Shown here: positions 1-64,000 of the stretch, piece after piece
Layout: each line of letters begins with the position of its first letter
Position numbering within the stretch: the stretch's first letter is position 1
Source of the DNA: Caballeronia sp. NK8
GTDB lineage: Bacteria > Pseudomonadota > Gammaproteobacteria > Burkholderiales > Burkholderiaceae
Assembly (NCBI RefSeq): GCF_018408855.1
Contig: NZ_AP024323.1
Coordinates: 992,001-1,056,000 of the forward strand
DNA length: 64,000 nt
Direction of reading: 5' to 3'
Made by a program: the position numbers and the translations under genes
Notes under the pieces: model-generated
Databases searched by the model: none
What the model was told of the DNA's origin: nothing
Seen by the model: only the letters and a program-made list of their open reading frames with translations

Positions 1-319
1 ACTGAAACACCATCGCGACATCGCGGTCGCGCGGCAAATGATGCGTGACATCGGTATCGCCGACGAAGACCGCGCCTTCGGTCGCCGATTCGAGTCCCGC
101 GACGATGCGCAGCGCCGTCGTCTTGCCGCAGCCCGATTCGCCGAGCAAAACGAGAAATTCGCCCGCCTGCACGTCGAGCGACAGATCGCGCAACACGCGC
201 GTATCGCCGAACATCTTGCCGACGCTTCTCAGCGACACGCTCTTCGACTGGCGCGCCGCCGCGATCTTCGTCAGGCGGGCGTCGTCGACCTTCATCGCCT
301 CGCTATCCATGACCGTCAT
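1..319 (-). CDS. ABC transporter ATP-binding protein (N-terminal part, cut by window edge)
   Basis: This is the energising subunit of the sugar-type ABC importer encoded just upstream on the same strand. About 106 N-terminal residues are visible, including the Walker A motif GESGCGKTT and the start of the Q-loop (VAMVFQ). The rest lies beyond the left edge. The ATG at 319 overlaps the stop of the preceding permease gene as ATGA, which decides the start; a second in-frame ATG lies at 310. By position it is the MalK/UgpC-type ATPase of a CUT1 transporter. The family call is firm, the substrate unknown. Confidence 0.9.
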   Translation of the reverse strand, partial: MTVMDSEAMKVDDARLTKIAAARQSKSVSLRSVGKMFGDTRVLRDLSLDVQAGEFLVLLGESGCGKTTALRIVAGLESATEGAVFVGDTDVTHHLPRDRDVAMVFQ

Positions 320-1353
320 CCTTTCACCGCTCCCACGAGAATGCCCCGCACGATGAAGCGCTGCAATGTCAGCGTCAGCAGCATCACCGGCAAGATCATG
401 ATGAGTATCAGCACCGACATGTTCCACCATTGCGGACCGCGCGTCGCGTTCTGCGCGGCGACCAGCAGCGGCATCGTCTGCGCATTCGCGGTCGTCAGAA
501 AGAGCGCGAACAGGTATTCGTTCCACGAGAGAATCAACACCAGCAGCGACGTTGCAACGAGACCGGGCGCGACGAGCGGCAATACGATGCCGAACAGGAT
601 CGCGAAGCGAGTCGCGCCGTCGATCTGTGCGCTCTCTTCTATTTCGCGCGGCACGCCGTCGAAGAAATCGAACATCAGCCAGACGACGATCGGCAGATTC
701 GCGGTCGCGTACGTGATGATGAGCGCGAGGTGCGTGTCGAGCAGGCCCACGTCCCTGAACATGAGATAGATCGGGATCACCGTGACGACGGGCGGCAGGA
801 TGCGCTGCGATATGACCCAGAAGAGAATGTCGTCGTTGTTCAGATGCTTGCGCGCGCGGCGCACGATCGGGCGCAACAGCAGGAAGAACAGCGCGAAAGC
901 GACGGCCAGCGCGATGCGCAAATCGACATGCCCCCATGCGACCGCAGCGATCAGCAACGCGATCAACAGGACGCCGAGGCTCACTGCCGCGACCGGTGGC
1001 CGATATTGAATGCGCGCGAGCGCGTAGGCGGCCATCGAGCCGAGAAAGACCGAAGCCGCCGTGCCGCATGTCGCGACGATCAGCGAGTTCATATAAGGCC
1101 GATACGTATCCGGCCCGAGGTCGACGAAGATGTAATGCCACGCGTCGAGATGCGGCTGGAAGTCGACGAATGGGATATAGAACGGACCCGTCGATACATC
1201 CACCGGCAGCTTGAACGATGTTATCGCCATCCAGTAAAGCGGAAACAGCACGACGAGCGACCATAGCCCCAACAACAGATAAGCCACCGCCTTGCCGCCG
1301 ACGGGCAACTCATCCACACGCGCGGGCACGAACCAGCGTTTCAATACGCTCAT
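316..1353 (-). CDS. Carbohydrate ABC transporter permease (MalG type)
   Basis: Inner-membrane permease of the CUT1-type importer, 345 residues. The C-terminal half carries the EAA loop that contacts the ATPase (EESAQIDGATRFAILFGIV). The start follows from the ATGA overlap with the upstream permease gene; the frame stays open further upstream, but that is the shadow of that gene. Between the second membrane segment (ending AAYALARIQYRPP) and the usual FWVISQRILPP region there is an extra stretch of about 60 residues with two more hydrophobic segments. Most family members lack it and are about 280 residues long. The partner permease also carries an insertion. Confidence 0.93.
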   Translation of the reverse strand: MSVLKRWFVPARVDELPVGGKAVAYLLLGLWSLVVLFPLYWMAITSFKLPVDVSTGPFYIPFVDFQPHLDAWHYIFVDLGPDTYRPYMNSLIVATCGTAASVFLGSMAAYALARIQYRPPVAAVSLGVLLIALLIAAVAWGHVDLRIALAVAFALFFLLLRPIVRRARKHLNNDDILFWVISQRILPPVVTVIPIYLMFRDVGLLDTHLALIITYATANLPIVVWLMFDFFDGVPREIEESAQIDGATRFAILFGIVLPLVAPGLVATSLLVLILSWNEYLFALFLTTANAQTMPLLVAAQNATRGPQWWNMSVLILIMILPVMLLTLTLQRFIVRGILVGAVKG

Positions 1354-2501
1354 GCCTGATCTCCCCGTGCGCGCCGCACGACGAACTGGAAGAATGAAAC
1401 GCATGCGATCGTCGAGACGAAGAACAACATGTACGCCACCGCCGATGCGCCGCCGAGATTCAGCGCGCGCCATTCGATGAACGCGTGCAGCGTCATCGAT
1501 TCGGTCGCGATGCCGGGGCCGCCATTGGTCAGCACGTTCGGCAGATCGACGATCTTGAACGCCTCGATCAGGCGGATCAGCACGGCGCTCGCGGCGACCG
1601 GCGCGATCGATGGCCATGTGACGTCGCGAAACACGCGCCACGCCGATGCGCCGTCGAGCTGCGCCGCTTCGATCTGCTCGCGTGAAGTGCCTTCGAGCGC
1701 CGCAAGCATCACGAGAAACATGAAGGGCACCCATTGCCATGTATCGCCGATTACGACAACGAGCCGCGCGAGCCACGGATCCGCCGCCCACGCGATCTGG
1801 CCGAGGCCGAGCCACGACCATACCGGCGCGAGCGGGCCGACGGACGTATCGGCCATCATGCGAAACATATATGCGATGCCGACGGGCGTCACCATCAACG
1901 GAAGGAAGAACAGCAGACGAAAGAAGCGCCCGCCCACGAGCGGCAGCGTGCACAGATAGGCAAGCCCGAGCCCGATGAGAAACTGCAGCGCGACGCCGAG
2001 CACGACATAGAAGATCGTGACCATCAGACTGCCGAGCGCGCCACCGCCGCCCAGCGTGTTCGCCGCGAGCCACACGAGCGCGAGAAACGCGGCCGCGGCG
2101 ATCAGGCGGCCGAGCGTGCCCATGATCGAACGGCGCTCGCTCGCCAGATAACGATAGAACCAGACCAGCACGGCGAGCCACGCTATCACGATCGTTGCAA
2201 TGCTGATTATTCCCGGCGCGCGAAACACGCCGGTGAAGTGATATTGCTGACTGCCGGAAAAGAGCCGCACGTAGTTGCGCAGGCCCGTGAAGGTCAGTTG
2301 ATAGCCGCCCTCGCCCAGTTCGAAGCGCGTGAGCGAAAGATAAGCCGACGTCACGAGCGGAAAGATCGAAAACGCGAGAATCAGCAGCACGGTCGGCAGC
2401 ACGAATACGAAAGGCGCTTGCCGGTCGAGCCAGTTCGCGACGCGCGCGCGCGAGCCGCGCTCGTTGGTGACCACGGAAGATGCGTGCGACGGCGTGTTCA
2501 T
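1350..2501 (-). CDS. Carbohydrate ABC transporter permease (MalF type)
   Basis: Second inner-membrane permease of the same importer, 383 residues, with the EAA-loop segment EQIEAAQLDGASAWRVFRDV. I place the start at the ATG at 2501 because GGAGAGAGG sits directly before it; an in-frame start further upstream has no comparable site. It carries roughly 80 extra residues with two hydrophobic segments (around IISIATIVIAWLAVLVWFY and RLIAAAAFLALVWLAANTL), placed before the usual second transmembrane helix. The gene overlaps the next permease by 4 nt and lies 55 nt after the binding-protein gene, so the three are one operon. Confidence 0.93.
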   Translation of the reverse strand: MNTPSHASSVVTNERGSRARVANWLDRQAPFVFVLPTVLLILAFSIFPLVTSAYLSLTRFELGEGGYQLTFTGLRNYVRLFSGSQQYHFTGVFRAPGIISIATIVIAWLAVLVWFYRYLASERRSIMGTLGRLIAAAAFLALVWLAANTLGGGGALGSLMVTIFYVVLGVALQFLIGLGLAYLCTLPLVGGRFFRLLFFLPLMVTPVGIAYMFRMMADTSVGPLAPVWSWLGLGQIAWAADPWLARLVVVIGDTWQWVPFMFLVMLAALEGTSREQIEAAQLDGASAWRVFRDVTWPSIAPVAASAVLIRLIEAFKIVDLPNVLTNGGPGIATESMTLHAFIEWRALNLGGASAVAYMLFFVSTIACVSFFQFVVRRARGDQA

Positions 2502-2556
2502 CCTCTCTCCGATGCAAGGCGAGCGCGCCGCGCATGCGCGCGCTCGCCATCCCCTT

Positions 2557-4035
2557 TTACTTCGCGCCGATCGACGCCTTGTAGGCACGCAACTGCGTGT
2601 CCTTGCCGAGATCGTCGGTAATCTCGCTCCAGCCGCTGTCGATGGCTTTCATCGTCGCGTCCGCATCGATTTCGCCCGCGACGAAGCGTGCGACAGCGGT
2701 ATCGAGCACGACCTGCTCATAGCGCTGGTTTTGCGGAATACGCAGATCGATGATCATGTTCGGGCTCTGCAAGCTCTGCTGGATCGCGCCGAGATACGAC
2801 TTCGCCGCCGCGTCGCTCATGCCCGCTTTTTTCCACGCCGACATATCCGTGAACTGCGAACGCCGATAAGGATTGAAGCCCGATGCGCCGATCGTCACGT
2901 CGACGTTCGATTGCGCCGGCTGGCTCATGAACGAGAGGAACGCGTAGGCGGCGTCCTTCACCTTCGGCTTCGCCTTCGCGTTGATGCCGCCCGACCAGCC
3001 GCCGAAGGCCGCGAACGGTGCGTGATTCACGCCGTCGATCGCATACGGGCAGGTGGCCTTGTCGCACGGCACGAGCTTGCCCGTGTCGCGATCGACTATT
3101 TTGCGCGAGCCGGGCAGGATCACCGCGCCGACCTTGTCGATGACCTTCGACTGCTTCGGATCGATCGCGAGCACGCCGACATCGCCCCAGTCGAGCGTCA
3201 ACGCGCAATGGCCGGAGATGAACGCGCTGCGCGTATCGCCGACATCGAGATTGATTTCGTTGGGCGGGCCGTAGGACGTCGACTCCTTATAGATGCGCAG
3301 CGCTTCCTTGAAGCCGTCGTTATTCACGAGCGCTTTGAAGTTGCGCGGATCGAAGAATGCGCCCTGCGCCGTGCCCTTCGATTGCAGATAGCCGCCCGCG
3401 ATCGAGATGATCGCCCAGTACGCCTGCGCGTTGCGCTTCTTCGAAATGCACGAGCCCGCGACCGGCTTGCCGTCGCCGCCGAAGACCTTGCCGTTGGCGG
3501 CTTTGGCGATGTCGAGATAATCGTCCCAGGTTTTCGGCGGCTGCTTGCCGAGCTGCTGAAGGATGTCGGTGCGGTAATAGACCATCTGGAAGTCGCCGTC
3601 GAGCGCGACGAGATAGGTCTTGCCGTTGAACTTCTGCGAGAAGTCGACGAAGAACGGCATCACGTCGTCTTCCTTCAATGCCGCATCTTTCGCGACGCGC
3701 TGCGTCAGGTCTTCGAGAAACGCACCCTTGGTGTAATCGACCATCCACTGCGGTGCGAACACGGCTGCATCGACGGAGTTCGTGCCGGACGCCCAGTCCG
3801 TCAACAGCTTTTGATAGAGATCGGAGAACGGCACCGTCAGCACGTTCACCTTCGCGCCGGTCAGCTTCTCGAACTCGGGCGCGCGGCGCTGCAGCGGCTC
3901 GGCGATCTGCGGACCGACGAAGGTCATCACGTTGACGGTCACGCCCTTGAAGTCCTCGGCCGCTGTCGCCTGCGATGCGGCGAGACAGGTAGCCGCGAGC
4001 GCGGCCACGGCGCCCGCTTGTTTGAACAGGTTCAT
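2557..4035 (-). CDS. Sugar ABC transporter substrate-binding protein
   Basis: Periplasmic solute-binding protein, 492 residues, of the family-1 extracellular (MalE/UgpB-like) type. It starts with a clear Sec signal peptide that ends near SQATAAEDF, and GGAGGAGACAC precedes the ATG at 4035. Four cysteines (in AGSCISK, SGHCALT, VPCDKATCPY) could form disulfides in the periplasm. It is the first structural gene of the importer operon, followed by two permeases and the ATPase. The neighbouring L-fuconate dehydratase gene makes a sugar or sugar acid plausible as ligand, but nothing in the protein proves this. Confidence 0.92.
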   Translation of the reverse strand: MNLFKQAGAVAALAATCLAASQATAAEDFKGVTVNVMTFVGPQIAEPLQRRAPEFEKLTGAKVNVLTVPFSDLYQKLLTDWASGTNSVDAAVFAPQWMVDYTKGAFLEDLTQRVAKDAALKEDDVMPFFVDFSQKFNGKTYLVALDGDFQMVYYRTDILQQLGKQPPKTWDDYLDIAKAANGKVFGGDGKPVAGSCISKKRNAQAYWAIISIAGGYLQSKGTAQGAFFDPRNFKALVNNDGFKEALRIYKESTSYGPPNEINLDVGDTRSAFISGHCALTLDWGDVGVLAIDPKQSKVIDKVGAVILPGSRKIVDRDTGKLVPCDKATCPYAIDGVNHAPFAAFGGWSGGINAKAKPKVKDAAYAFLSFMSQPAQSNVDVTIGASGFNPYRRSQFTDMSAWKKAGMSDAAAKSYLGAIQQSLQSPNMIIDLRIPQNQRYEQVVLDTAVARFVAGEIDADATMKAIDSGWSEITDDLGKDTQLRAYKASIGAK

Positions 4036-4087
4036 TGTGTGTCTCCTCCATTGCGGTTGACTGCATGTCGCTCGTCTTCCTTGTCTT

Positions 4088-4816
4088 CTACTCCCTGAAC
4101 AGGTCCGGCCTTTCAACAGAAAAGCGCCGCAGTTCCGCGACGACTTCATCCAGGTGATCGTGCATCGCGCGCGCGGCGGCATCACCATCGCGCGCGCGGA
4201 TTGCATCGGCGATGCGGGTGTGCTCGGCGAGCGTATGCGCGTGACGCTCGGGACTCGCCATCAGACGGCGCGCGCGATCGAGCGCATTGCGCGAGGCCGC
4301 GACAATCTCCTTCACGCGCGGCAGATCGATCGCGTCCAGCAGCAATTCGTGGAACGCGAGATCGAGCAGATGAAACTCGCGGCGCAAACCTTGCTGCACT
4401 GCATCGCGCTCGCGTTCGAGATTGGCGGCGAGCGCATCGAGTGTCGAGGCATCGCATGCGGCGGCGAGCGTACGCACGGTTTCGACTTCGAGCGCACTGC
4501 GAATGAACAGATGCTGGCGTATGTCGTGCATGACAATGGGCATGACGCGTGTGCCGCGCTGCGGCAAGACTTCGACGAGACCCGCCGACGCGAGCTTCGC
4601 CAGTGCGGACGAAACCGGAAAGCGCGATACGCCCATACGCTCACATACTGCGAGCTTGTCGATCATCATGCCGGGCTCCATCGCCAGATTGACGATAGCA
4701 GCGCGCAACGCCTGTTCGACCGCGTCGGTGAGGCTGCCGCGCCCCGCGGCGTGCAAGCGAGGCAACGCGCGGTAAGGGTCGGCGGCAAGGCTGTTTTCAT
4801 TCGTCGATGAGCTCAC
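4088..4816 (-). CDS. GntR-family transcriptional regulator (FCD/FadR type)
   Basis: DNA-binding regulator of 242 residues. The N-terminal winged helix (about residues 25-95, including DKLAVCERMGVSRFPVSSAL) is followed by an all-helical FCD ligand-binding domain with the usual metal-site histidines (LLDLAFHELLL, HTRIADAIRARD, MHDHLDEV). It lies 52 nt before the ABC importer genes on the same strand and is divergent from the L-fuconate dehydratase gene. It therefore probably controls both, with a sugar acid as effector. A 12-bp palindrome in the divergent gap is a candidate operator. Confidence 0.92.
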   Translation of the reverse strand: MSSSTNENSLAADPYRALPRLHAAGRGSLTDAVEQALRAAIVNLAMEPGMMIDKLAVCERMGVSRFPVSSALAKLASAGLVEVLPQRGTRVMPIVMHDIRQHLFIRSALEVETVRTLAAACDASTLDALAANLERERDAVQQGLRREFHLLDLAFHELLLDAIDLPRVKEIVAASRNALDRARRLMASPERHAHTLAEHTRIADAIRARDGDAAARAMHDHLDEVVAELRRFSVERPDLFRE

Positions 4817-4842
4817 GCCGCCCTTGATTTCGCACTAACATG

Positions 4843-4854
4843 CTAGCAGGCTAG
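4843..4854. promoter_or_regulatory. Candidate operator palindrome between gntR and fucD
   Basis: CTAGCAGGCTAG is a perfect inverted repeat (CTAGC, 2-nt centre, GCTAG) in the 134-bp gap between the divergent GntR-type regulator and fuconate dehydratase genes. It begins 27 bp upstream of the regulator start. FCD-type GntR proteins bind short palindromes in such gaps, so this is a reasonable but unproven operator. Confidence 0.4.
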
Positions 4855-4950
4855 GAGGCGAATCACGGGTTGTCAATGCAGTTTGCTCGCGTGCGTTGCA
4901 GCATATTTGCGCCTTGATATTGGCCTCCGATCGAACCCAAGGAGATGAAC

Positions 4951-6249
4951 ATGACCCGCATCACGAAGCTCTCCGTGCGCGATATCCGCTTCCCCACTTC
5001 GCGTTCGCTCGACGGCTCGGACGCGATGAACGCCGCGCCCGACTACTCCGCTGCCTACGTGATACTCGAAACCGATGCGCCCGGACTTGCGGGTCATGGC
5101 CTCACGTTCACTATCGGCCGCGGCACGGAAGTGGTCGTAGCGGCGGTCGAGGCGCTCGCGCCGCTCGTCGTCGGCAAGACTGTCGAGGACATCGCCGCGG
5201 ACATGGGCGGCTTCTGGCGCGCGTTCACATCGGATAGCCAGTTGCGCTGGATCGGTCCGGAGAAAGGCGTCATTCATCTCGCGACCGCTGCGGTGGTCAA
5301 CGCCGTGTGGGATCTCTGGGCCAAGAGCGAGAAAAAGCCGGTGTGGAAACTGCTCGTCGACATGACGCCGGAACAGCTCGTGCGCTGTCTCGACTTCCGT
5401 TACGTGACCGATGCGATCACGCCATCCGAAGCACTAGCGTTGCTCAAGCGCCTGCAACACACGCGCGGCGAACGCGAAAGGGAAATGCTCGCGCAAGGCT
5501 TTCCCGCTTACACGACTTCCGCGGGCTGGCTAGGCTATGACGACGACAAGATTCGCCGTCTCGCGCGCGAAGGCGTCGCGGCGGGCTGGACGCACTTCAA
5601 GCAGAAAGTCGGCGGCAATCTCGAAGAGGACATGCGTCGCGCGCGCATCCTGCGTGAAGAGATCGGCCCCGACCGCAAGCTGATGATGGACGCCAACCAG
5701 GTGTGGGAAGTCGATGAAGCGATCGCGAACATGCGCCGTCTCGCCGAATTCGATCCGTGGTGGATCGAAGAACCGACGAGCCCCGACGACGTGCTCGGCC
5801 ACGCCGCGATCCGCAAGCGTCTCGCCCCGATGATCGGCGTCGCGACCGGCGAGCATTGCCAGAACCGCGTGATCTTCAAACAACTGCTGCAAGCCGAAGC
5901 GATCGACTTCTGTCAGATCGATAGCTGCCGTCTCGGCGGCCTGAATGAAGTGCTCGTCGTGCTTCTGATGGCCGCGAAGTTCGGCGTTCCGGTGTGTCCG
6001 CATGCGGGCGGCGTCGGCTTGTGCGAGTATGTGCAGCATATTTCGCTGTTCGATTACATCTGCGTGTCGGGCTCGCTCGAGAATCGCGTGCTCGAATACG
6101 TCGATCATCTGCACGAGCATTTTCTCGATCCGGTCGTCATTCGCAACGGGCGATACATGCCGCCGCAAATGCCCGGATACAGCATCGAGATGCATGCGGC
6201 ATCACTCGAACGTCACGAGTTCGGCAAGGGAGAAGCATGGCGCGAATGA
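4951..6249 (+). CDS. fucD: L-fuconate dehydratase (enolase superfamily)
   Basis: Predicted cytoplasmic enzyme of 432 residues that dehydrates L-fuconate to 2-keto-3-deoxy-L-fuconate. Family landmarks are present: the N-terminal RFPTSRSLDGSDAMN block, the catalytic KxK at about K217/K219 (HFKQKVGG), the metal ligands MDANQ, WWIEEPTSPDD and TGEHCQNR, and the catalytic His near residue 351 in VCPHAGGVGLCEYVQH. These match the remembered Xanthomonas FucD closely. The start at 4951 is preferred because AAGGAG lies 6 nt upstream; the ATG at 4945 directly abuts it. No other fucose-pathway gene is in the window. Confidence 0.9.
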   Translation: MTRITKLSVRDIRFPTSRSLDGSDAMNAAPDYSAAYVILETDAPGLAGHGLTFTIGRGTEVVVAAVEALAPLVVGKTVEDIAADMGGFWRAFTSDSQLRWIGPEKGVIHLATAAVVNAVWDLWAKSEKKPVWKLLVDMTPEQLVRCLDFRYVTDAITPSEALALLKRLQHTRGEREREMLAQGFPAYTTSAGWLGYDDDKIRRLAREGVAAGWTHFKQKVGGNLEEDMRRARILREEIGPDRKLMMDANQVWEVDEAIANMRRLAEFDPWWIEEPTSPDDVLGHAAIRKRLAPMIGVATGEHCQNRVIFKQLLQAEAIDFCQIDSCRLGGLNEVLVVLLMAAKFGVPVCPHAGGVGLCEYVQHISLFDYICVSGSLENRVLEYVDHLHEHFLDPVVIRNGRYMPPQMPGYSIEMHAASLERHEFGKGEAWRE

Positions 6250-7112
6250 ACGCTCCGTCCTGGCAGGCAATCGTCACGCAGACGGAGCGCGCGCTCGCAT
6301 GCGGCGCGCTGCGTTCCTTCGATACGGTGCCAAGCGTGATCGAAGACAGCGGCGTGCGCTTTCTCGTCAGGCAGGCGGCGAATCTCGCGCGAAAGGAAGA
6401 AGCGTCGAAGCTCGCGGCGAAATCCACAGCCGATGCCGCGAGCGCATGGCGCGATCCATTCTCTCCTTGCGAAGAGGCCTTGCGTGTCGGCGATATCGGC
6501 GAGCGGCACTTTCTGTTGCTCAACAAGTTCAACGTGCTCGCGCATCATCTGCTCATCGTGACGACGGATTTCGAGCCGCAGGAATCGCTCATCGGCGAGG
6601 ATGATTTCGCGGCGCTGTTCGCCTGCCTCGATCGTTTCGACGGGCTCGGCTTCTACAACGGCGGCACGGTCGCCGGATCGAGCCAGCCGCACAAGCATCT
6701 GCAGATGGTGCCGCTGCCGCTCGATGGTCACGCGTTGCCGGTCGAAGCGAGCATCGAAGCGGCGCGCACGAGCGGCGTCTTTCGTGCGCCGCCACTCGCG
6801 TTCACGCACGCGGCGGCATGGCTCGAAGACAACAGTGCAGCGAACGCGCACGCGATCTATCTGCGGCTGTTGAACGCAATCGGCGTGCAGCCATTCGATG
6901 TCGCGGGCGTCGCGCATCAGAGCGCGCCTTACAACCTGCTCGTCACGCGTCGCTGGATGCTGGCGGTGCCGCGTGGCGTGTCGCATGTCGAAGGCGTCGC
7001 GGTGAACGCGCTCGGCTTCGCGGGCTCGCTTTTCGTGCGCGACGATGCGCAACGCGGCATCGTCGAAACGCTCGGGCCGATGCAGTTGCTTGCAAACGCA
7101 ACGATCTCTTGA
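6237..7112 (+). CDS. ATP adenylyltransferase / Ap4A phosphorylase-like protein
   Basis: HIT-superfamily nucleotidyl phosphorylase of 291 residues. It has the diagnostic H-x-H-x-Q motif in SSQPHKHLQMVPLP (H152, H154, Q156), the block LLNKFNVLAHHLLIVT typical of yeast-APA1-like enzymes, and a C-terminal ATP adenylyltransferase domain (PYNLLVTRRWMLAVPR). Such enzymes split diadenosine tetraphosphate by phosphorolysis to ADP and ATP. The start overlaps the end of fucD by 13 nt and has AAGGGAG 6 nt upstream; an ATG at 6246 is an alternative. The coupling to fucD suggests cotranscription, but a metabolic link is not obvious. Confidence 0.87.
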   Translation: MARMNAPSWQAIVTQTERALACGALRSFDTVPSVIEDSGVRFLVRQAANLARKEEASKLAAKSTADAASAWRDPFSPCEEALRVGDIGERHFLLLNKFNVLAHHLLIVTTDFEPQESLIGEDDFAALFACLDRFDGLGFYNGGTVAGSSQPHKHLQMVPLPLDGHALPVEASIEAARTSGVFRAPPLAFTHAAAWLEDNSAANAHAIYLRLLNAIGVQPFDVAGVAHQSAPYNLLVTRRWMLAVPRGVSHVEGVAVNALGFAGSLFVRDDAQRGIVETLGPMQLLANATIS

Positions 7113-7166
7113 AATCGGCGGCAGCGGCCCGCATGTCCGCTTCCAGAACATCGGGAGTCAAGGAAC

Positions 7167-8204
7167 ATGGGAAGCAGGCCTCAATTCATCGACGATCTTG
7201 CGCGCGGCGCGCAGGACGCCGCGCCCTCTGCACCGCTCGACCATATCGACGATAGCGCCCTGCTCGACGCGTATTCGCGCACGGTGATCGGCGCGCTCGA
7301 GCGCGTGCAGCAGGCAGTCGTGTTCATTTCGGTCGAGCGGCAAGTCGCCGATCAGCGCGGCGCGCGCCGCCAGGTCGGCGGCACGGGCTCGGGATTCATC
7401 TTCACGCCCGACGGCTATCTGCTGACCAATAGTCACGTCGTGCATGGCGCGACGCATATCGTCGTCACGCTCGCCGACGGCACGCGCTTCGATGCCGATC
7501 TCGTCGGCGACGATCCCGCGAGCGATCTCGCGGTACTGCGCATCGGTTCGCCGGAACCGCTGCCGCATGTGGAACTGGGCCATTCCGGCGGCGTGCGCGT
7601 CGGGCAGATCGCGATCGCGGTGGGCAATCCGCTCGGGCTCGCGCAGACCGTCACGACGGGCGTCGTGTCGGCGCTCGGCCGCTCGTTGCGTTCCACGTCG
7701 GGCCGCATGATCTACGACGTCATCCAGACCGACGCCGCGCTCAATCCCGGCAACTCCGGCGGACCGCTCATCGATTCGGCGGGACGGGTGATCGGCGTGA
7801 ACACTGCGATCATCGCCGGCGCGCAGGCGATCTCGTTCGCGACCGCGATCGACACGGCCAAGTGGGTCATCATGCAGATCTTCGCGTACGGGCGGGTGCG
7901 GCGCGCGTATATCGGCGTGGCGGGCACGACCACGCCGATTTCGCGGCGCGTGCAGCGCTTCTTCGAACTCGCTTCGGCGAGCGGCGTGCATGTGATGGAG
8001 ATCGTGAAAGGCAGCCCGGCCGCGCTCGGCGGTTTGCGCACGGGCGATCGCATCGTCGCGGTGGATGGCGTGGGCGTCGATAGTGTCGATGGTTTGCAGC
8101 GCACGCTGGACGCGTCGCGCATCGACAGGCCGGTGAAGATCGCGGTGCTGCGCGGCTCGCAGAAGCTCGATATCGAAGTGACGCCGGTCGAGCAAGCCGG
8201 TTGA
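7167..8204 (+). CDS. HtrA/DegP-like trypsin-type serine protease with PDZ domain
   Basis: Serine protease of 345 residues with a complete triad: H90 (LLTNSHVVHG), D120 (ASDLAVLRIG) and S197 (NPGNSGGPL). One C-terminal PDZ domain follows (VHVMEIVKGSPAALGGLRTGD). Unlike DegP or DegS, no signal peptide or membrane anchor is visible: the N-terminus MGSRPQFIDDLARGAQDA is polar. The protein may therefore be cytoplasmic, unless exported by an atypical route. It starts 54 nt after the Ap4A phosphorylase-like gene on the same strand. Confidence 0.9.
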   Translation: MGSRPQFIDDLARGAQDAAPSAPLDHIDDSALLDAYSRTVIGALERVQQAVVFISVERQVADQRGARRQVGGTGSGFIFTPDGYLLTNSHVVHGATHIVVTLADGTRFDADLVGDDPASDLAVLRIGSPEPLPHVELGHSGGVRVGQIAIAVGNPLGLAQTVTTGVVSALGRSLRSTSGRMIYDVIQTDAALNPGNSGGPLIDSAGRVIGVNTAIIAGAQAISFATAIDTAKWVIMQIFAYGRVRRAYIGVAGTTTPISRRVQRFFELASASGVHVMEIVKGSPAALGGLRTGDRIVAVDGVGVDSVDGLQRTLDASRIDRPVKIAVLRGSQKLDIEVTPVEQAG

Positions 8205-8228
8205 CGTTACGGCGGCGCATGCCGGGTT

Positions 8229-8546
8229 TCAGATGCGCCGCCGTTCACGCCGCTTCGCTTCGTTTTCTACCGCCAGTCTCCTGCGCCGCCCTCCCGCTTG
8301 CCCCGTGTCTCGTTCGGGCGCGTCGGCGAAGACGTCTGCAAGACGCTCGCGCAGCGCCGCCGCATCGCGCCGCAGCGGTTCGTTCGTCGATGCGGCCATC
8401 AGTACATCGATGCGCTTTTGCCAGTATTCCGGCCGCATGACGGCGTGCCGCAGCGGGTCGCCGCGCCCCGTCATCGCGCGCTCCAGCTCCGCGATCATTC
8501 GCCCGATGTGCGCGAGTTCCTCTTGCGCATGTAGATCGGCGCTCAC
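8229..8546 (-). CDS. Small hypothetical protein
   Basis: A protein of 105 residues that I do not recognise. The GTG at 8546 is chosen as start because GGGAGGAG lies just before it; the frame extends further upstream without a ribosome site. It is helical and charged, begins with an SADLHAQEELAHIG segment, and ends in a very basic tail (GGRRRRLAVENEAKRRERRR). It converges with the HtrA-like gene, with 24 nt between them. The ribosome site and composition suggest a real gene. Confidence 0.6.
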   Translation of the reverse strand: MSADLHAQEELAHIGRMIAELERAMTGRGDPLRHAVMRPEYWQKRIDVLMAASTNEPLRRDAAALRERLADVFADAPERDTGQAGGRRRRLAVENEAKRRERRRI

Positions 8547-8783
8547 AGGCTTCTCCTCCCTTGCCCGCGTCTCGCTTCCAGCGCGGGTTCCTGCAGTGCT
8601 AAACGGCCGGGACGTAAGGTTTATTCCAGGTGCGTAAGCAATCCCCATGGCTATGTGCGCTAACAGCCGGTTCCGTATGCGCGGCTACGGCTTAATGTGA
8701 CAGCAGCAGGCAGCGTTCGCGCGCACGGGTCGCCCGGTCGAACGATCATGCCCTGCCGGGGAAGGTCCTAAAAAAGGATTGCC

Positions 8784-8957
8784 ATGACCACGCACAAGAA
8801 AAACCAGACGGCGCCGCGCCGCGAAGGGTTCCGCTGCACCGGCGCGCAACTGGACGCCATTTGGCGCTTCGCCGAAGAGCGCAAGCTGGAGCATCAGCCG
8901 GTGCATATCGTGGTGGCCGAATACTGGCGCTGTCACGCGCACGCGAAAGCGGCCTGA
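8784..8957 (+). CDS. Small hypothetical protein (57 aa)
   Basis: A short gene with AAAGGA 6-10 nt before the ATG. The product is 57 residues, begins MTTHKKNQTAPRREGF, contains two Cys and several His (FRCTGAQLD, YWRCHAHAKAA), and is otherwise helical (LDAIWRFAEERKLEHQPVH). I do not recognise the family. Two spaced cysteines with histidines could bind a metal, but this is only a possibility. Confidence 0.55.
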   Translation: MTTHKKNQTAPRREGFRCTGAQLDAIWRFAEERKLEHQPVHIVVAEYWRCHAHAKAA

Positions 8958-9009
8958 TCGTTCGTTCTTCTTTCGATTGCAGCGCGTCGCCCATGCGGGC
9001 GGACGGGCG

Positions 9010-9384
9010 CTATTGCCCCGACAGTGCGCGCTGCTTGAGCACCCAGATCGCGGTCGGCACCGCGTAATAGCTGCTGACGTTGCCCGTGACGAGCTTGCCC
9101 GTCAGCTGGATGCGCGCGTTGTCCGCCGGCGTTGCGTCGATGATCTGCACCGCCGATACCGTCGACTGTTGCCGCCCGCCTTGTCCCGTGCTCGCGCTCG
9201 TGACGCAGATCGGGCTCGTCAGCGTGAGTACCCACGCCGGCTTCGCGGACGCGTCCGCTTCACGCGCGCCCTGGCGGGTGGCCGTGCCTTCGAGCGTGAC
9301 GACATCGCCGTCGCTGTAGCACGGCGCCGCCGCCGCGGAGCCTGCCATCAGCACGAGCATCCAAGCACAGGCTTTCGCAATCAT
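9010..9384 (-). CDS. Small exported protein (DUF4431-like)
   Basis: Exported protein of 124 residues with a Sec signal peptide (MIAKACAWMLVLMAGSAAAA, cleavage near AAAAPCYSD). The mature part is beta-rich and has two Cys (APCYSDG and TSPICVTS) that could pair. The middle (GTATRQG, KPAWVLTLTSPICV, LTGKLVTG) resembles the DUF4431 family as I remember it; no function is known to me. The ATG at 9384, with GAGG 5 nt upstream, is preferred over longer in-frame starts because it begins directly with the signal peptide. Confidence 0.7.
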   Translation of the reverse strand: MIAKACAWMLVLMAGSAAAAPCYSDGDVVTLEGTATRQGAREADASAKPAWVLTLTSPICVTSASTGQGGRQQSTVSAVQIIDATPADNARIQLTGKLVTGNVSSYYAVPTAIWVLKQRALSGQ

Positions 9385-9642
9385 TCGAACCTCGCGAAGA
9401 GCGCGTCGCGTGACGCGCGGTTCCGGGACAAGAAGCTCAGTTACTTTAGGTGATAGCCGTTGGGGTCGCAACCTGCTACGGATTCGTCATCGACATCCTT
9501 CCTTTCGAAACCATCATGCGGGAACGGCCGTTGCTGATGTTCTTCTGACGAAATGAACAACACGGAGCGCGGATCAGACATGCGCATAAACACATCCGTT
9601 GCTTGGTGCGCTCGACGAAGCGGACCGACAGAGGGGGCGACG

Positions 9643-10077
9643 ATGAATCAGGTCATAGTTGGGGTGTTCGGTTCCTATCGGGATGGACACGACGCGCTTC
9701 GCGCATTGCAGCTCGCGGGCTTGCGACGCGACGATGCACATCTTTACCGCGCGGGACAAGGAGACGTCGACATCGATGCGCTTCTGCCGCCCGCACACGA
9801 CGAGGACGATGCCGAATACGTCGCGCATGGCGAGCATCAGGGCGTGATCGGCGCGCGCAACCGATTCGTGCCGCATGAGCCATTGCCGCCGCGTTCGCCC
9901 ACGCCGCACGTCTCCGATGACGCGACGCCGCAGCGAACCTTGCTCGTCATCCGTATCTCCGACGAGATCAAGCCTGGCGCCATCGGCGAGGTGCTGCACG
10001 AGCATGGCGCGATCGCGGTGAAGGACGCGAGCGGGCACTGGCGCTTCTCGCCGTTCAGAAATCCGGCACGCGTCTGA
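9643..10077 (+). CDS. Hypothetical protein (stress-protein-like N-terminus)
   Basis: Soluble protein of 144 residues. GAGGGGGCGACG precedes the ATG at 9643, which decides the start over an earlier in-frame one. The N-terminus (MNQVIVGVFGSYRDGHDAL) resembles the beta-alpha opening of general-stress proteins that modulate membrane or ferritin-like partners. A proline- and acid-rich linker follows (about residues 48-95), then a second alpha/beta unit (RTLLVIRISDEIKPGAIGEV). No catalytic motif is seen. The gap 9472-9642 upstream holds no gene. Confidence 0.65.
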   Translation: MNQVIVGVFGSYRDGHDALRALQLAGLRRDDAHLYRAGQGDVDIDALLPPAHDEDDAEYVAHGEHQGVIGARNRFVPHEPLPPRSPTPHVSDDATPQRTLLVIRISDEIKPGAIGEVLHEHGAIAVKDASGHWRFSPFRNPARV

Positions 10078-10088
10078 GCGAACGACGC

Positions 10089-10292
10089 TCAATGCATGCC
10101 CGGATGCGGCTTGCGCACTGCGAGATGCCCTTCGGACTCGGCACGCTCGTCCTCTTCCGCGTCGTCCTGCGATGCCTCATTGGCGAGATCGCGCGCTTCT
10201 TGCGCGGCTGCGGCCGCGCGCAAGCGCCGGCAATGCGCGGCATGACGAAACGTGGCGAGCATACGCACGACTTCGCGGGTTCTCGTTCTCAT
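10089..10292 (-). CDS. Small charged hypothetical protein (67 aa)
   Basis: A 67-residue protein preceded by a strong ribosome site (GAGGGAGGCAACG before the ATG at 10292). It has a basic N-terminal half rich in Arg and His and an acidic middle (SQDDAEEDERAESEGH). No fold or family is recognised. It converges with the preceding gene, with 11 nt between them. Confidence 0.5.
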   Translation of the reverse strand: MRTRTREVVRMLATFRHAAHCRRLRAAAAAQEARDLANEASQDDAEEDERAESEGHLAVRKPHPGMH

Positions 10293-10420
10293 CGTTGCCT
10301 CCCTCGAAGCAGTTGAGAAACTACTTTAAGTGTAGGCGGCAAATACTCGGGCGCAAGGCGTTTGAGCGAAATAATGAGCCTGGATACTTTCCCGTCGGCG
10401 CAGGCTGACGCCGCATGAAA

Positions 10421-10456
10421 AAACCGGGCGGCTGCTTGCGCAGACGCCCGGCTTTT
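10421..10456 (-). terminator. Rho-independent terminator (strong, possibly two-way)
   Basis: A hairpin with arms CCGGGCGxCTGC and GCAGxCGCCCGG, loop TTGC, is followed on the minus strand by a run of six T. The plus-strand side also has TTTT, so it may work in both directions. It ends the transcript of the small exported-protein gene at 10597-10782 after a trailer of about 140 nt. Confidence 0.85.
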
Positions 10457-10596
10457 GTACTGCATCACTTCTACTACAACTACTCACTTTCACGCGGTTA
10501 TTACTACTGCACTGCTGTTGCAACTACTCACTTCCAAGTCACTGCGTTACCGCTATTGCTACTGCTACTGCTTCGCTACTAGTTACTGCCACTGCT
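10457..10596 (-). repeat. Low-complexity CAGTAG-type tract in the 3' trailer
   Basis: On the minus strand this trailer is built from degenerate copies of CAGTAG, GTAGCA and AGTGG, and holds two near-identical copies of AAGTGAGTAGTTG. It is strongly depleted in C. It lies between the stop codon of the small exported protein and the terminator hairpin, so it should be transcribed but is not translated in that frame. Confidence 0.7.
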
Positions 10597-10782
10597 TTAC
10601 TTCCACTGCTCCAACATCGCGACGGCATCGGCCGGCGAACGATTCTGCTCGTAATCGACCGCAAACATCGTGCTGCTATCTGAATACATGTCGAATGCGG
10701 CGCGGCCGGTATTCATCGACATGAACGCGATCAGGCTCATCGACATGACCGCGGCGGCGAGGATGATGCGCTTCTTGTTCAT
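10597..10782 (-). CDS. Small exported or membrane-anchored protein (61 aa)
   Basis: A 61-residue protein that begins MNKKRIILAAAVMSMSLIAF, a short signal peptide or anchor that may be cleaved near GRAA. About 35 residues follow (FDMYSDSSTMFAVDYEQ and a helical end with a terminal Trp-Lys). The ATG at 10782 is preferred over the longer frame because the signal sequence starts there, though the ribosome site is weak. It resembles other small exported proteins of unknown role. The following C-poor trailer and terminator support a dedicated transcript. Confidence 0.6.
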   Translation of the reverse strand: MNKKRIILAAAVMSMSLIAFMSMNTGRAAFDMYSDSSTMFAVDYEQNRSPADAVAMLEQWK

Positions 10783-11078
10783 GATTGCTGTTCGTGCTGT
10801 GTCGTTCGGCGTTGATGAAATATTAGAGAGCCACGCATAGGAAAGCTCTAATCCGCGTCTTAAATTGCCGCGACAAGAATTAGGACCGAAAAGCACGAAC
10901 GGTTGATGATCCCCATTACCGCATCACGCGTTTGTTCGAACCGTCTAGTACATTTACCGCGTCGTGACCCACACACAACACGCATGAAAAGAACTTTACT
11001 GTCGCCTTGCCAGTAGCCTGCGATGCCGGGAGAATTGAAGCAACGGCCTAAAAGCCGTCCTTCACAAACGAGAGTTCG
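10783..11078. other. Divergent intergenic region without recognised gene
   Basis: About 296 bp between the small exported-protein gene (minus) and the DMT transporter gene (plus). It must hold both promoters. I see no convincing hairpin, operator or RNA gene; the only start-related signal is a weak GAGAG before the transporter ATG at 11079. Confidence 0.5.
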
Positions 11079-12017
11079 ATGGCAACCTTAGAGGGCAAGG
11101 CGCGATACCGGATTGATACCGATAACACCGGCGCCGGTATCGCCATCATGATCCTGACGACGGCACTCTTCGCTGCCAGCGATTCCACCGTCAAGCTGAT
11201 CGGCACCGCGGTCCCTCTGCTTGCGCTCCTCTGGGTGCGCTATCTCTTCCAGATGATCGTGCTGGGCGTCTGGCAAGTCCGGCGCGGCGCGTTCGGGCTG
11301 TTTCGCACGGGCGCGATCAAGCTCCAGGTCGTGCGCGCGGTGCTCCTCCTCACCAATTCCGCCTGCACGTTCGCGGGCCTGCGGCATCTGCCGCTGCCGG
11401 TCACGACATCGCTCGCGATGCTCGCGCCGCTCATCTCCACGCTGCTCGCCGCGCTCGTGCTGAAAGACGAAGTGCCGCGCAGCAAATGGGCGATGGTCGT
11501 GCTCGGCTTCATCGGCATGTTGCTCGTCGTGCGGCCGGGCGGCAGTCAGTTCAGCTGGACCGTGATCTTTCCGATCGGCGCGGCGACGACCTTCGCGTGC
11601 TTTCAGGTCTTGTCGAGTCACCTTTCGCGTGTCGACGACGCGATCACCACCAACTTTCTCACGGCGCTCGTCGCGACGGTCGTGCTGTGCGTGCTCGTCT
11701 GGATGGATCAGGCCGAGACCTTGCCGGCGCTCGCGCAAGTGCGCGTGGGAAGCTGGCTGCTCGTCGTCTTCATGGCGACGATGGCAACCGGCGGGCAACT
11801 GCTGATGTTGCAGGCGCTGCGCCGCGCGCCGCTGTCCCTGCTGACGCCCTTTTCCTACGGTCAGCTCGCATTCGCCGCGTTCTTCAGCTGGCTGCTGTTC
11901 GGCCAGGTGCCCGACATGTGGATGGCAATCGGCATGTGCGTGATCGCGGCGAGCGGCATTGGCACCGTGCTGATGCATGGACGCAAGCCGGCGCCGTCCG
12001 TACCGACGGAAATCTGA
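11079..12017 (+). CDS. DMT superfamily (EamA) transporter
   Basis: Inner-membrane transporter of 312 residues with ten predicted hydrophobic segments in two EamA repeats (first about residues 17-145, second about 155-300). Typical features are the loop SLAMLAPLISTLLAALVLKDE at the end of repeat one and the matching LTPFSYGQLAFAAFFSWLLF in repeat two. Members export amino acids, metabolites or S-adenosylmethionine-like compounds; the substrate cannot be read from sequence. It is flanked by a divergent gap upstream and a convergent HTH gene downstream. Confidence 0.9.
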   Translation: MATLEGKARYRIDTDNTGAGIAIMILTTALFAASDSTVKLIGTAVPLLALLWVRYLFQMIVLGVWQVRRGAFGLFRTGAIKLQVVRAVLLLTNSACTFAGLRHLPLPVTTSLAMLAPLISTLLAALVLKDEVPRSKWAMVVLGFIGMLLVVRPGGSQFSWTVIFPIGAATTFACFQVLSSHLSRVDDAITTNFLTALVATVVLCVLVWMDQAETLPALAQVRVGSWLLVVFMATMATGGQLLMLQALRRAPLSLLTPFSYGQLAFAAFFSWLLFGQVPDMWMAIGMCVIAASGIGTVLMHGRKPAPSVPTEI

Positions 12018-12071
12018 CGTTCAGGGAAGCACGACAGACGGCGCGCGCCACGCGCGCCGCCGCGAACGCGT

Positions 12072-12356
12072 TCAGTTGGCGTGATGGGCGTGCTGCGCCT
12101 GGCCCGTGCAGAGCCAGTGCGGATCGATATCCAGCGCTTTCCCGATGCGGCTGAATGCGGCAAACGGCGGAACCGTGATGCCGCGCCGCCAGAATTGCAC
12201 GTCGTGCTCGCTTACGTCGAGCCAGCCAGCGGCTTTTGCGGAACTGATGTTGGCTTTCTGCAGGGCTCGGTCGAGCCGCGCGGCCATGGCGCGCCGCAAG
12301 GTGTTGTCTTCGTGACTACGCTCAAGGTGGCCCAGGGTTTGGGAATGTCGCCCCAT
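12072..12356 (-). CDS. Small helix-turn-helix (Xre-like) protein
   Basis: A 94-residue protein with a helix-turn-helix in the middle: ALQKANISSAKAAGWLDVSE is helix-turn, followed by HDVQFWRRGITVPPFAAFSR as recognition helix and support. The C-terminal IGKALDIDPHWLCTG is typical of Xre/Cro regulators. It stands alone and converges with the DMT transporter gene. The ribosome site is weak (AGAGAAA). The target is unknown. Confidence 0.7.
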   Translation of the reverse strand: MGRHSQTLGHLERSHEDNTLRRAMAARLDRALQKANISSAKAAGWLDVSEHDVQFWRRGITVPPFAAFSRIGKALDIDPHWLCTGQAQHAHHAN

Positions 12357-12821
12357 TTTCTCTAATTCTCTCGATTTATATCTATATGCCGTTCAGCGCC
12401 GGCTCATTCGCGCGAGGTGAAGCGTACGCATTTACGATGACGAGGCAGTGACAGGAACAACTCCTCACGCCTGCTCTGGAAATGCCGATCGACCCGCGCG
12501 TTGCAGTGCGAGATTGTTTCAACTGGCACATCAATGCGTCAAGTGGGTAAACAACGCATTCGAACGCTTTTGGCTTAGGTGTTTACGAGCAGAATGCCGC
12601 CACGCTTGACGGACAGGCAGCTATGCGACCGCAGGTTCACCGTCCGGTCGGACGGGATTCTTTCGAATTTCGGAATATTTCCAGAAAATGAAATGATCGT
12701 TCGGATTATGTGATGTGTGATCAAAGTATACAGTCCTCATAAGCCTGCTTATTAATTGACTATTAGCTATTATTTTTGATCAGATAGCAGCCTGGTTTAA
12801 AGTCAAGCGGGGAAAACGTAA
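12357..12821. other. AT-richer gap upstream of the phasin gene
   Basis: About 465 bp without a supported gene, between the HTH gene (minus) and the phasin promoter. The stretch from about 12660 to 12850 is clearly richer in A and T than the neighbouring genes. It contains a palindrome GTCCGGTCGGAC near 12641 and TGATCA elements near 12720 and 12777. No ORF, RNA gene or terminator could be assigned. Confidence 0.5.
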
Positions 12822-12849
12822 TTGACACTTCATCCACTTGGCTTAGAAT
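12822..12849 (+). promoter_or_regulatory. Sigma70-type promoter of the phasin gene
   Basis: A perfect -35 box TTGACA (12822-12827) and a -10 box TAGAAT (12844-12849) are separated by 16 bp. The start point would fall near 12856, giving a leader of about 70 nt before the phasin ATG at 12926. Confidence 0.75.
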
Positions 12850-12925
12850 AAGGCATTCGCTGCACTGCACAATTCAGCGTTACCTCATTGCGCTATCTAT
12901 TCGCAACTTCCCTATGGAGTCGAGC

Positions 12926-13492
12926 ATGAGCAGTCTTGCGCCGGAAAACGTAATCGCGTCACAAAAGGCCGGAGTCGACACGACCTTCGGTCTCGCCTCC
13001 CGAGCCGTGGAGGGTTTCGAGAAACTGGTCGATTTGAACGTGCGTACGGTCAGAACGACGCTCGACGAACATCAGGCGCTCATCGCCCGGTCGCTGTCCG
13101 TGCGCGATCCGCAGGAATTCTTCGCGTTTCAGAACCAGCATCTGCAAGACAGCGCGAAGCGCGTGCAGGCGTACTGGCTGGGCGTCTATGAGATCGCGGC
13201 GGGCGTGCGCGGCGGTTATCTCGAAGCGGCGCAGGATCAGATCGAGAAGTCGCAGCGCAATGTTCAGGCGTTCGTCCAGAGCCTCGCGAGCAACGCGCCC
13301 GTCGGCAGCGAAGCCGTGGTGACGGCGTGGAAGACCGCGATCGACGCCGCGACCGAATCGGCGAATTCGGCTTATGAAGCCGCCAAGCGAGCCGCGCAGC
13401 AAGTGGTCGAGGCCGCGCAGAACGACGCTAGCGTAGCGAGTCAGACGGCCGTGCGCGCCGTGTCGCCGAAAACGGCCAGCGCGAAGAAGTAA
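12926..13492 (+). CDS. Phasin family protein (polyhydroxyalkanoate granule-associated)
   Basis: Small amphipathic coiled-coil protein of 188 residues that coats polyhydroxyalkanoate granules. It shows the Burkholderiales phasin pattern: an N-terminal helical block with ASRAVEGFEKLVDLNVRTVR, the segment DPQEFFAFQNQHLQDSAKRV, a long heptad-rich helix, and an Ala/Lys-rich tail ending ASAKK. The start at 12926 has GGAG 8 nt upstream; an ATG at 12914 is less well placed. It has its own promoter and terminator, so it is probably monocistronic and well expressed. Confidence 0.9.
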   Translation: MSSLAPENVIASQKAGVDTTFGLASRAVEGFEKLVDLNVRTVRTTLDEHQALIARSLSVRDPQEFFAFQNQHLQDSAKRVQAYWLGVYEIAAGVRGGYLEAAQDQIEKSQRNVQAFVQSLASNAPVGSEAVVTAWKTAIDAATESANSAYEAAKRAAQQVVEAAQNDASVASQTAVRAVSPKTASAKK

Positions 13493-13509
13493 TCTCGCGA
13501 GCAGTCAAG

Positions 13510-13535
13510 AAAAGGCGGACGCGGTCCGCCTTTTT
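13510..13535 (+). terminator. Rho-independent terminator after phasin gene
   Basis: The hairpin AAAAGGCGGAC, loop GCG, GTCCGCCTTTTT begins 18 nt after the phasin stop codon. The T run on the plus strand and A run before it make it usable in both directions, which also suits the convergent dioxygenase gene. Confidence 0.85.
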
Positions 13536-13544
13536 CTTTTTGCA

Positions 13545-13913
13545 TCAGCCACCCAGACTCGTCAGCACGAGTTCGTGCGAACGGCCGATCCACACGGCCG
13601 AATCGCGATGATCGACGAGCGCATCGCCGGTATTCGGATGCATGAAGACGTCGAGCGCGCCGTGATTGAGCGTGAGCCACGCGAGCATCGGCGCGAGCAG
13701 GTCGCCGCCGAATCCCAACTGGAACGACCACATCGGATGCGGTCCGACCGGGCGTTCGTGAAAACGGCCGAGGCGCAACGCGCCGCTTTGCAGTTCGTCC
13801 GCGAAACGCGCTTCAATAACGAGCCGCAATTGCCACGCGGCGTCGCGGCTCACGGCATCGAAATAAACGTGCGCGTGCCAGTCGGCGATCGTGCGGGTGT
13901 GCGTGGCTTCCAT
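13545..13913 (-). CDS. DOPA 4,5-dioxygenase family protein
   Basis: A 122-residue protein of the DOPA-dioxygenase-like family, small enzymes that cleave catechol rings extradiol. Recognisable blocks are DWHAHVYFD near the N-terminus, RFHERPVGPHPMWSFQLGF in the centre and DVFMHPNTGDALVDH near the end. Together these supply the conserved histidines expected to bind iron. The ATG at 13913 is chosen; a TTG 7 codons upstream is possible. It lies 53 nt after a Tat-signal protein gene and two flavoprotein-operon genes, so a phenolic substrate is plausible. Confidence 0.85.
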   Translation of the reverse strand: MEATHTRTIADWHAHVYFDAVSRDAAWQLRLVIEARFADELQSGALRLGRFHERPVGPHPMWSFQLGFGGDLLAPMLAWLTLNHGALDVFMHPNTGDALVDHRDSAVWIGRSHELVLTSLGG

Positions 13914-13966
13914 CGTTTCTTCCGTGCGCGGCAATATCGAGATGCGTTCATTCTAGCGAAGCGCTT

Positions 13967-14329
13967 TCAGCCGTGTTCGAGCGTCCATAGCAGCGCGCCG
14001 TCGTCCCATGCGCGATGATGCTGCGCGCGCATACCGATCTCCGCGCCCAGTTGCGCGAAAACGAAGGCATCCGCGAAGCGCGTGATTCCGCCAATTCCGT
14101 CGGAACGCGCAACCGCTTCCTTCGACAATCGCTCGAACCAGAGCCAGCCCGCATCGCCGGAAAGCGCGGCGATGCGCGTGGCCCGACGCAAAACGGCGCC
14201 ACTTTGCCGCAAGTCCTGATCGACGACCCAGATGCGCGTCGAGGCCCGCATGACGATGCCGGACGACCTCGACGGCCATCCCGCTGCGCCCATCGCGATG
14301 AGGAACTCACGCCGCGTCGTGCTCATCAT
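13967..14329 (-). CDS. Tat-signal hypothetical protein
   Basis: A 120-residue protein with an N-terminal twin-arginine motif (STTRREFLIAMGAAGW), which suggests folded export to the periplasm. The rest contains no Cys and no heme or iron-sulfur motif, and I do not recognise it. The ATG at 14329 overlaps the stop of the upstream flavoprotein gene by 4 nt (ATGA). The coupling suggests it is a partner of that enzyme, although p-cresol-methylhydroxylase partners are normally c-type cytochromes and this one is not. Confidence 0.72.
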   Translation of the reverse strand: MMSTTRREFLIAMGAAGWPSRSSGIVMRASTRIWVVDQDLRQSGAVLRRATRIAALSGDAGWLWFERLSKEAVARSDGIGGITRFADAFVFAQLGAEIGMRAQHHRAWDDGALLWTLEHG

Positions 14330-15924
14330 CCGTCCCGCGCAAAAGGCTTCGACGGCCAGATGCCCTGTTTGCCCGGCGACAGAATGCCGTTCGGATCGAG
14401 CGCGCGCTTGATCGTTTCCGATAGCCGCATCGAAGCGTGATCGTTGAAATCGTATTGCGCGGCGGCGAGATCCATATACGCGAGATGCGTCCGATATTGC
14501 CCGTAGCCCGCCGCGCCCGCATCGCGGATCAGCGTTTCGATCAGCGCGCCCGCCGCGCGCGACTGTTTCGGATCGTCGCGATCGAAAATCGCCGCGAAGA
14601 TGTGATGCATCGCGCGTTCGCCCACCGTGAAACCGCCGTAATAGTCGAAGCCGGATTGCTCGGCACGCTCGCGGACCATACGCACCTGTTTGACGGCATC
14701 GCGTCCGATCGGCGGGCAGACCGGCGAGAAATCGATATGCGCGCCCGAGCCGCCACGCCAGTTCAGCAGGCTGAATGCTTCGAGACCGGGAATGCCCACT
14801 TGCGCGCGATCGCCGCCGCCCTCGGGTTCCATGACGCCCTCGCGATACGGCATCTCGAAGAGCGTCGCGCCCGCGATCGGCTTGAAGCGTGCGTGCACGA
14901 TATCGCGCCGCGCCTTCACGAGCGACTCCGGCCCGTACAGGCAGAAGCGCAGATTCCAGCGCCCGATGCCGATCCTGCGCGCCATCGCGTCGATGGCGTC
15001 GTCGGGCATGGCGCCGTCGCCGTCGTACCACTGTTTGCGCGTCGACACGCCCGCCGCCCAGCGCACCGCGCTTTCGATGACCGCGTTGCTCTGGATCGTG
15101 CCGTCGCGACGAAGCGGGCGCAGCGTATCGACGATGGCCTCCAGATCGTCCTCGCGCGCGAACGCGTAGCGGCAGATCATGTAGCCCTCGGGCGCCGGCA
15201 TGAGCCAGAGACCCAGTTTCGTGACCACGCCGAAGTTCGACTGCATGAACATGCCGTCATATGACGGCCCGAAGCCGCTTTTGAACACCTGCCAGTCGCG
15301 GCTCGACGACATCGCGCCCATGCCGGTGCGTACCACCTCGCCGTTCGCGAGCACGACTTCCATGCCGCACTGATTGGCCGCGTGGTCGCCGTAAGGCGTC
15401 GTGCCGTAGCCGCGTTCGAGCGTGTTGCCGATCACGCTGCCCCAGCCGGCCGCGGGCGGATCGAGCCAGAAACGCCGTGGCGTGCCGAGCGCGCGATGCA
15501 CATCGTAGTACGTCACGCCCGGCTCGACGAGCGCATGACCCAACGTCTCGTCGATCTCGATGATGCGGTTCATCCGCCGCAGATCGAGCACGACGCAACC
15601 GCGCATGCGCGGGGCCGCGCCGCCGTATGCGAAGTTGCGTCCCGTCGAGACGGTCCAGAGCGGCACGCGATACCGGTTCGCCACCGCCAACGCCGCGCGC
15701 ACGCCGTCGACATCGTTCGGCAGCACGACGGCGGACGGCGCATGCGCCGACGCATCGCCGGGCGCGAACGGATCGAGATACGGCTCGAGTTGCGAAGCGG
15801 TATCGTTCGGCAGCACCGCATCGCCGCCGAGCGCCGCCGCGAAAGCCGCGAGCGCCGCGCGAAACTGCGCCGCCGACATGCCCGGCGGCAACGGCGCGGC
15901 GTCGGGACCGGCAGACGCGCTCAA
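14326..15924 (-). CDS. FAD-linked oxidase of the vanillyl-alcohol oxidase / p-cresol methylhydroxylase family
   Basis: Flavoenzyme of 532 residues oxidising para-substituted phenols. The N-terminal PCMH FAD domain (STGRNFAYGGAAPRMRG, DLRRMNRIIEID, YGTTPYGDHAANQCGMEVV) matches remembered PchF and VAO closely. In the C-terminal domain GSGAHIDFSPV carries H396, aligned with the VAO His that binds FAD covalently; PchF uses a Tyr in NWRGG context and the corresponding residue here is Leu. The enzyme is therefore more oxidase-like. The TTG start at 15924 overlaps the lipoprotein stop and has GGCGGA upstream; a longer frame would lie inside that gene. Confidence 0.86.
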   Translation of the reverse strand: MSASAGPDAAPLPPGMSAAQFRAALAAFAAALGGDAVLPNDTASQLEPYLDPFAPGDASAHAPSAVVLPNDVDGVRAALAVANRYRVPLWTVSTGRNFAYGGAAPRMRGCVVLDLRRMNRIIEIDETLGHALVEPGVTYYDVHRALGTPRRFWLDPPAAGWGSVIGNTLERGYGTTPYGDHAANQCGMEVVLANGEVVRTGMGAMSSSRDWQVFKSGFGPSYDGMFMQSNFGVVTKLGLWLMPAPEGYMICRYAFAREDDLEAIVDTLRPLRRDGTIQSNAVIESAVRWAAGVSTRKQWYDGDGAMPDDAIDAMARRIGIGRWNLRFCLYGPESLVKARRDIVHARFKPIAGATLFEMPYREGVMEPEGGGDRAQVGIPGLEAFSLLNWRGGSGAHIDFSPVCPPIGRDAVKQVRMVRERAEQSGFDYYGGFTVGERAMHHIFAAIFDRDDPKQSRAAGALIETLIRDAGAAGYGQYRTHLAYMDLAAAQYDFNDHASMRLSETIKRALDPNGILSPGKQGIWPSKPFARDG

Positions 15925-16049
15925 TATCCGCCGCTGCTGCCGCTGCTGGACGTCGTGCCGGATGACGTCGAACCGCCATCGGTCTGACATCCCGCGAGCA
16001 GGCCGGCGAGGAGCGCGAGCACGACTGTTGCGATTCTGGCGAGTTTCAT
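15921..16049 (-). CDS. Small lipoprotein (42 aa)
   Basis: A 42-residue protein with a classic lipoprotein signal: MKLARIATVVLALLAGLLAGC, lipobox LAGC, followed by a Gly/Ser/Thr-rich tail (TDGGSTSSGTTSSSGSSGGY). GGAGG precedes the ATG at 16049. The mature part is only about 22 residues with no fold. It is first in the flavoprotein operon and overlaps the next gene's TTG start, so it may act mainly in translational coupling or as a small envelope anchor. Confidence 0.75.
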   Translation of the reverse strand: MKLARIATVVLALLAGLLAGCQTDGGSTSSGTTSSSGSSGGY

Positions 16050-16203
16050 GAAACGACCTCCGAAAGGTTTGAAAACCAGGCGCGGCGATTAAACCGCTTG
16101 TCCATTAAACGCGCGGCGGTACGTCGATATTCCTTCGCGAAACCGTGTGAGACAATTTCGCGCCGCGCAAAGCCTGCGCGCGAACTCTTACTCACGTCAC
16201 GCG

Positions 16204-17613
16204 ATGAAGCGCTATCAAGCCCTTGCCGACACGATGGCCGCCGAGATCCGCGCGGGCCGGCTGGCCGTCGGCACGCGCCTGCCTTCGGTGCGGCATCTGA
16301 CGACGCAATACGGCGTCGGACAATCGACGGTCTTTCGGGCGTATTACCTGCTCGAAGAGTGGGGGCTGATTCGCGCGCGCGAGCGCTCCGGCTATTACGT
16401 CGCGCCGGGCGCGACGCTGCCGCCGCAAGCGCCGCCGCCCGCCCCGCTCACGGAGCCCGCGCCCATCGACGTGAGCAGTCTCGTCTTCTCCGTGCTCGAT
16501 GCCGTCAAGCGTCCGGACATCGTGCCGCTGGGTTCGGCGTTTCCATCGCCTGCGCTCTTTCCGTTGCCGCGTCTCGCGAAGTCGCTCGCGCACGCGGCCC
16601 GCATGCTCGATCCGTGGAGCACCGTCGTCGACATGCCGCCGGGCAACGAGCAACTGCGGCGGCAGATCGCGCTGCGTTACATCGGCATGGGCATCGCGCA
16701 GCCGGTGGACGAACTCATCGTCACGAACGGCGCGATGGAAGCGCTCACGCTCTGTCTGATGGCGGTGACGAAGCCCGGCGATGTCGTCGCGATCGAATCG
16801 CCGTGCTTCTATGCGGCGTTGCAGGCGGTCGAGCATCTGGGGCTGCGCGCGGTCGAGATTCCCGTCGATCCGCGTGATGGTCTCGATCTCGACGTGCTCG
16901 CCGAGGCGCTCGACAAGCATCCGGTGCGCGCGTGCTGGTTCATGACGAACTTCCAGAATCCGACCGGCGTGACGCTGTCCGTCGAGAAAAAGCGCGCGCT
17001 GGTCGCGTTGCTGGCGAAGCACGAGGTTCCGCTCATCGAGGACGACGTCTACGGCGAACTGCATTTCGCGCAGGATCGCCCACCACCCGCGAAAGCCTTC
17101 GATACCCAAGGGCTCGTGATGCATTGCGCATCGCTGTCGAAGACGCTCGCGCCGGGTTATCGGCTCGGCTGGGTCGCGGCGGGCCGCCACGCCAGCGCGA
17201 TCCGCCGTCTCAAGCTGATGACGAGCATCTCGACCAGCATTCCGATTCAGGCGGGCATCGCGGACTATCTTCAGCACGGCGGCTTCGACAAGCATCTGCG
17301 CAAGCTGCGCGGCGCCCTGCTCGCGCAACGCGACGCGATGGAGCACGCCATCGCGCGCTGGCTGGCGACGGACGTCGCGTGCGTGCGGCCCGACGGCGGC
17401 TATTTCATGTGGCTGCAACTGGCCGGACACGTCGACGCGATGCAGTTGCATCGGCGCGCGCTCGAACACGGCATCAACGTGACGCCGGGGCCGATCTTCT
17501 CCGCCCGCCACGCTTACGGGAATCACGTGCGCATCAACTTCGGCCATCCGTGGTCGCCGCAGATCGAAAGCGCGATGAAAACGCTCGGCACGCTGTTGCG
17601 CGCGGCATCCTGA
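16204..17613 (+). CDS. MocR-type regulator (GntR winged helix fused to aminotransferase domain)
   Basis: A 469-residue regulator with an N-terminal GntR winged helix (about residues 1-72, LPSVRHLTTQYGVGQSTVFR) and a fold-type I PLP aminotransferase-like domain. PLP-site features are present: NFQNPTGVTL, EDDVYGELHF and the Schiff-base lysine K313 in CASLSKTLAPGYRLGW. MocR proteins use PLP or amino-compound adducts as effectors. It is divergent from the lipoprotein-flavoprotein operon (155 bp) and 42 nt upstream of the nuclease-helicase gene, which has its own promoter. Its likely target is itself or the divergent operon. Confidence 0.9.
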   Translation: MKRYQALADTMAAEIRAGRLAVGTRLPSVRHLTTQYGVGQSTVFRAYYLLEEWGLIRARERSGYYVAPGATLPPQAPPPAPLTEPAPIDVSSLVFSVLDAVKRPDIVPLGSAFPSPALFPLPRLAKSLAHAARMLDPWSTVVDMPPGNEQLRRQIALRYIGMGIAQPVDELIVTNGAMEALTLCLMAVTKPGDVVAIESPCFYAALQAVEHLGLRAVEIPVDPRDGLDLDVLAEALDKHPVRACWFMTNFQNPTGVTLSVEKKRALVALLAKHEVPLIEDDVYGELHFAQDRPPPAKAFDTQGLVMHCASLSKTLAPGYRLGWVAAGRHASAIRRLKLMTSISTSIPIQAGIADYLQHGGFDKHLRKLRGALLAQRDAMEHAIARWLATDVACVRPDGGYFMWLQLAGHVDAMQLHRRALEHGINVTPGPIFSARHAYGNHVRINFGHPWSPQIESAMKTLGTLLRAAS

Positions 17614-17649
17614 AACACGCTTTGGCGGCGATAAGCGCATGCTAGACTG

Positions 17650-17665
17650 CTGTACATGCATACAG
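17650..17665 (+). promoter_or_regulatory. LexA (SOS) box overlapping the start codon of the nuclease-helicase gene
   Basis: CTGTACATGCATACAG fits the CTGT-N8-ACAG consensus exactly. The helicase ATG (17656-17658) is inside it. A plausible promoter just upstream (TTTGGC near 17621, TAGACT at 17643-17648) would start transcription at or next to the ATG, so LexA would cover the start point. Confidence 0.85.
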
Positions 17666-19971
17666 TACCCGAGCCCGCCTACACGGTCGCCGTGCGCGCG
17701 CTGTGCGAGTTCACGGCGAAGCAGGGCGATCTCGATCTGCGCTTCACGCCGACGCCGAGCGCGCAGGAAGGCGTCGCGGGCCACGTGACCGTCACGGGCC
17801 GGCGGCCGGCCGGCTACCAGAAGGAAATCTCGCTGTCGGAAACCTGGGGGCCGCTGTGCGTGCGTGGCCGCGCCGACGGCTACGATCCCGCGCTCAACCG
17901 GCTCGAAGAGATCAAGACGCATCGCGGCAGGCTCGAATCGATGCCGCAGAATCATCGGCATCTGCATTGGGCGCAGGCGCGCGTCTACGGGCATCTGATG
18001 TGCCGCAAGCTCGGGCTCGACGCCATCGAGATCGCGCTCGTCTATTTCGATATCGTCGATCAGAGCGAGAGCGTGCTCGTCGAGACGCAGACGGCCAGCG
18101 CGCTCGCCGCGCATTTCGAGGCGCAGTGCGAACGCTTCATCGCGTGGGCGCGGCAGGAACTCGCGCACGCCGCCGCGCGCGACGCCGCACTCTCCGCGCT
18201 CGCGTTTCCGCACGCGGATTTCCGGCCCGGCCAGCGCGCGCTCGCGGAAGCGGTGTATCGCTCGGCGGTGTCGGGGCGCTGTCTTGCCGTGCAGGCGCCG
18301 ACTGGCATCGGCAAGACGGTCGGCACGCTCTTTCCGCTTCTCAAGGCGTGGCCGGGCCAGCGACTCGACAAGATCTTCTTTCTCACGGCGAAAAGCGCGG
18401 GACGCCAGTTGGCGCTCGATGCGCTGACGACGCTCGCCGCGACGCTCTTGCGCGTCGTCGAACTCGTCGCGCGCGACAAGGCTTGTGAATATCCGGATCG
18501 CGCGTGTCACGGCGAATCGTGTCCGCTCGCGCGCGGCTTCTACGATCGCCTCGCCGATGCGCGCGCCGCCGCGCTCGACTGCGCGCAGCTCGATCGCGCG
18601 TCGATTGCCGAGGTCGCGCGGCGGCATGAAGTCTGTCCGTACTATCTGAGCCAGGAACTGTCGCGCTGGGGCGATGTGATCGTCGGCGATTACAACTACT
18701 ACTTCGATACCAGCGCGATGCTGTTCGCGCTCGCGGAGGCGAATCGCTGGCGCGTGGCGGTGCTCGTCGACGAAGCTCACAATCTCGTCGAACGCGCGCG
18801 CGGCATGTATTCCGCGACGCTCGATCAGGCCGCCTTCAACGCGATGCGCCGTGGCGCGCCGCCGTTGCTGAAAAAGGCGCTCAGCCGTGTCGCGCGAAGC
18901 TGGAACGAGACGGCGAGCGACCAGCACGCCGCCGGCGTCGAATACGCGGCGCATCCGGAATCGCCCGCGCGGTTTCTGAACGCGCTCGGGCAAGCCGTCT
19001 CGCTGATGACCGAGACGCTCGGCGAGCTACCCGACGTTTTTACGCCCGACACCCTGCGCTTCTATTTCGATGCGCTGCATTTCACGCGCATCGCGGAGCG
19101 TTTCGGGACGCACTCGATCTTCGACATCACGCTCGCGGCTTCGGCCACGAAAAAGCCCAACGCCGTGCTGTGCCTGCGCAACGTGATTCCCGCGCCGCAT
19201 CTCGCGCCGCGTTTCGCGCGCGCGCACTGCGTCGCACTCTTTTCCGCGACGCTCACGCCCGCGCATTTCTACGCCGACACGCTCGGGCTGCCGCAGTCGA
19301 GCGTGCGTATCGATGTCGAATCGCCCTTCTCCGCCGATCAACTCGACGTGCGCGCGATCGCCGATCTCTCCACGCGCTATCGCGACCGCGAGCGCTCGGT
19401 GGATCGCATCGCGGATCTCATCGCCGCGCAGTATTTCCGCGCCGAAGGCAACTATCTGAGCTTCTTCAGCAGCTTCGACTATCTCGCGCAAGTGGCGGCG
19501 GCGCTCGCGGCGCGGCATCCGTCGATTCCATGCTGGCAGCAGTCCCGCGCGATGAGCGAGGCGGCGCAACGCGAATTTCTCGCGCGCTTCGTGCCAGACG
19601 GACGCGGCGTCGGCTTCGCGGTGCTGGGCGGCGCGTTCGGCGAAGCGATCGACTTGCCGGGCACGCGGCTCATCGGCGCGTTCGTCGCGACGCTCGGCCT
19701 GCCGCAGTTGAACCCCGTCAACCAGCAGATGAAGGCGCGCATGCACGAAGCGTTCGGCGAAGGCTACGCGTACACGTATCTCTTTCCCGGCTTGCAGAAA
19801 GTCGTGCAGGCGGCCGGTCGCGTGATTCGCGGGCCGCTCGATCGCGGCGTGCTGTTTCTGATCGACGACCGCTTCGCGCGCGCCGAGGTGCGGCGTCTGC
19901 TGCCCGCGTGGTGGCGGGTGAAGGTGCTGCGGCAACGTGACCTGAACGTTTCGGCGGATTCGACCATTTAG
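17656..19971 (+). CDS. PD-(D/E)XK nuclease fused to XPD/DinG-type iron-sulfur DNA helicase
   Basis: A 771-residue DNA-repair protein. Residues about 60-115 show RecB-family nuclease motifs: D74 (GRADGYD), E85-I-K87 and Q107-x3-Y111 (HWAQARVYGH). The helicase follows, with Walker A K220 (APTGIGKT), four cysteines placed for a 4Fe-4S cluster (C277, C284, C289, C327) and the DEAH box at residues 372-375 (VDEAHNL). The C-terminal motifs include FSATLT, FFSSFDYL and QAAGRVIRG. No ribosome site precedes the ATG, so the message may be leaderless. A LexA box overlaps the start, making it an SOS gene. Confidence 0.88.
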   Translation: MHTVPEPAYTVAVRALCEFTAKQGDLDLRFTPTPSAQEGVAGHVTVTGRRPAGYQKEISLSETWGPLCVRGRADGYDPALNRLEEIKTHRGRLESMPQNHRHLHWAQARVYGHLMCRKLGLDAIEIALVYFDIVDQSESVLVETQTASALAAHFEAQCERFIAWARQELAHAAARDAALSALAFPHADFRPGQRALAEAVYRSAVSGRCLAVQAPTGIGKTVGTLFPLLKAWPGQRLDKIFFLTAKSAGRQLALDALTTLAATLLRVVELVARDKACEYPDRACHGESCPLARGFYDRLADARAAALDCAQLDRASIAEVARRHEVCPYYLSQELSRWGDVIVGDYNYYFDTSAMLFALAEANRWRVAVLVDEAHNLVERARGMYSATLDQAAFNAMRRGAPPLLKKALSRVARSWNETASDQHAAGVEYAAHPESPARFLNALGQAVSLMTETLGELPDVFTPDTLRFYFDALHFTRIAERFGTHSIFDITLAASATKKPNAVLCLRNVIPAPHLAPRFARAHCVALFSATLTPAHFYADTLGLPQSSVRIDVESPFSADQLDVRAIADLSTRYRDRERSVDRIADLIAAQYFRAEGNYLSFFSSFDYLAQVAAALAARHPSIPCWQQSRAMSEAAQREFLARFVPDGRGVGFAVLGGAFGEAIDLPGTRLIGAFVATLGLPQLNPVNQQMKARMHEAFGEGYAYTYLFPGLQKVVQAAGRVIRGPLDRGVLFLIDDRFARAEVRRLLPAWWRVKVLRQRDLNVSADSTI

Positions 19972-20091
19972 ACCGGCGCGACGACGCCGTTAACTGGTCA
20001 AATCGCGGGCATTTGTCTTGCTGCGCTTTGGCGCCTGAGGACGCGCAGATGTCGCTTAACGGGCCGCCAGAGCCCTCTATTGGAGAACCCC

Positions 20092-20586
20092 ATGTCTATC
20101 GCTCAAACCCCGCGACCCATTGATGCGCTCGACATGCTCGAAGCCGATCACCGTGCGATCGAACAATTGTTCGATGCCTTCGAACGCGCCGACGCCAACG
20201 ATTTCGAGCGCAGGAACGCGCTCGCGCAGCGCGCGTGCGAGTTGCTGACGATTCACACGATCGTCGAGGAAGAATTGCTGTATGCCGATGCCCAGCATGC
20301 GCTCGCCGCGCACGAACGCATCGATGTGGATGAGGCCTATGTCGAGCATTTTCTCGTCAAGACGCTGATCGAACGGCTCACGAACCTGAAAGCGGGCGAA
20401 GACGGCTTCGACGCGACCTTCAAGGTGCTCAAGGAAAACACGACCCATCACATCGAGGAAGAAGAATCCACGCTCTTTCCGGAAGTGCGCAGAGCGAAGA
20501 TGGAACTCGTCGCGCTCGGCGCGAAGATGGCCGCGCGCAAGGCCGCGCTGCAGGAGCGCATCGCGGAGACCGCGATGGCGCATTGA
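20092..20586 (+). CDS. Hemerythrin HHE-domain protein
   Basis: A 164-residue four-helix-bundle protein with two HHE motifs: MLEADHRAIEQLFDAFE and HTIVEEELLYADAQH in the first half, then HFLVKTLIERL and HHIEEEESTLFPEV in the second. It is expected to bind a di-iron centre and sense or carry oxygen or nitric oxide, or buffer iron. GGAG lies 8 nt before the ATG at 20092. It stands between the SOS helicase and a 2OG-Fe(II) oxygenase gene, both plus strand. Confidence 0.9.
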   Translation: MSIAQTPRPIDALDMLEADHRAIEQLFDAFERADANDFERRNALAQRACELLTIHTIVEEELLYADAQHALAAHERIDVDEAYVEHFLVKTLIERLTNLKAGEDGFDATFKVLKENTTHHIEEEESTLFPEVRRAKMELVALGAKMAARKAALQERIAETAMAH

Positions 20587-20680
20587 CCGCCGGCGCGAAT
20601 TGCACAGCAAGACCCGGAGTGCGTGAACCGGGCGCCCGGCGCACACTGCGGGCACGCTCACGCACATCCGGAGAAACGAC

Positions 20681-21415
20681 ATGAAGGTGCTCGAACGCGC
20701 AACGGCGGCGAATATGGAAGCACGCATCGACGCGCTCGACTGGGCCGATCTCGAAGCCCAACTGGATGGCTACGGCTGCGCCACGACGCCCGCGCTCCTC
20801 ACGCCCGAAGAATGCCAGGCGCTTGCCGCCCAGTACGATCGCGACGGGATTTTTCGCAGCCGCGTCGTGATGGAGCGCCACGGCTTCGGGCGCGGCGAAT
20901 ACAAGTACTTCGCGTATCCCCTGCCCGACACGCTCGAGCGCGTGCGGCGCGCGGTCTATCCGCATCTCGCGCCGGTCGCCAATCGCTGGAATGAGGTGAT
21001 GCGTATCGAGACGCGCTATCCGCGTGAGCACGCGGCGTTCATCGAGCGCTGTCATCGCGCGGGGCAGACGCGGCCGACGCCCTTGTTGCTACGTTACGTG
21101 CCCGGCGATTTCAACTGCCTGCATCAGGATCTCTACGGCGAACACGTATTCCCGATTCAGATGGCGATCCTGCTTTCCGCGCCCGGCCGCGATTTCACCG
21201 GCGGCGAATTCGTGATGACCGAGCAGCGTCCGCGCATGCAGTCGCGCGCGGAAGTCGTGCCGCTGTCACAGGGCGATGCGGTGTTCTTCGCCGTGCATCA
21301 TCGGCCGGTGCAGGGCACGCGCGGGCCGTATCGCGTGAACATGAAGCACGGCGTGAGCCGCCTGCGCTCGGGGCGGCGGCACATGCTGGGGGTGATCTTT
21401 CACGACGCGCGGTGA
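20681..21415 (+). CDS. 2-oxoglutarate/Fe(II)-dependent oxygenase
   Basis: A 244-residue jelly-roll oxygenase. The iron-binding HxD is H148-x-D150 (CLHQDLYGEHVFP). The distal His and 2-oxoglutarate-binding Arg are expected in MKHGVSRLRSGRR near the C-terminus. The blocks LLSAPGRDFTGGEFVMTEQR and VPLSQGDAVFFAV are typical of a bacterial 2OG-FeII_Oxy family often seen near alkylation-repair genes, though none is adjacent here. The substrate is unknown. GGAGAAACGAC precedes the ATG. It converges with ribA, with 9 nt between. Confidence 0.88.
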   Translation: MKVLERATAANMEARIDALDWADLEAQLDGYGCATTPALLTPEECQALAAQYDRDGIFRSRVVMERHGFGRGEYKYFAYPLPDTLERVRRAVYPHLAPVANRWNEVMRIETRYPREHAAFIERCHRAGQTRPTPLLLRYVPGDFNCLHQDLYGEHVFPIQMAILLSAPGRDFTGGEFVMTEQRPRMQSRAEVVPLSQGDAVFFAVHHRPVQGTRGPYRVNMKHGVSRLRSGRRHMLGVIFHDAR

Positions 21416-21424
21416 GCGCGGGTC

Positions 21425-22093
21425 TTATTCGTTCTCGTCGAAGTAATGCCCGAAGCGCGCCTGCTTCGTCTTGATGTAACGCTCGTTTTCCTCGCGCATC
21501 GGAATGGCGAGCGCGACACGTTCGCACACGGGAATATCGTGCTTGAGCAGCGTGTCGAATTTCGACGGATTGTTGCTCATCAGACGCACCGACTTCACGT
21601 TCATCGAGCGCAGGATCGCGGCGGCGGAGTCGTATTCGCGCGCGTCGTCGGGCAGGCCGAGATGCAGGTTCGCATCGACGGTATCGAGTCCCTGTTCCTG
21701 CAGCGCATACGCCCGGATCTTGTTGGCAAGGCCGATGCCGCGCCCTTCATGCCCGCGCAGATACAGCAGAATGCCGCGATCCTCCGCGGCGATATAGCGC
21801 AGCGCCAGATCGAGCTGCTCGCCGCAATCGCAGCGGTAGGAGCCGAAGACATCGCCCGTCACGCATTCGGAATGCAGGCGCGTCAGCACCGAGTCGCCGT
21901 TGCTCACGTCGCCCATCACGAAAGCGATGTGCTCGACGTCCGTGTGCTTCACGCGATAAACGTAGGAATCGAAGGTGCCGTAGCGGGTCGGAATCGTGGC
22001 GGTCGCGACGAGTTCGACATCCGCGCACTCATCGCATTCGCCGAAGCGGTGTTGCGGGTTCTGCACGTCCTGCGGGGGAGAAGCGGTTTTCAT
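21425..22093 (-). CDS. ribA: GTP cyclohydrolase II
   Basis: First enzyme of riboflavin synthesis; opens GTP to 2,5-diamino-6-ribosylamino-pyrimidinone phosphate, formate and pyrophosphate. The 222-residue protein has the zinc ligands in [20 protein letters not shown], the catalytic block [15 protein letters not shown] and the GTP-binding [10 protein letters not shown]. The N-terminal 25 residues carry an extra CDEC pair ([10 protein letters not shown]). It is a single-domain RibA, not fused to RibB. No FMN riboswitch is apparent upstream. Confidence 0.93.
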
Positions 22094-22376
22094 AGATCAA
22101 TCTGCGAGTCCACGACGGCGGACGATGACTCGATGAATCACGCCCATCGCGCCAGCCCGGTCCGTCATGTTAAGGCTCATCGGGAAAGTTTGCAGATTGT
22201 CGCACGGCGCGCGCCGCTTCTCGCGCTTTCCCGTACGGACGTTCCGCTTATCGAATCCGTCAACCCCGACTCCGGAAATTCCGAATTTCATGCCATCGCC
22301 GTTGAAATGAAGATGTAAGACACCATGTCTTTCAGAGCAGCGTGTGGATGCGGGAAAACGAGAAAATATCGGGCCG
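22094..22376. other. Divergent ribA-ahpC gap, upstream part
   Basis: About 283 bp before the OxyR site. It should contain the ribA promoter. I see no ORF worth reporting and no RNA gene; the sequence near 22270 (TCCGGAAATTCCGAA) is a short imperfect palindrome of unknown meaning. Confidence 0.45.
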
Positions 22377-22413
22377 ATAGGCCATCGCTATCTCGACAAT
22401 AAAATCAATCCAC
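22377..22413 (+). promoter_or_regulatory. OxyR binding site upstream of ahpC
   Basis: The spacing fits the four-part OxyR motif: ATAG (22377-22380), 7 nt, CTAT (22388-22391), 7 nt, ATAA (22399-22402), 7 nt, CCAC (22410-22413). The first two quarters match the ATAG/CTAT consensus exactly, the third by three of four bases, the last poorly. It ends directly before the -35 region, the position of an activator. Confidence 0.75.
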
Positions 22414-22443
22414 TTCGCAAGTGTGATAGCTTTCCTGTATAGT
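22414..22443 (+). promoter_or_regulatory. ahpC promoter
   Basis: The -10 box TATAGT (22438-22443) lies 18 bp after a poor -35 box TTCGCA (22414-22419). A weak -35 next to an OxyR site is usual for activator-dependent promoters. The start point would be near 22450, and AAAGAGG lies before the ahpC ATG. Confidence 0.65.
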
Positions 22444-22484
22444 TCACGTACTTCTTCAACACCACTCCAAAGAGGAATCTGGTA

Positions 22485-23048
22485 ATGCCCATCATCAACA
22501 GTCAAGTCAAGCCGTTCAAAGCAACCGCCTACCACAATGGCGACTTCCAGACCGTCACCGATGAAAGCCTGAAGGGCAAGTGGTCGGTGTTCGTGTTCTA
22601 CCCGGCCGACTTCACGTTCGTGTGCCCGACCGAATTGGGCGACCTGGCTGACCGTTACGACGAATTCAAGAAGCTGGGCGTGGAAATCTACTCGGTGTCG
22701 ACCGACACGCACTTCACGCACAAGGCATGGCACGACACGTCGGACACGATCCAGAAGATCAAGTACCCGATGATCGCCGACCCGACGCTCGCAATCTCGC
22801 GCGCTTTCGACGTGCTGATCGAGGAAGAAGGCCTGGCGCTGCGCGGCACGTTCGTGATCAATCCGGAAGGCCAGATCAAGCTGTGCGAAATCCACGACAA
22901 CGGCATCGGCCGTGACGCCGGCGAACTGCTCCGCAAGGTTCAGGCAGCGCAATACATCGCCAAGCACCCGGGTCAAGTGTGCCCCGCCAAGTGGACGCCG
23001 GGCGCTGAAACGCTGACCCCGTCGCTCGACCTGATCGGCAAGATCTAA
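22485..23048 (+). CDS. ahpC: Alkyl hydroperoxide reductase subunit C (typical 2-Cys peroxiredoxin)
   Basis: Peroxidase that reduces hydrogen peroxide and organic hydroperoxides, recycled by AhpF. The 187-residue protein has the peroxidatic C47 (FTFVCPTE) and resolving C166 ([10 protein letters not shown]), and the GGLG-equivalent region of sensitive 2-Cys peroxiredoxins ([13 protein letters not shown]). Length matches the E. coli protein. It is the first gene of ahpC-ahpF, and the OxyR-type site upstream explains peroxide induction. Confidence 0.96.
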
Positions 23049-23070
23049 GCCTCGTCACGAGCGCTGCATC

Positions 23071-23143
23071 GAACCTGCCGCGATTCAGCGGCGGGTTCAC
23101 CCCAAAAGACGCCTTCGTCCGGCGCTGCGAGCTTCGCAGCGCC
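23071..23143 (+). other. Two intercistronic hairpins between ahpC and ahpF
   Basis: The first hairpin pairs GAACCTGCCGC with GCGGCGGGTTC (23071-23097). The second is a perfect 10-bp stem, GGCGCTGCGA with TCGCAGCGCC around a 3-nt loop (23121-23143). Neither has a T run, so they are not simple terminators. They could stabilise the ahpC part of the message or reduce ahpF expression, as expected when AhpC is needed in excess. Confidence 0.6.
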
Positions 23144-23190
23144 GCGGTGAAGCGCGTCTGCACTACCCAAGTCAAGGAACGGACATCGCC

Positions 23191-24777
23191 ATGCTCGACG
23201 CCAATCTCAAGAACCAGTTAAAAGCGTATTTGGAAAAAGTCACCCGGCCGATCGAACTCGTCGCCTTCCTCGACGACGGCGACAAGTCGCGCGAGCTGAA
23301 AAGCCTGCTCGACGAGATCGCCTCGCTGTCGCACCAGATCAGCGTCGTCGAGAAAGAGGACGCCAGCGTGCGTCGTCCGTCCTTCACCATCGGCGAGGCG
23401 GGCAAGACCGCGGGCATCCAGTTCGCCGGCATTCCGATGGGCCATGAATTCACGTCGCTCGTGCTTGCGCTGTTGCAGACGGGCGGCCATCCGATCAAGC
23501 TCGACGACGCCACCATCGAGCAGATCCGCAACCTCGACGGCGACTTCGCATTCGAGACGTATTTCTCGCTGTCGTGCCAGAACTGCCCGGAAGTGGTGCA
23601 GGCGCTGAACGTGATGGCGATCATCAATCCGCGCATCAGACACGTCGCGATCGACGGCGCGTTGTTCCAGAAGGAAGTGGAAGACCGTCAGGTGATGTCC
23701 GTGCCGATGATGTTCATCAACGGCGAGAGCTTCGGCTCGGGTCGCATGGGCGTAAAGGAAATTCTGGCGAAACTGGACACGGGCGCATCGGCGCGCGCCG
23801 CGAAGGAACTGGAAAACAAGCCGGTGTTCGACACGCTGATCGTCGGCGGCGGTCCGGCTGGCGCGGCTGCGGCGATCTATTCGGCGCGCAAGGGCATCGC
23901 GACGGGCGTCGTCGCCGAGCGCTTCGGCGGCCAGGTGCTCGACACGATGGCGATTGAAAACTTCGTCTCCGTGCAGGAAACCGAGGGACCGAAGTTCGCG
24001 ACGGCGCTGGAACAGCACGTGAAAAGCTATGAAGTCGACGTGATGGACGTGCAGCGCGCCGAGAAGCTCGTGCCGGGCCGCATCAACGAGATTCATCTGG
24101 CGAGCGGCGCGGTGCTGAAGGCGAAGACCGTGATTCTGTCGACCGGCGCGCGCTGGCGCGAAATCAACGTGCCGGGCGAGCGCGAGTATCGCGGCCGCGG
24201 CGTGGCGTACTGCCCTCACTGCGACGGCCCGCTCTTCAAGGGCAAGCGCGTCGCGGTGATCGGCGGCGGCAATTCGGGCGTGGAAGCGGCGATCGATCTC
24301 GCGGGCCTCGTCTCGGCGGTGACGCTGATCGAATTCGGCAACGAACTGCGCGCCGACGCGGTGCTGCAGAAGAAGCTGCGCAGCCTCGCGAACGTGACGA
24401 TCGTCACCGAGGCGCAGACGACCGAAGTCACCGGCGATGGCAAGAAGGTCAACGGCATCACGTACACGGACCGCGCGACGGGCGCGAGTCATCATGTCGA
24501 ACTGGAAGGCGTGTTCGTGCAGATCGGTCTCGTGCCGAACACCGAATGGCTGAAGGGCACGGTGGAATTGTCGAAGCACGGCGAGATCGTGGTCGACGCG
24601 CGCGGCGCGACGTCCTTGCCGGGCGTGTTCGCGGCGGGCGACGTGACGACGGTGCCCTACAAGCAGATCGTGATCGCGGTCGGCGAAGGCGCGAAGGCAT
24701 CGCTCTCGGCGTTCGATCATCTGATCCGGGCGTCGGTGGAAGACGAAGCAGTGGTCGAAGAAGAAGCGACGGCCTGA
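23191..24777 (+). CDS. ahpF: Alkyl hydroperoxide reductase subunit F
   Basis: NADH-dependent flavoprotein that reduces AhpC, 528 residues. The N-terminal tandem thioredoxin-like domain has C129-x2-C132 (LSCQNCPEV). The thioredoxin-reductase-like part carries the FAD motif [17 protein letters not shown], the redox pair C341-x2-C344 (YCPHCDG), the NADH motif [15 protein letters not shown] and the C-terminal FAD block [15 protein letters not shown]. It is the second gene of the ahpCF operon, followed by a strong terminator. Confidence 0.96.
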
Positions 24778-24806
24778 GCGTAGCTCGGGTGTCGTAGTGA
24801 CCGGAA

Positions 24807-24836
24807 GGCGGACGGGGCGACCCGTTCGCCTTTTTT
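24807..24836 (+). terminator. Rho-independent terminator after ahpF
   Basis: GGCGGACGGG, loop GCGA, CCCGTTCGCC followed by six T (24831-24836). The T run overlaps the last two bases of the convergent sensor-kinase gene's stop codon. Confidence 0.88.
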
Positions 24837-26064
24837 ACTGGCCTTGCGCCGCCTTCGGTTCCAGCACCATCGGGAACGTCACTTCGAACACGCTGCCGTG
24901 CCCTTTCGACGACTGGAACCGTAAGTCCCCTTCCAGCGTGCGAGACAATTCCTTGACGATGGCGAGCCCGAGCCCCACGCCGGGGATGTCGTCATCGGCG
25001 GCGCGCTCGAACTCCTCGAACACGCGTTCCTGATCCGCCGCGCCGATGCCCACGCCCGTATCGGCGACGCGTAATTTCCAGCACGCGTCGGGCGCGGCGG
25101 TAATGGCGAGGACGATCTCGCCCGAGGTCGTGTACTTGATCGCGTTCGACAGCAGATTCAGCGCCACCTGCTTCACTTTCAGCCGGCTCGACGTCACCGC
25201 GCCGAGCGCCGGATCGAAATGCCCGACGAGCTTCAATCCCTTCGCCTCGGTCGAGATGCGGCACGCCTGCATCAGTTCGTCGAAGAGTCCGACGAGATCG
25301 AATGGCTCGACGACCAGCAGTGAATCGTCGCCGAGCACTTTCGAGTATTCGACCATTTCATCGACGAGCGTCGCCATGTCGGCGACTTGCCGGTTCGCGA
25401 GACCGAGCGCCGTGTCGCGCTTCGCGGGCGAGCGCGTGGCGAGTTGCAGCGCCGTCGAGAATACATTGAGGAAATTGCGCAGATCGTGGGCGACGCGCCG
25501 CGTGATCTGCATGCGCGTTTCGTAAAGATCGCTGATGAGCTTCTGGCGCAGCGTCAGCTCGTAGTTCGCGCGCTCCAGCATGCCGGTGTATTCGTCGATC
25601 TTGCGATCGCGCTCGCCGATCGCCTCGCGGATCGATGCGAGGGTTACGAAGCTCACCACTTCGTCGGTCATGAGGCGGGCGTGCTCCTCGTCGGCGCGCG
25701 AAAAATCCTCGTGCGTGCTCGCGTACTCGCCGATTGCGAGCAGCAGCACCTGACGGAACAGATCGAGCTCGCGCACCAGTTCGTCGACACGATAGCCCTG
25801 CTGCCAGCGCCATTGCCCGTGCTGACGCGCGTCGCGCTCGATCGCGCCTTCCTGATCGCGCAGATTGCGCGATTCCAGCACGATGCAGATCTCTTCGAAA
25901 ATGCTCGGCAGATGATCCGCGAGCTGTCGATAGGTGAGTTGATCGGAATGTTCGACTTCCTGATCGCCGAACACGAGCTTCATCCATCGCTCGGTGAGCG
26001 CGGGTTGTTGCTCGCGCAGCGCGGCCACGAGACCCTTCAAGCCGCCGACTGACGTGTCGCTCAT
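24835..26064 (-). CDS. Sensor histidine kinase with RsbRD-like N-terminal domain
   Basis: Soluble kinase of 409 residues with no membrane segment. Residues about 15-160 resemble the RsbRD N-terminal sensor domain (RWMKLVFGDQE, RDARQHGQWRWQQGYRVDEL). The dimerisation helix has phosphorylatable H193 in RVAHDLRNFLN. The HATPase domain shows the N-box NLLSNAIKYTTSG, G1 DTGVGIG and G2 GVGLGLAIVKELSR. No response regulator gene is adjacent, so it is an orphan kinase that senses an internal signal. It converges with ahpF. Confidence 0.88.
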   Translation of the reverse strand: MSDTSVGGLKGLVAALREQQPALTERWMKLVFGDQEVEHSDQLTYRQLADHLPSIFEEICIVLESRNLRDQEGAIERDARQHGQWRWQQGYRVDELVRELDLFRQVLLLAIGEYASTHEDFSRADEEHARLMTDEVVSFVTLASIREAIGERDRKIDEYTGMLERANYELTLRQKLISDLYETRMQITRRVAHDLRNFLNVFSTALQLATRSPAKRDTALGLANRQVADMATLVDEMVEYSKVLGDDSLLVVEPFDLVGLFDELMQACRISTEAKGLKLVGHFDPALGAVTSSRLKVKQVALNLLSNAIKYTTSGEIVLAITAAPDACWKLRVADTGVGIGAADQERVFEEFERAADDDIPGVGLGLAIVKELSRTLEGDLRFQSSKGHGSVFEVTFPMVLEPKAAQGQ

Positions 26065-26256
26065 CTACGAAGTCCCGATTTGCTGAACGCGCCGGACCGC
26101 GGCGCGTGTGGTGACGGTGATATGCAGTCGAAAGCATTGCCCCGGTGGCCGGAGCCGCCCGCGATCGCTCCGCCAGTATAGGCGCGATGCTCGCATCAAA
26201 GTGCCATACCCGAGTTTTCCCTTGGACCTTTCCGCGACCTGGATTCAGTACTTCCT

Positions 26257-27150
26257 TCAGATGCCATCGGACGGTTTCATCAGCATGGCGTAGAGCGCCT
26301 GCGCCGCCGGCGACAGCGACGCCGTCTTGCGCGTCACGAGCACGAGCGAGCGCGTGACCGTCGGCTCGACGAGATCGATCGCCCGCACGGTCGGATAAGC
26401 GTCCTTCTGAATCGCGAGCGCCGGCACGACCGCCGCGCCGACGCGCTGCGCCACGAGCCCGAGCGCGGTCGAACTGCGCTGGACTTCGTAGAACGAATGC
26501 AAGCGGATGCCGCTGCCCTCCAGCGCGGCATCGATCAGGGCGCGGTTGCCGCTCACGTCGCCCGCGAGAATCAGCGCATGCTCCGACAGCGCGCGCCACG
26601 CGATCCGTCTGCGTTTCGCGAGCGGATGATCGCGATGGCAGACGAGCACGTAGCTGTCGTCGACGAGCGGCTCGGTGTGCAGTTCCGGATGATGCTCGCC
26701 GGCGATCTTGATGCCGAATTCCACCTCCCGATGCAGCACCGCCTGCGCGACCGCCGACGACGCGTGATCGAGAATCCGGATGCGGTTATGCGGATAGCGC
26801 GCCGAGTACGCCCGCAAGACGCGCGGCAGATATTGCACGCCGACGGTCGGCACGCACGCGATCGAGACGTCGCCGCGCTGCGCCATGCCGGTCTCGCGAA
26901 TCTCGACCAGCGCGGCGGACAGTTCCGCCAGTAGACGCCGCGCTTGCGGCAGGAACGTGCGCCCGGTTTCGGTCAGATTCATCGATCGCGTGGTGCGCTC
27001 GATCAGCGGCACGCCGAGGAACTCCTCGAGCTTCTGCAGGCGCTGGGTGATCGCGGTCTGCGTGATGTTGAGGCGCTCGGCCGCGCCCCGGAAACTGCCC
27101 TGATCGGAGATGGCGACGAAAGCCTGCACACCCAGCGTGTCGATTTTCAT
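26257..27150 (-). CDS. LysR-family transcriptional regulator
   Basis: A 297-residue regulator with the N-terminal winged helix (FVAISDQGSFRGAAERLNIT, QTAITQRLQKLEEFLGVPL) and a periplasmic-binding-like effector domain. The ATG at 27150 is preferred, since the TTG four codons upstream has no better ribosome site. It is divergent from the trans-aconitate methyltransferase gene (104 bp gap), which is its most likely target by position. The effector is unknown. Confidence 0.9.
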   Translation of the reverse strand: MKIDTLGVQAFVAISDQGSFRGAAERLNITQTAITQRLQKLEEFLGVPLIERTTRSMNLTETGRTFLPQARRLLAELSAALVEIRETGMAQRGDVSIACVPTVGVQYLPRVLRAYSARYPHNRIRILDHASSAVAQAVLHREVEFGIKIAGEHHPELHTEPLVDDSYVLVCHRDHPLAKRRRIAWRALSEHALILAGDVSGNRALIDAALEGSGIRLHSFYEVQRSSTALGLVAQRVGAAVVPALAIQKDAYPTVRAIDLVEPTVTRSLVLVTRKTASLSPAAQALYAMLMKPSDGI

Positions 27151-27253
27151 AAGAAAAACCAAATAATCCGCAGCATAAATTCATTTTACGCTGAGCACGC
27201 GCGGGTCCAGAATCGCGGCTGTCCCCAACACGAACCATCGGCTGGAGTCCGAC

Positions 27254-28033
27254 ATGACGACACAATCGACCGACTGGCAAGCCCGCCAGTACACGCTGTT
27301 CGAAGCGCAGCGTACGCGGCCCGTGCGCGATCTGCTGAACGCGGCGCAGGCCGCGACCGCGCGCACCGCGATCGACCTCGGCTGCGGCCCCGCCAATTCA
27401 ACCGAAACGCTGCTCGACTTTGCACCGCACGCGCGCGTCATCGGGGTCGACAATTCCGCCGACATGATCGATGCGGCAAGAAAACGCCTGCCGGACGTCG
27501 ATTTCGAACTCGCCGACATTTCCGCGTGGGCGGGCGAAGGCCCGTTCGATCTGATCCTCGCGAACGCGTCGCTACAGTGGGTGCCCGATCACGAGACGCT
27601 GTTGCCGTCGCTGGTTCGCAAGCTCTCGCAAGGCGGACGGCTCGCCGTGCAGATGCCGGACAATCTCGACGAACCCGCGCATCGGCTGATGCGCGAAATC
27701 GCCGCCGACGGCCCGTGGCGCGACAAGCTGAAGGGCGTGGAGCGCACGGCGCGTTATCGCGCAGAGGCGTATTACGCGCTGCTTGCGCCGCTGTGCGCGA
27801 GCGTCGATGTGTGGCGCACGACGTACCATCATCCGCTCGAGGGCGGCGTCGATGCGATCATCGAATGGTTCAAGGGCAGCGGGCTGCGGCCGTTCCTCGC
27901 GCCGCTCGACGCCGATGAAAAGACCGCGTATCTCGAACGCTATCGCGACGGGCTGAAAGCCGCCTACACGGTTTTCGACGACGGCACCGCGCTGTTGCCC
28001 TTCCCGCGCATCTTCATCGTCGCGACGCGCTGA
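27254..28033 (+). CDS. tam: Trans-aconitate 2-methyltransferase
   Basis: S-adenosylmethionine-dependent enzyme of 259 residues that methylates trans-aconitate, a by-product that inhibits the TCA cycle. The SAM site is AIDLGCGPANSTETLL with the acidic residue in VIGVDNSADMIDAARKRLP. Tam-specific blocks follow: NASLQWVPDH, VQMPDNLDEPAHRLMR, VDVWRTTYHHPLEG and EWFKGSGLRPFL. Length equals the E. coli enzyme. It is flanked by LysR genes on both sides, divergent from one and convergent with the other. Confidence 0.93.
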   Translation: MTTQSTDWQARQYTLFEAQRTRPVRDLLNAAQAATARTAIDLGCGPANSTETLLDFAPHARVIGVDNSADMIDAARKRLPDVDFELADISAWAGEGPFDLILANASLQWVPDHETLLPSLVRKLSQGGRLAVQMPDNLDEPAHRLMREIAADGPWRDKLKGVERTARYRAEAYYALLAPLCASVDVWRTTYHHPLEGGVDAIIEWFKGSGLRPFLAPLDADEKTAYLERYRDGLKAAYTVFDDGTALLPFPRIFIVATR

Positions 28034-28046
28034 ACGTCGTTGAAGG

Positions 28047-28982
28047 TCAATGCGGCCGGCTCTGTTCGCGCAGCATCTGCACGAACTGCCGCGCCGCCTG
28101 CGAGAGCGCCCCGCCCTTGCGCGTGACGATGCCGTAAGTCTGCGATTTCGATTTCATCCGCACCGGCAGAATCCGCAGCATGCCGTAGCGCTCGAACACG
28201 CGCGCGACGCTCGCCGGCAGAATCGACACGAGTTGCGGGCTTTCCTGCAGCAGTGTCACCGTCATGAGCGGCGAAGCGGTGGAGATCGGATTGGCGGGCA
28301 TCGGCAGGCCGGCGAGATCGAGTTCGCGTTCGAGCAGCGCGCTCATCGGCATGTAGCTCGGGTAGGTCACCCAGCGATACGGCGCGAGGTCCGCGAACCC
28401 CACTTCCCGCGCGCCCGTGCGCTCGTGCGCCGGGCCGACGACGATGCACAGCGGCTCGTCCGCGAGCGGCTGATAGTGATATTTCGACGGCTGATCCGAC
28501 ACGCTCGAGCGGCCGATCACGAGATCGACGCGGCCGTCGTCGAGCATCGGCAGCATGCGCGCGCTCGTATCCTCGATGATCTCGATGGCCAGATCCGGAT
28601 GCTTCGCGTGCATGTCGTTGACGATCGGCGCGACGACGGCCGGCACCGCGCCCATGATCGTGCCGACCGTGAGCCGCCCGCCCGTGCCCGCGCGAATCTG
28701 CGCGACTTCCTGACACAGCGCGCTCAGATCGGCGGCCAGCACGCGCGCGTAGCGCACGACGCAGCGGCCGAACGGATTCGGGATCAGCCCGCTTTTCGCG
28801 CGCTCGAACAGCGGCGCCTCCAGCATCGATTCGAGTTCGGCGAGCGCCTTGCTGGCGGCCGATTGCGTCATCGCCATCGCGCTCGAGGCCTTGTGCAGCG
28901 ATTTATGATCGTCCAGCGAGATCAGCAATTGCAGCTGCTTCATGCGCAGCCGCGACATCAGTACGTCGAGCGTGTTCTTCAT
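28047..28982 (-). CDS. LysR-family transcriptional regulator (GbpR-like)
   Basis: A 311-residue LysR protein. Its start MKNTLDVLMSRLRMKQLQLL and DDHKSLHKASSAMAMTQSAASKAL resemble the GbpR/CbbR-like subgroup that controls sugar and sugar-acid genes. The effector domain includes GTIMGAVPAVVAPIVNDM and VDLVIGRSSV. It is divergent from the oxoglutarate-semialdehyde dehydrogenase gene with 158 bp between, which makes that gene the likely target and a sugar-acid intermediate the likely effector. Confidence 0.9.
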   Translation of the reverse strand: MKNTLDVLMSRLRMKQLQLLISLDDHKSLHKASSAMAMTQSAASKALAELESMLEAPLFERAKSGLIPNPFGRCVVRYARVLAADLSALCQEVAQIRAGTGGRLTVGTIMGAVPAVVAPIVNDMHAKHPDLAIEIIEDTSARMLPMLDDGRVDLVIGRSSVSDQPSKYHYQPLADEPLCIVVGPAHERTGAREVGFADLAPYRWVTYPSYMPMSALLERELDLAGLPMPANPISTASPLMTVTLLQESPQLVSILPASVARVFERYGMLRILPVRMKSKSQTYGIVTRKGGALSQAARQFVQMLREQSRPH

Positions 28983-29140
28983 GCCTCAGCCTGCGGGAAA
29001 GCGCGGGGTGATTCCAAAAAGCGATCAAGCGATGGAAAGGTTTCACTATACAGCCGCCCGCGCGAAGCCGTATAGTCGGGCATGATGCAGTCATCGTACA
29101 ACTGGCTGCCGCGAATCAATTCAAGCAAGGACGAGACAAC

Positions 29141-30724
29141 ATGCAACTCACTGGCAACCTGCTCATTGGTCAGGAATCGGTCTTCGGTTCGAACGGCTCG
29201 ATCAAGGCCGTCAACGCGTCGACCGGCGCGGCCATCGAACCGGCTTTCGGCGGCGCGACGCTCGCCGACCTCGACCGCGCGTGCGCGCTCGCGTGGACCG
29301 CGTTCGACGTCTATCGCGAAACCGCGCCCGAGGCGCGCGCGAAGTTCCTCGAAACGATTGCGCAGAACATCCTCGATATCGGCGACGACCTGATCGAGCG
29401 CTGCATGATCGAAAGCGGCCTGCCGCGCGCGCGTCTCGAAGGCGAGCGCGGCCGCACGGTCGGCCAGTTGCGCATGTTCGCCGACGTGGTCCGCAACGGC
29501 GACTTCCTCGGCGTGCGTATCGATCCGGCGCAGCCCGAGCGCAAGCCGCTGCCGCGCGTCGATCTGCGCCTGCGCCATATCGGCGTCGGTCCGGTCGCCG
29601 TGTTCGGCGCGAGCAACTTCCCGCTCGCATTCTCGGTCGCGGGCGGCGACACGGCTTCGGCGCTCGCCGCCGGCTGCCCGGTCATCGTCAAGGCGCACTC
29701 GGCGCACCCCGGCACGGCGGAACTCGTCGGCCGCGCGGTGCAGAAGGCCGTGAAGGATTGCGGCATGCCCGAAGGCACGTTCTCGCTGCTGTTCGACAGC
29801 GGCCGCGACGTCGGCCAGGGTCTGGTCAAGGACAACCGCATCAAGGCGGCCGGCTTCACCGGCTCGCGCGGCGGCGGCACGGCGCTGATGCAGCTCGCGG
29901 CGGCGCGCCCCGAGCCGATCCCCGTCTACGCGGAAATGAGCAGCATCAACCCGGTTCTGCTGTTCCCGGCGGCGCTCGCGAACCGTGGCGAAGCCATCGC
30001 CAAGGCGTTCGTGGGCTCGCTCGTGCTCGGCGCAGGCCAGTTCTGCACGAACCCGGGTCTGGTGCTCGCCGTCGACGGCCCGGATCTCGACAAGTTCATC
30101 GCGGCCGCGTCGGCGGCGCTGAATGAAACGGCCGCGCAGACCATGCTCACGCCGGGCATCTGCAAGACGTATCAGAGCGCCGTGGCGCGCGCCGGCGAGC
30201 ATGCCGGCGTGACGACCGCCGCGCGCGGCGTCGAGCCGAAGGGCGAGAACCAGGGCCAGTCGGCGCTGTTCGTCACCACCGCCGACGCGTTCCGCAAGAG
30301 CCACGCGCTGCAGGAAGAGATTTTCGGCGCGTCGTCGCTCGTGGTGCGTTGCCCGGACCTCGCGACGCTGCTCGCGCTGGTCGAATCGCTGGAAGGCCAG
30401 CTGACCTCGGCGCTGCACATCGACGAAGCGGATTACGCCGAAGCGAAGCGCATCCTGCCCGCGCTCGAGCGCCGCACCGGCCGTCTGCTGGTGAATAGCT
30501 TCGGCACGGGCGTGGAAGTCGGCCACGCGATGGTGCACGGCGGCCCGTTCCCGTCGACGGCGGATGGCCGCTCGACGTCGGTCGGCAGCCTGGCGATCAA
30601 CCGCTTCCTGCGCCCGGTCAGCTATCAGGATCTGCCTGACGCGCTTCTGCCCGATGCGCTGAAGACGGACAATCCGCTCGGCCTGAACCGCCGTATCGAC
30701 GGCAAGCTGCAACTGGCCAGCTAA
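29141..30724 (+). CDS. 2,5-dioxovalerate (2-oxoglutarate semialdehyde) dehydrogenase
   Basis: Aldehyde dehydrogenase of 527 residues that oxidises 2-oxoglutarate semialdehyde to 2-oxoglutarate, the last step of non-phosphorylative pentose and hexarate degradation. The KGSADH subgroup is shown by [46 protein letters not shown], the general base region E265 ([11 protein letters not shown]) and the nucleophile C302 ([10 protein letters not shown]). It is a single gene with its own terminator and a divergent LysR regulator. Other pathway steps are not in the window. Confidence 0.92.
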
Positions 30725-30744
30725 GGTCTCTCCGAGTCCGATCA

Positions 30745-30784
30745 GGGCCGCGACGCGAAACACGCGTCGCGGCCCTTTCGTTTT
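30745..30784 (+). terminator. Rho-independent terminator after dioxovalerate dehydrogenase
   Basis: A perfect 13-bp stem, GGGCCGCGACGCG with CGCGTCGCGGCCC and loop AAACA, begins 20 nt after the stop codon. TTTCGTTTT follows. Confidence 0.88.
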
Positions 30785-31362
30785 GCGGACAAAGATTTGG
30801 AAACCTTAACAATCCGGCCGCGAAGTGCTCGCCGACTGGCCAATCGGTGTTTACGCAGGCAGCCGTGGGCACGTAACAACGCTTCGGCGTGGAGCGTAAA
30901 CGCTTTGGCATCAGTGGGTTATCCGGCCATTGCGCGCCCTTGTCGGTTAACGGCTAAGGATTGGCGGTTCAAAACCGCCGGCGACATCCCAAAATGTCAG
31001 AAATATCGTGAGCGAGAGAAGCGTGGCGCTCCGCGCGCGCCGGTCCGGAACCGTACGCGCATCGATCCGACGCTTTCACATCGACATCAGGGCCATGCGC
31101 GGCACAGCGAAACGCTTTGGTGTAGCCGCTTAAAATACGCCTGAAAATGGCCCGGAAGTAGGTGCGAAAGGCAATTGACGTCCGATAGCGCTTGAACCAT
31201 AGTCGAAATGTCGCTCCCCGACTGCGCAGCGTGCGCGGGGAAGGATGACGAAGGATTGCTGTCGCGGAACCGAGCTTCCGCGTACAGGCGCGACGACTCG
31301 GCGCGCATTGGCGGCCACGCGAATTTGGCAACCTCACGCACATGTCCTTCGAGGGCTCCAGC
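30785..31362. other. Long gap before the zinc-ribbon gene, no gene supported
   Basis: About 580 bp without a convincing gene. It holds a perfect 7-bp hairpin GGCGGTT-CAA-AACCGCC (30963-30979) without a T run, and a few short inverted repeats near 30880-30905. Open frames here have poor codon patterns and no ribosome site. The promoter of the downstream zinc-ribbon gene should lie in its right part, but no clear -35/-10 pair was found. Confidence 0.5.
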
Positions 31363-33273
31363 ATGACCACGCGTCTGACGTTTCCCGCATCCATGTTCTC
31401 CGTCGTCTGCCAGCGGTGCGGCAGCACGATGCGCAAAAACGCCGACAGTTGCCCCAATTGCGGCGCCGATCGCAACGCTGCATTCGGCCAGCAGCGCGAA
31501 ACCGCCTCGGGCAAGCCGCGCACGAACGTGTTCGAAGAAGCCGCGCCGCTCGCATCGGCGGCGGCATCGGCTTCTGCATCGCCTTCCTCCGGATCGATGG
31601 GCGCACGCGGCAAGCCGTCCGAGCGCGTCGAGCCGGGCATGCGCTCGCGCTGGACGGAGCGCGCGAGCGAGCGCATCGCCCAGAAAGCCGCGGAATACCG
31701 CGCACGGCGCGCAGAAGAAGCCGCGCGCAACGCCTACGCTGAATCCAGCAACGATGCCGACGCCCTGCCCGGCTCCGAGCGCTGGAATCAGAAGAAGACC
31801 GTCATCGCGGGCGCATGTGCGCTCGTGCTGCTGCTGGGCGCGGCGTTCTATTACCAGCTCGGCGATTCCGAGGGCGGCGGAACGCCTTCCGCCGATCACA
31901 GTGTCTCCGGCGTCATCGATTCGAAAGTCGGTTCGCTGATCCGCGGCGCGACCGACACGCCCGCCACGCCCGCCGCACCGGCCGTCGCGGAGCGGCGCGT
32001 TCCCGCCGAGACCCGTCCGCTCGCATCCGGCGATCCGCTGCAAGGCGTGCGCGCCGCGCTCGACGACCACGATCTCGCCACCGCCCGCGCGCGGCTGAGA
32101 GTTTTTCCGACGCAGCAGCAAGGCCGCGCGGAATATGAAACGCTGAAGGACGAACTCGTCAAGCGCGAATCCCAGCGCGACGCGGCGCTGCAACTCGCGC
32201 GCGCCTGCGAACGCACGTCCGCGTGGGCCTGCGTGCAGCAGAACGCGGGCGAGGCGCTCGCGCTCGACGGCAGCAACATCGAATCGCAAGCCATGCTCGA
32301 ACGCGTGATCTCGCATGCAGGCTGGCTCGCTCCGACGGCATCGGCGGCGCTTGCGAAAAAGGTGCCCAGCACGACGCCTTCGGCGGCTGCGGCTGCCACC
32401 GCGTCGAAGCCTGCCGACACGGCGGCAATCGCGGCGGCCAAACCCAGCGCCAGCGCGGCCGCGCCGCTGCCCGCGCAGGCAAACGTTGCAGCGTCCGCCA
32501 AGCCGAACGTCCTCGCGCAAAAGCCGACGACGGAGCGTCGTCCGGCGCAGCGCAGCGCCGCCGCGCGCCAGGCCGACGATGAAGCCTCCGCCCTCGAAGC
32601 GCGCGCGGAGAAGTTCGCGCGCGGCCAGGCGGCGACCAACGCGATCACCGCGGCGACCATCACGCCGCCCGCCGCGCCCTCCGTCGCCACCACGATGACG
32701 GCGCCCGCGCCCGCACAGGCGCCCCGACAAGCCGCTGCCGCGCCGTCGTCAGCGCAGTCAGCGCAGCAGCCAGCGGCGAAGCCCAGCGCGCCTCCGGTCA
32801 CGCAGGCGGCACGCACGCCCTACTATCTCGGCGACGATGAACCGCAGCCTGCCGCCGCCGCGAATCCGCGTGCCGCGAGCCCGCGCGCGCCCTACTATCT
32901 CGGCGATGAGCCGCCGCAGCAGACCACGCGCCCGGCCAACGCGCGCGGCCCGTATTACCTCGGCGAGGACCCGCCGCAGCCGGGCGCGCGCGCCACCGTG
33001 CCGCGCCCGCCGCAATCGGGCAGCCAGAGCAGTTCGACGACGGCACCATCCACCGCGACGACGCAGGCCGCCGTGCCGCGTCCGCCCGCGGCGGCCAGCG
33101 CGCAACCGGTCGCGCAGCGCAGCACACAGTCGGCGGCCGCCACCACGGCGTCGCCGCAGTTCGCCACCATGCCAGCGGGCGCGCATATGGATTCGGACAA
33201 GACCGAGGAACTCGAACGCGCCATCAAGCAATACGGCTGGAGCGGCGACTCGGCGCCCAAGCCGTCACGCTGA
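31363..33273 (+). CDS. Zinc-ribbon single-pass membrane protein with C-terminal PYYLG repeats
   Basis: A 636-residue protein of unknown function. Four cysteines (C16, C19, C30, C33; CQRCG and CPNCG) form a zinc ribbon. One hydrophobic segment at about residues 146-166 (VIAGACALVLLLGAAFYYQL) anchors it, cytoplasmic zinc ribbon first. A helical domain (about 215-320) resembling TPR-type packing follows, then a long Ala/Pro-rich low-complexity stretch with three PYYLG[DE] units starting at P486, P510 and P530. The last 25 residues (MDSDKTEELERAIKQYGWSG) are ordered again. The ATG at 31363 is chosen because GAGGG lies 7 nt before it; ATG 31342 is possible. Confidence 0.75.
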   Translation: MTTRLTFPASMFSVVCQRCGSTMRKNADSCPNCGADRNAAFGQQRETASGKPRTNVFEEAAPLASAAASASASPSSGSMGARGKPSERVEPGMRSRWTERASERIAQKAAEYRARRAEEAARNAYAESSNDADALPGSERWNQKKTVIAGACALVLLLGAAFYYQLGDSEGGGTPSADHSVSGVIDSKVGSLIRGATDTPATPAAPAVAERRVPAETRPLASGDPLQGVRAALDDHDLATARARLRVFPTQQQGRAEYETLKDELVKRESQRDAALQLARACERTSAWACVQQNAGEALALDGSNIESQAMLERVISHAGWLAPTASAALAKKVPSTTPSAAAAATASKPADTAAIAAAKPSASAAAPLPAQANVAASAKPNVLAQKPTTERRPAQRSAAARQADDEASALEARAEKFARGQAATNAITAATITPPAAPSVATTMTAPAPAQAPRQAAAAPSSAQSAQQPAAKPSAPPVTQAARTPYYLGDDEPQPAAAANPRAASPRAPYYLGDEPPQQTTRPANARGPYYLGEDPPQPGARATVPRPPQSGSQSSSTTAPSTATTQAAVPRPPAAASAQPVAQRSTQSAAATTASPQFATMPAGAHMDSDKTEELERAIKQYGWSGDSAPKPSR

Positions 33274-33451
33274 AAAAAAGCACAAGAACACGCAGAGACA
33301 ACCACGACGCACGGCACACACGCCATCACGCATCTTCGCGTCGGGCCGCATGTGAGTGACCGCGCATGAGCAGATTGCGCGCGCCGCGAATCGACCTTCG
33401 CATCGCGCGAGTTTCAAAAGCACCCGTCCAACTCCGATCAAAGGGTCAATC

Positions 33452-34591
33452 ATGTTCACCACAAAAAGCATGCGCAACGCCGCACGGGGCGCGCTGGCAC
33501 TTCTTGCCATCGCCGGGCTGATCGGCGCAGGGGCGAGTTTCGCCGCCGATCCGGTCCCCTACAAGATCACGACGGGCCAGGAGCGCGGCACGTATATCCA
33601 GATCGGCCAGGACTTGTCGAAGTACGTGGCCGAGCCGGCGGGGATCGAGCTGGAAGTGCTGCCGTCGAAGGGGTCGGCGGAGAACGTGCAGCGCATGCGC
33701 TACGAACCCGGCGTGAAGTTCGCGCTGGTGCAGTCGGACGTGTATCAGGCGTACATGGACATGGCGACCTCGGGCAACGCGGAGGCGGGCAAGATCATCA
33801 AGCCGCTGCGGCTCATCATGCCGCTCTACGACGAGGAAATTTACTTCGTCACGCGCGCGGATTCGCCGATGAAGTACATCCACGAGATCAAGGGCAAGAA
33901 CATCAGCGTCGGGCCGATCGGCAGCGGCACAGCGCAATCGGCGGAGACGCTGTATCGGCTGATGTTCGGCGAGCCGATCGCCGATGCGAACGAGCAGCAC
34001 CTCAACAACGAGGATTCGCTTGCGCGGCTGATCGTCGGCAAGATCGACGTGGCGGTGATCGTCGCAGGCCAGCCGGCGAAACTGTTCCAGGACATGAATC
34101 CCGAGTTGCTGAAGCAGATCAAGCTGTTGCGTCTCGATTCGAGCGCGCAGGAAACCGCGCGCGCGAAGCAGACCTATTTCCCCGCGACGATCCGCACGAC
34201 GAGCTATCCGAACTGGATTCAGGAAGACACCCCGACGCTCACGGTGAAGGCGTTCCTCGTGACCTACGATTACGGCTTGCGCGGCACGGTCGGCGCGCTG
34301 TCGAAGTTCGCCGATTCACTGTGCACGAACTTCGACACGCTGCAGGCCAACGGCCATCCGAAGTGGAAGCAGGTGCATCTGGAACTGCCGCCGCTCACGC
34401 GCGGCTGGAAATACTATCCGCCGATGGAAAAGCACTTGCGCGCGTGCATCGCGCAGCGCACAGCGGCGGCCGAGCAGTCGCAGAACCCGACGCGCAGAGT
34501 CGCCACGCGTGACCAGGACCCGGCCGCGCAAAAGCCGAAGAAAGCAAGTTGCAGCGCGCAGGAAAAGCTGCTGCTGTTGTGCGATCAGTGA
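33452..34591 (+). CDS. TAXI family TRAP-type solute-binding protein
   Basis: Periplasmic binding protein of 379 residues with a Sec signal peptide (MRNAARGALALLAIAGLIGA, cleavage near SFAADPV). The TAXI family pattern is visible: YKITTGQERGTYIQIGQDLS, the ligand-loop SKGSAENVQRM, and GKNISVGPIGSGTAQSAETL. The start has AAGGG 6 nt upstream. No TRAP membrane subunits lie nearby, so it is an orphan binding protein, possibly a sensor partner. The C-terminal extension (about 50 residues with two Cys) is longer than usual. Confidence 0.87.
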   Translation: MFTTKSMRNAARGALALLAIAGLIGAGASFAADPVPYKITTGQERGTYIQIGQDLSKYVAEPAGIELEVLPSKGSAENVQRMRYEPGVKFALVQSDVYQAYMDMATSGNAEAGKIIKPLRLIMPLYDEEIYFVTRADSPMKYIHEIKGKNISVGPIGSGTAQSAETLYRLMFGEPIADANEQHLNNEDSLARLIVGKIDVAVIVAGQPAKLFQDMNPELLKQIKLLRLDSSAQETARAKQTYFPATIRTTSYPNWIQEDTPTLTVKAFLVTYDYGLRGTVGALSKFADSLCTNFDTLQANGHPKWKQVHLELPPLTRGWKYYPPMEKHLRACIAQRTAAAEQSQNPTRRVATRDQDPAAQKPKKASCSAQEKLLLLCDQ

Positions 34592-34601
34592 TCGTCGACG
34601 G

Positions 34602-36095
34602 CTAGCGGGCGAGCGTCGGCATGAGCGCGGCGAGGCGCGTCATGCCGCGCTCGACCGCGGCGGCGTTCGTTCCGCCGTAGCCGAACAGCACGCCCTGCTG
34701 CGCCGGCGCGCCCGCGTAGAGCGCGCCGATTCCATACAGCCCGACCGACACGGCGCGCGCCGCCGCGACCACCGCTTCTTCCTGCAATAGATCAGCGAGC
34801 CGCGCGACCAGATGGATGCCTGCCGTCGCCGGCAGCGGCTCGAACCAGGGCGCGAGTTCGCCTCTCAGATGCCCGATCAGTATCGCGCGACGTTCCGCAT
34901 ACGCCTTGTGCATGCGGCGCAGATGCTTCGCGTATTCGCCGTCGAGCATGAACGCGCCGAGCGCCGTCTGCGTCAGCATGCAACTGTGCCAGTCGCCGAT
35001 CTGCTTGGCGTTCCAGAGCGGCCCGGACAGCGTCGCGGGCGGCACCACGTAGCCGAGCCGCAGATCGGGAAAGAGCGTCTTAGAAAACGTGCCGACATAC
35101 GCGACCAGCCCCGCGCGATCCAGACTCTTGAGCGATTCCACCGGCCGGCCTTCGAAGCGGAATTCGCCGTCGTAGTCATCCTCGACGATCATCGCGCCGC
35201 GCTTCGCCGCCCATTCGAGCAGTTCGACGCGCCGGTCGAGGCTCATCGGCATGCCGAGCGGAAACTGATGCGACGGCGTCACGTAGACGAGGCGCGTGTT
35301 GCGCGGCAGCTTCCCGACGATGAGACCTTCGCCGTCCACCGGCACATGCGCGATGCGCGCGCCGAGCGCCGCGAAGATCGCTCGCGCGGGCGGATAGCCC
35401 GGCTCCTCGACGGCGACGACATCGCCCGGCTGGAGTGTGACGCGCGCGAGCAGATCGAGCGCCTGTTGCGCGCCCTGCGTCACGAGCACGTCCTGCCAGT
35501 TGCACACGACCGCGCGGCTGAACGCGAGATAACGCGCGATGCCGAGCCGCAATTCCTGCTCGCCACCCGGATCGCGATACCCCGCGACGCCGCCGCTCGA
35601 GCGCGCCTGCGCGCGCAATGCATGATTCATGCAGCGTCGCCAGACGTCGTGGGGAAAGAGGGATTTGTCGGTCACGCCGCCCTTGAAATCGCAGTCGAGC
35701 GTTTCGCGGGCGGGCGGCATGGGCATCGACATGCGTTCGGGCATGTTGCGCCAGATGCCGGTCGCACGGGCGCGGGCCGACGCAACAGGTTCGGGTTGCG
35801 CGGACGGCAGGCGCGTGAGCCCTTCCGCGACGAAGGTGCCGTCGCCCGCGCGCGTGCGCAGAAAGCCTTCCGCGATGAGGCGTTCGAAGACTTCGAGCGT
35901 GGTCTTGCGCGAGACGCCGAGTTGCACGGCGAGATCGCGCGTGGAAGGAAGGCGCGCGTTCGCGGCGAGCCGCCCTTCGATGATGCCCGCGCGAAGCTGG
36001 CCGTAGATCTGGCCGGTAAGGTCGCGGCGGCCGAGCAGGGTGATGTGGATGTCCAAGGGCTGAGCAGTAAGGCTAAGTGGCCACCTATGATGCAC
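34602..36095 (-). CDS. MocR/PdxR-type regulator
   Basis: A 497-residue GntR winged-helix protein fused to a PLP aminotransferase-like domain. The DNA-binding part includes GRLAANARLPSTRDLAVQLG and VSRKTTLEVFERLIAEGFL. The PLP part has TQGAQQALDLLARV, VYVTPSHQFPLGMPMSLDRR, EDDYDGEFRF and the lysine in GTFSKTLFPDLRLGYVV. This motif set is typical of PdxR-like regulators of vitamin B6 or GABA/taurine genes. The start is a GTG with a poor ribosome site. It follows two other regulator genes on the same strand after 42 nt. Confidence 0.87.
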   Translation of the reverse strand: MHHRWPLSLTAQPLDIHITLLGRRDLTGQIYGQLRAGIIEGRLAANARLPSTRDLAVQLGVSRKTTLEVFERLIAEGFLRTRAGDGTFVAEGLTRLPSAQPEPVASARARATGIWRNMPERMSMPMPPARETLDCDFKGGVTDKSLFPHDVWRRCMNHALRAQARSSGGVAGYRDPGGEQELRLGIARYLAFSRAVVCNWQDVLVTQGAQQALDLLARVTLQPGDVVAVEEPGYPPARAIFAALGARIAHVPVDGEGLIVGKLPRNTRLVYVTPSHQFPLGMPMSLDRRVELLEWAAKRGAMIVEDDYDGEFRFEGRPVESLKSLDRAGLVAYVGTFSKTLFPDLRLGYVVPPATLSGPLWNAKQIGDWHSCMLTQTALGAFMLDGEYAKHLRRMHKAYAERRAILIGHLRGELAPWFEPLPATAGIHLVARLADLLQEEAVVAAARAVSVGLYGIGALYAGAPAQQGVLFGYGGTNAAAVERGMTRLAALMPTLAR

Positions 36096-36137
36096 CTAGA
36101 TCTATCGAATGACGAGGCCAGTCGATTTCCGACTGCT

Positions 36138-36401
36138 TTACGATTCCTCCCCGAACACCGCCCGACACAGCCCCGCCCCTTCCTCGGTCAACCACGCGCT
36201 TCCCGTCCCTTCCTCGTTCATCTGCATCTCGATAAGCCCGCCATCGGCCAATCCGGTCAATTGCCGTCGCAACGCGCTCATCGGCAGATCGGACTGTTTC
36301 GCCAGTTTCGCGAGCGACCACGCGCGCCCGGGCGTTTCCGTCCGCGCGCGCCAGAGCTGCGCCAGCACGGCGACGAGCGCCGGATCGATGTCATCACTCA
36401 T
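36138..36401 (-). CDS. Small winged-helix protein
   Basis: An 87-residue protein with AAAGGAGATCGCGC before the ATG at 36401, a very good ribosome site. It looks like a compact winged helix: WSLAKLAKQSDLPMSALRRQ as helix-turn-helix, then LTGLADGGLIEMQMNEEGTG as wing, and a C-terminal helix. The ATG overlaps the stop of the upstream MocR gene (ATGA), so the two are translated together. It may help regulate the divergent molybdoenzyme gene. Confidence 0.75.
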   Translation of the reverse strand: MSDDIDPALVAVLAQLWRARTETPGRAWSLAKLAKQSDLPMSALRRQLTGLADGGLIEMQMNEEGTGSAWLTEEGAGLCRAVFGEES

Positions 36402-37831
36402 GCGCGATCTCCTTTGCCGTGGCCAATCTCGCCGACGAGTTCGCCGAGCCGCTGCAACGCGGTCTCGCTCTGCGCGGTCCACGGATAACTGTAATTGAGC
36501 CGGATAAAGTGGCTGAAGGCATTGCGCGTCGAGAACATATGGCCCGGCCCGACCGTAATGCCGCTTTCGAGCGCCGCGCGATACAGCCGCATCGAATCGA
36601 CGCGTTCCGGCAACTCCACCCACAACACATAACCGCCCTGCGGCGCCGACGTGCGCGTGCCCGCCGGGAAAAAACGCTCGACCATCGCGCTCATGATCCG
36701 CGACTGCTGCCGATACAGCTTCCGCACGCGCCGCAGATGCCGGTCGTAGCCGTCCTGCCGCAGGTAATCGGCGATCGCAACCTGCGGCACCGATGGCGTC
36801 GTCAGCGTGTTGAGGAACTTGAGCTTCTCGACCTGCGCCCGATATCGCCCTGGCATCGCCCAGCCGATACGGTACGACGCCGTCAGACTCTTCGAGAACG
36901 ATGCGCAATGCAGCACGAGCCCTTTCGTGTCGAAGTTCTTGAGCGCCGACGGACGCGCATCGCCGTAATACAGCTCGTGATAGACATCGTTCTCGATGAC
37001 CGGTATCTCATGCGCGGACAACAGCTCGACGAGTTGCCGCTTGCGCTCATCCGGCATCTGGAAGCCGAGCGGATTCTGGAAGTTCGGCATCACCATGCAC
37101 GCGGCGATCTTCCTGCGCGCGATGATCTGCGCGAGCGCCTCGATGTCGATGCCCTCGGCCGGATGCGTCGGCACCTCGATCGCGCGCATGCCGAGACGCT
37201 CGATCGCATGCAGCATCGCGTAGTAAGTCGGCGATTCGACCGCGACCGTGTCGCCCGGCTTCGCGACCGCTTGCAGGCTCAGATTGATCGCCTCGGTCGC
37301 GCCGACGGTAATCACGATCTCCTCGGGATCGACCGGCACGCCGTTCTCCGCGTAGCGCCGCGCGATCTGGCGGATCAGTTCCGGATTGCCCGGCGGCAGA
37401 TCGTCGATGAGATTCCAGCTCGCATGCCGCCGCGCGATCGCGTTTGCATACTGGTTGATGCGCCGCCACGGGAACGGCCCGGGATCGGGATACGGCGAGC
37501 CGAACGGCACGGCATCGTGCGCGCCGATACTGCGCAAGGTCGAGAGCACGAGCCGGCTCACATCGACTTCCGACGCGGTCGCGATCACGCGCTTCGGCTG
37601 ACTGTGCCCCGCACTCGGCTGCGGCTGCGCGCGCACGAAATAGCCGGACTGCGGACGCGTTTCCAGAATGCCGCGGCTTTCCAGAATCGCGTAGGCATGC
37701 AGCACGGTCTTGATACTCACGCCGTGCTGCTGGCTCGCCTGCCGCACGGACGCGATCCTTTCGCCCGGCGCGAACACGCCGCGGCGCACGGCTTCCGCGA
37801 TTTCATCGGCGAGTTTTTCGTAGAGCTTCAA
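36398..37831 (-). CDS. MocR-type regulator divergent from the YdeP-like gene
   Basis: A 477-residue GntR-aminotransferase fusion. DNA-binding part: YEKLADEIAEAVRRGVFAPG, VRQASQQHGVSIKTVLHAYA. PLP part: NFQNPLGFQM, ENDVYHELYYGDARP and the lysine in CASFSKSLTASYRIGW. I propose the TTG at 37831 as start because GGAAAG lies 7 nt before it and the product then begins like other MocR proteins; the longer open frame upstream is a probable artefact. It is divergent from the YdeP-like gene (150 bp) and overlaps the winged-helix gene. Confidence 0.87.
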   Translation of the reverse strand: MKLYEKLADEIAEAVRRGVFAPGERIASVRQASQQHGVSIKTVLHAYAILESRGILETRPQSGYFVRAQPQPSAGHSQPKRVIATASEVDVSRLVLSTLRSIGAHDAVPFGSPYPDPGPFPWRRINQYANAIARRHASWNLIDDLPPGNPELIRQIARRYAENGVPVDPEEIVITVGATEAINLSLQAVAKPGDTVAVESPTYYAMLHAIERLGMRAIEVPTHPAEGIDIEALAQIIARRKIAACMVMPNFQNPLGFQMPDERKRQLVELLSAHEIPVIENDVYHELYYGDARPSALKNFDTKGLVLHCASFSKSLTASYRIGWAMPGRYRAQVEKLKFLNTLTTPSVPQVAIADYLRQDGYDRHLRRVRKLYRQQSRIMSAMVERFFPAGTRTSAPQGGYVLWVELPERVDSMRLYRAALESGITVGPGHMFSTRNAFSHFIRLNYSYPWTAQSETALQRLGELVGEIGHGKGDRA

Positions 37832-37981
37832 CGGGCGCTTTCCGGTGGTTTCGGACCTGAGTCGCAGTCTAGGGCAAAACGCCGCAACTGTATTCCTCCG
37901 ATTTTGTATTTTCTGTGCGCCGCGTTTAATTCGGAACACAGTACGCTTCAGTCATCGCATGCTCCACCTCGACCAAACGCC

Positions 37982-40294
37982 ATGACGAAGCCCGAAGCCC
38001 GCATCGAACCGTACACACATCCCGCCGCTGGCTGGGGCGCGTTGAAGCAGGTCGCCATCAATCTCGTCAAGGAACGAGTGGCCGGCGGGAACTACCGGAC
38101 ACTCTTCAAGCAGAACCAGCCCAATGGCTTCGATTGCCCCGGCTGCGCGTGGCCGGACCGCGAGCACGCCTCGACCTTCGAGTTCTGCGAGAACGGCGTG
38201 AAGGCCGTCGCCGCCGAAGCGACGAGCAAGCGCGTAACGCCCGCGTTCTTCGAGATGAACACGGTGTCGTCGCTGATGGCGCAAACGGATTACGAACTGG
38301 AGCAGCACGGGCGTCTCACCGATCCGCTCGTCTACGATGCGAAGCGCGACCGCTACGTGCCGATCGAATGGAACGATGCGTTCGAACTGATCGCGTCGCA
38401 CCTGAAGAAACTCGACGATCCGGACCGCGCCGCCTTCTACACCTCCGGCCGAGCGAGCAACGAAGCCGCGTTTCTGTATCAGTTGTTCGTGCGTATGTAC
38501 GGCACCAACAACTTCCCCGACTGCTCGAACATGTGCCACGAAGCGACGAGCCGCGGTTTGCCGCATACGGTCGGCATCGGCAAGGGCACGGTCACGCTCG
38601 ACGACTTCGAACACGCCGACACGCTGCTGCTGTTCGGTCAGAATCCGGCGACGAACCATCCGCGCATGCTCGGCGAATTGCGTGACTGCGCGAAGCGCGG
38701 CGCGACCATCGTGTCGATCAATCCGCTGAAGGAGCGCGGCCTCGAACGCTTCGCGAGCCCGCAACACACGCTCGACATGCTGTCACCGAAGGGCGTGAAA
38801 ATCAGCTCGGTGTTCGTCCGTCCGAAAGTGGGCGGCGACTTCGCGCTCATCAAGGGCGTCGCGAAGCGCATCATCGAACTGGACGACGACGCCCGCGCGA
38901 ACGGCGCCGAACGCGTGCTCGATGTCGATTTCATCGCGGAGCATACGGTCGGTTTCGACGCCTTCGCCGATGACCTGCGCGCCGAAAGCTGGGACGCGAT
39001 CATCGCGGAATCGGGCGTGGACATGGACGAACTGCTCAATCTCGCCGATATCTACGCGAAAGGCCGCGCCGTCATCGCGACGTGGGGCATGGGCCTCACG
39101 CAGCACAAGAATTCCGTGCCCACCATCCAGATTCTTTCGAACCTGATGATGATGCGCGGCAATATCGGCCGGCGCGGCGCGGGCCTGTGTCCGGTGCGCG
39201 GCCATTCGAACGTGCAGGGCGACCGCACGGTGGGCATCGAGGAAAAGCCGACTCAGGAATTTCTCGACAAGCTCGGCGCCGCGTACGATTTCGAGCCGCC
39301 GCGCGAGCACGGCCACGACGTCGTCGAAACCATTCACGCGATGCTCGAAGGCAAGGTGAAGGTGTTCATCGGACTGGGCGGCAATTTTTCGATCGCGACG
39401 CCCGACACGCCGCGCACCTGGGAAGCGATGCGCGCGTGCGATCTGACCGTACACATCACGACCAAGCTCAACCGCAGCCATCTCGTGCATGGCCGCGACG
39501 CGCTCATTCTGCCGACGCTCGGCCGCACGGAAATCGACTTGCAGAACGGCGTGCCGCAGGGCGTGAGCGTCGAGGATTCGATGAGCATGGTGCACATCTC
39601 GTACGGCATGAACAAGCCGGCCTCGCAGAATCTGCTTTCCGAAGTGGCGATCGTCGCGCGCATGGCGCGTGCGACGCTCGGTTCATCGAAGGTCGACTGG
39701 CTCGCGCATGCGGCCGACTACGCGTTGATCCGCGATGGCATCGAAAAAGTGATCGAGGGCTTCGAACGCTACAACGAGCGCCTGAAGCAACCGGGCGGCT
39801 TTCATCTCGGCGTGGCTTCGCGAGATCGCGTCTGGAAGACGCCGAGCGGCAAGGCGCAATTCATCGTGCACGAGATCGCGTTCGATACGCCGATCCACCG
39901 CGCCCGCGCGCTTCACGGCGAGCGCCTGATGACGCTCATGACGACGCGCTCGCATGATCAATACAACACGACGATCTACGGCCTCGACGATCGGTATCGC
40001 GGTGTATACGGACAGCGGCACGTGCTGTTCGCCAACCGCGAAGATATCGACATGCTCGGCTTCGAGCCGGGTGAATTCGTGGATATCACGAGCGTGTGGG
40101 ACGACGGCGTGGAGCGCCGCGTGGACGGTTTCAAGCTCGTCGAATACGACATTCCGCGAGGCTGCCTCGGTGCGTATTACCCGGAAACCAACCCGCTCGT
40201 GCCGTTGTCATCGGTTGCGGATGGCGCCGGTACGCCGACGTCGAAGTCCATTCCCGTGTTGTTGACGTCCTCCAGTCAGGCCATTGCTGCCTGA
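37982..40294 (+). CDS. FdhF/YdeP-family molybdopterin oxidoreductase
   Basis: A 770-residue molybdoenzyme of the YdeP branch of formate-dehydrogenase-like proteins. N-terminal C52-x2-C55 (FDCPGCAWPDR), the motif around C185 (SNMCHEATSRGLPHTVG), a central molybdopterin-binding region (ATWGMGLTQHKNSVPTIQIL, MMMRGNIGRRGAGLCPVRGH) and a C-terminal dinucleotide-binding domain (MTTRSHDQYNTTIYGLDDRY) are all present. Members lack the full 4Fe-4S set; E. coli YdeP is linked to acid resistance, but the reaction is unknown. The divergent MocR gene is its likely regulator. Confidence 0.9.
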   Translation: MTKPEARIEPYTHPAAGWGALKQVAINLVKERVAGGNYRTLFKQNQPNGFDCPGCAWPDREHASTFEFCENGVKAVAAEATSKRVTPAFFEMNTVSSLMAQTDYELEQHGRLTDPLVYDAKRDRYVPIEWNDAFELIASHLKKLDDPDRAAFYTSGRASNEAAFLYQLFVRMYGTNNFPDCSNMCHEATSRGLPHTVGIGKGTVTLDDFEHADTLLLFGQNPATNHPRMLGELRDCAKRGATIVSINPLKERGLERFASPQHTLDMLSPKGVKISSVFVRPKVGGDFALIKGVAKRIIELDDDARANGAERVLDVDFIAEHTVGFDAFADDLRAESWDAIIAESGVDMDELLNLADIYAKGRAVIATWGMGLTQHKNSVPTIQILSNLMMMRGNIGRRGAGLCPVRGHSNVQGDRTVGIEEKPTQEFLDKLGAAYDFEPPREHGHDVVETIHAMLEGKVKVFIGLGGNFSIATPDTPRTWEAMRACDLTVHITTKLNRSHLVHGRDALILPTLGRTEIDLQNGVPQGVSVEDSMSMVHISYGMNKPASQNLLSEVAIVARMARATLGSSKVDWLAHAADYALIRDGIEKVIEGFERYNERLKQPGGFHLGVASRDRVWKTPSGKAQFIVHEIAFDTPIHRARALHGERLMTLMTTRSHDQYNTTIYGLDDRYRGVYGQRHVLFANREDIDMLGFEPGEFVDITSVWDDGVERRVDGFKLVEYDIPRGCLGAYYPETNPLVPLSSVADGAGTPTSKSIPVLLTSSSQAIAA

Positions 40295-40619
40295 AGTCAG
40301 TCATCGCGGACATGTTGCAGAGCGCGTAAAGGCGCGCCTTCTCGCGCTGACGAATGCGACGTTCGAGCGCAGCCGCGCCACTGAAGCGGCGATCGATGAA
40401 TGCGCCCAGCATGGCGAGAATCGCAACCCACGCGATCCACCCGGCGGCGAAGCTGTCGAACTGGCTGCTGAACCACGCGCCGCCCAGCATGGCGGCGGCG
40501 AACACCAGCATGACGAGGGTAAGCGGCGGACAGTCCTCGTACTCGACGTGAGTATTACAGCAGGCTCCCAAGCCTAGTTGATAGCCGCTCAACGAATAGG
40601 CGCCGATGGAGTAAATCAT
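40131..40619 (-). CDS. Possible small membrane protein (uncertain)
   Basis: An open frame of 162 residues with two convincing membrane segments (LTLVMLVFAAAMLGGAWF and AGWIAWVAILAMLGAFI) after a Cys-rich start (GACCNTHVEYEDC). The membrane part (about 40330-40619) looks like a real protein, but the last 164 nt run antisense through the end of the YdeP-like gene and have the composition of a shadow. It may therefore be truncated, frameshifted or wrongly extended. The start is uncertain, with no strong ribosome site. Confidence 0.4.
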   Translation of the reverse strand: MIYSIGAYSLSGYQLGLGACCNTHVEYEDCPPLTLVMLVFAAAMLGGAWFSSQFDSFAAGWIAWVAILAMLGAFIDRRFSGAAALERRIRQREKARLYALCNMSAMTDFRQQWPDWRTSTTREWTSTSAYRRHPQPMTTARAGWFPGNTHRGSLAECRIRRA

Positions 40620-40767
40620 TCCGTTATCCAAACTGTTATCGATTTGTGCCCATCACAAATTTACGCAGTTGGAGCGCCCAGCAATACCAGATAATTCCGA
40701 ACAACGCGTTTCGGTGCTTCGCTGTTGACTTTTGCGAAGCACCAAAAAACGCTTACCGCGCGAGACC

Positions 40768-43506
40768 TCATTTCGCTCCGGCGAACTCCTGAATATCGGC
40801 ATCGGCTTCGCCCGCGAGCGGCACGACGCCGGACGGTCCCGTCGCATGCGGATGCAACAGCAGCGCGACCAGTCCGCTCCAGCCCGTCTGATGCGATGCG
40901 CCCACGCCGCGCCCGTTGTCGCCGTGGAAGTATTCGTGAAAGAGCACGAGATCGCGCGAGCGCGGATCGGCCTGAAGCAGCGGGTAAGCGCCCATCACCG
41001 GGCGTTCGCCGTTTTTATCGAGCAGAAAGAGCGTGGTGACGCGGCGCGCGAGTTCGTCGGCGATCTGGGCGAGCGAGAACTTCTGCCCCGAGCCGGTCGG
41101 ATATTCAACGCGAAAATCGTCGCCGTAATAGCGATGAAACTCGCGGATCGATTCGATCAACAGATAATTCACCGGCATCCACACGGGGCCGCGCCAGTTC
41201 GAATTGCCGCCGAACACGCGCGAGTCCGATTCCGCCGGAAGGTAGCGGATGCTGAAGCTCTCGCTGTTGTGATAGAAGACGAACGGGTTGTCCAGATGCA
41301 CGCGCGAGAGCGCGCGCACGCCGTGATCGGAGAGGAACTCGGTCTCGTCGAGCATGCGCGCGAGGAGCGCCTTCATCCGGTGTCCGCGCAACAGCGACAG
41401 CAGCACGCTGTTGCCTTGCCCCGCGACATTCCAGCGCGACACGAGCCGCGCGAGATCGGTGCGATGTTCCAGGAACCAGTGCAGGCGCTCGCGCAATTCA
41501 GGCAACGAGCGATACACCTTCGGCTCCAGCACGTGCACGGCGAATAGCGGAATCAGCCCGACGATCGAGCGAATTCGCATCGGGATGTTCGAGCCGTCCG
41601 GCAGACGCAGCTTGTCGTAGAAGAATTCGTCCTCGCTGTCCCAGAGACCGGTATCGCAGTTGTCCTCGCAGCTCACCGCCTCGGCGATATACAGGAAGTG
41701 CTCGAAGAACTTCACCGCGATATCGACGAACACCTTGTTCGCGTACGCCAGCTCCAGCGCGATACGCATCAGGTCGAGCGCGTACGCGGCCATCCACGCG
41801 GTGCCGTCGGCCTGATCGATGTGGCCGCCCGTGGGCAGCGGCGACGAACGATCGAAGATGCCCACGTTGTCCAGCCCGAGAAAGCCGCCCTGAAAGATGT
41901 TCTTGCCGTCGGCGTCCTTGCGGTTGACCCACCACGAGAAGTTCAGAAGCAGCTTGTGGAACACGAGTTCCAGAAAATCGCGATCGCCCTTGCCCGTGAT
42001 CGCGCGATCGATCTCGTAGACGCGCCATGTCGCCCAGGCATGCACGGGCGGGTTTGCATCGCTGAAGGCCCATTCGTAGGCGGGCAACTGGCCGTTCGGA
42101 TGCTGATAGCGGTCCTTCACGAGCAGCAGTAACTGACGCTTCGCGAACTCCGGATCGATCAGCGCGAACGCCGCCGCGTGAAACGCGAGATCCCACGACG
42201 CGTACCACGGATATTCCCACTTGTCCGGCATCGACACGATGTCCGCGTTGCACAGATGCCGCCAGTCCACGTTGCGCCCGAAGCGCCGCTGTTTCGGCGG
42301 CTTCGGCTGGAGCGGATCGCCGTCGAGCCAGCGCGTCACGTCGAACTGATAGAACTGCTTCGACCACAGCATGCCCGCGAGCGCCTGGCGCTGCACGAGC
42401 CGCTGATCGGCATCGACGATGTCGTGTTGCAGCGCGCCGTAGAACTCGTCCGCTTCCGCGAGACGGCGCGCGAAGAGACCGTCGACGTCGAGCGGCACGG
42501 CGTCAGGCGCGGATTCGGGCCGCCAGCGCAGATACACCACCGCCTTGCCGTGCGGCGCAAGTTCCAGATGCACATGCGCCGCCGCGCGCGTGCCCGTATC
42601 GCGGCGGACCGCGTCCGTGTTGCCGTTCAGGATGTAATCATTGAAGCCGTCCTTGAACGGCCCTTCGCCTTCCATATGAAACAGACGTTTGACGTTGGTC
42701 TCGTTTTCGCAGAAAAGCCATTCGATATCCTGAGCATCAGGCGACCATGCGGTGACGACCATCGGCTCGTGATTGCCCTGTTGCGCGAGCACGTAGGTTC
42801 CCTCGCCCTGCACCGTCTCCACTTTCAGCGACGGCTTCACGGGCGTCTCTTTCCATGACCACGTATTGCGCGCCCAGATCTGCGGCAGCACATCGAGCGC
42901 CGCGGACACGTCGCCGCGATTCTCGATCGTCACGCGCATCAGGATGTCGTCGGCCGTGTGTTTCGCGTATTCGACCTGCACGTCGAAGTAGCGCTCGTCG
43001 TCGAACACGCCGGTGTCGAGCACTTCGTACTCGGGCATGTCGGCGCCGCGCCGCGCGTTTTCATCGACGAGATCGGCGTAGGGAAACGCCGCATGCGGAT
43101 ACTTGTAGAGCATACGCATGTAGGAATGCGTCGGCGTGCCGTCGAGGTAGAAGTACAGTTCCTTCACGTCCTCGCCGTGGTTGCCCTCCTCGTTCGTCAG
43201 ACCGAAGAGCCGCTCCTTGAGGATCGGATCGCAGCCGTTCCAGAGCGCGAGCGAGATGCACCAGTTGAGTTTGTCGTCGCCGAAGCCCGCGAGCCCGTCC
43301 TCGCCCCAGCGATACGCGCGGCTGCGCGCGTGATCGTGCGGGAAATATTCCCACGCCGTGCCGAATTCGCTGTAGTCCTCGCGGACCGTGCCCCATTGGC
43401 GCTCGCTCAGATACGGGCCCCAGCGCTGCCAGCGCGAGCAGTCCTGCGAATGGAGGCGCGAGCCCTCGACGGTGTCGAGCTGATTGACGGGGCGCGATTT
43501 CGGCAT
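40768..43506 (-). CDS. GH63-like glucosidase (MGH1-type glycoside hydrolase)
   Basis: A large cytoplasmic protein of 912 residues with no signal peptide. The C-terminal half shows the (alpha/alpha)6-barrel of GH63-related glucosidases: [35 protein letters not shown], the acidic [38 protein letters not shown] and [16 protein letters not shown]. It probably cleaves short alpha-glucosides or glucosylglycerate-type solutes. GAGGAGACGTCC precedes the ATG. It is the last gene of a three-gene operon with a debranching-type enzyme and an NTF2-like protein. Confidence 0.87.
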
Positions 43507-43564
43507 GGACGTCTCCTCGTTTGCGAAGGCAACACAGCAGGCAAGACTGGTAATTTAGCGCGTT

Positions 43565-45481
43565 TCAGCCGGCATCGAGCAGCTTCTCGATGCGCAGCAA
43601 CTCCGCCAGCGACCACGCCTGGAATGGCGTGCCGCCGGGCGTGTGCGGCGCGTCGCCATCGGCGACTTCGCTGACGTGATCGAGGCCGTATCGATCGAGA
43701 TGCGCGTACAGCGGCGCAAGAAAGCGCTCGCGCGCGCCCGCCGCGCCGTGCACACGCACCCACGCTTGCACGAACGGACCGATCAGCCACGGCCACACGG
43801 TGCCTTGATGATATGCCCCGTCGCGCTCCAGCACGCCGCCCGCGTAGCGCGCCCTGTACGCGGGATCGGACGGCGCGAGCGTGCGCAATCCGAGCGGCGT
43901 GAGCAGTTGCGTTTCGACCTGCGCGACGACGGCGCGCGCGATATCGCCATCGACGAGCGGAAACGGCAAACCGCCGACCGCGAAGATCTGATTCGGACGA
44001 ATCGAGCGATCGACCTTGCCGGACTCGTGATCGGCGTCGACGACATCGAACAGCGTGTGCGTGTCCGGATCGACGAAGCGCGCGGCGAACGCGCCCTGCG
44101 CCTGATCGCGCAACGCCTGCCAGTGCGGATTCCACATGCTCGCGATGGAGAGCGCGTTGATCCACAGCGCCTGCACCTCGACCGGCTTGCCGATGCGCGG
44201 TGTCACGACCCAGTCGCCCGCCTTCGCGTCCATCCACGTCAGTTGCACACCGGGCGTGCCCGCACGCAGCAGGCCGTCGGTATCGGCGGCGATGTCGAAG
44301 CGCGTGCCGCGCGCATAGCCCTCGAGAATGGCGTCGGCGGCGCGTTGCAGGCGGCTCGTGGTCGCGGCGTGCGCGTGGTCCGTCGCCAGATACTCGTGCA
44401 CGGCGACGACGAACCACAGCGATGCATCGACCGAGTTGTACTCGGGCAGCCCGCCGCCGTCCGGGAAGCGGTTCGGCACCATGCCTTCGGAGATCGTGTC
44501 GGCCCATTCGAGCAGGATCGATTCCGCTTCCTGATTGCGTCCCGATGCGAGCAGCAGACCGCGCATCGAGATGAAGGTGTCGCGGCCCCAGTCGGTGAAC
44601 CACGGAAAACCCGCGATGATCGTGCGCCCGACGTTGCGATTGACGACATACGCGTCCGCCGAGCGCGCGAGCCGCGAACCCAGCGCCGCGCGGCGCTCCG
44701 TTTCCCGCGCCGCCAGGCGCGCCGCATGCGCGAGCGCGCTGTCTTCGAACGGTTTGTCGTGGCCTGCGTGCGCGTGCAGGATCATCACGGCGTCGCCGCG
44801 CGCGAGGTCGAAGGCGAAGACGCCGGGCGTCGCGAGGTCTTCGACGAAATCGAGGCCGCGCTCGCGTTCGCGCGCATAGCAGAAGTTGCGATACCAGTCG
44901 GGCGCGTGCTCGTAGGCGCCGTTCGACGTCACGCAGATGGCGGGCAGATCGCCGTAGGTTTGCCATTGCACGCGTTCACCTTCGAGCGTGGCATCGAAGG
45001 AAAATGCGGGATTCTCGTGATGCAGCGCGTGATAGTCGCGTCCTGACAGGAGCGGACGCACTTCGAGTTTCGCCGCTTTCGGTGCGCCTTCGAGACGCCA
45101 GCGCAGCACGGTCTCCCGGTCCTCCTTCGCGACGAACACTTCCGCGACGACGGTCGCATCCTCGCCGATGCGAAAGCGCCACGTCGGCCACGGTTCGGTG
45201 TCGAAGGAAAGCAGGCTTGCGGATGCGTCCGGGTAGAGCACGTCGGGAGCGTAGCGCTGCATCGTCAGGGGAAAGCGCGTGCCGTTCACGTCGAGCCACG
45301 CTTCGATGCCGTTCACGAGCACGACGCGTCCGGCGGGCGGTTGCGTCGCGGCGAGCAGGAGCGCGTGATAACGCCGCGTGCGCGTCGTGCCGACGGTGCC
45401 GGAAGCGAAGCCGCCGCTGGCATCGGCTTCGAGCCATTCGTTTTCGATATTGCGTTCGTCGGGGCGGTCGATCCGGGTCAT
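43565..45481 (-). CDS. Amylo-alpha-1,6-glucosidase (glycogen-debranching type, archaeal-like)
   Basis: A 638-residue enzyme. The N-terminal beta-sandwich domain starts NEWLEADASGGFASGTVGT and YHALLLAATQPPAGRVVLVN, typical of GDE_N_bis proteins. The catalytic (alpha/alpha)6 domain has NVGRTIIAGFPWFTDWGRDT, the acidic NSVDASLWFVVAVHEYLA, WINALSIASMWNP and YHQGTVWPWLIGPFV. It should hydrolyse alpha-1,6 branches in glycogen-like glucans. The start at 45481 overlaps the stop of the NTF2-like gene by 4 nt. Confidence 0.9.
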   Translation of the reverse strand: MTRIDRPDERNIENEWLEADASGGFASGTVGTTRTRRYHALLLAATQPPAGRVVLVNGIEAWLDVNGTRFPLTMQRYAPDVLYPDASASLLSFDTEPWPTWRFRIGEDATVVAEVFVAKEDRETVLRWRLEGAPKAAKLEVRPLLSGRDYHALHHENPAFSFDATLEGERVQWQTYGDLPAICVTSNGAYEHAPDWYRNFCYARERERGLDFVEDLATPGVFAFDLARGDAVMILHAHAGHDKPFEDSALAHAARLAARETERRAALGSRLARSADAYVVNRNVGRTIIAGFPWFTDWGRDTFISMRGLLLASGRNQEAESILLEWADTISEGMVPNRFPDGGGLPEYNSVDASLWFVVAVHEYLATDHAHAATTSRLQRAADAILEGYARGTRFDIAADTDGLLRAGTPGVQLTWMDAKAGDWVVTPRIGKPVEVQALWINALSIASMWNPHWQALRDQAQGAFAARFVDPDTHTLFDVVDADHESGKVDRSIRPNQIFAVGGLPFPLVDGDIARAVVAQVETQLLTPLGLRTLAPSDPAYRARYAGGVLERDGAYHQGTVWPWLIGPFVQAWVRVHGAAGARERFLAPLYAHLDRYGLDHVSEVADGDAPHTPGGTPFQAWSLAELLRIEKLLDAG

Positions 45482-45957
45482 GGCGTCGACGCCTTCTGGC
45501 GATATGCCTTGAGCGCCGTGCGGGCCTTTTTCTGGATCGCGCGCTGCATCTGCGGCGTCCAGCCGAAAAGCCAGCCGCTCACGCCGAGCGCCTGACGGCT
45601 CCAGCGCCAGAGATCGAAGACATCGGTTTGTTCGACAATCAGGCCGTCGCGGATCGCGAAACACGACTGGATTGCGTTGACGACGGTGTTGCCTGTGGCG
45701 GAATAGGTATAGCGCGCGATGGCTTTCGCGCTCGCGGTCTGACCGATGGAGTCGATGCTGTCGTAGGTGAGCGTGAAGTCGGTCGCGCGGCCGAGGAGCA
45801 TGCGCCACATGTCGCCGGCTTCCGCGCCGCGCAGTATGCCGAAGGCGGGGTCCTGGAAGTGGATGTCGGGGGCGTAGCAGGCGGACATCGCTTCCGCATC
45901 GCGGTTCTGGAACGCTGTGTAGAAGCGTTCGATCAGGGCGGTGTTGGCGTTGGGCAT
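45478..45957 (-). CDS. NTF2-like / SnoaL-type protein
   Basis: A 159-residue cone-shaped alpha+beta protein: IERFYTAFQNRDAEAMSACY opens the fold, then IHFQDPAFGILRGAEAGDMW and the strands ARYTYSATGNTVVNAIQSCF and QTDVFDLWRWSRQALG. This fold serves as small isomerase, hydrolase or binding module and does not reveal a substrate. It is the first gene of the glucan operon (4-nt overlap with the debranching-type gene). Upstream lies the large inverted-repeat element. Confidence 0.82.
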   Translation of the reverse strand: MPNANTALIERFYTAFQNRDAEAMSACYAPDIHFQDPAFGILRGAEAGDMWRMLLGRATDFTLTYDSIDSIGQTASAKAIARYTYSATGNTVVNAIQSCFAIRDGLIVEQTDVFDLWRWSRQALGVSGWLFGWTPQMQRAIQKKARTALKAYRQKASTP

Positions 45958-45991
45958 TGGTTTTGTTTTGCGCTTTGTCGTGTTGCTGCTT

Positions 45992-46616
45992 TTGTCGCTG
46001 GATCCCGTGAGCGTGTCGGTCCATGAGCGTTGCCCCTGTGCGGGGCGGCAGTCACTTTCTTTGCTGCTGCAAAGAAAGTAACCAAAGAAAGCAGCTCGAG
46101 ACGCCCGCGGTCACACGCAATTTGGCCACTATTCTCCTCGTTCGTGGGCTCTGTAGCGAGTGCCCTCGTAGGCCTGACCGGGCGTGGACCGCGCACGGTC
46201 TGACGAGCTAGTTCCCTGAACACAAAGGTCCAGCAATCATACATCCGGCACAGCGCTACGCGCTGCCGAAGGGTATGCAAGGGAAACCAACGAGAAAAGA
46301 GCAAAGAGAAACGCAGAAGCCCACGCAGACCCGATGTACCCATCGGCCGCGCAGCGGGCCGGAGCCATTTCGTGCTGAACCAGTCGCGCGTGTGGTGCGA
46401 TGTGACAGACCGTGCGCGGTCCAAGCCCGATGGGGCCTACGAGGGCACTCGCTACAGAGGCCACGGGCGAGGAGAAGAATACCCAAATTGCGTGTGACCG
46501 CGGGCGGCTCAAGCTGCTTTCTTTGGTTACTTTCTTTGCAGCAGCAAAGAAAGTGACTGCCGCCCCGCACAGGGGCAACGCTAATAAACCGACACGAAAA
46601 CGGGATCCGGCGACAA
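45992..46616. repeat. 625-bp inverted-repeat element
   Basis: Two arms of about 212 bp (45992-46203 and 46405-46616) are imperfect inverted copies around a unique centre of about 200 bp. The outer ends read TTGTCGCTGGATCCCGT and its near-complement ACGGGATCCGGCGACAA. Inside each arm lie GTTGCCCCTGTGCGGGGC and a hairpin CTTTCTTTGCTGCTGCAAAG. Short open frames in the arms (giving peptides like FFAAAKKVTKESS) are by-products of the repeat and not called as genes. It has no transposase, so it is a non-autonomous or structural repeat. A compact relative lies at 58804-58892. Confidence 0.85.
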
Positions 46617-46621
46617 CACCC

Positions 46622-47902
46622 TCACCCCACCCAAACCGTCACGGCATGAATGAGAATCCCGACAGCCCCCCCAACAAGCGTCCCATTCACGCGAATAAAC
46701 TGCAAATCCCGCCCGATATTGAGCTCAACATCCCGCACGAGCGTAGCGTCATCCCACTGCTTGACCGTAGCCGCGATATGCTTAGCGATGCCATCGCGCA
46801 ACTCCGGCGCAAGCGCCTTCAACGCATCGCGCATATGCTCGTTGATCGAATCCCGCAACGCCGGATCATTCCCGAGCGCTGCGGCAAAGCTTGCCGCCAT
46901 CCCCACGACCTTCGTATGCAGCGCCGACTCCGGCCGCCTGATATCCGCATCGAGCCACGCGATGAACTCGTCCCAGAGCCCGTTCACATAGTCGCGCAAC
47001 TCCGGCCGCTCGAGCCATTCGCGCTTGTGCTCGTCGATTCGCGCCTTGAACGTCTCATCCGTCTTCAGCCGCTCGACGAACCGCTCCACCGCAGCATCGA
47101 ACGCACGCCGACGCTCGTGCTCCGGATCGCTGCTCACATCGTGCAGCCATTGGTTCGCGCCGCGCACGAGCCCGGCGGCGAACTTGTTGCCGAGATCCTC
47201 GGCGTTCAGCCCGACGAAACCCAGCATGCCGATGAGCTTCGGATACTCCTCGCCCGCCACCGCGACGATGCGCCCCGCAAGCATCTCCTGCACCTCGGGC
47301 TTGTCGAGCCAGGCGGCCATCTGCTTCAGGCCTTCGTCGAGCAGCAACTGATGACGCCGGTCCGACGTCAGCGTCGACAGCACGCTGCCCGCCGCGCTCG
47401 CGAGATCGAACGACGCCGCGCGGCGACGCAGCGTGTCGTAGAGCATGGTCTTCACGCGCTCGTCGTCGACGAAGGACAGCAACTGGCCCACGGCCGTCAC
47501 CGCCTTCTTGCCGAGCAGTTCCGCGTTCTTCGGCTCCGCGAGCCACATCGACAGACGGCTCGCCGGATCGAACGCGTTCACGCGCGCAACCAGCGCATCG
47601 GTGCCGAGAAAACGGTCGCGCACGAACACGGCGAGATTGTCCGCGACGCGCGCCTTGTTGGCGGGCAGGATCGCCGTGTGCGGAATCGGCACGCCGAGCG
47701 GATGGCGAAACAGCGCGACGACCGCAAACCAGTCCGCGAGTGCGCCGACCATCGCGGCTTCCGCGAACGATGACACCCACGCCCACACGCCCGCATCGTG
47801 CTGGCTTTTCGCGAGCGCGAACAGGCAACCCGCCGCAACGAGCAATGCAGCGGCGAACCATTTCATTCTTTTGAGCGCGACGGCTTTGTCCTGCGTTTCC
47901 AT
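46622..47902 (-). CDS. DUF445 family membrane protein
   Basis: A 426-residue protein with an N-terminal membrane hairpin (MKWFAAALLVAAGCLFALA, then the conserved SFAEAAMVGALADWFAVVAL and FRHPLGVPIPHTAILP), a long soluble helical middle that resembles a stalk, and a C-terminal hydrophobic segment (GTLVGGAVGILIHAVTVWVG). This is the full DUF445 layout; the family has no settled function. It starts 11 nt after the ACT-domain gene, making it the last gene of the uvrA operon. Confidence 0.88.
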   Translation of the reverse strand: METQDKAVALKRMKWFAAALLVAAGCLFALAKSQHDAGVWAWVSSFAEAAMVGALADWFAVVALFRHPLGVPIPHTAILPANKARVADNLAVFVRDRFLGTDALVARVNAFDPASRLSMWLAEPKNAELLGKKAVTAVGQLLSFVDDERVKTMLYDTLRRRAASFDLASAAGSVLSTLTSDRRHQLLLDEGLKQMAAWLDKPEVQEMLAGRIVAVAGEEYPKLIGMLGFVGLNAEDLGNKFAAGLVRGANQWLHDVSSDPEHERRRAFDAAVERFVERLKTDETFKARIDEHKREWLERPELRDYVNGLWDEFIAWLDADIRRPESALHTKVVGMAASFAAALGNDPALRDSINEHMRDALKALAPELRDGIAKHIAATVKQWDDATLVRDVELNIGRDLQFIRVNGTLVGGAVGILIHAVTVWVG

Positions 47903-47913
47903 CTATTTTCGGG

Positions 47914-48322
47914 TCATGGTTTTGGAGAGGCCGAAAGCTTACCAGCAGTGCGCTGCAAATCCTGAAGAACGTCGACGGCGCGCTTGCCATCATCGACAGG
48001 AACGAAGATGTGATCGTGATACGCCGCCGCAATCACGTTGCAACTGATGTTGGCGTCGCCGAGCGCACGCGCGAACGCCGCCGTCAAACCGACCGCGTGC
48101 AGATCGGAATGAACGGTCAGCGTGATCCACGCCGCGCGAAACAGCGGCGCGACGCCCGCCGCCTGCGCCGCGCTTTCCTCCATCACGACCGTCAAGCCCT
48201 CGCGCTCGCGAAACGTCGCGACGATGCCCGCGCCGCTCATCGCCGCATCGTGCGGCAGCGACGCGAACACATACACGCCCGGCTGCAGTTCGGGCTGCAT
48301 CGATGCGATCAGCGTATCGAGA

Positions 48323-48333
<11 letters not shown>
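47914..48333 (-). CDS. ACT-domain protein
   Basis: A 139-residue protein with two ACT-like halves: LQPGVYVFASLPHDAAMSGA and GIVATFREREGLTVVMEESA, then AWITLTVHSDLHAVGLTAAF and ALGDANISCNVIAAAYHDHI. Such stand-alone proteins (DUF2241-like in memory) are probable ligand sensors for amino acids. GGAGGCCGAAA precedes the ATG at 48333, which lies inside the last codons of the double UvrA gene (11-nt overlap), so the two are coexpressed under the SOS box. Confidence 0.85.
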
Positions 48334-54145
<5,812 letters not shown>

Positions 54146-54239
54146 TTTTTCAACCGGTTCAATGAGTTAGGCGGCTTTCGGAGCCGCTTGGCGGTCCGTT
54201 CGACCGTTCGGAAGCGCACAGCCGCCATAGCGAACAGTA

Positions 54240-54255
54240 CTGTACACGCATACAG
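54240..54255 (-). promoter_or_regulatory. LexA (SOS) box of the double uvrA gene
   Basis: CTGTACACGCATACAG on the plus strand fits CTGT-N8-ACAG and differs from the box at 17650 by one base. On the minus strand a promoter TTGGCG (54263-54268), 18 bp, TACAGT (54239-54244) overlaps it, so LexA would cover the -10 box. The leader to the TTG start is about 87 nt. Confidence 0.85.
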
Positions 54256-54326
54256 TAATTGTCGCCAAACGTGTCAGGAGTGTCCGCTTCCGGTGCGCAA
54301 GACACTCGCCTGATCCGTCGGTCACT

Positions 54327-55211
54327 TCAGATGCGCGATGACCGCGTCCACGACGGCGTCCGGCGCCTCGCGCAGGGAAAGTGCCCCGCTCCGTCGATGA
54401 CGACGCGTCGATAGCCCGCCGTGAAATATTTTTCCTGGCCTTCCGAACTGGAGGGTTCGTCGCAGGCGTCCGCGCCGCCCTGGATCATCAGCGCGGGCAC
54501 GTCGATTCGTTCGATCGTCGCCAGCCGGGCATACAGATCGGCCAGCGCCGGATCGGATGGCTGATCGCCGCGCCAGCGTCGCCGGTAGGCGTTGAGGGTG
54601 ATCGGCACCCAGTCGGGGTTGTCGAAGGCGCGCGCCGTGGCCGAGAATTCGGCCTCGTCGAACCAGCCGGGCGGCGACCACGTGTCCCACTGGATGCGCG
54701 CGAAACCTTTGGGATCGGCGGCGACGGCGTCGGGACCGCCGTCGAGCGACATGAACCATTGGTACCAGAAGCGCCGCGCCTGCGAAAAATCCGGCAATTC
54801 GAATACGCCGCGCGGCTGATAGGCGAGCGCCAGCGCAGCCATGCGGCGCACGCGTTGCGGAAACAATGCGGACATCGTGTATGCGGCGCGCGCGCCCCAG
54901 TCGTGGCCGACGACATCGAATTGCGCGATGCCGAGCGCGTCCGCGAGATCGATGCAGTCTTTCGCGAGCGCGACGCCCGAGCCGTCGCGCACGGTGTCAT
55001 CGCGCAGAAAGCGGGTGCCGCCCGCGCCGCGCAACTCGGGCACGATGGTGCGGTAGTTCGCGTCGTTGAGCCGTTTGGCGACCGCGTGCCACGCGCGCGC
55101 CGCATCCGGCCAGCCGTGGATCAGCACGACGATTGGAGCGTCGGCGGGACCGGAGTCGGCGTAGGCGATATCGAGCGTGGGCGTGCGGGCGTGGTGTGCG
55201 AAGTCCAGCAT
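54327..55211 (-). CDS. Alpha/beta hydrolase (epoxide-hydrolase-like) with C-terminal frameshift
   Basis: A 294-residue hydrolase with HGWPDAARAW as oxyanion motif, nucleophile Asp in VVGHDWGARAAY, the acid in LMIQGGADACDEPS and the base His in GAGHFP. This matches haloalkane-dehalogenase/epoxide-hydrolase relatives (Asp nucleophile). After GAGHFP the frame reads CARRRTPSWTRSSRI; in the next frame the DNA encodes LREAPDAVVDAVIAHLK, the usual family ending. A single C missing in the CCC run at 54375-54377 explains it. All catalytic residues precede the shift. Confidence 0.85.
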   Translation of the reverse strand: MLDFAHHARTPTLDIAYADSGPADAPIVVLIHGWPDAARAWHAVAKRLNDANYRTIVPELRGAGGTRFLRDDTVRDGSGVALAKDCIDLADALGIAQFDVVGHDWGARAAYTMSALFPQRVRRMAALALAYQPRGVFELPDFSQARRFWYQWFMSLDGGPDAVAADPKGFARIQWDTWSPPGWFDEAEFSATARAFDNPDWVPITLNAYRRRWRGDQPSDPALADLYARLATIERIDVPALMIQGGADACDEPSSSEGQEKYFTAGYRRVVIDGAGHFPCARRRTPSWTRSSRI

Positions 55212-55297
55212 GGCGAGACTCCTCGGGAGGGAGGAGTCATTCTAGCCATCACGGAAGAGGCGTGCTTGTCGGGACGATCGATCTGCGACGCGCGCCG

Positions 55298-56425
55298 TCA
55301 CGCCCCGATCAACACACCTGTGCGCACCGCCTTCTCCCCCGTCACCCGCCCCATCGGCGCCCCCGCATACACGAAGCGAATCGCGCGCCGCATATAAAAC
55401 ACGCCATCATTGCTCGTCGTAACGGTCGTGACGTCATCGGTGATCGGATCGACGATATCGAACACTGCATCGCCCGCCTTCAACCGCGCGCCCACTTTCG
55501 CGCGATACACCACGATCCCGCTCACCGGCGCAGTCAACTGCTGGCTGCCCGCGAGCGGCGTCGCCGGTTGCGCGAGCGGCGGCGCGTCGGTCGCTTCGCC
55601 TTCGATCACCCCGCGCGCGATCAGATAATCGACGATGGCATCCGCATCCTGCGATGCCGTGTCGTAATCCACGTCCCGTTGCCCGCGATGCTCGATCGTC
55701 GCGGCGATATTCGGCGCACCGAGCGGCGCGCGATCGCCGAGGCGCGCACGCACCTCGTTCCACAGCAGCGCGTGAACCTCATCGAACGACTGTCCGCCGG
55801 AATCGGTCGCGAGCAGCACGCCGTTGGCGCCGAGATAGCGCGCGAGCGGCTCGATCGCGGGCCAGCTCGCGGGGCTCGTATAGACGTGCATCGTCGCTTC
55901 GAGCGAGCAATGCAGATCGAGCACGATATCGGCTTGCGACGCCATCGTGAGCAGCGCGAGCCGCAGCGACTCGAATTCATTCTTCGCGGACATTTCGCCG
56001 AGCATCCCGACGAGCGTGTCACGCAAAACACGCGCGTTATGCGCCGCATCGTCGGATGACAGGCGCGCGCCCACGCGTTCGATCAATGCGTCGGCGGACG
56101 GCAACGGAAAGCCGCGATTGAAGTTGTGGCCGCTGTTCGCCTCGAAGCGCCCGAGAAACTGTCCGAGCACGTGCTGCGACAAACCGATCGGATTCGCCAC
56201 CGGCACGAGCACGATTTCACCGCTCACGCGGCCTGCGGCCTCGAGCTCGGCGAGGCGCTTCTTCAAGGTCCACGCGGTGAGCATCGCGGGCGTTTCGTCG
56301 GCATGCAGCGAGGACTGGATATAAACCCGTTCGCCGCCGCGCCCGGCGTCGCCGAACTGAAAGCTGACGAGTTCGCGCGAGGTGCCGAGCGTCGTCGAGA
56401 CGAGCGGTGTGCGTCGTGTCTGCAT
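55298..56425 (-). CDS. Succinylglutamate desuccinylase/aspartoacylase-type deacylase (M14 family)
   Basis: A 375-residue zinc enzyme. Zinc ligands lie in QSSLHADETPAMLTAW (His and Glu) and VLDLHCSLEATMHVY (His); PVANPIGLSQHVLGQFLGRF and NSGHNFNRGFP form the substrate site. The C-terminal SGIVVYRAKVGARLKAGDAV is a biotin/lipoyl-like domain typical of this subgroup, which cleaves N-acyl amino acids. The amino-acid binding-protein gene precedes it by 10 nt on the same strand, so the pair may handle uptake and deacylation of an N-acyl amino acid. Confidence 0.87.
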   Translation of the reverse strand: MQTRRTPLVSTTLGTSRELVSFQFGDAGRGGERVYIQSSLHADETPAMLTAWTLKKRLAELEAAGRVSGEIVLVPVANPIGLSQHVLGQFLGRFEANSGHNFNRGFPLPSADALIERVGARLSSDDAAHNARVLRDTLVGMLGEMSAKNEFESLRLALLTMASQADIVLDLHCSLEATMHVYTSPASWPAIEPLARYLGANGVLLATDSGGQSFDEVHALLWNEVRARLGDRAPLGAPNIAATIEHRGQRDVDYDTASQDADAIVDYLIARGVIEGEATDAPPLAQPATPLAGSQQLTAPVSGIVVYRAKVGARLKAGDAVFDIVDPITDDVTTVTTSNDGVFYMRRAIRFVYAGAPMGRVTGEKAVRTGVLIGA

Positions 56426-56435
56426 CGAATGATCC

Positions 56436-57206
56436 TCAGTCGCCGTACACGTCGAAATCGAAATACTTGCGCGCGATCTTCTGATACGTGCCGTCGGCGC
56501 GCATGTCGGTCACGGCCTTGTCGACCTTCGCCTTGAGCGCGGCGTCGTCCTGCCGCAAGCCCATGCCGACGCCGTGATCGCCCATCGAAAGCGGCTCGCC
56601 GACGAACGCGAAGCCGGCGCCGCGCGAGGTCTTCAGAAAGCCGTGCTCCGCTTCGACCGAGCCGAGCAGCGCCGCGTCGATCCGGCCGGCGGCGAGATCG
56701 TTGAAGACGCCTTCCTGACTCTGATACGCGACCACTTCTACGCCGCCGGGCTGCCAGTTCTTCATCGCGTAGGTTTCGAACTGGCTGCCGCTCTGCACGC
56801 CGACGCGCTTGCCGCGCAGCCCTTCCGCGCTCGCCTTGAGCGGCGCACCGCTGCGCGCGATCAGACGCGAGCGAAACTGGAACAGCTTGGTGGAAAACGC
56901 GATCTGCTTGAGACGCTTGTCGGTGATCGCCATCGACGACATGATCCCGTCGATCTTGCGCGCCTGAAGCGCGGGGATCATCCCCGAGAACTCGAGTTCG
57001 ACCCATTGGCAACGCATTGCGATGCGGCGGCAGATTTCGTCGCCGAGATCGACGTCGAAGCCCGCGACGTGGCCGTCGGGCGTCTTCACGTCCATCGGCG
57101 GATAGCCTGGGTCGATGCCGAGGCGCAAGGTGTCGGCGTCTTTCGCGTGAACCGGCGCGGCGGCCACGAGCGCGGCGGCCAGAAATAAAGAGCTGAGTCT
57201 GAACAT
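56436..57206 (-). CDS. Amino-acid ABC transporter substrate-binding protein
   Basis: A 256-residue periplasmic protein of the HisJ/ArgT type (SBP family 3) with signal peptide MFRLSSLFLAAALVAAAPVHA. Typical blocks are LRLGIDPGYPPMDVKTPDGH, VAGFDVDLGDEICRRI, PALQARKIDGIMSSMAITDKR and GKRVGVQSGSQFETYA. It probably binds a basic or polar amino acid. No permease or ATPase gene is next to it; instead it precedes an M14 deacylase gene. A LysR gene is divergent. Confidence 0.9.
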   Translation of the reverse strand: MFRLSSLFLAAALVAAAPVHAKDADTLRLGIDPGYPPMDVKTPDGHVAGFDVDLGDEICRRIAMRCQWVELEFSGMIPALQARKIDGIMSSMAITDKRLKQIAFSTKLFQFRSRLIARSGAPLKASAEGLRGKRVGVQSGSQFETYAMKNWQPGGVEVVAYQSQEGVFNDLAAGRIDAALLGSVEAEHGFLKTSRGAGFAFVGEPLSMGDHGVGMGLRQDDAALKAKVDKAVTDMRADGTYQKIARKYFDFDVYGD

Positions 57207-57282
57207 GAACGCGGTGTCTCCGTAAGGTTGGCACCGATACTACGGCTGCAAAACGCTCGCAAAAAGAGGCGTTTTGCTTATC

Positions 57283-58245
57283 ATGATCACTTTTCGAGAT
57301 CACCCGACGGGAGCGCCGAGCGTGGACCTGACCTTGACGCAGTTGCGCATGTTCGTCGCCGTCGCCGATGCGGGCAGCGTGCGTGCCGCCGCGCGGCGGC
57401 TCGATATCGCGCAAAGCGGCATCACGCAGCAACTTCACAAGCTGGAAGCGCAGGCCGGCGGCCCGCTGTTCGAGCGCGACGTGCGAGGCGCGCGCCTGAC
57501 GCCGATCGGCGAGCGACTGCGCGTGCGGGCCGAACTGATACTCGGCGAATGCAGAAAAACCGAAGAGGAAATGCGCCAGTTGCGCGGTGAACTGACGGGC
57601 CGCGTCGCGCTCGGGCTCGCGGCGGAAGCGACGATGCGGCTCTTTCCCGCGTTGCTCGCGAGTTACCGGGAGCGCTGTCCGCGCATCGACGTGCATCTGA
57701 CGAGCGCGACCTCGCGCATGCTGACGTCTTGGGTACGCGACGGCAGCCTCGATTTCGCGCTCGCACTGATCGCGCCCGACGCCGATATCCACGACATGGA
57801 CACGACACCGCTCTTCGATACCGACGTCGCGGTGATCGCGCGGCGCGGTCATCCGCTCGCGCGCTCGCGCAGGCTCGCGGACTTGCGGCATGTCGAATGG
57901 GTCAGCACGCGACAGCGCGGCGGGGGCGTGACGGGCAACAAGCTATCGGCGCTTTTCGAGCATGCAAAACTCGCGCCGCCGCACATCGCCGCGACGACCG
58001 AGGCGGTCTTCGACACCTTGCACTGCATCGCATCGAGCGATTATCTCGGGCTCGAACCCACGAGTCTCGCGGAGCATCCGTTCTTTCGCGGGCATGTCGA
58101 GATCGTGCCGATCGCGGAGCGTGCCGCGAAAACGCCGGTGTGTCTGCTGCGTCGCGCGGGCGTTCCGCTCACGCCTGCGGCGCAGGAACTCGCGACGATG
58201 GCCGTTTCGTTTGCGCGGATGCTTCCTGCTCAACGCGAAGCGTGA
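57283..58245 (+). CDS. LysR-family transcriptional regulator
   Basis: A LysR protein with the winged helix LTQLRMFVAVADAGSVRAAA and SGITQQLHKLEAQAGGPLFE, then an effector domain with RLFPALLASYRERCPRIDVH and LEPTSLAEHPFFRGHVEIVP. I use the ATG at 57283 (320 residues); a GTG at 57322 with GGGAG upstream would give the more usual LysR length and opening (VDLTLTQLRMF) and may be the true start. It is divergent from the binding-protein/deacylase pair, its likely target. It overlaps the convergent DUF6496-like gene by 16 nt. Confidence 0.88.
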   Translation: MITFRDHPTGAPSVDLTLTQLRMFVAVADAGSVRAAARRLDIAQSGITQQLHKLEAQAGGPLFERDVRGARLTPIGERLRVRAELILGECRKTEEEMRQLRGELTGRVALGLAAEATMRLFPALLASYRERCPRIDVHLTSATSRMLTSWVRDGSLDFALALIAPDADIHDMDTTPLFDTDVAVIARRGHPLARSRRLADLRHVEWVSTRQRGGGVTGNKLSALFEHAKLAPPHIAATTEAVFDTLHCIASSDYLGLEPTSLAEHPFFRGHVEIVPIAERAAKTPVCLLRRAGVPLTPAAQELATMAVSFARMLPAQREA

Positions 58246-58733
58246 CGCGTGCGCGATCCCTTCGATGCGGCAGCGGCACGCGCGCGGCGTGTAGCCCAGC
58301 CCTTTTTCGCCGCCGCCGATCGATCCGCCGCCGAACGCCGGCTGGCCGCCGCATGCGATTGCCGCGACAGTGACTTGTGCGAAGCCGCCTTGGTGCTTTC
58401 GCGCTTGAGCACGCGCGTGGACGCGGCGGAGCGCTTCGATTTCGACTCCGTGCTCGGGCTCTTCTTCGTGCGATGCGCGGCCTTGGTGTCCTGTGCGGCC
58501 TTCTTGCGCGTCGCCTCGGAGGTTGTGCCCTGCTTCGGCGACTTCATTTTCACGCCCGAGCGGCGCGCCTCGGACAGCCCGATCGCGATGGCCTGCTTCG
58601 CCGATTTCGCACCGTGCTTGCCCTCGCGGATGTGATCGATCTGCTCCTTCACGAACTCGCCCGCCTGCGTGGTCGGGGATTTGCCTGCGCGTTTTGCCTT
58701 CGCTGCGCGCTCGAGGGTTTTCTTTTCGGGCAT
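58230..58733 (-). CDS. Basic DUF6496-like protein with histone-H1-like tail
   Basis: A 167-residue, very basic protein. The first 65 residues (SPTTQAGEFVKEQIDHIREG, KHGAKSAKQAIAIGLSEARR) match a small domain I recall as DUF6496. The rest is a Lys/Ala/Ser/Arg-rich tail like bacterial histone-H1 analogues, with an ending AAAKKGWATRRARAAAASKG. It may bind nucleic acid. A ribosome site (GGAGG) lies upstream of the ATG. It converges with the LysR gene, overlapping 16 nt. Confidence 0.78.
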   Translation of the reverse strand: MPEKKTLERAAKAKRAGKSPTTQAGEFVKEQIDHIREGKHGAKSAKQAIAIGLSEARRSGVKMKSPKQGTTSEATRKKAAQDTKAAHRTKKSPSTESKSKRSAASTRVLKRESTKAASHKSLSRQSHAAASRRSAADRSAAAKKGWATRRARAAAASKGSRTRHASR

Positions 58734-58803
58734 GTCGGACCTCCTTGATGAAGTAGACCTGCTCCTGCGGTGTTAGCAACGTACGTGCCTTGGGTTTCGT
58801 TTC

Positions 58804-58892
58804 GCGCCGGATCCCGTATTGGTGTTGGTCTATTAGCACTGCCCCGCACAGGGGCAACGCCAATAAACCGACACGAACACGGGATCCGGCGA
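58804..58892. repeat. Compact palindromic copy of the 46-kb repeat
   Basis: A palindrome of about 89 bp. The left half GCGCCGGATCCCGT and TCTATTAGCACTGCCCC is the inverse of the right half GGGGCAACGCCAATAAACC and CACGGGATCCGGCG. The right half matches the right end of the element at 46562-46614 with only two differences. The long arms and centre of that element are missing, so this looks like its ends joined. Confidence 0.82.
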
Positions 58893-58906
58893 CGCCCCAA
58901 AAAACC

Positions 58907-60733
58907 TCACTGCGTAAGCCGCAACACCCCAAGATTCCCCGCAATCTGCTGAAAGATCTGATTGAGCGTCGCGTTACTCGGCGCGTGAAAGTAGTTCCCC
59001 GGACTCGCACAACTCTGCATCGTCGCTTGCGCGTTACCCGGATCGGTGCCGTAATCGCCGAACGTGATCGAATAGACAATGATCCCCTCCTGCTTCATGG
59101 CTGAACACACCGCGAGCTGGAACGCATTGAGATCGGTGACGGAGCCCATCGAACCCGGATTGAGCGTCGACCCATCCGCGCGACGCACGCTCGACGCCTG
59201 CAGATCGGCCCGTCCCACGCCGGAAAGACCATTGAAAGCCTGCGGCGGCATGATGCCCGTCGAGCCGCCCGGATCGTTCTGTCCATCCGACAACACGATG
59301 ACCACACGCTGCAGCGCCTGCGTCGTCTCGAGGCGCGGCAGGCTCGTGTCGGTCGAAATCCAGCCGTTGCCCTTGCCCGCCACATTGTCCGACCAGGGCG
59401 ACTTCAGCATGCGCCAGCCCCACAGCAGTCCGGTCGGGATGAGCGTCGAGCCGGCCGCCTGCATGTTCGAGATCGCGGTGGTCAGCGCGCTCTTGTCCTT
59501 CGACAAAAACAGCGCCGGCGCAATGGCGCACGGCCCGTTGTTGTTGAAATTGGTGTTGCCGTTCTGATCGTACGTAGTCGTGGTCGTGCCGCTCGACTTC
59601 TGATACCAGCGGTCGTAAATCGACGGAACGGTGCTGCTGTCTGCAACGGTATTGCACGACGTCGAAAGTCCGCCGCTCTTCAGCGTGAGCGGCACGCCCT
59701 GCACGACGATCGGACTGGAAATCGTGCAGGTCGTCTTGCCGTTCTTCGTCGCTGTCGTGTAGTTGTAGACCGAGAAGCCGTTCTTTGGCACGTTGTAGAA
59801 GAACGGCGTGAAGCCCGGCGTCTTGGCCGGTTCGTAGGCCTGCGCCTGCAGGTTGCTGCCCACGTCGCGCGGCTCGACCGCGCAACCGCCCCAGCCGGAC
59901 CCCTGGTAGCTCTTGTTGACGGCCATGTAGACCTGCTGGTTGTTGTACTTGTCGAAGCTCGGGGTCAGCCACTTGCCGGTGGGCTGCAACGCGTTCTTCA
60001 GATTCACCATCGTCGTGAAGGGCACGAGGCCGATGTACGAATCGTTGCCCGTCACCGAGAAAAGACTGTCGACGAGGTTCTGCGCCGCCAGACGCAGACC
60101 GTATATCTTCGTGCCCTGCGTGTGGTCCTTGCTGTTCGCGTAGTCGCTCATCGAGCCGGTGTTGTCGAGCACCATCACGAGTTCGAGCGTGCTCTTCGGC
60201 AAACGCAGCGCCGCATTGCTCGCGCTGACCTTCGCCGTGTCGGGTGTCGCCTGGTTGCCGCCCGTGCCGCCGTTGCCCGAGCCGTTATCCACCGTGTTCT
60301 TGCCGAAAATGACCGGCGCGATGAGCGGCATCGATCCCGTCGCCGACAACTGGATGGTCTGCCCCGTCGCGGGCGCGCCCGACACCTGCGCCGAAAAGTT
60401 CGCATTGGGCAAGTTCAGCGCCATGTAGCCCGAGGGCATGTTGACGTCGTAATAGGCGCGCGCGTCGGTCTGCCACTTCGCGAGATCGGCGGGCTTGGTC
60501 GTGTCGTAGTGCGCGAGGTCCGCGCCCGCCGAGAGCGTCGCGACGTCGAGCGCCATCTGCATGCGCGCCTGCGTCATCTCGTAGTGGATCGCGTCGATGG
60601 CCGTGCACATCGAGCCGATCATGACGCTCGCGCACACCGCGAACACCATCGTGACGGCGCCCTCGTCGCCGCACAGCAGGTTGCGCACACTGCGCGCGCC
60701 CAGCGGGCCGCCACCGTTTCGCTTCGCGCTCAT
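58907..60733 (-). CDS. tadG: TadG-like pilus assembly protein with von Willebrand A domain
   Basis: A 608-residue protein with an N-terminal anchor (GAVTMVFAVCASVMIGSMCT) of the TadG type, a Gly/Asn-rich linker, then a VWA domain with a complete MIDAS start (LVMVLDNTGSMSDYANSK) and late metal-site residues (VVIVLSDGQNDPGG). Cysteines spread through the middle suggest periplasmic disulfides. TadG is thought to help anchor the Flp pilus. It is the last gene of the tad segment; the ATG at 60733 overlaps the previous stop by 4 nt. Confidence 0.88.
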   Translation of the reverse strand: MSAKRNGGGPLGARSVRNLLCGDEGAVTMVFAVCASVMIGSMCTAIDAIHYEMTQARMQMALDVATLSAGADLAHYDTTKPADLAKWQTDARAYYDVNMPSGYMALNLPNANFSAQVSGAPATGQTIQLSATGSMPLIAPVIFGKNTVDNGSGNGGTGGNQATPDTAKVSASNAALRLPKSTLELVMVLDNTGSMSDYANSKDHTQGTKIYGLRLAAQNLVDSLFSVTGNDSYIGLVPFTTMVNLKNALQPTGKWLTPSFDKYNNQQVYMAVNKSYQGSGWGGCAVEPRDVGSNLQAQAYEPAKTPGFTPFFYNVPKNGFSVYNYTTATKNGKTTCTISSPIVVQGVPLTLKSGGLSTSCNTVADSSTVPSIYDRWYQKSSGTTTTTYDQNGNTNFNNNGPCAIAPALFLSKDKSALTTAISNMQAAGSTLIPTGLLWGWRMLKSPWSDNVAGKGNGWISTDTSLPRLETTQALQRVVIVLSDGQNDPGGSTGIMPPQAFNGLSGVGRADLQASSVRRADGSTLNPGSMGSVTDLNAFQLAVCSAMKQEGIIVYSITFGDYGTDPGNAQATMQSCASPGNYFHAPSNATLNQIFQQIAGNLGVLRLTQ

Positions 60734-61422
60734 GATGCCTTCGTGAGAGTGAGCGCCTGCCCGTTGCGCGGACGCACGTAGACGCGCTCGTAGATGATCG
60801 TGGCGACCGGCGCGTTGCGCCAGAACGGCGCGGTCAGCGAGAACGGCGTATAGCGGTAGAACACTTCCACCGCGATGGCCGAATCACCGTAGCGGAACGG
60901 CCAGTTCGACGGCACCACTTTCGTCGTCGTGATGGTCGACGGCATGTCCTGCGGCTGCCACTTCGGACTCGCGGTCCAGAGCACCGCCGCCGTGCCCGCG
61001 TCCTGCGAGGGATTGAGCACCGACTGCCCGCTGCAGTTCACCGTCTTGTCGCAGATCGACGTGATGATCACGCCGCCGTTTGCATCGAGCTTGTTCGGCG
61101 ACGATAGCTGGATCGCGGCGGCATAGATGGAACCGAGACTGTTGGCGCTGCCGGTGCCGCTGCTGTCGTTGATGACGTTGCTCATCTGGCCGATCGAATC
61201 CGCCAGCGTGAACGCCGTGTGCTCGGTGAGGCTCACCGCGCGCATGTACAGATACAGCTCGGTGAAGCCGAGCAGCACGAGCAGCATGAGCGGCACGACG
61301 ATCACGAATTCGATCGTCACGCTGCCGCGCTCCGAGCGCATCAGACGCGTCGACACACGGCGCGCGCGCCGCGTGAGCGCCGCCTTGAACGCCGATCGCA
61401 TCGTTCCGTTCGCGGACTTCAT
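60730..61422 (-). CDS. tadF: TadE/TadF-type pseudopilin
   Basis: A 230-residue minor pilin-like protein. A basic N-terminus leads to the pseudopilin core ERGSVTIEFVIVVPLMLLV, with conserved Glu 5 residues into the processed form (GSVTIE), followed by LGFTELYLYMRAVSLTEHT. The remainder is beta-rich with two Cys. TadE and TadF are processed by TadV-type peptidase and act in pilus assembly. It lies between tadE and tadG with 4-nt overlaps on both sides; the F label comes from order. Confidence 0.85.
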   Translation of the reverse strand: MKSANGTMRSAFKAALTRRARRVSTRLMRSERGSVTIEFVIVVPLMLLVLLGFTELYLYMRAVSLTEHTAFTLADSIGQMSNVINDSSGTGSANSLGSIYAAAIQLSSPNKLDANGGVIITSICDKTVNCSGQSVLNPSQDAGTAAVLWTASPKWQPQDMPSTITTTKVVPSNWPFRYGDSAIAVEVFYRYTPFSLTAPFWRNAPVATIIYERVYVRPRNGQALTLTKAS

Positions 61423-61913
61423 TTTTCGTTCTGCACGAGATAGCTGCGTTGGAAGGTCAGCGAGTCGATGCCGAAAAGCTTCGGGATGCCCGAGAAGCTC
61501 GGGATCGTCACGCTGATGTTGTAGAGCACGACGTCGCCGAAGCCGCCCATCGAGTCCTGATAGTTGCTGCTGCCGATGTCGTTGTAGGTGGTGTAGGCGC
61601 GCGTCGTGATGCTCACGCTGCCGCCGATGTTGGTCCAGCCGCCGAGCACGTTGTTGACGATGCGCCGCGCCTCGGCATCGCGCGTGCCGCTCGACGGGAC
61701 CGTGGTGGTGAGACCCGCGCGCGACGCCTGCTGCGCAGCGAACTGCACGGAGGCATCGACGATCATGTCGAGCGCGACTTCCACCGTGCCCAGAATCAGG
61801 ATGAACACAATCGGCCCGACGAGCGCGAACTCGATCGCCGACACGCCGCGCTCGTCGCGCGCGAGACGCGAGAGAAAGCGGACTTGCTTCGGCGCTGGCG
61901 CGCGCATCGTCAC
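61419..61913 (-). CDS. tadE: TadE-type pseudopilin
   Basis: A 164-residue minor pilin-like protein with the processing region RDERGVSAIEFALVGPIVF, membrane helix to about residue 45 and EVALDMIVDASVQFAAQQAS typical of the TadE-like family. The C-terminal part (ISVTIPSFSGIPKLFGIDSL) is common in TadE proteins. It overlaps tadF and tadD by 4 nt. Confidence 0.88.
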   Translation of the reverse strand: MTMRAPAPKQVRFLSRLARDERGVSAIEFALVGPIVFILILGTVEVALDMIVDASVQFAAQQASRAGLTTTVPSSGTRDAEARRIVNNVLGGWTNIGGSVSITTRAYTTYNDIGSSNYQDSMGGFGDVVLYNISVTIPSFSGIPKLFGIDSLTFQRSYLVQNEK

Positions 61914-62779
61914 TTCACGCTCGCCGTCTGAACCTTCGGCGTCGCGACGCTCGACACGGCGACGCTCTTGGCCGGCTGCGGGCGCGTCGTCTGACCATCG
62001 CGCATACGCTGCAGCTCGTAATAGCGCAGGTTGTCCTGCACCGACGCCTTCGGCAGATCGCGCGAGAGAATCGCCGCGGCCGCGTCGTCGTTGCCGAGCA
62101 GACCGTAGGCGAGCGCGAGATTCTGGCGCGCCTGCGGCGGCGCGGCGGGGAAACGCGTCACGTCGAGCAGCACGTTCGCGCCCTGACGCGGATCGCCCGC
62201 GAGCGTCAGCGACAGACCGAGATTCACCGACAGCATCGGATCGCCGGGATTGGCGATCAGCGCTTCACGCAGCAACGCTTGCGCATGCGCGTGATCGCCG
62301 GACATATCGAGCGCCGCGCCGAGGCCCGCGCAGGCGAGCGGGTCGTTCGGCGTGATCGTGAGCACGCGGCGATATGTGGCGATGGCGTCGTCGAAACGGC
62401 GCTGATGAATCGCCACGCGCGCAATGCCGATGAGCGGCGGCGTCGCCTTCGGATCGATCTGGCTCGCGCGCTGATAGTAGACGCCCGCGCGCGTGTAGTC
62501 GCCCACGCTATACAGCGTGTTGCCGAGACCCGTCAGGCCCGGCACGGACTTCGGATCGGCCTGCACGGCCTTTTCGTACAGCGAGGTCGCCAGATCGAAG
62601 TTGTTCGATTCCAGCGCGGTGTCGGCGATGCGCAGTTCGCTCATCGTGCTCGGCGCGGAGTTGCGCAGCACGGGACGCGTATCGGTGACCTGGCGCACGC
62701 TCGTCGTGCAGCCCGTTGCGGCCAGCAGGAGCGCGACAGCGCAGGAGAGACCCGCGATACGTTGAGTGGATGACTTCAT
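61910..62779 (-). CDS. tadD: TadD-like TPR lipoprotein
   Basis: A 289-residue lipoprotein: signal GLSCAVALLLAATGCTTSVR with lipobox ATGC. Tandem tetratricopeptide repeats fill about residues 50-240 (DLATSLYEKAVQADPKSVPG, AGVYYQRASQIDPKATPPLI, DAIATYRRVLTITPNDPLAC, HAQALLREALIANPGDPMLS). TadD is an outer-membrane pilotin-like factor for the secretin. The ATG at 62779 overlaps the stop of tadC by 4 nt; the longer open frame upstream is a shadow of tadC. Confidence 0.92.
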   Translation of the reverse strand: MKSSTQRIAGLSCAVALLLAATGCTTSVRQVTDTRPVLRNSAPSTMSELRIADTALESNNFDLATSLYEKAVQADPKSVPGLTGLGNTLYSVGDYTRAGVYYQRASQIDPKATPPLIGIARVAIHQRRFDDAIATYRRVLTITPNDPLACAGLGAALDMSGDHAHAQALLREALIANPGDPMLSVNLGLSLTLAGDPRQGANVLLDVTRFPAAPPQARQNLALAYGLLGNDDAAAAILSRDLPKASVQDNLRYYELQRMRDGQTTRPQPAKSVAVSSVATPKVQTASVK

Positions 62780-63744
62780 TTCGAATTTCCCGCGATGAAC
62801 GCAAGCAACTGGATAACGGCAGGTCCCGCGGCAATCGCGATGATCGCGGGAAGAATGAACAGCATCATCGGCACGACCATCTTCGGCGCGAGCTTCGCCG
62901 CCTTCTCTTCCAGCGACACGATGTGCGCCACGCGCTCGGTGCGCGAAAGCGTGCGCAGCGCCTGCGTGATCGGCGTGCCGTAGCGCATCGACTGCGTGAG
63001 CGTCGAAATGAGCGCGCGGATCGACGGCAGATCGATGCGGTCGGCGAGATTGTTGAGCGCGCGCGTGCTGTCGCCGGACAGCTTCAGCTCGTCGGCGGCG
63101 AGCGAGAACTCGTCGGAAAGCGGCGGGCAGATCGTCGTCAGTTCGTCGGCCACGCGCCGGATCGACACGCCGAGACTGTTGCCCGCGTTCGTGCAGATGA
63201 CGAGCAGATCGAGCGCGTCGGGCAGACACGCGCCCATCGCCTTGCGGCGGCGCGCCGCCTTGAACGCGACGATGTACTCCGGCACGATCATCCCGACGAT
63301 GAACACCATCAGCATCGCGATGCCGCGCGCCGCCGGATACGCGCCGATCATCGGAATGCGCGAACCGAGCATCACGGTCGCGGCCGCGCACGCGAGCCCG
63401 CAGAAGAACTTCACCGCGAGCAGGATCGACACCGCGAGGTGGCTGCGATAGCCGCTGCGCACCATTTCCTTTTGCAGCTTGAGGCGATACTTCGCGTCGA
63501 ACAGAGGAATCTTGTCGCCGATGCGCGCAAGACGCCGCAGCAGACGCTCGGAGAACGTGGTGTTCTCGCCGTCGTCCTCCGCCGCCGCGCTCTCGAAGCG
63601 ATGCGTGGCCGCGGCCATGCGCGCGCGCTCCGCGATGCGTCCGCGCTTGCCGCCGTGCTTGTGCGCCCACCACACCGCGAGGGCCGCGAGTAGCCCGAGC
63701 AGCATCAGCAGATTGATGAGGGTTTCGACGTTGTTCGGGTTCAT
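62776..63744 (-). CDS. tadC: TadC-like inner-membrane platform protein
   Basis: A 322-residue inner-membrane protein of the type II secretion F domain family. It has an N-terminal anchor (LINLLMLLGLLAALAVWWA), a central pair of helices (FFCGLACAAATVMLG, IAMLMVFIVGMIVPEYIVAF) and the T2SSF domain (LPDALDLLVICTNAGNSLGV, RIDLPSIRALISTLTQSMRY, EKAAKLAPKMVVPMMLFILP). With TadB it forms the platform for the TadA ATPase. 4-nt overlaps join it to tadB and tadD. Confidence 0.92.
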   Translation of the reverse strand: MNPNNVETLINLLMLLGLLAALAVWWAHKHGGKRGRIAERARMAAATHRFESAAAEDDGENTTFSERLLRRLARIGDKIPLFDAKYRLKLQKEMVRSGYRSHLAVSILLAVKFFCGLACAAATVMLGSRIPMIGAYPAARGIAMLMVFIVGMIVPEYIVAFKAARRRKAMGACLPDALDLLVICTNAGNSLGVSIRRVADELTTICPPLSDEFSLAADELKLSGDSTRALNNLADRIDLPSIRALISTLTQSMRYGTPITQALRTLSRTERVAHIVSLEEKAAKLAPKMVVPMMLFILPAIIAIAAGPAVIQLLAFIAGNSK

Positions 63745-64000
63745 CGCGAAGTATCGAGCTTCGACATCTTGCTGATCACGAACAGGCCCATGCCGATGGA
63801 TATCACGCCGAACGTGAGCAGGTTATGCCCCGATTCGGTGTTGAACAGCACCATCAGATAGGCCCGGTTGAGCGCGTACATCGACAGCATGATGATCACG
63901 GGAATGGCGGCGAGAATCTTCGTCGTGATGCGCGCCTCGCCGGTCAATGCCTTGGTCTTCTGGCGAATCTCGCGGCGCGTACGCACGATGCCCGACAGGT
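63741..64000 (-). CDS. tadB: TadB-like inner-membrane platform protein (C-terminal part, cut by window edge)
   Basis: The last 86 residues of a TadB-type protein are visible: LSGIVRTRREIRQKTKALTG matches the usual end of the T2SSF domain, followed by two membrane segments (KILAAIPVIIMLSMYALN and LTFGVISIGMGLFVISKM). The gene begins beyond the right edge. Its stop overlaps the tadC start as ATGA. Confidence 0.88.
   Translation of the reverse strand, partial: LSGIVRTRREIRQKTKALTGEARITTKILAAIPVIIMLSMYALNRAYLMVLFNTESGHNLLTFGVISIGMGLFVISKMSKLDTSR

Follow-up and report, generated by a model that had tools for sequence, protein, structure and literature searches.

A candidate LexA operator superposed on the predicted transcript start and the start codon of an EndoDinG-type nuclease-helicase gene in Caballeronia sp. 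NK8, and a LexA box-fan1-helicase arrangement among its relatives

The stretch of DNA analysed here (the window, 64,000 nucleotides, C2:992001-1056000) belongs to the 9.2-Mb genome of the soil bacterium Caballeronia sp. NK8, which is assembled in 7 contigs. It carries an EndoDinG-type nuclease-helicase gene (Table 1), the nearest named relative of which is Caballeronia pedi at 98% identity. A search of the seven contigs revealed one copy of this gene; a candidate second copy at C1:1665183 was rejected as a weak match (E 2.6e-4) that covers residues 633-748 only. Upstream, a GntR/aminotransferase gene on the same strand ends at 17613, 42 nt before the helicase ATG. Downstream, a hemerythrin gene separates the helicase from a gene at 20681-21415 (+) for an Oxygenase-NA protein, annotated in Pfam as acting on damaged DNA, and in most Caballeronia loci genes for hemerythrin, oxygenase and GTP cyclohydrolase II recur behind the helicase. 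The seven neighbour proteins scanned belong to metabolic, redox or repair families.

Table 1. Coordinates of the helicase gene, its control elements and a second LexA box, numbered from the first letter of the window
Feature	Position	Strand	Evidence
Extended -10 element TGCTAGACT	17640..17648	+	Sequence; mean 1.66 bits at -12..-1 before the box, 24 distinct rows
LexA operator CTGTACATGCATACAG (putative)	17650..17665	.	Sequence, motif counts, 31/31 Caballeronia-group rows
ATG inside the operator; transcript start predicted here, 7 nt past the -10 hexamer	17656..17658	+	Sequence, conservation; start inferred
EndoDinG-type nuclease-helicase gene, 771 aa	17656..19971	+	ORF, Pfam domains, PDB match, alignment, fold search
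N-terminal PD-(D/E)XK nuclease domain, core (residues 36-181), with H43, E57, D74, E85, K87, Q107, Y111	17761..18198	+	Fold model, fold matches, invariant residues
Walker A APTGIGKT (residues 214-221)	18295..18318	+	Sequence, alignment
Four-cysteine iron-sulfur motif C277, C284, C289, C327, within the DEAD_2 match	18484..18636	+	Pfam, alignment
DEAH box (residues 372-375)	18769..18780	+	Sequence, alignment
Helicase_C_2 domain (residues 596-754)	19441..19917	+	PF13307, E 3.5e-32
Second strict LexA box, ahead of uvrA (minus strand, 48323-54145); in the same regulon, separate from the helicase gene	54240..54255	.	Motif scan, NCBIfam

The Pfam scan of the 771-residue protein scored DEAD_2 and Helicase_C_2 and no nuclease domain; the PDDEXK_1 cut-off was passed by three of its relatives. 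Both helicase domains, Walker A and DEAH are present, placing the protein in the XPD/DinG group of superfamily 2. A preliminary description of this DNA, made from its letters, had noted a RecB-family nuclease signature (D74, E85-x-K87 and Q107-x3-Y111) in front of an XPD/DinG-type helicase with Walker A, DEAH and four spaced cysteines. All of these features are present and conserved: D74, E85, K87, Q107, Y111, K220, the DEAH box and the four cysteines are invariant in a 20-row alignment (A1), in which P215 alone among the Walker A residues is not fully invariant. The N-terminal region was predicted to adopt a PD-(D/E)XK nuclease fold of the Cas4/RecE/EXO5/RecB type with a pLDDT of 89.2, as had been supposed, and the best fold matches of this model were 9KQH, SSO0001, Cas4, MGME1, RecE and EXO5.

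EndoDinG proteins are marked by a histidine in helix alpha-2, a glutamate at the start of strand beta-2, an aspartate in beta-3, and a glutamate and a lysine in beta-4 (PMC11981726); the type is further characterised by a shortened (truncated) Arch domain and by a motor domain 2 that lacks beta-7. The same residue pattern was found here: H43 falls in a helix (36-48), and E57, D74 and E85/K87 fall in three strands (55-64, 67-77 and 82-89, respectively), these elements being matched by their order along the chain rather than by superposing the Bdellovibrio protein. The five residues are invariant in 29 rows, and the CCCC iron-sulfur motif of EndoDinG is present with all of its cysteines invariant, and a cluster is predicted. 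Judging from residues and fold model, the protein combines a PD-(D/E)XK nuclease domain at its N terminus with an XPD/DinG helicase; it belongs to the published EndoDinG type and would be expected to cut DNA. For the Bdellovibrio EndoDinG, endonuclease activity is cited in a review as unpublished data (PMC11981726).

The ATG of the helicase gene is contained within a CTGT-N8-ACAG palindrome, and TAGACT at 17643-17648, with TGC directly before it, makes up an extended -10 element. A consensus promoter scan at this start found no -35/-10 pair, which would make this an extended -10 promoter. Transcription would then begin at the A of the ATG, seven bases after the hexamer, in agreement with the earlier placement of the transcript start at or next to the ATG. 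The absence of a ribosome site, also pointed out previously, was borne out: no match of at least 3 nt to AAGGAGGTGAT precedes the ATG (longest match scored as 0). The first nine bases of the message are unpaired in its predicted fold. The missing ribosome site is not special in this genome, as lexA, dinB, imuA and a radical-SAM gene, with starts called mechanically, likewise have no match to AAGGAGGTGAT longer than 3 nt. What sets the helicase gene apart from these other SOS genes is the place of its start codon: the distance from box to start is 29-46 nt for the named SOS genes with fetched loci versus 6 nt, within the box, for the helicase gene.

We compared 31 rows, namely the window and 30 named loci (L003-L031 and L036; mostly named Caballeronia, the others Burkholderia). 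The box is present at the helicase gene in all 31, and the ATG occupies box position 6 in 25. In all 24 distinct in-box rows, TGCTAGACT (or, in some, TGCTAAACT) stands one base before the box, and the longest match to AAGGAGGTGAT is shorter than 3 nt in 14 rows, 3 nt in nine and 4 nt in one. Conservation upstream of the -10 falls to 0.26-0.42 bits, compared with 1.66 and 1.93 bits in the -10/box block. The coding sequence is bent to the operator at codons 2 and 3: all 25 in-box rows have ACA as codon 3, which lies beneath the operator (ACA accounts for 1 of the 37 threonine codons of the helicase gene), and at codon 2 only CAT and CGT occur, CAC being absent. As a downstream control, only 3 of 44 positions with a constant amino acid keep a single codon. 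In the sordidicola clade (6 of the 31 rows), ATC or ATT stands in place of the in-box ATG, and the reading frame has its first ATG 15 nt further on; hence, the superposition of operator and ATG is not universal even within the genus. Messages of this clade would carry a short leader without a ribosome site rather than no leader.

With the -10, the operator and the ATG held at a conserved, fixed spacing and no ribosome site in front of them, a leaderless message, the start of which would be covered by LexA, is the best reading, as the preliminary description had proposed. An unlikely alternative, though the most serious of those considered, keeps the same SOS control and the same enzyme and assumes a leadered mRNA. 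Its 5' end would lie between a few and some tens of nucleotides upstream, or it would reach the gene by read-through from the GntR/aminotransferase gene, and it would be translated from the ATG or from a later GTG. The proximity and orientation of that upstream gene would permit this, yet in many congeners it is not beside the helicase and the -10/box block is still kept, and the sequence before the -10 is unconserved. The frame is closed upstream by a stop at 17632 and offers GTG codons at 17692 and 17785, and the later start in the sordidicola clade shows a start beyond the box; however, the GTG at 17692, the next in-frame start, lies inside a conserved V-A-V-R stretch, and no ribosome site was found for it.

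As evidence for LexA control, the loose motif was rejected owing to its lack of enrichment: CTGT-N8-ACAG occurs 52 times genome-wide versus 55 for the pattern read backwards, which served as the control, and, with one mismatch allowed, nine times in the window versus 10.4 expected. The strict form, CTGTAYN4RTACAG, occurs at 17 sites genome-wide versus none for the control and 0.8 expected from base composition, and two of the 17 (the 17650 box and the 54240 box before uvrA) fall within the window. Nine proteins near strict boxes were checked against NCBIfam, and models scored above cut-off for lexA, imuA (two), DNA polymerase IV (dinB), UdgX with a TIGR03915 part, a TIGR03916 radical-SAM protein and UvrA; L083 and L106, also behind strict boxes, had no NCBIfam model above cut-off. 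A gene was assigned at eight of the 17 strict sites, the helicase gene included. The helicase promoter shares the strict operator of the SOS regulon with the lexA, imuA, dinB and uvrA genes of Caballeronia sp. NK8 and retains it throughout the Caballeronia-group rows, which argues for the LexA control claimed earlier; LexA is predicted to bind at 17650-17665. That the palindrome arose by chance or goes unused, with the gene outside LexA control, as the unenriched loose motif might imply, is highly improbable in view of the strict-motif counts, the 31 conserved rows, the box just upstream of the helicase in 14 of 14 fetched regions of a second genus (lone helicase, no fan1 match) and the boxes at 30 of 30 fan1 loci (the best 30 of 78).

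Several other strict boxes drew attention. The box before uvrA lies about 95 nt upstream of a mechanically called TTG start (110 nt on the box-to-start measure used above), and the protein behind it (48323-54145, minus strand; 1940 aa) looks like a double-length fused UvrA, in which residues 4-966 match a whole UvrA and ABC matches extend to about residue 1530. L085 and L109 have near-identical starts behind strict LexA boxes, L109 being imuA and L085 apparently a second copy, which may be broken. At C7:318262 (L199) and C5:461021 (L108) of G000, strict boxes precede near-identical sequence with a frame that, by eye, is ImuA/SulA-like.

In named relatives outside Caballeronia, the helicase gene often lies directly 3' of a gene ending in a VRR-NUC signature, and for one such upstream gene (L070) Pfam confirmed FAN1_HTH and VRR_NUC. 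In a family sample of 249 genomes (helicase threshold E <= 1e-60), fan1 is present in 78, leaving out a match in G188 (E 7.5e-4, 98 residues), and the helicase in 132. In 74 of these fan1 genomes the two genes are neighbours on one strand, the helicase following fan1 directly, and in the other four they are unlinked; none of the 78 lacks the helicase, and 54 genomes have the helicase without fan1. The 28 helicase-bearing congeners in this sample comprise 25 without fan1 and three with an unlinked fan1. A fuller set of 58 congeners contains VRR_NUC in 12, eight of them strongly, and strong helicase similarity in 49, of which 42 are intact (E 0) and seven broken. The helicase is broken or in pieces in G003, G005, G015, G019, G026, G037 and G056, and as five of these seven have genomes of 3.5-5.1 Mb, this suggests decay in reduced genomes. 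A genome search found no fan1 in Caballeronia sp. NK8; in Caballeronia, the helicase stands alone at its own SOS promoter. The preliminary description, right on the points it observed and, judged by sequence, on the mechanism, had missed both this fan1 context and the widespread LexA boxes at fan1. A role of the helicase in anti-plasmid or anti-phage defence, like that of the type IV CRISPR DinG helicase (CasDinG), which is linked to csf genes and a CRISPR array, is very doubtful: the PADLOC model typeIV_DinG PDLC01439 matches residues 183-755 (E 8.3e-117), but no direct repeat of at least 22 nt occurs within 10000-27000, no cas family is found among the seven scanned neighbours, and the linkage in relatives is to fan1.

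At the best 30 of the 78 fan1 matches, which are not a random draw, the N-terminal motif of FAN1 is preceded by a strict box at a distance of 48-83 nt, and an extended -10 ends 1-6 nt before the box; at nine of these 30, a GTG in the fan1 frame starts on the last base of the box. The count depends on the anchor, being 25 of 30 with a stricter anchor motif that is absent in some loci, and 30 of 30 with a looser one. Among 41 named fan1-operon loci (outside the family, though a few are in Burkholderiaceae), an exact CTGT-N8-ACAG box was found near the fan1 start in 22, and in 31 with one mismatch allowed, such matches being individually weak; the anchor used for this count missed the known boxes of L037 and L053. 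At L110 and L115, fan1 loci of the sordidicola clade, the box CTGTATATGCATACAG holds an ATG that shares its reading frame with the ATG of fan1 further on; fan1 may have the same superposition of operator and start there. In Pseudomonas/Stutzerimonas loci, P. aeruginosa not among them, an exact box precedes fan1 in six of 17, and in 14 of 17 with one mismatch allowed. The exact boxes suggest direct LexA control. A UV-C transcriptome of P. aeruginosa from 2026 reported induction of PA1865, a crosslink nuclease, together with PA1866, outside the known LexA, Prt and Alp regulons, and PA1865 (FAN1), which unhooks crosslinks, is induced by both UV-C and ciprofloxacin (PMC12796719). The boxes at the other Pseudomonas/Stutzerimonas loci suggest that LexA control would explain this induction.

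In a tree of hand-picked rows (39 of 80 named loci plus 11 of 12 family loci; L159, with no readable row, was left out), nine lone Caballeronia rows form one clade (100/100), sister to the operon helicases of Burkholderiaceae. The idea that the Caballeronia promoter is the old fan1 promoter, left behind when fan1 was deleted, was judged attractive but weak: the operator layout is alike, but the flanks differ, fan1 and lone-helicase starts of the sordidicola clade sharing, outside the box, only 5-9 of the 14 positions upstream and 4-12 of the 18 downstream. The hemerythrin, oxygenase and GTP cyclohydrolase genes that lie beside the lone helicase were not found beside operon helicases (Paraburkholderia flanks of 1.5-3 kb), and one genome (G030) has both an operon helicase and a lone helicase. 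Given this disagreement of flanks, these different neighbours and the genome with both copies, the lone Caballeronia helicase may have arisen by fission, by duplication with loss or by promoter gain.

Taken as a whole, an SOS-induced nuclease-helicase with LexA over both its transcript start and its ATG, expressed from a leaderless message, is the reading we favour, with a probability of roughly 0.7. RNA polymerase would bind the extended -10 and start transcription at the first base of the ATG or beside it, and LexA would sit on the same spot, covering the transcript start and the start codon. Following DNA damage, cleavage of LexA would open the promoter and release a leaderless message on which ribosomes start directly. 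Read-through from the neighbour upstream would yield little protein because the ATG has no ribosome site, and a single 16-bp site would thereby gate the gene twice. In the enzyme, which would serve SOS-induced repair, a 5'-3' XPD/DinG helicase carrying an iron-sulfur cluster would be fused to a nuclease domain of the RecB/Cas4 kind; like its relatives encoded beside FAN1, the enzyme probably opens and trims DNA where forks are blocked or strands crosslinked. More tentatively, at a little short of even odds, we propose that: FAN1 and EndoDinG form a widespread LexA-controlled crosslink-repair pair, in which FAN1 unhooks and the nuclease-helicase opens and trims, like human FAN1 and the XPD-family FANCJ of the Fanconi pathway; the pair has been split in Caballeronia; and in the lone gene operator, transcript start and start codon coincide, leaving read-through untranslated.

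The founding DinG and YoaA are not known to have an N-terminal nuclease domain, and the 771-residue protein scores far below the cut-offs of the NCBIfam DinG and YoaA models. Finegoldia magna is a Gram-positive host. Its DinG with ssDNA and ADPNP (9KQH, as named by the fold search) was the best PDB match (residues 11-754, E 3.6e-103) and is a full-length relative by sequence and fold, with an alanine at the position aligned with D74. E. coli DinG and YoaA are, like the present protein, XPD-family helicases, and both are SOS-induced (PMC11981726). EndoDinG has the same N-terminal PD-(D/E)XK domain, including its H, E, D, E and K residues, the same four-cysteine iron-sulfur motif and the same XPD/DinG motor (Cheng 2025, PMC11981726), the Bdellovibrio representative being likened by description and not by sequence comparison. 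The parts of that review covered have no mention of FAN1, VRR or Burkholderia, nor of an operator acting on a start codon. SOS control of the helicase family is partly known already, as putative LexA sites were predicted in 2012 before beta-proteobacterial Helicase c2 genes, Burkholderiaceae included (PMC3323433); these genes, likened by description, probably belong to the same family, and the terms 'leaderless' and 'start codon' occur 0 times in the text covered. Bacterial FAN1 (PA1865), a gene neighbour of the helicase family, is a VRR-NUC nuclease and in Pfam terms unrelated to the nuclease domain of the helicase; in the part of the open-licence literature covered, no report of a fan1-DinG operon or of LexA control of fan1 was found. 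The enzyme type is known, and what is new is that an operator, a start codon and a predicted transcript start are superposed, together with the LexA-fan1-EndoDinG arrangement. A LexA box at the fan1 start with the helicase directly behind suggests that FAN1 of bacteria works alongside an EndoDinG protein during the SOS response, and the lone Caballeronia gene would offer a compact natural case of a repressor placed over both the transcript start and the translation start, well suited to testing whether leaderless genes escape leakage from read-through.
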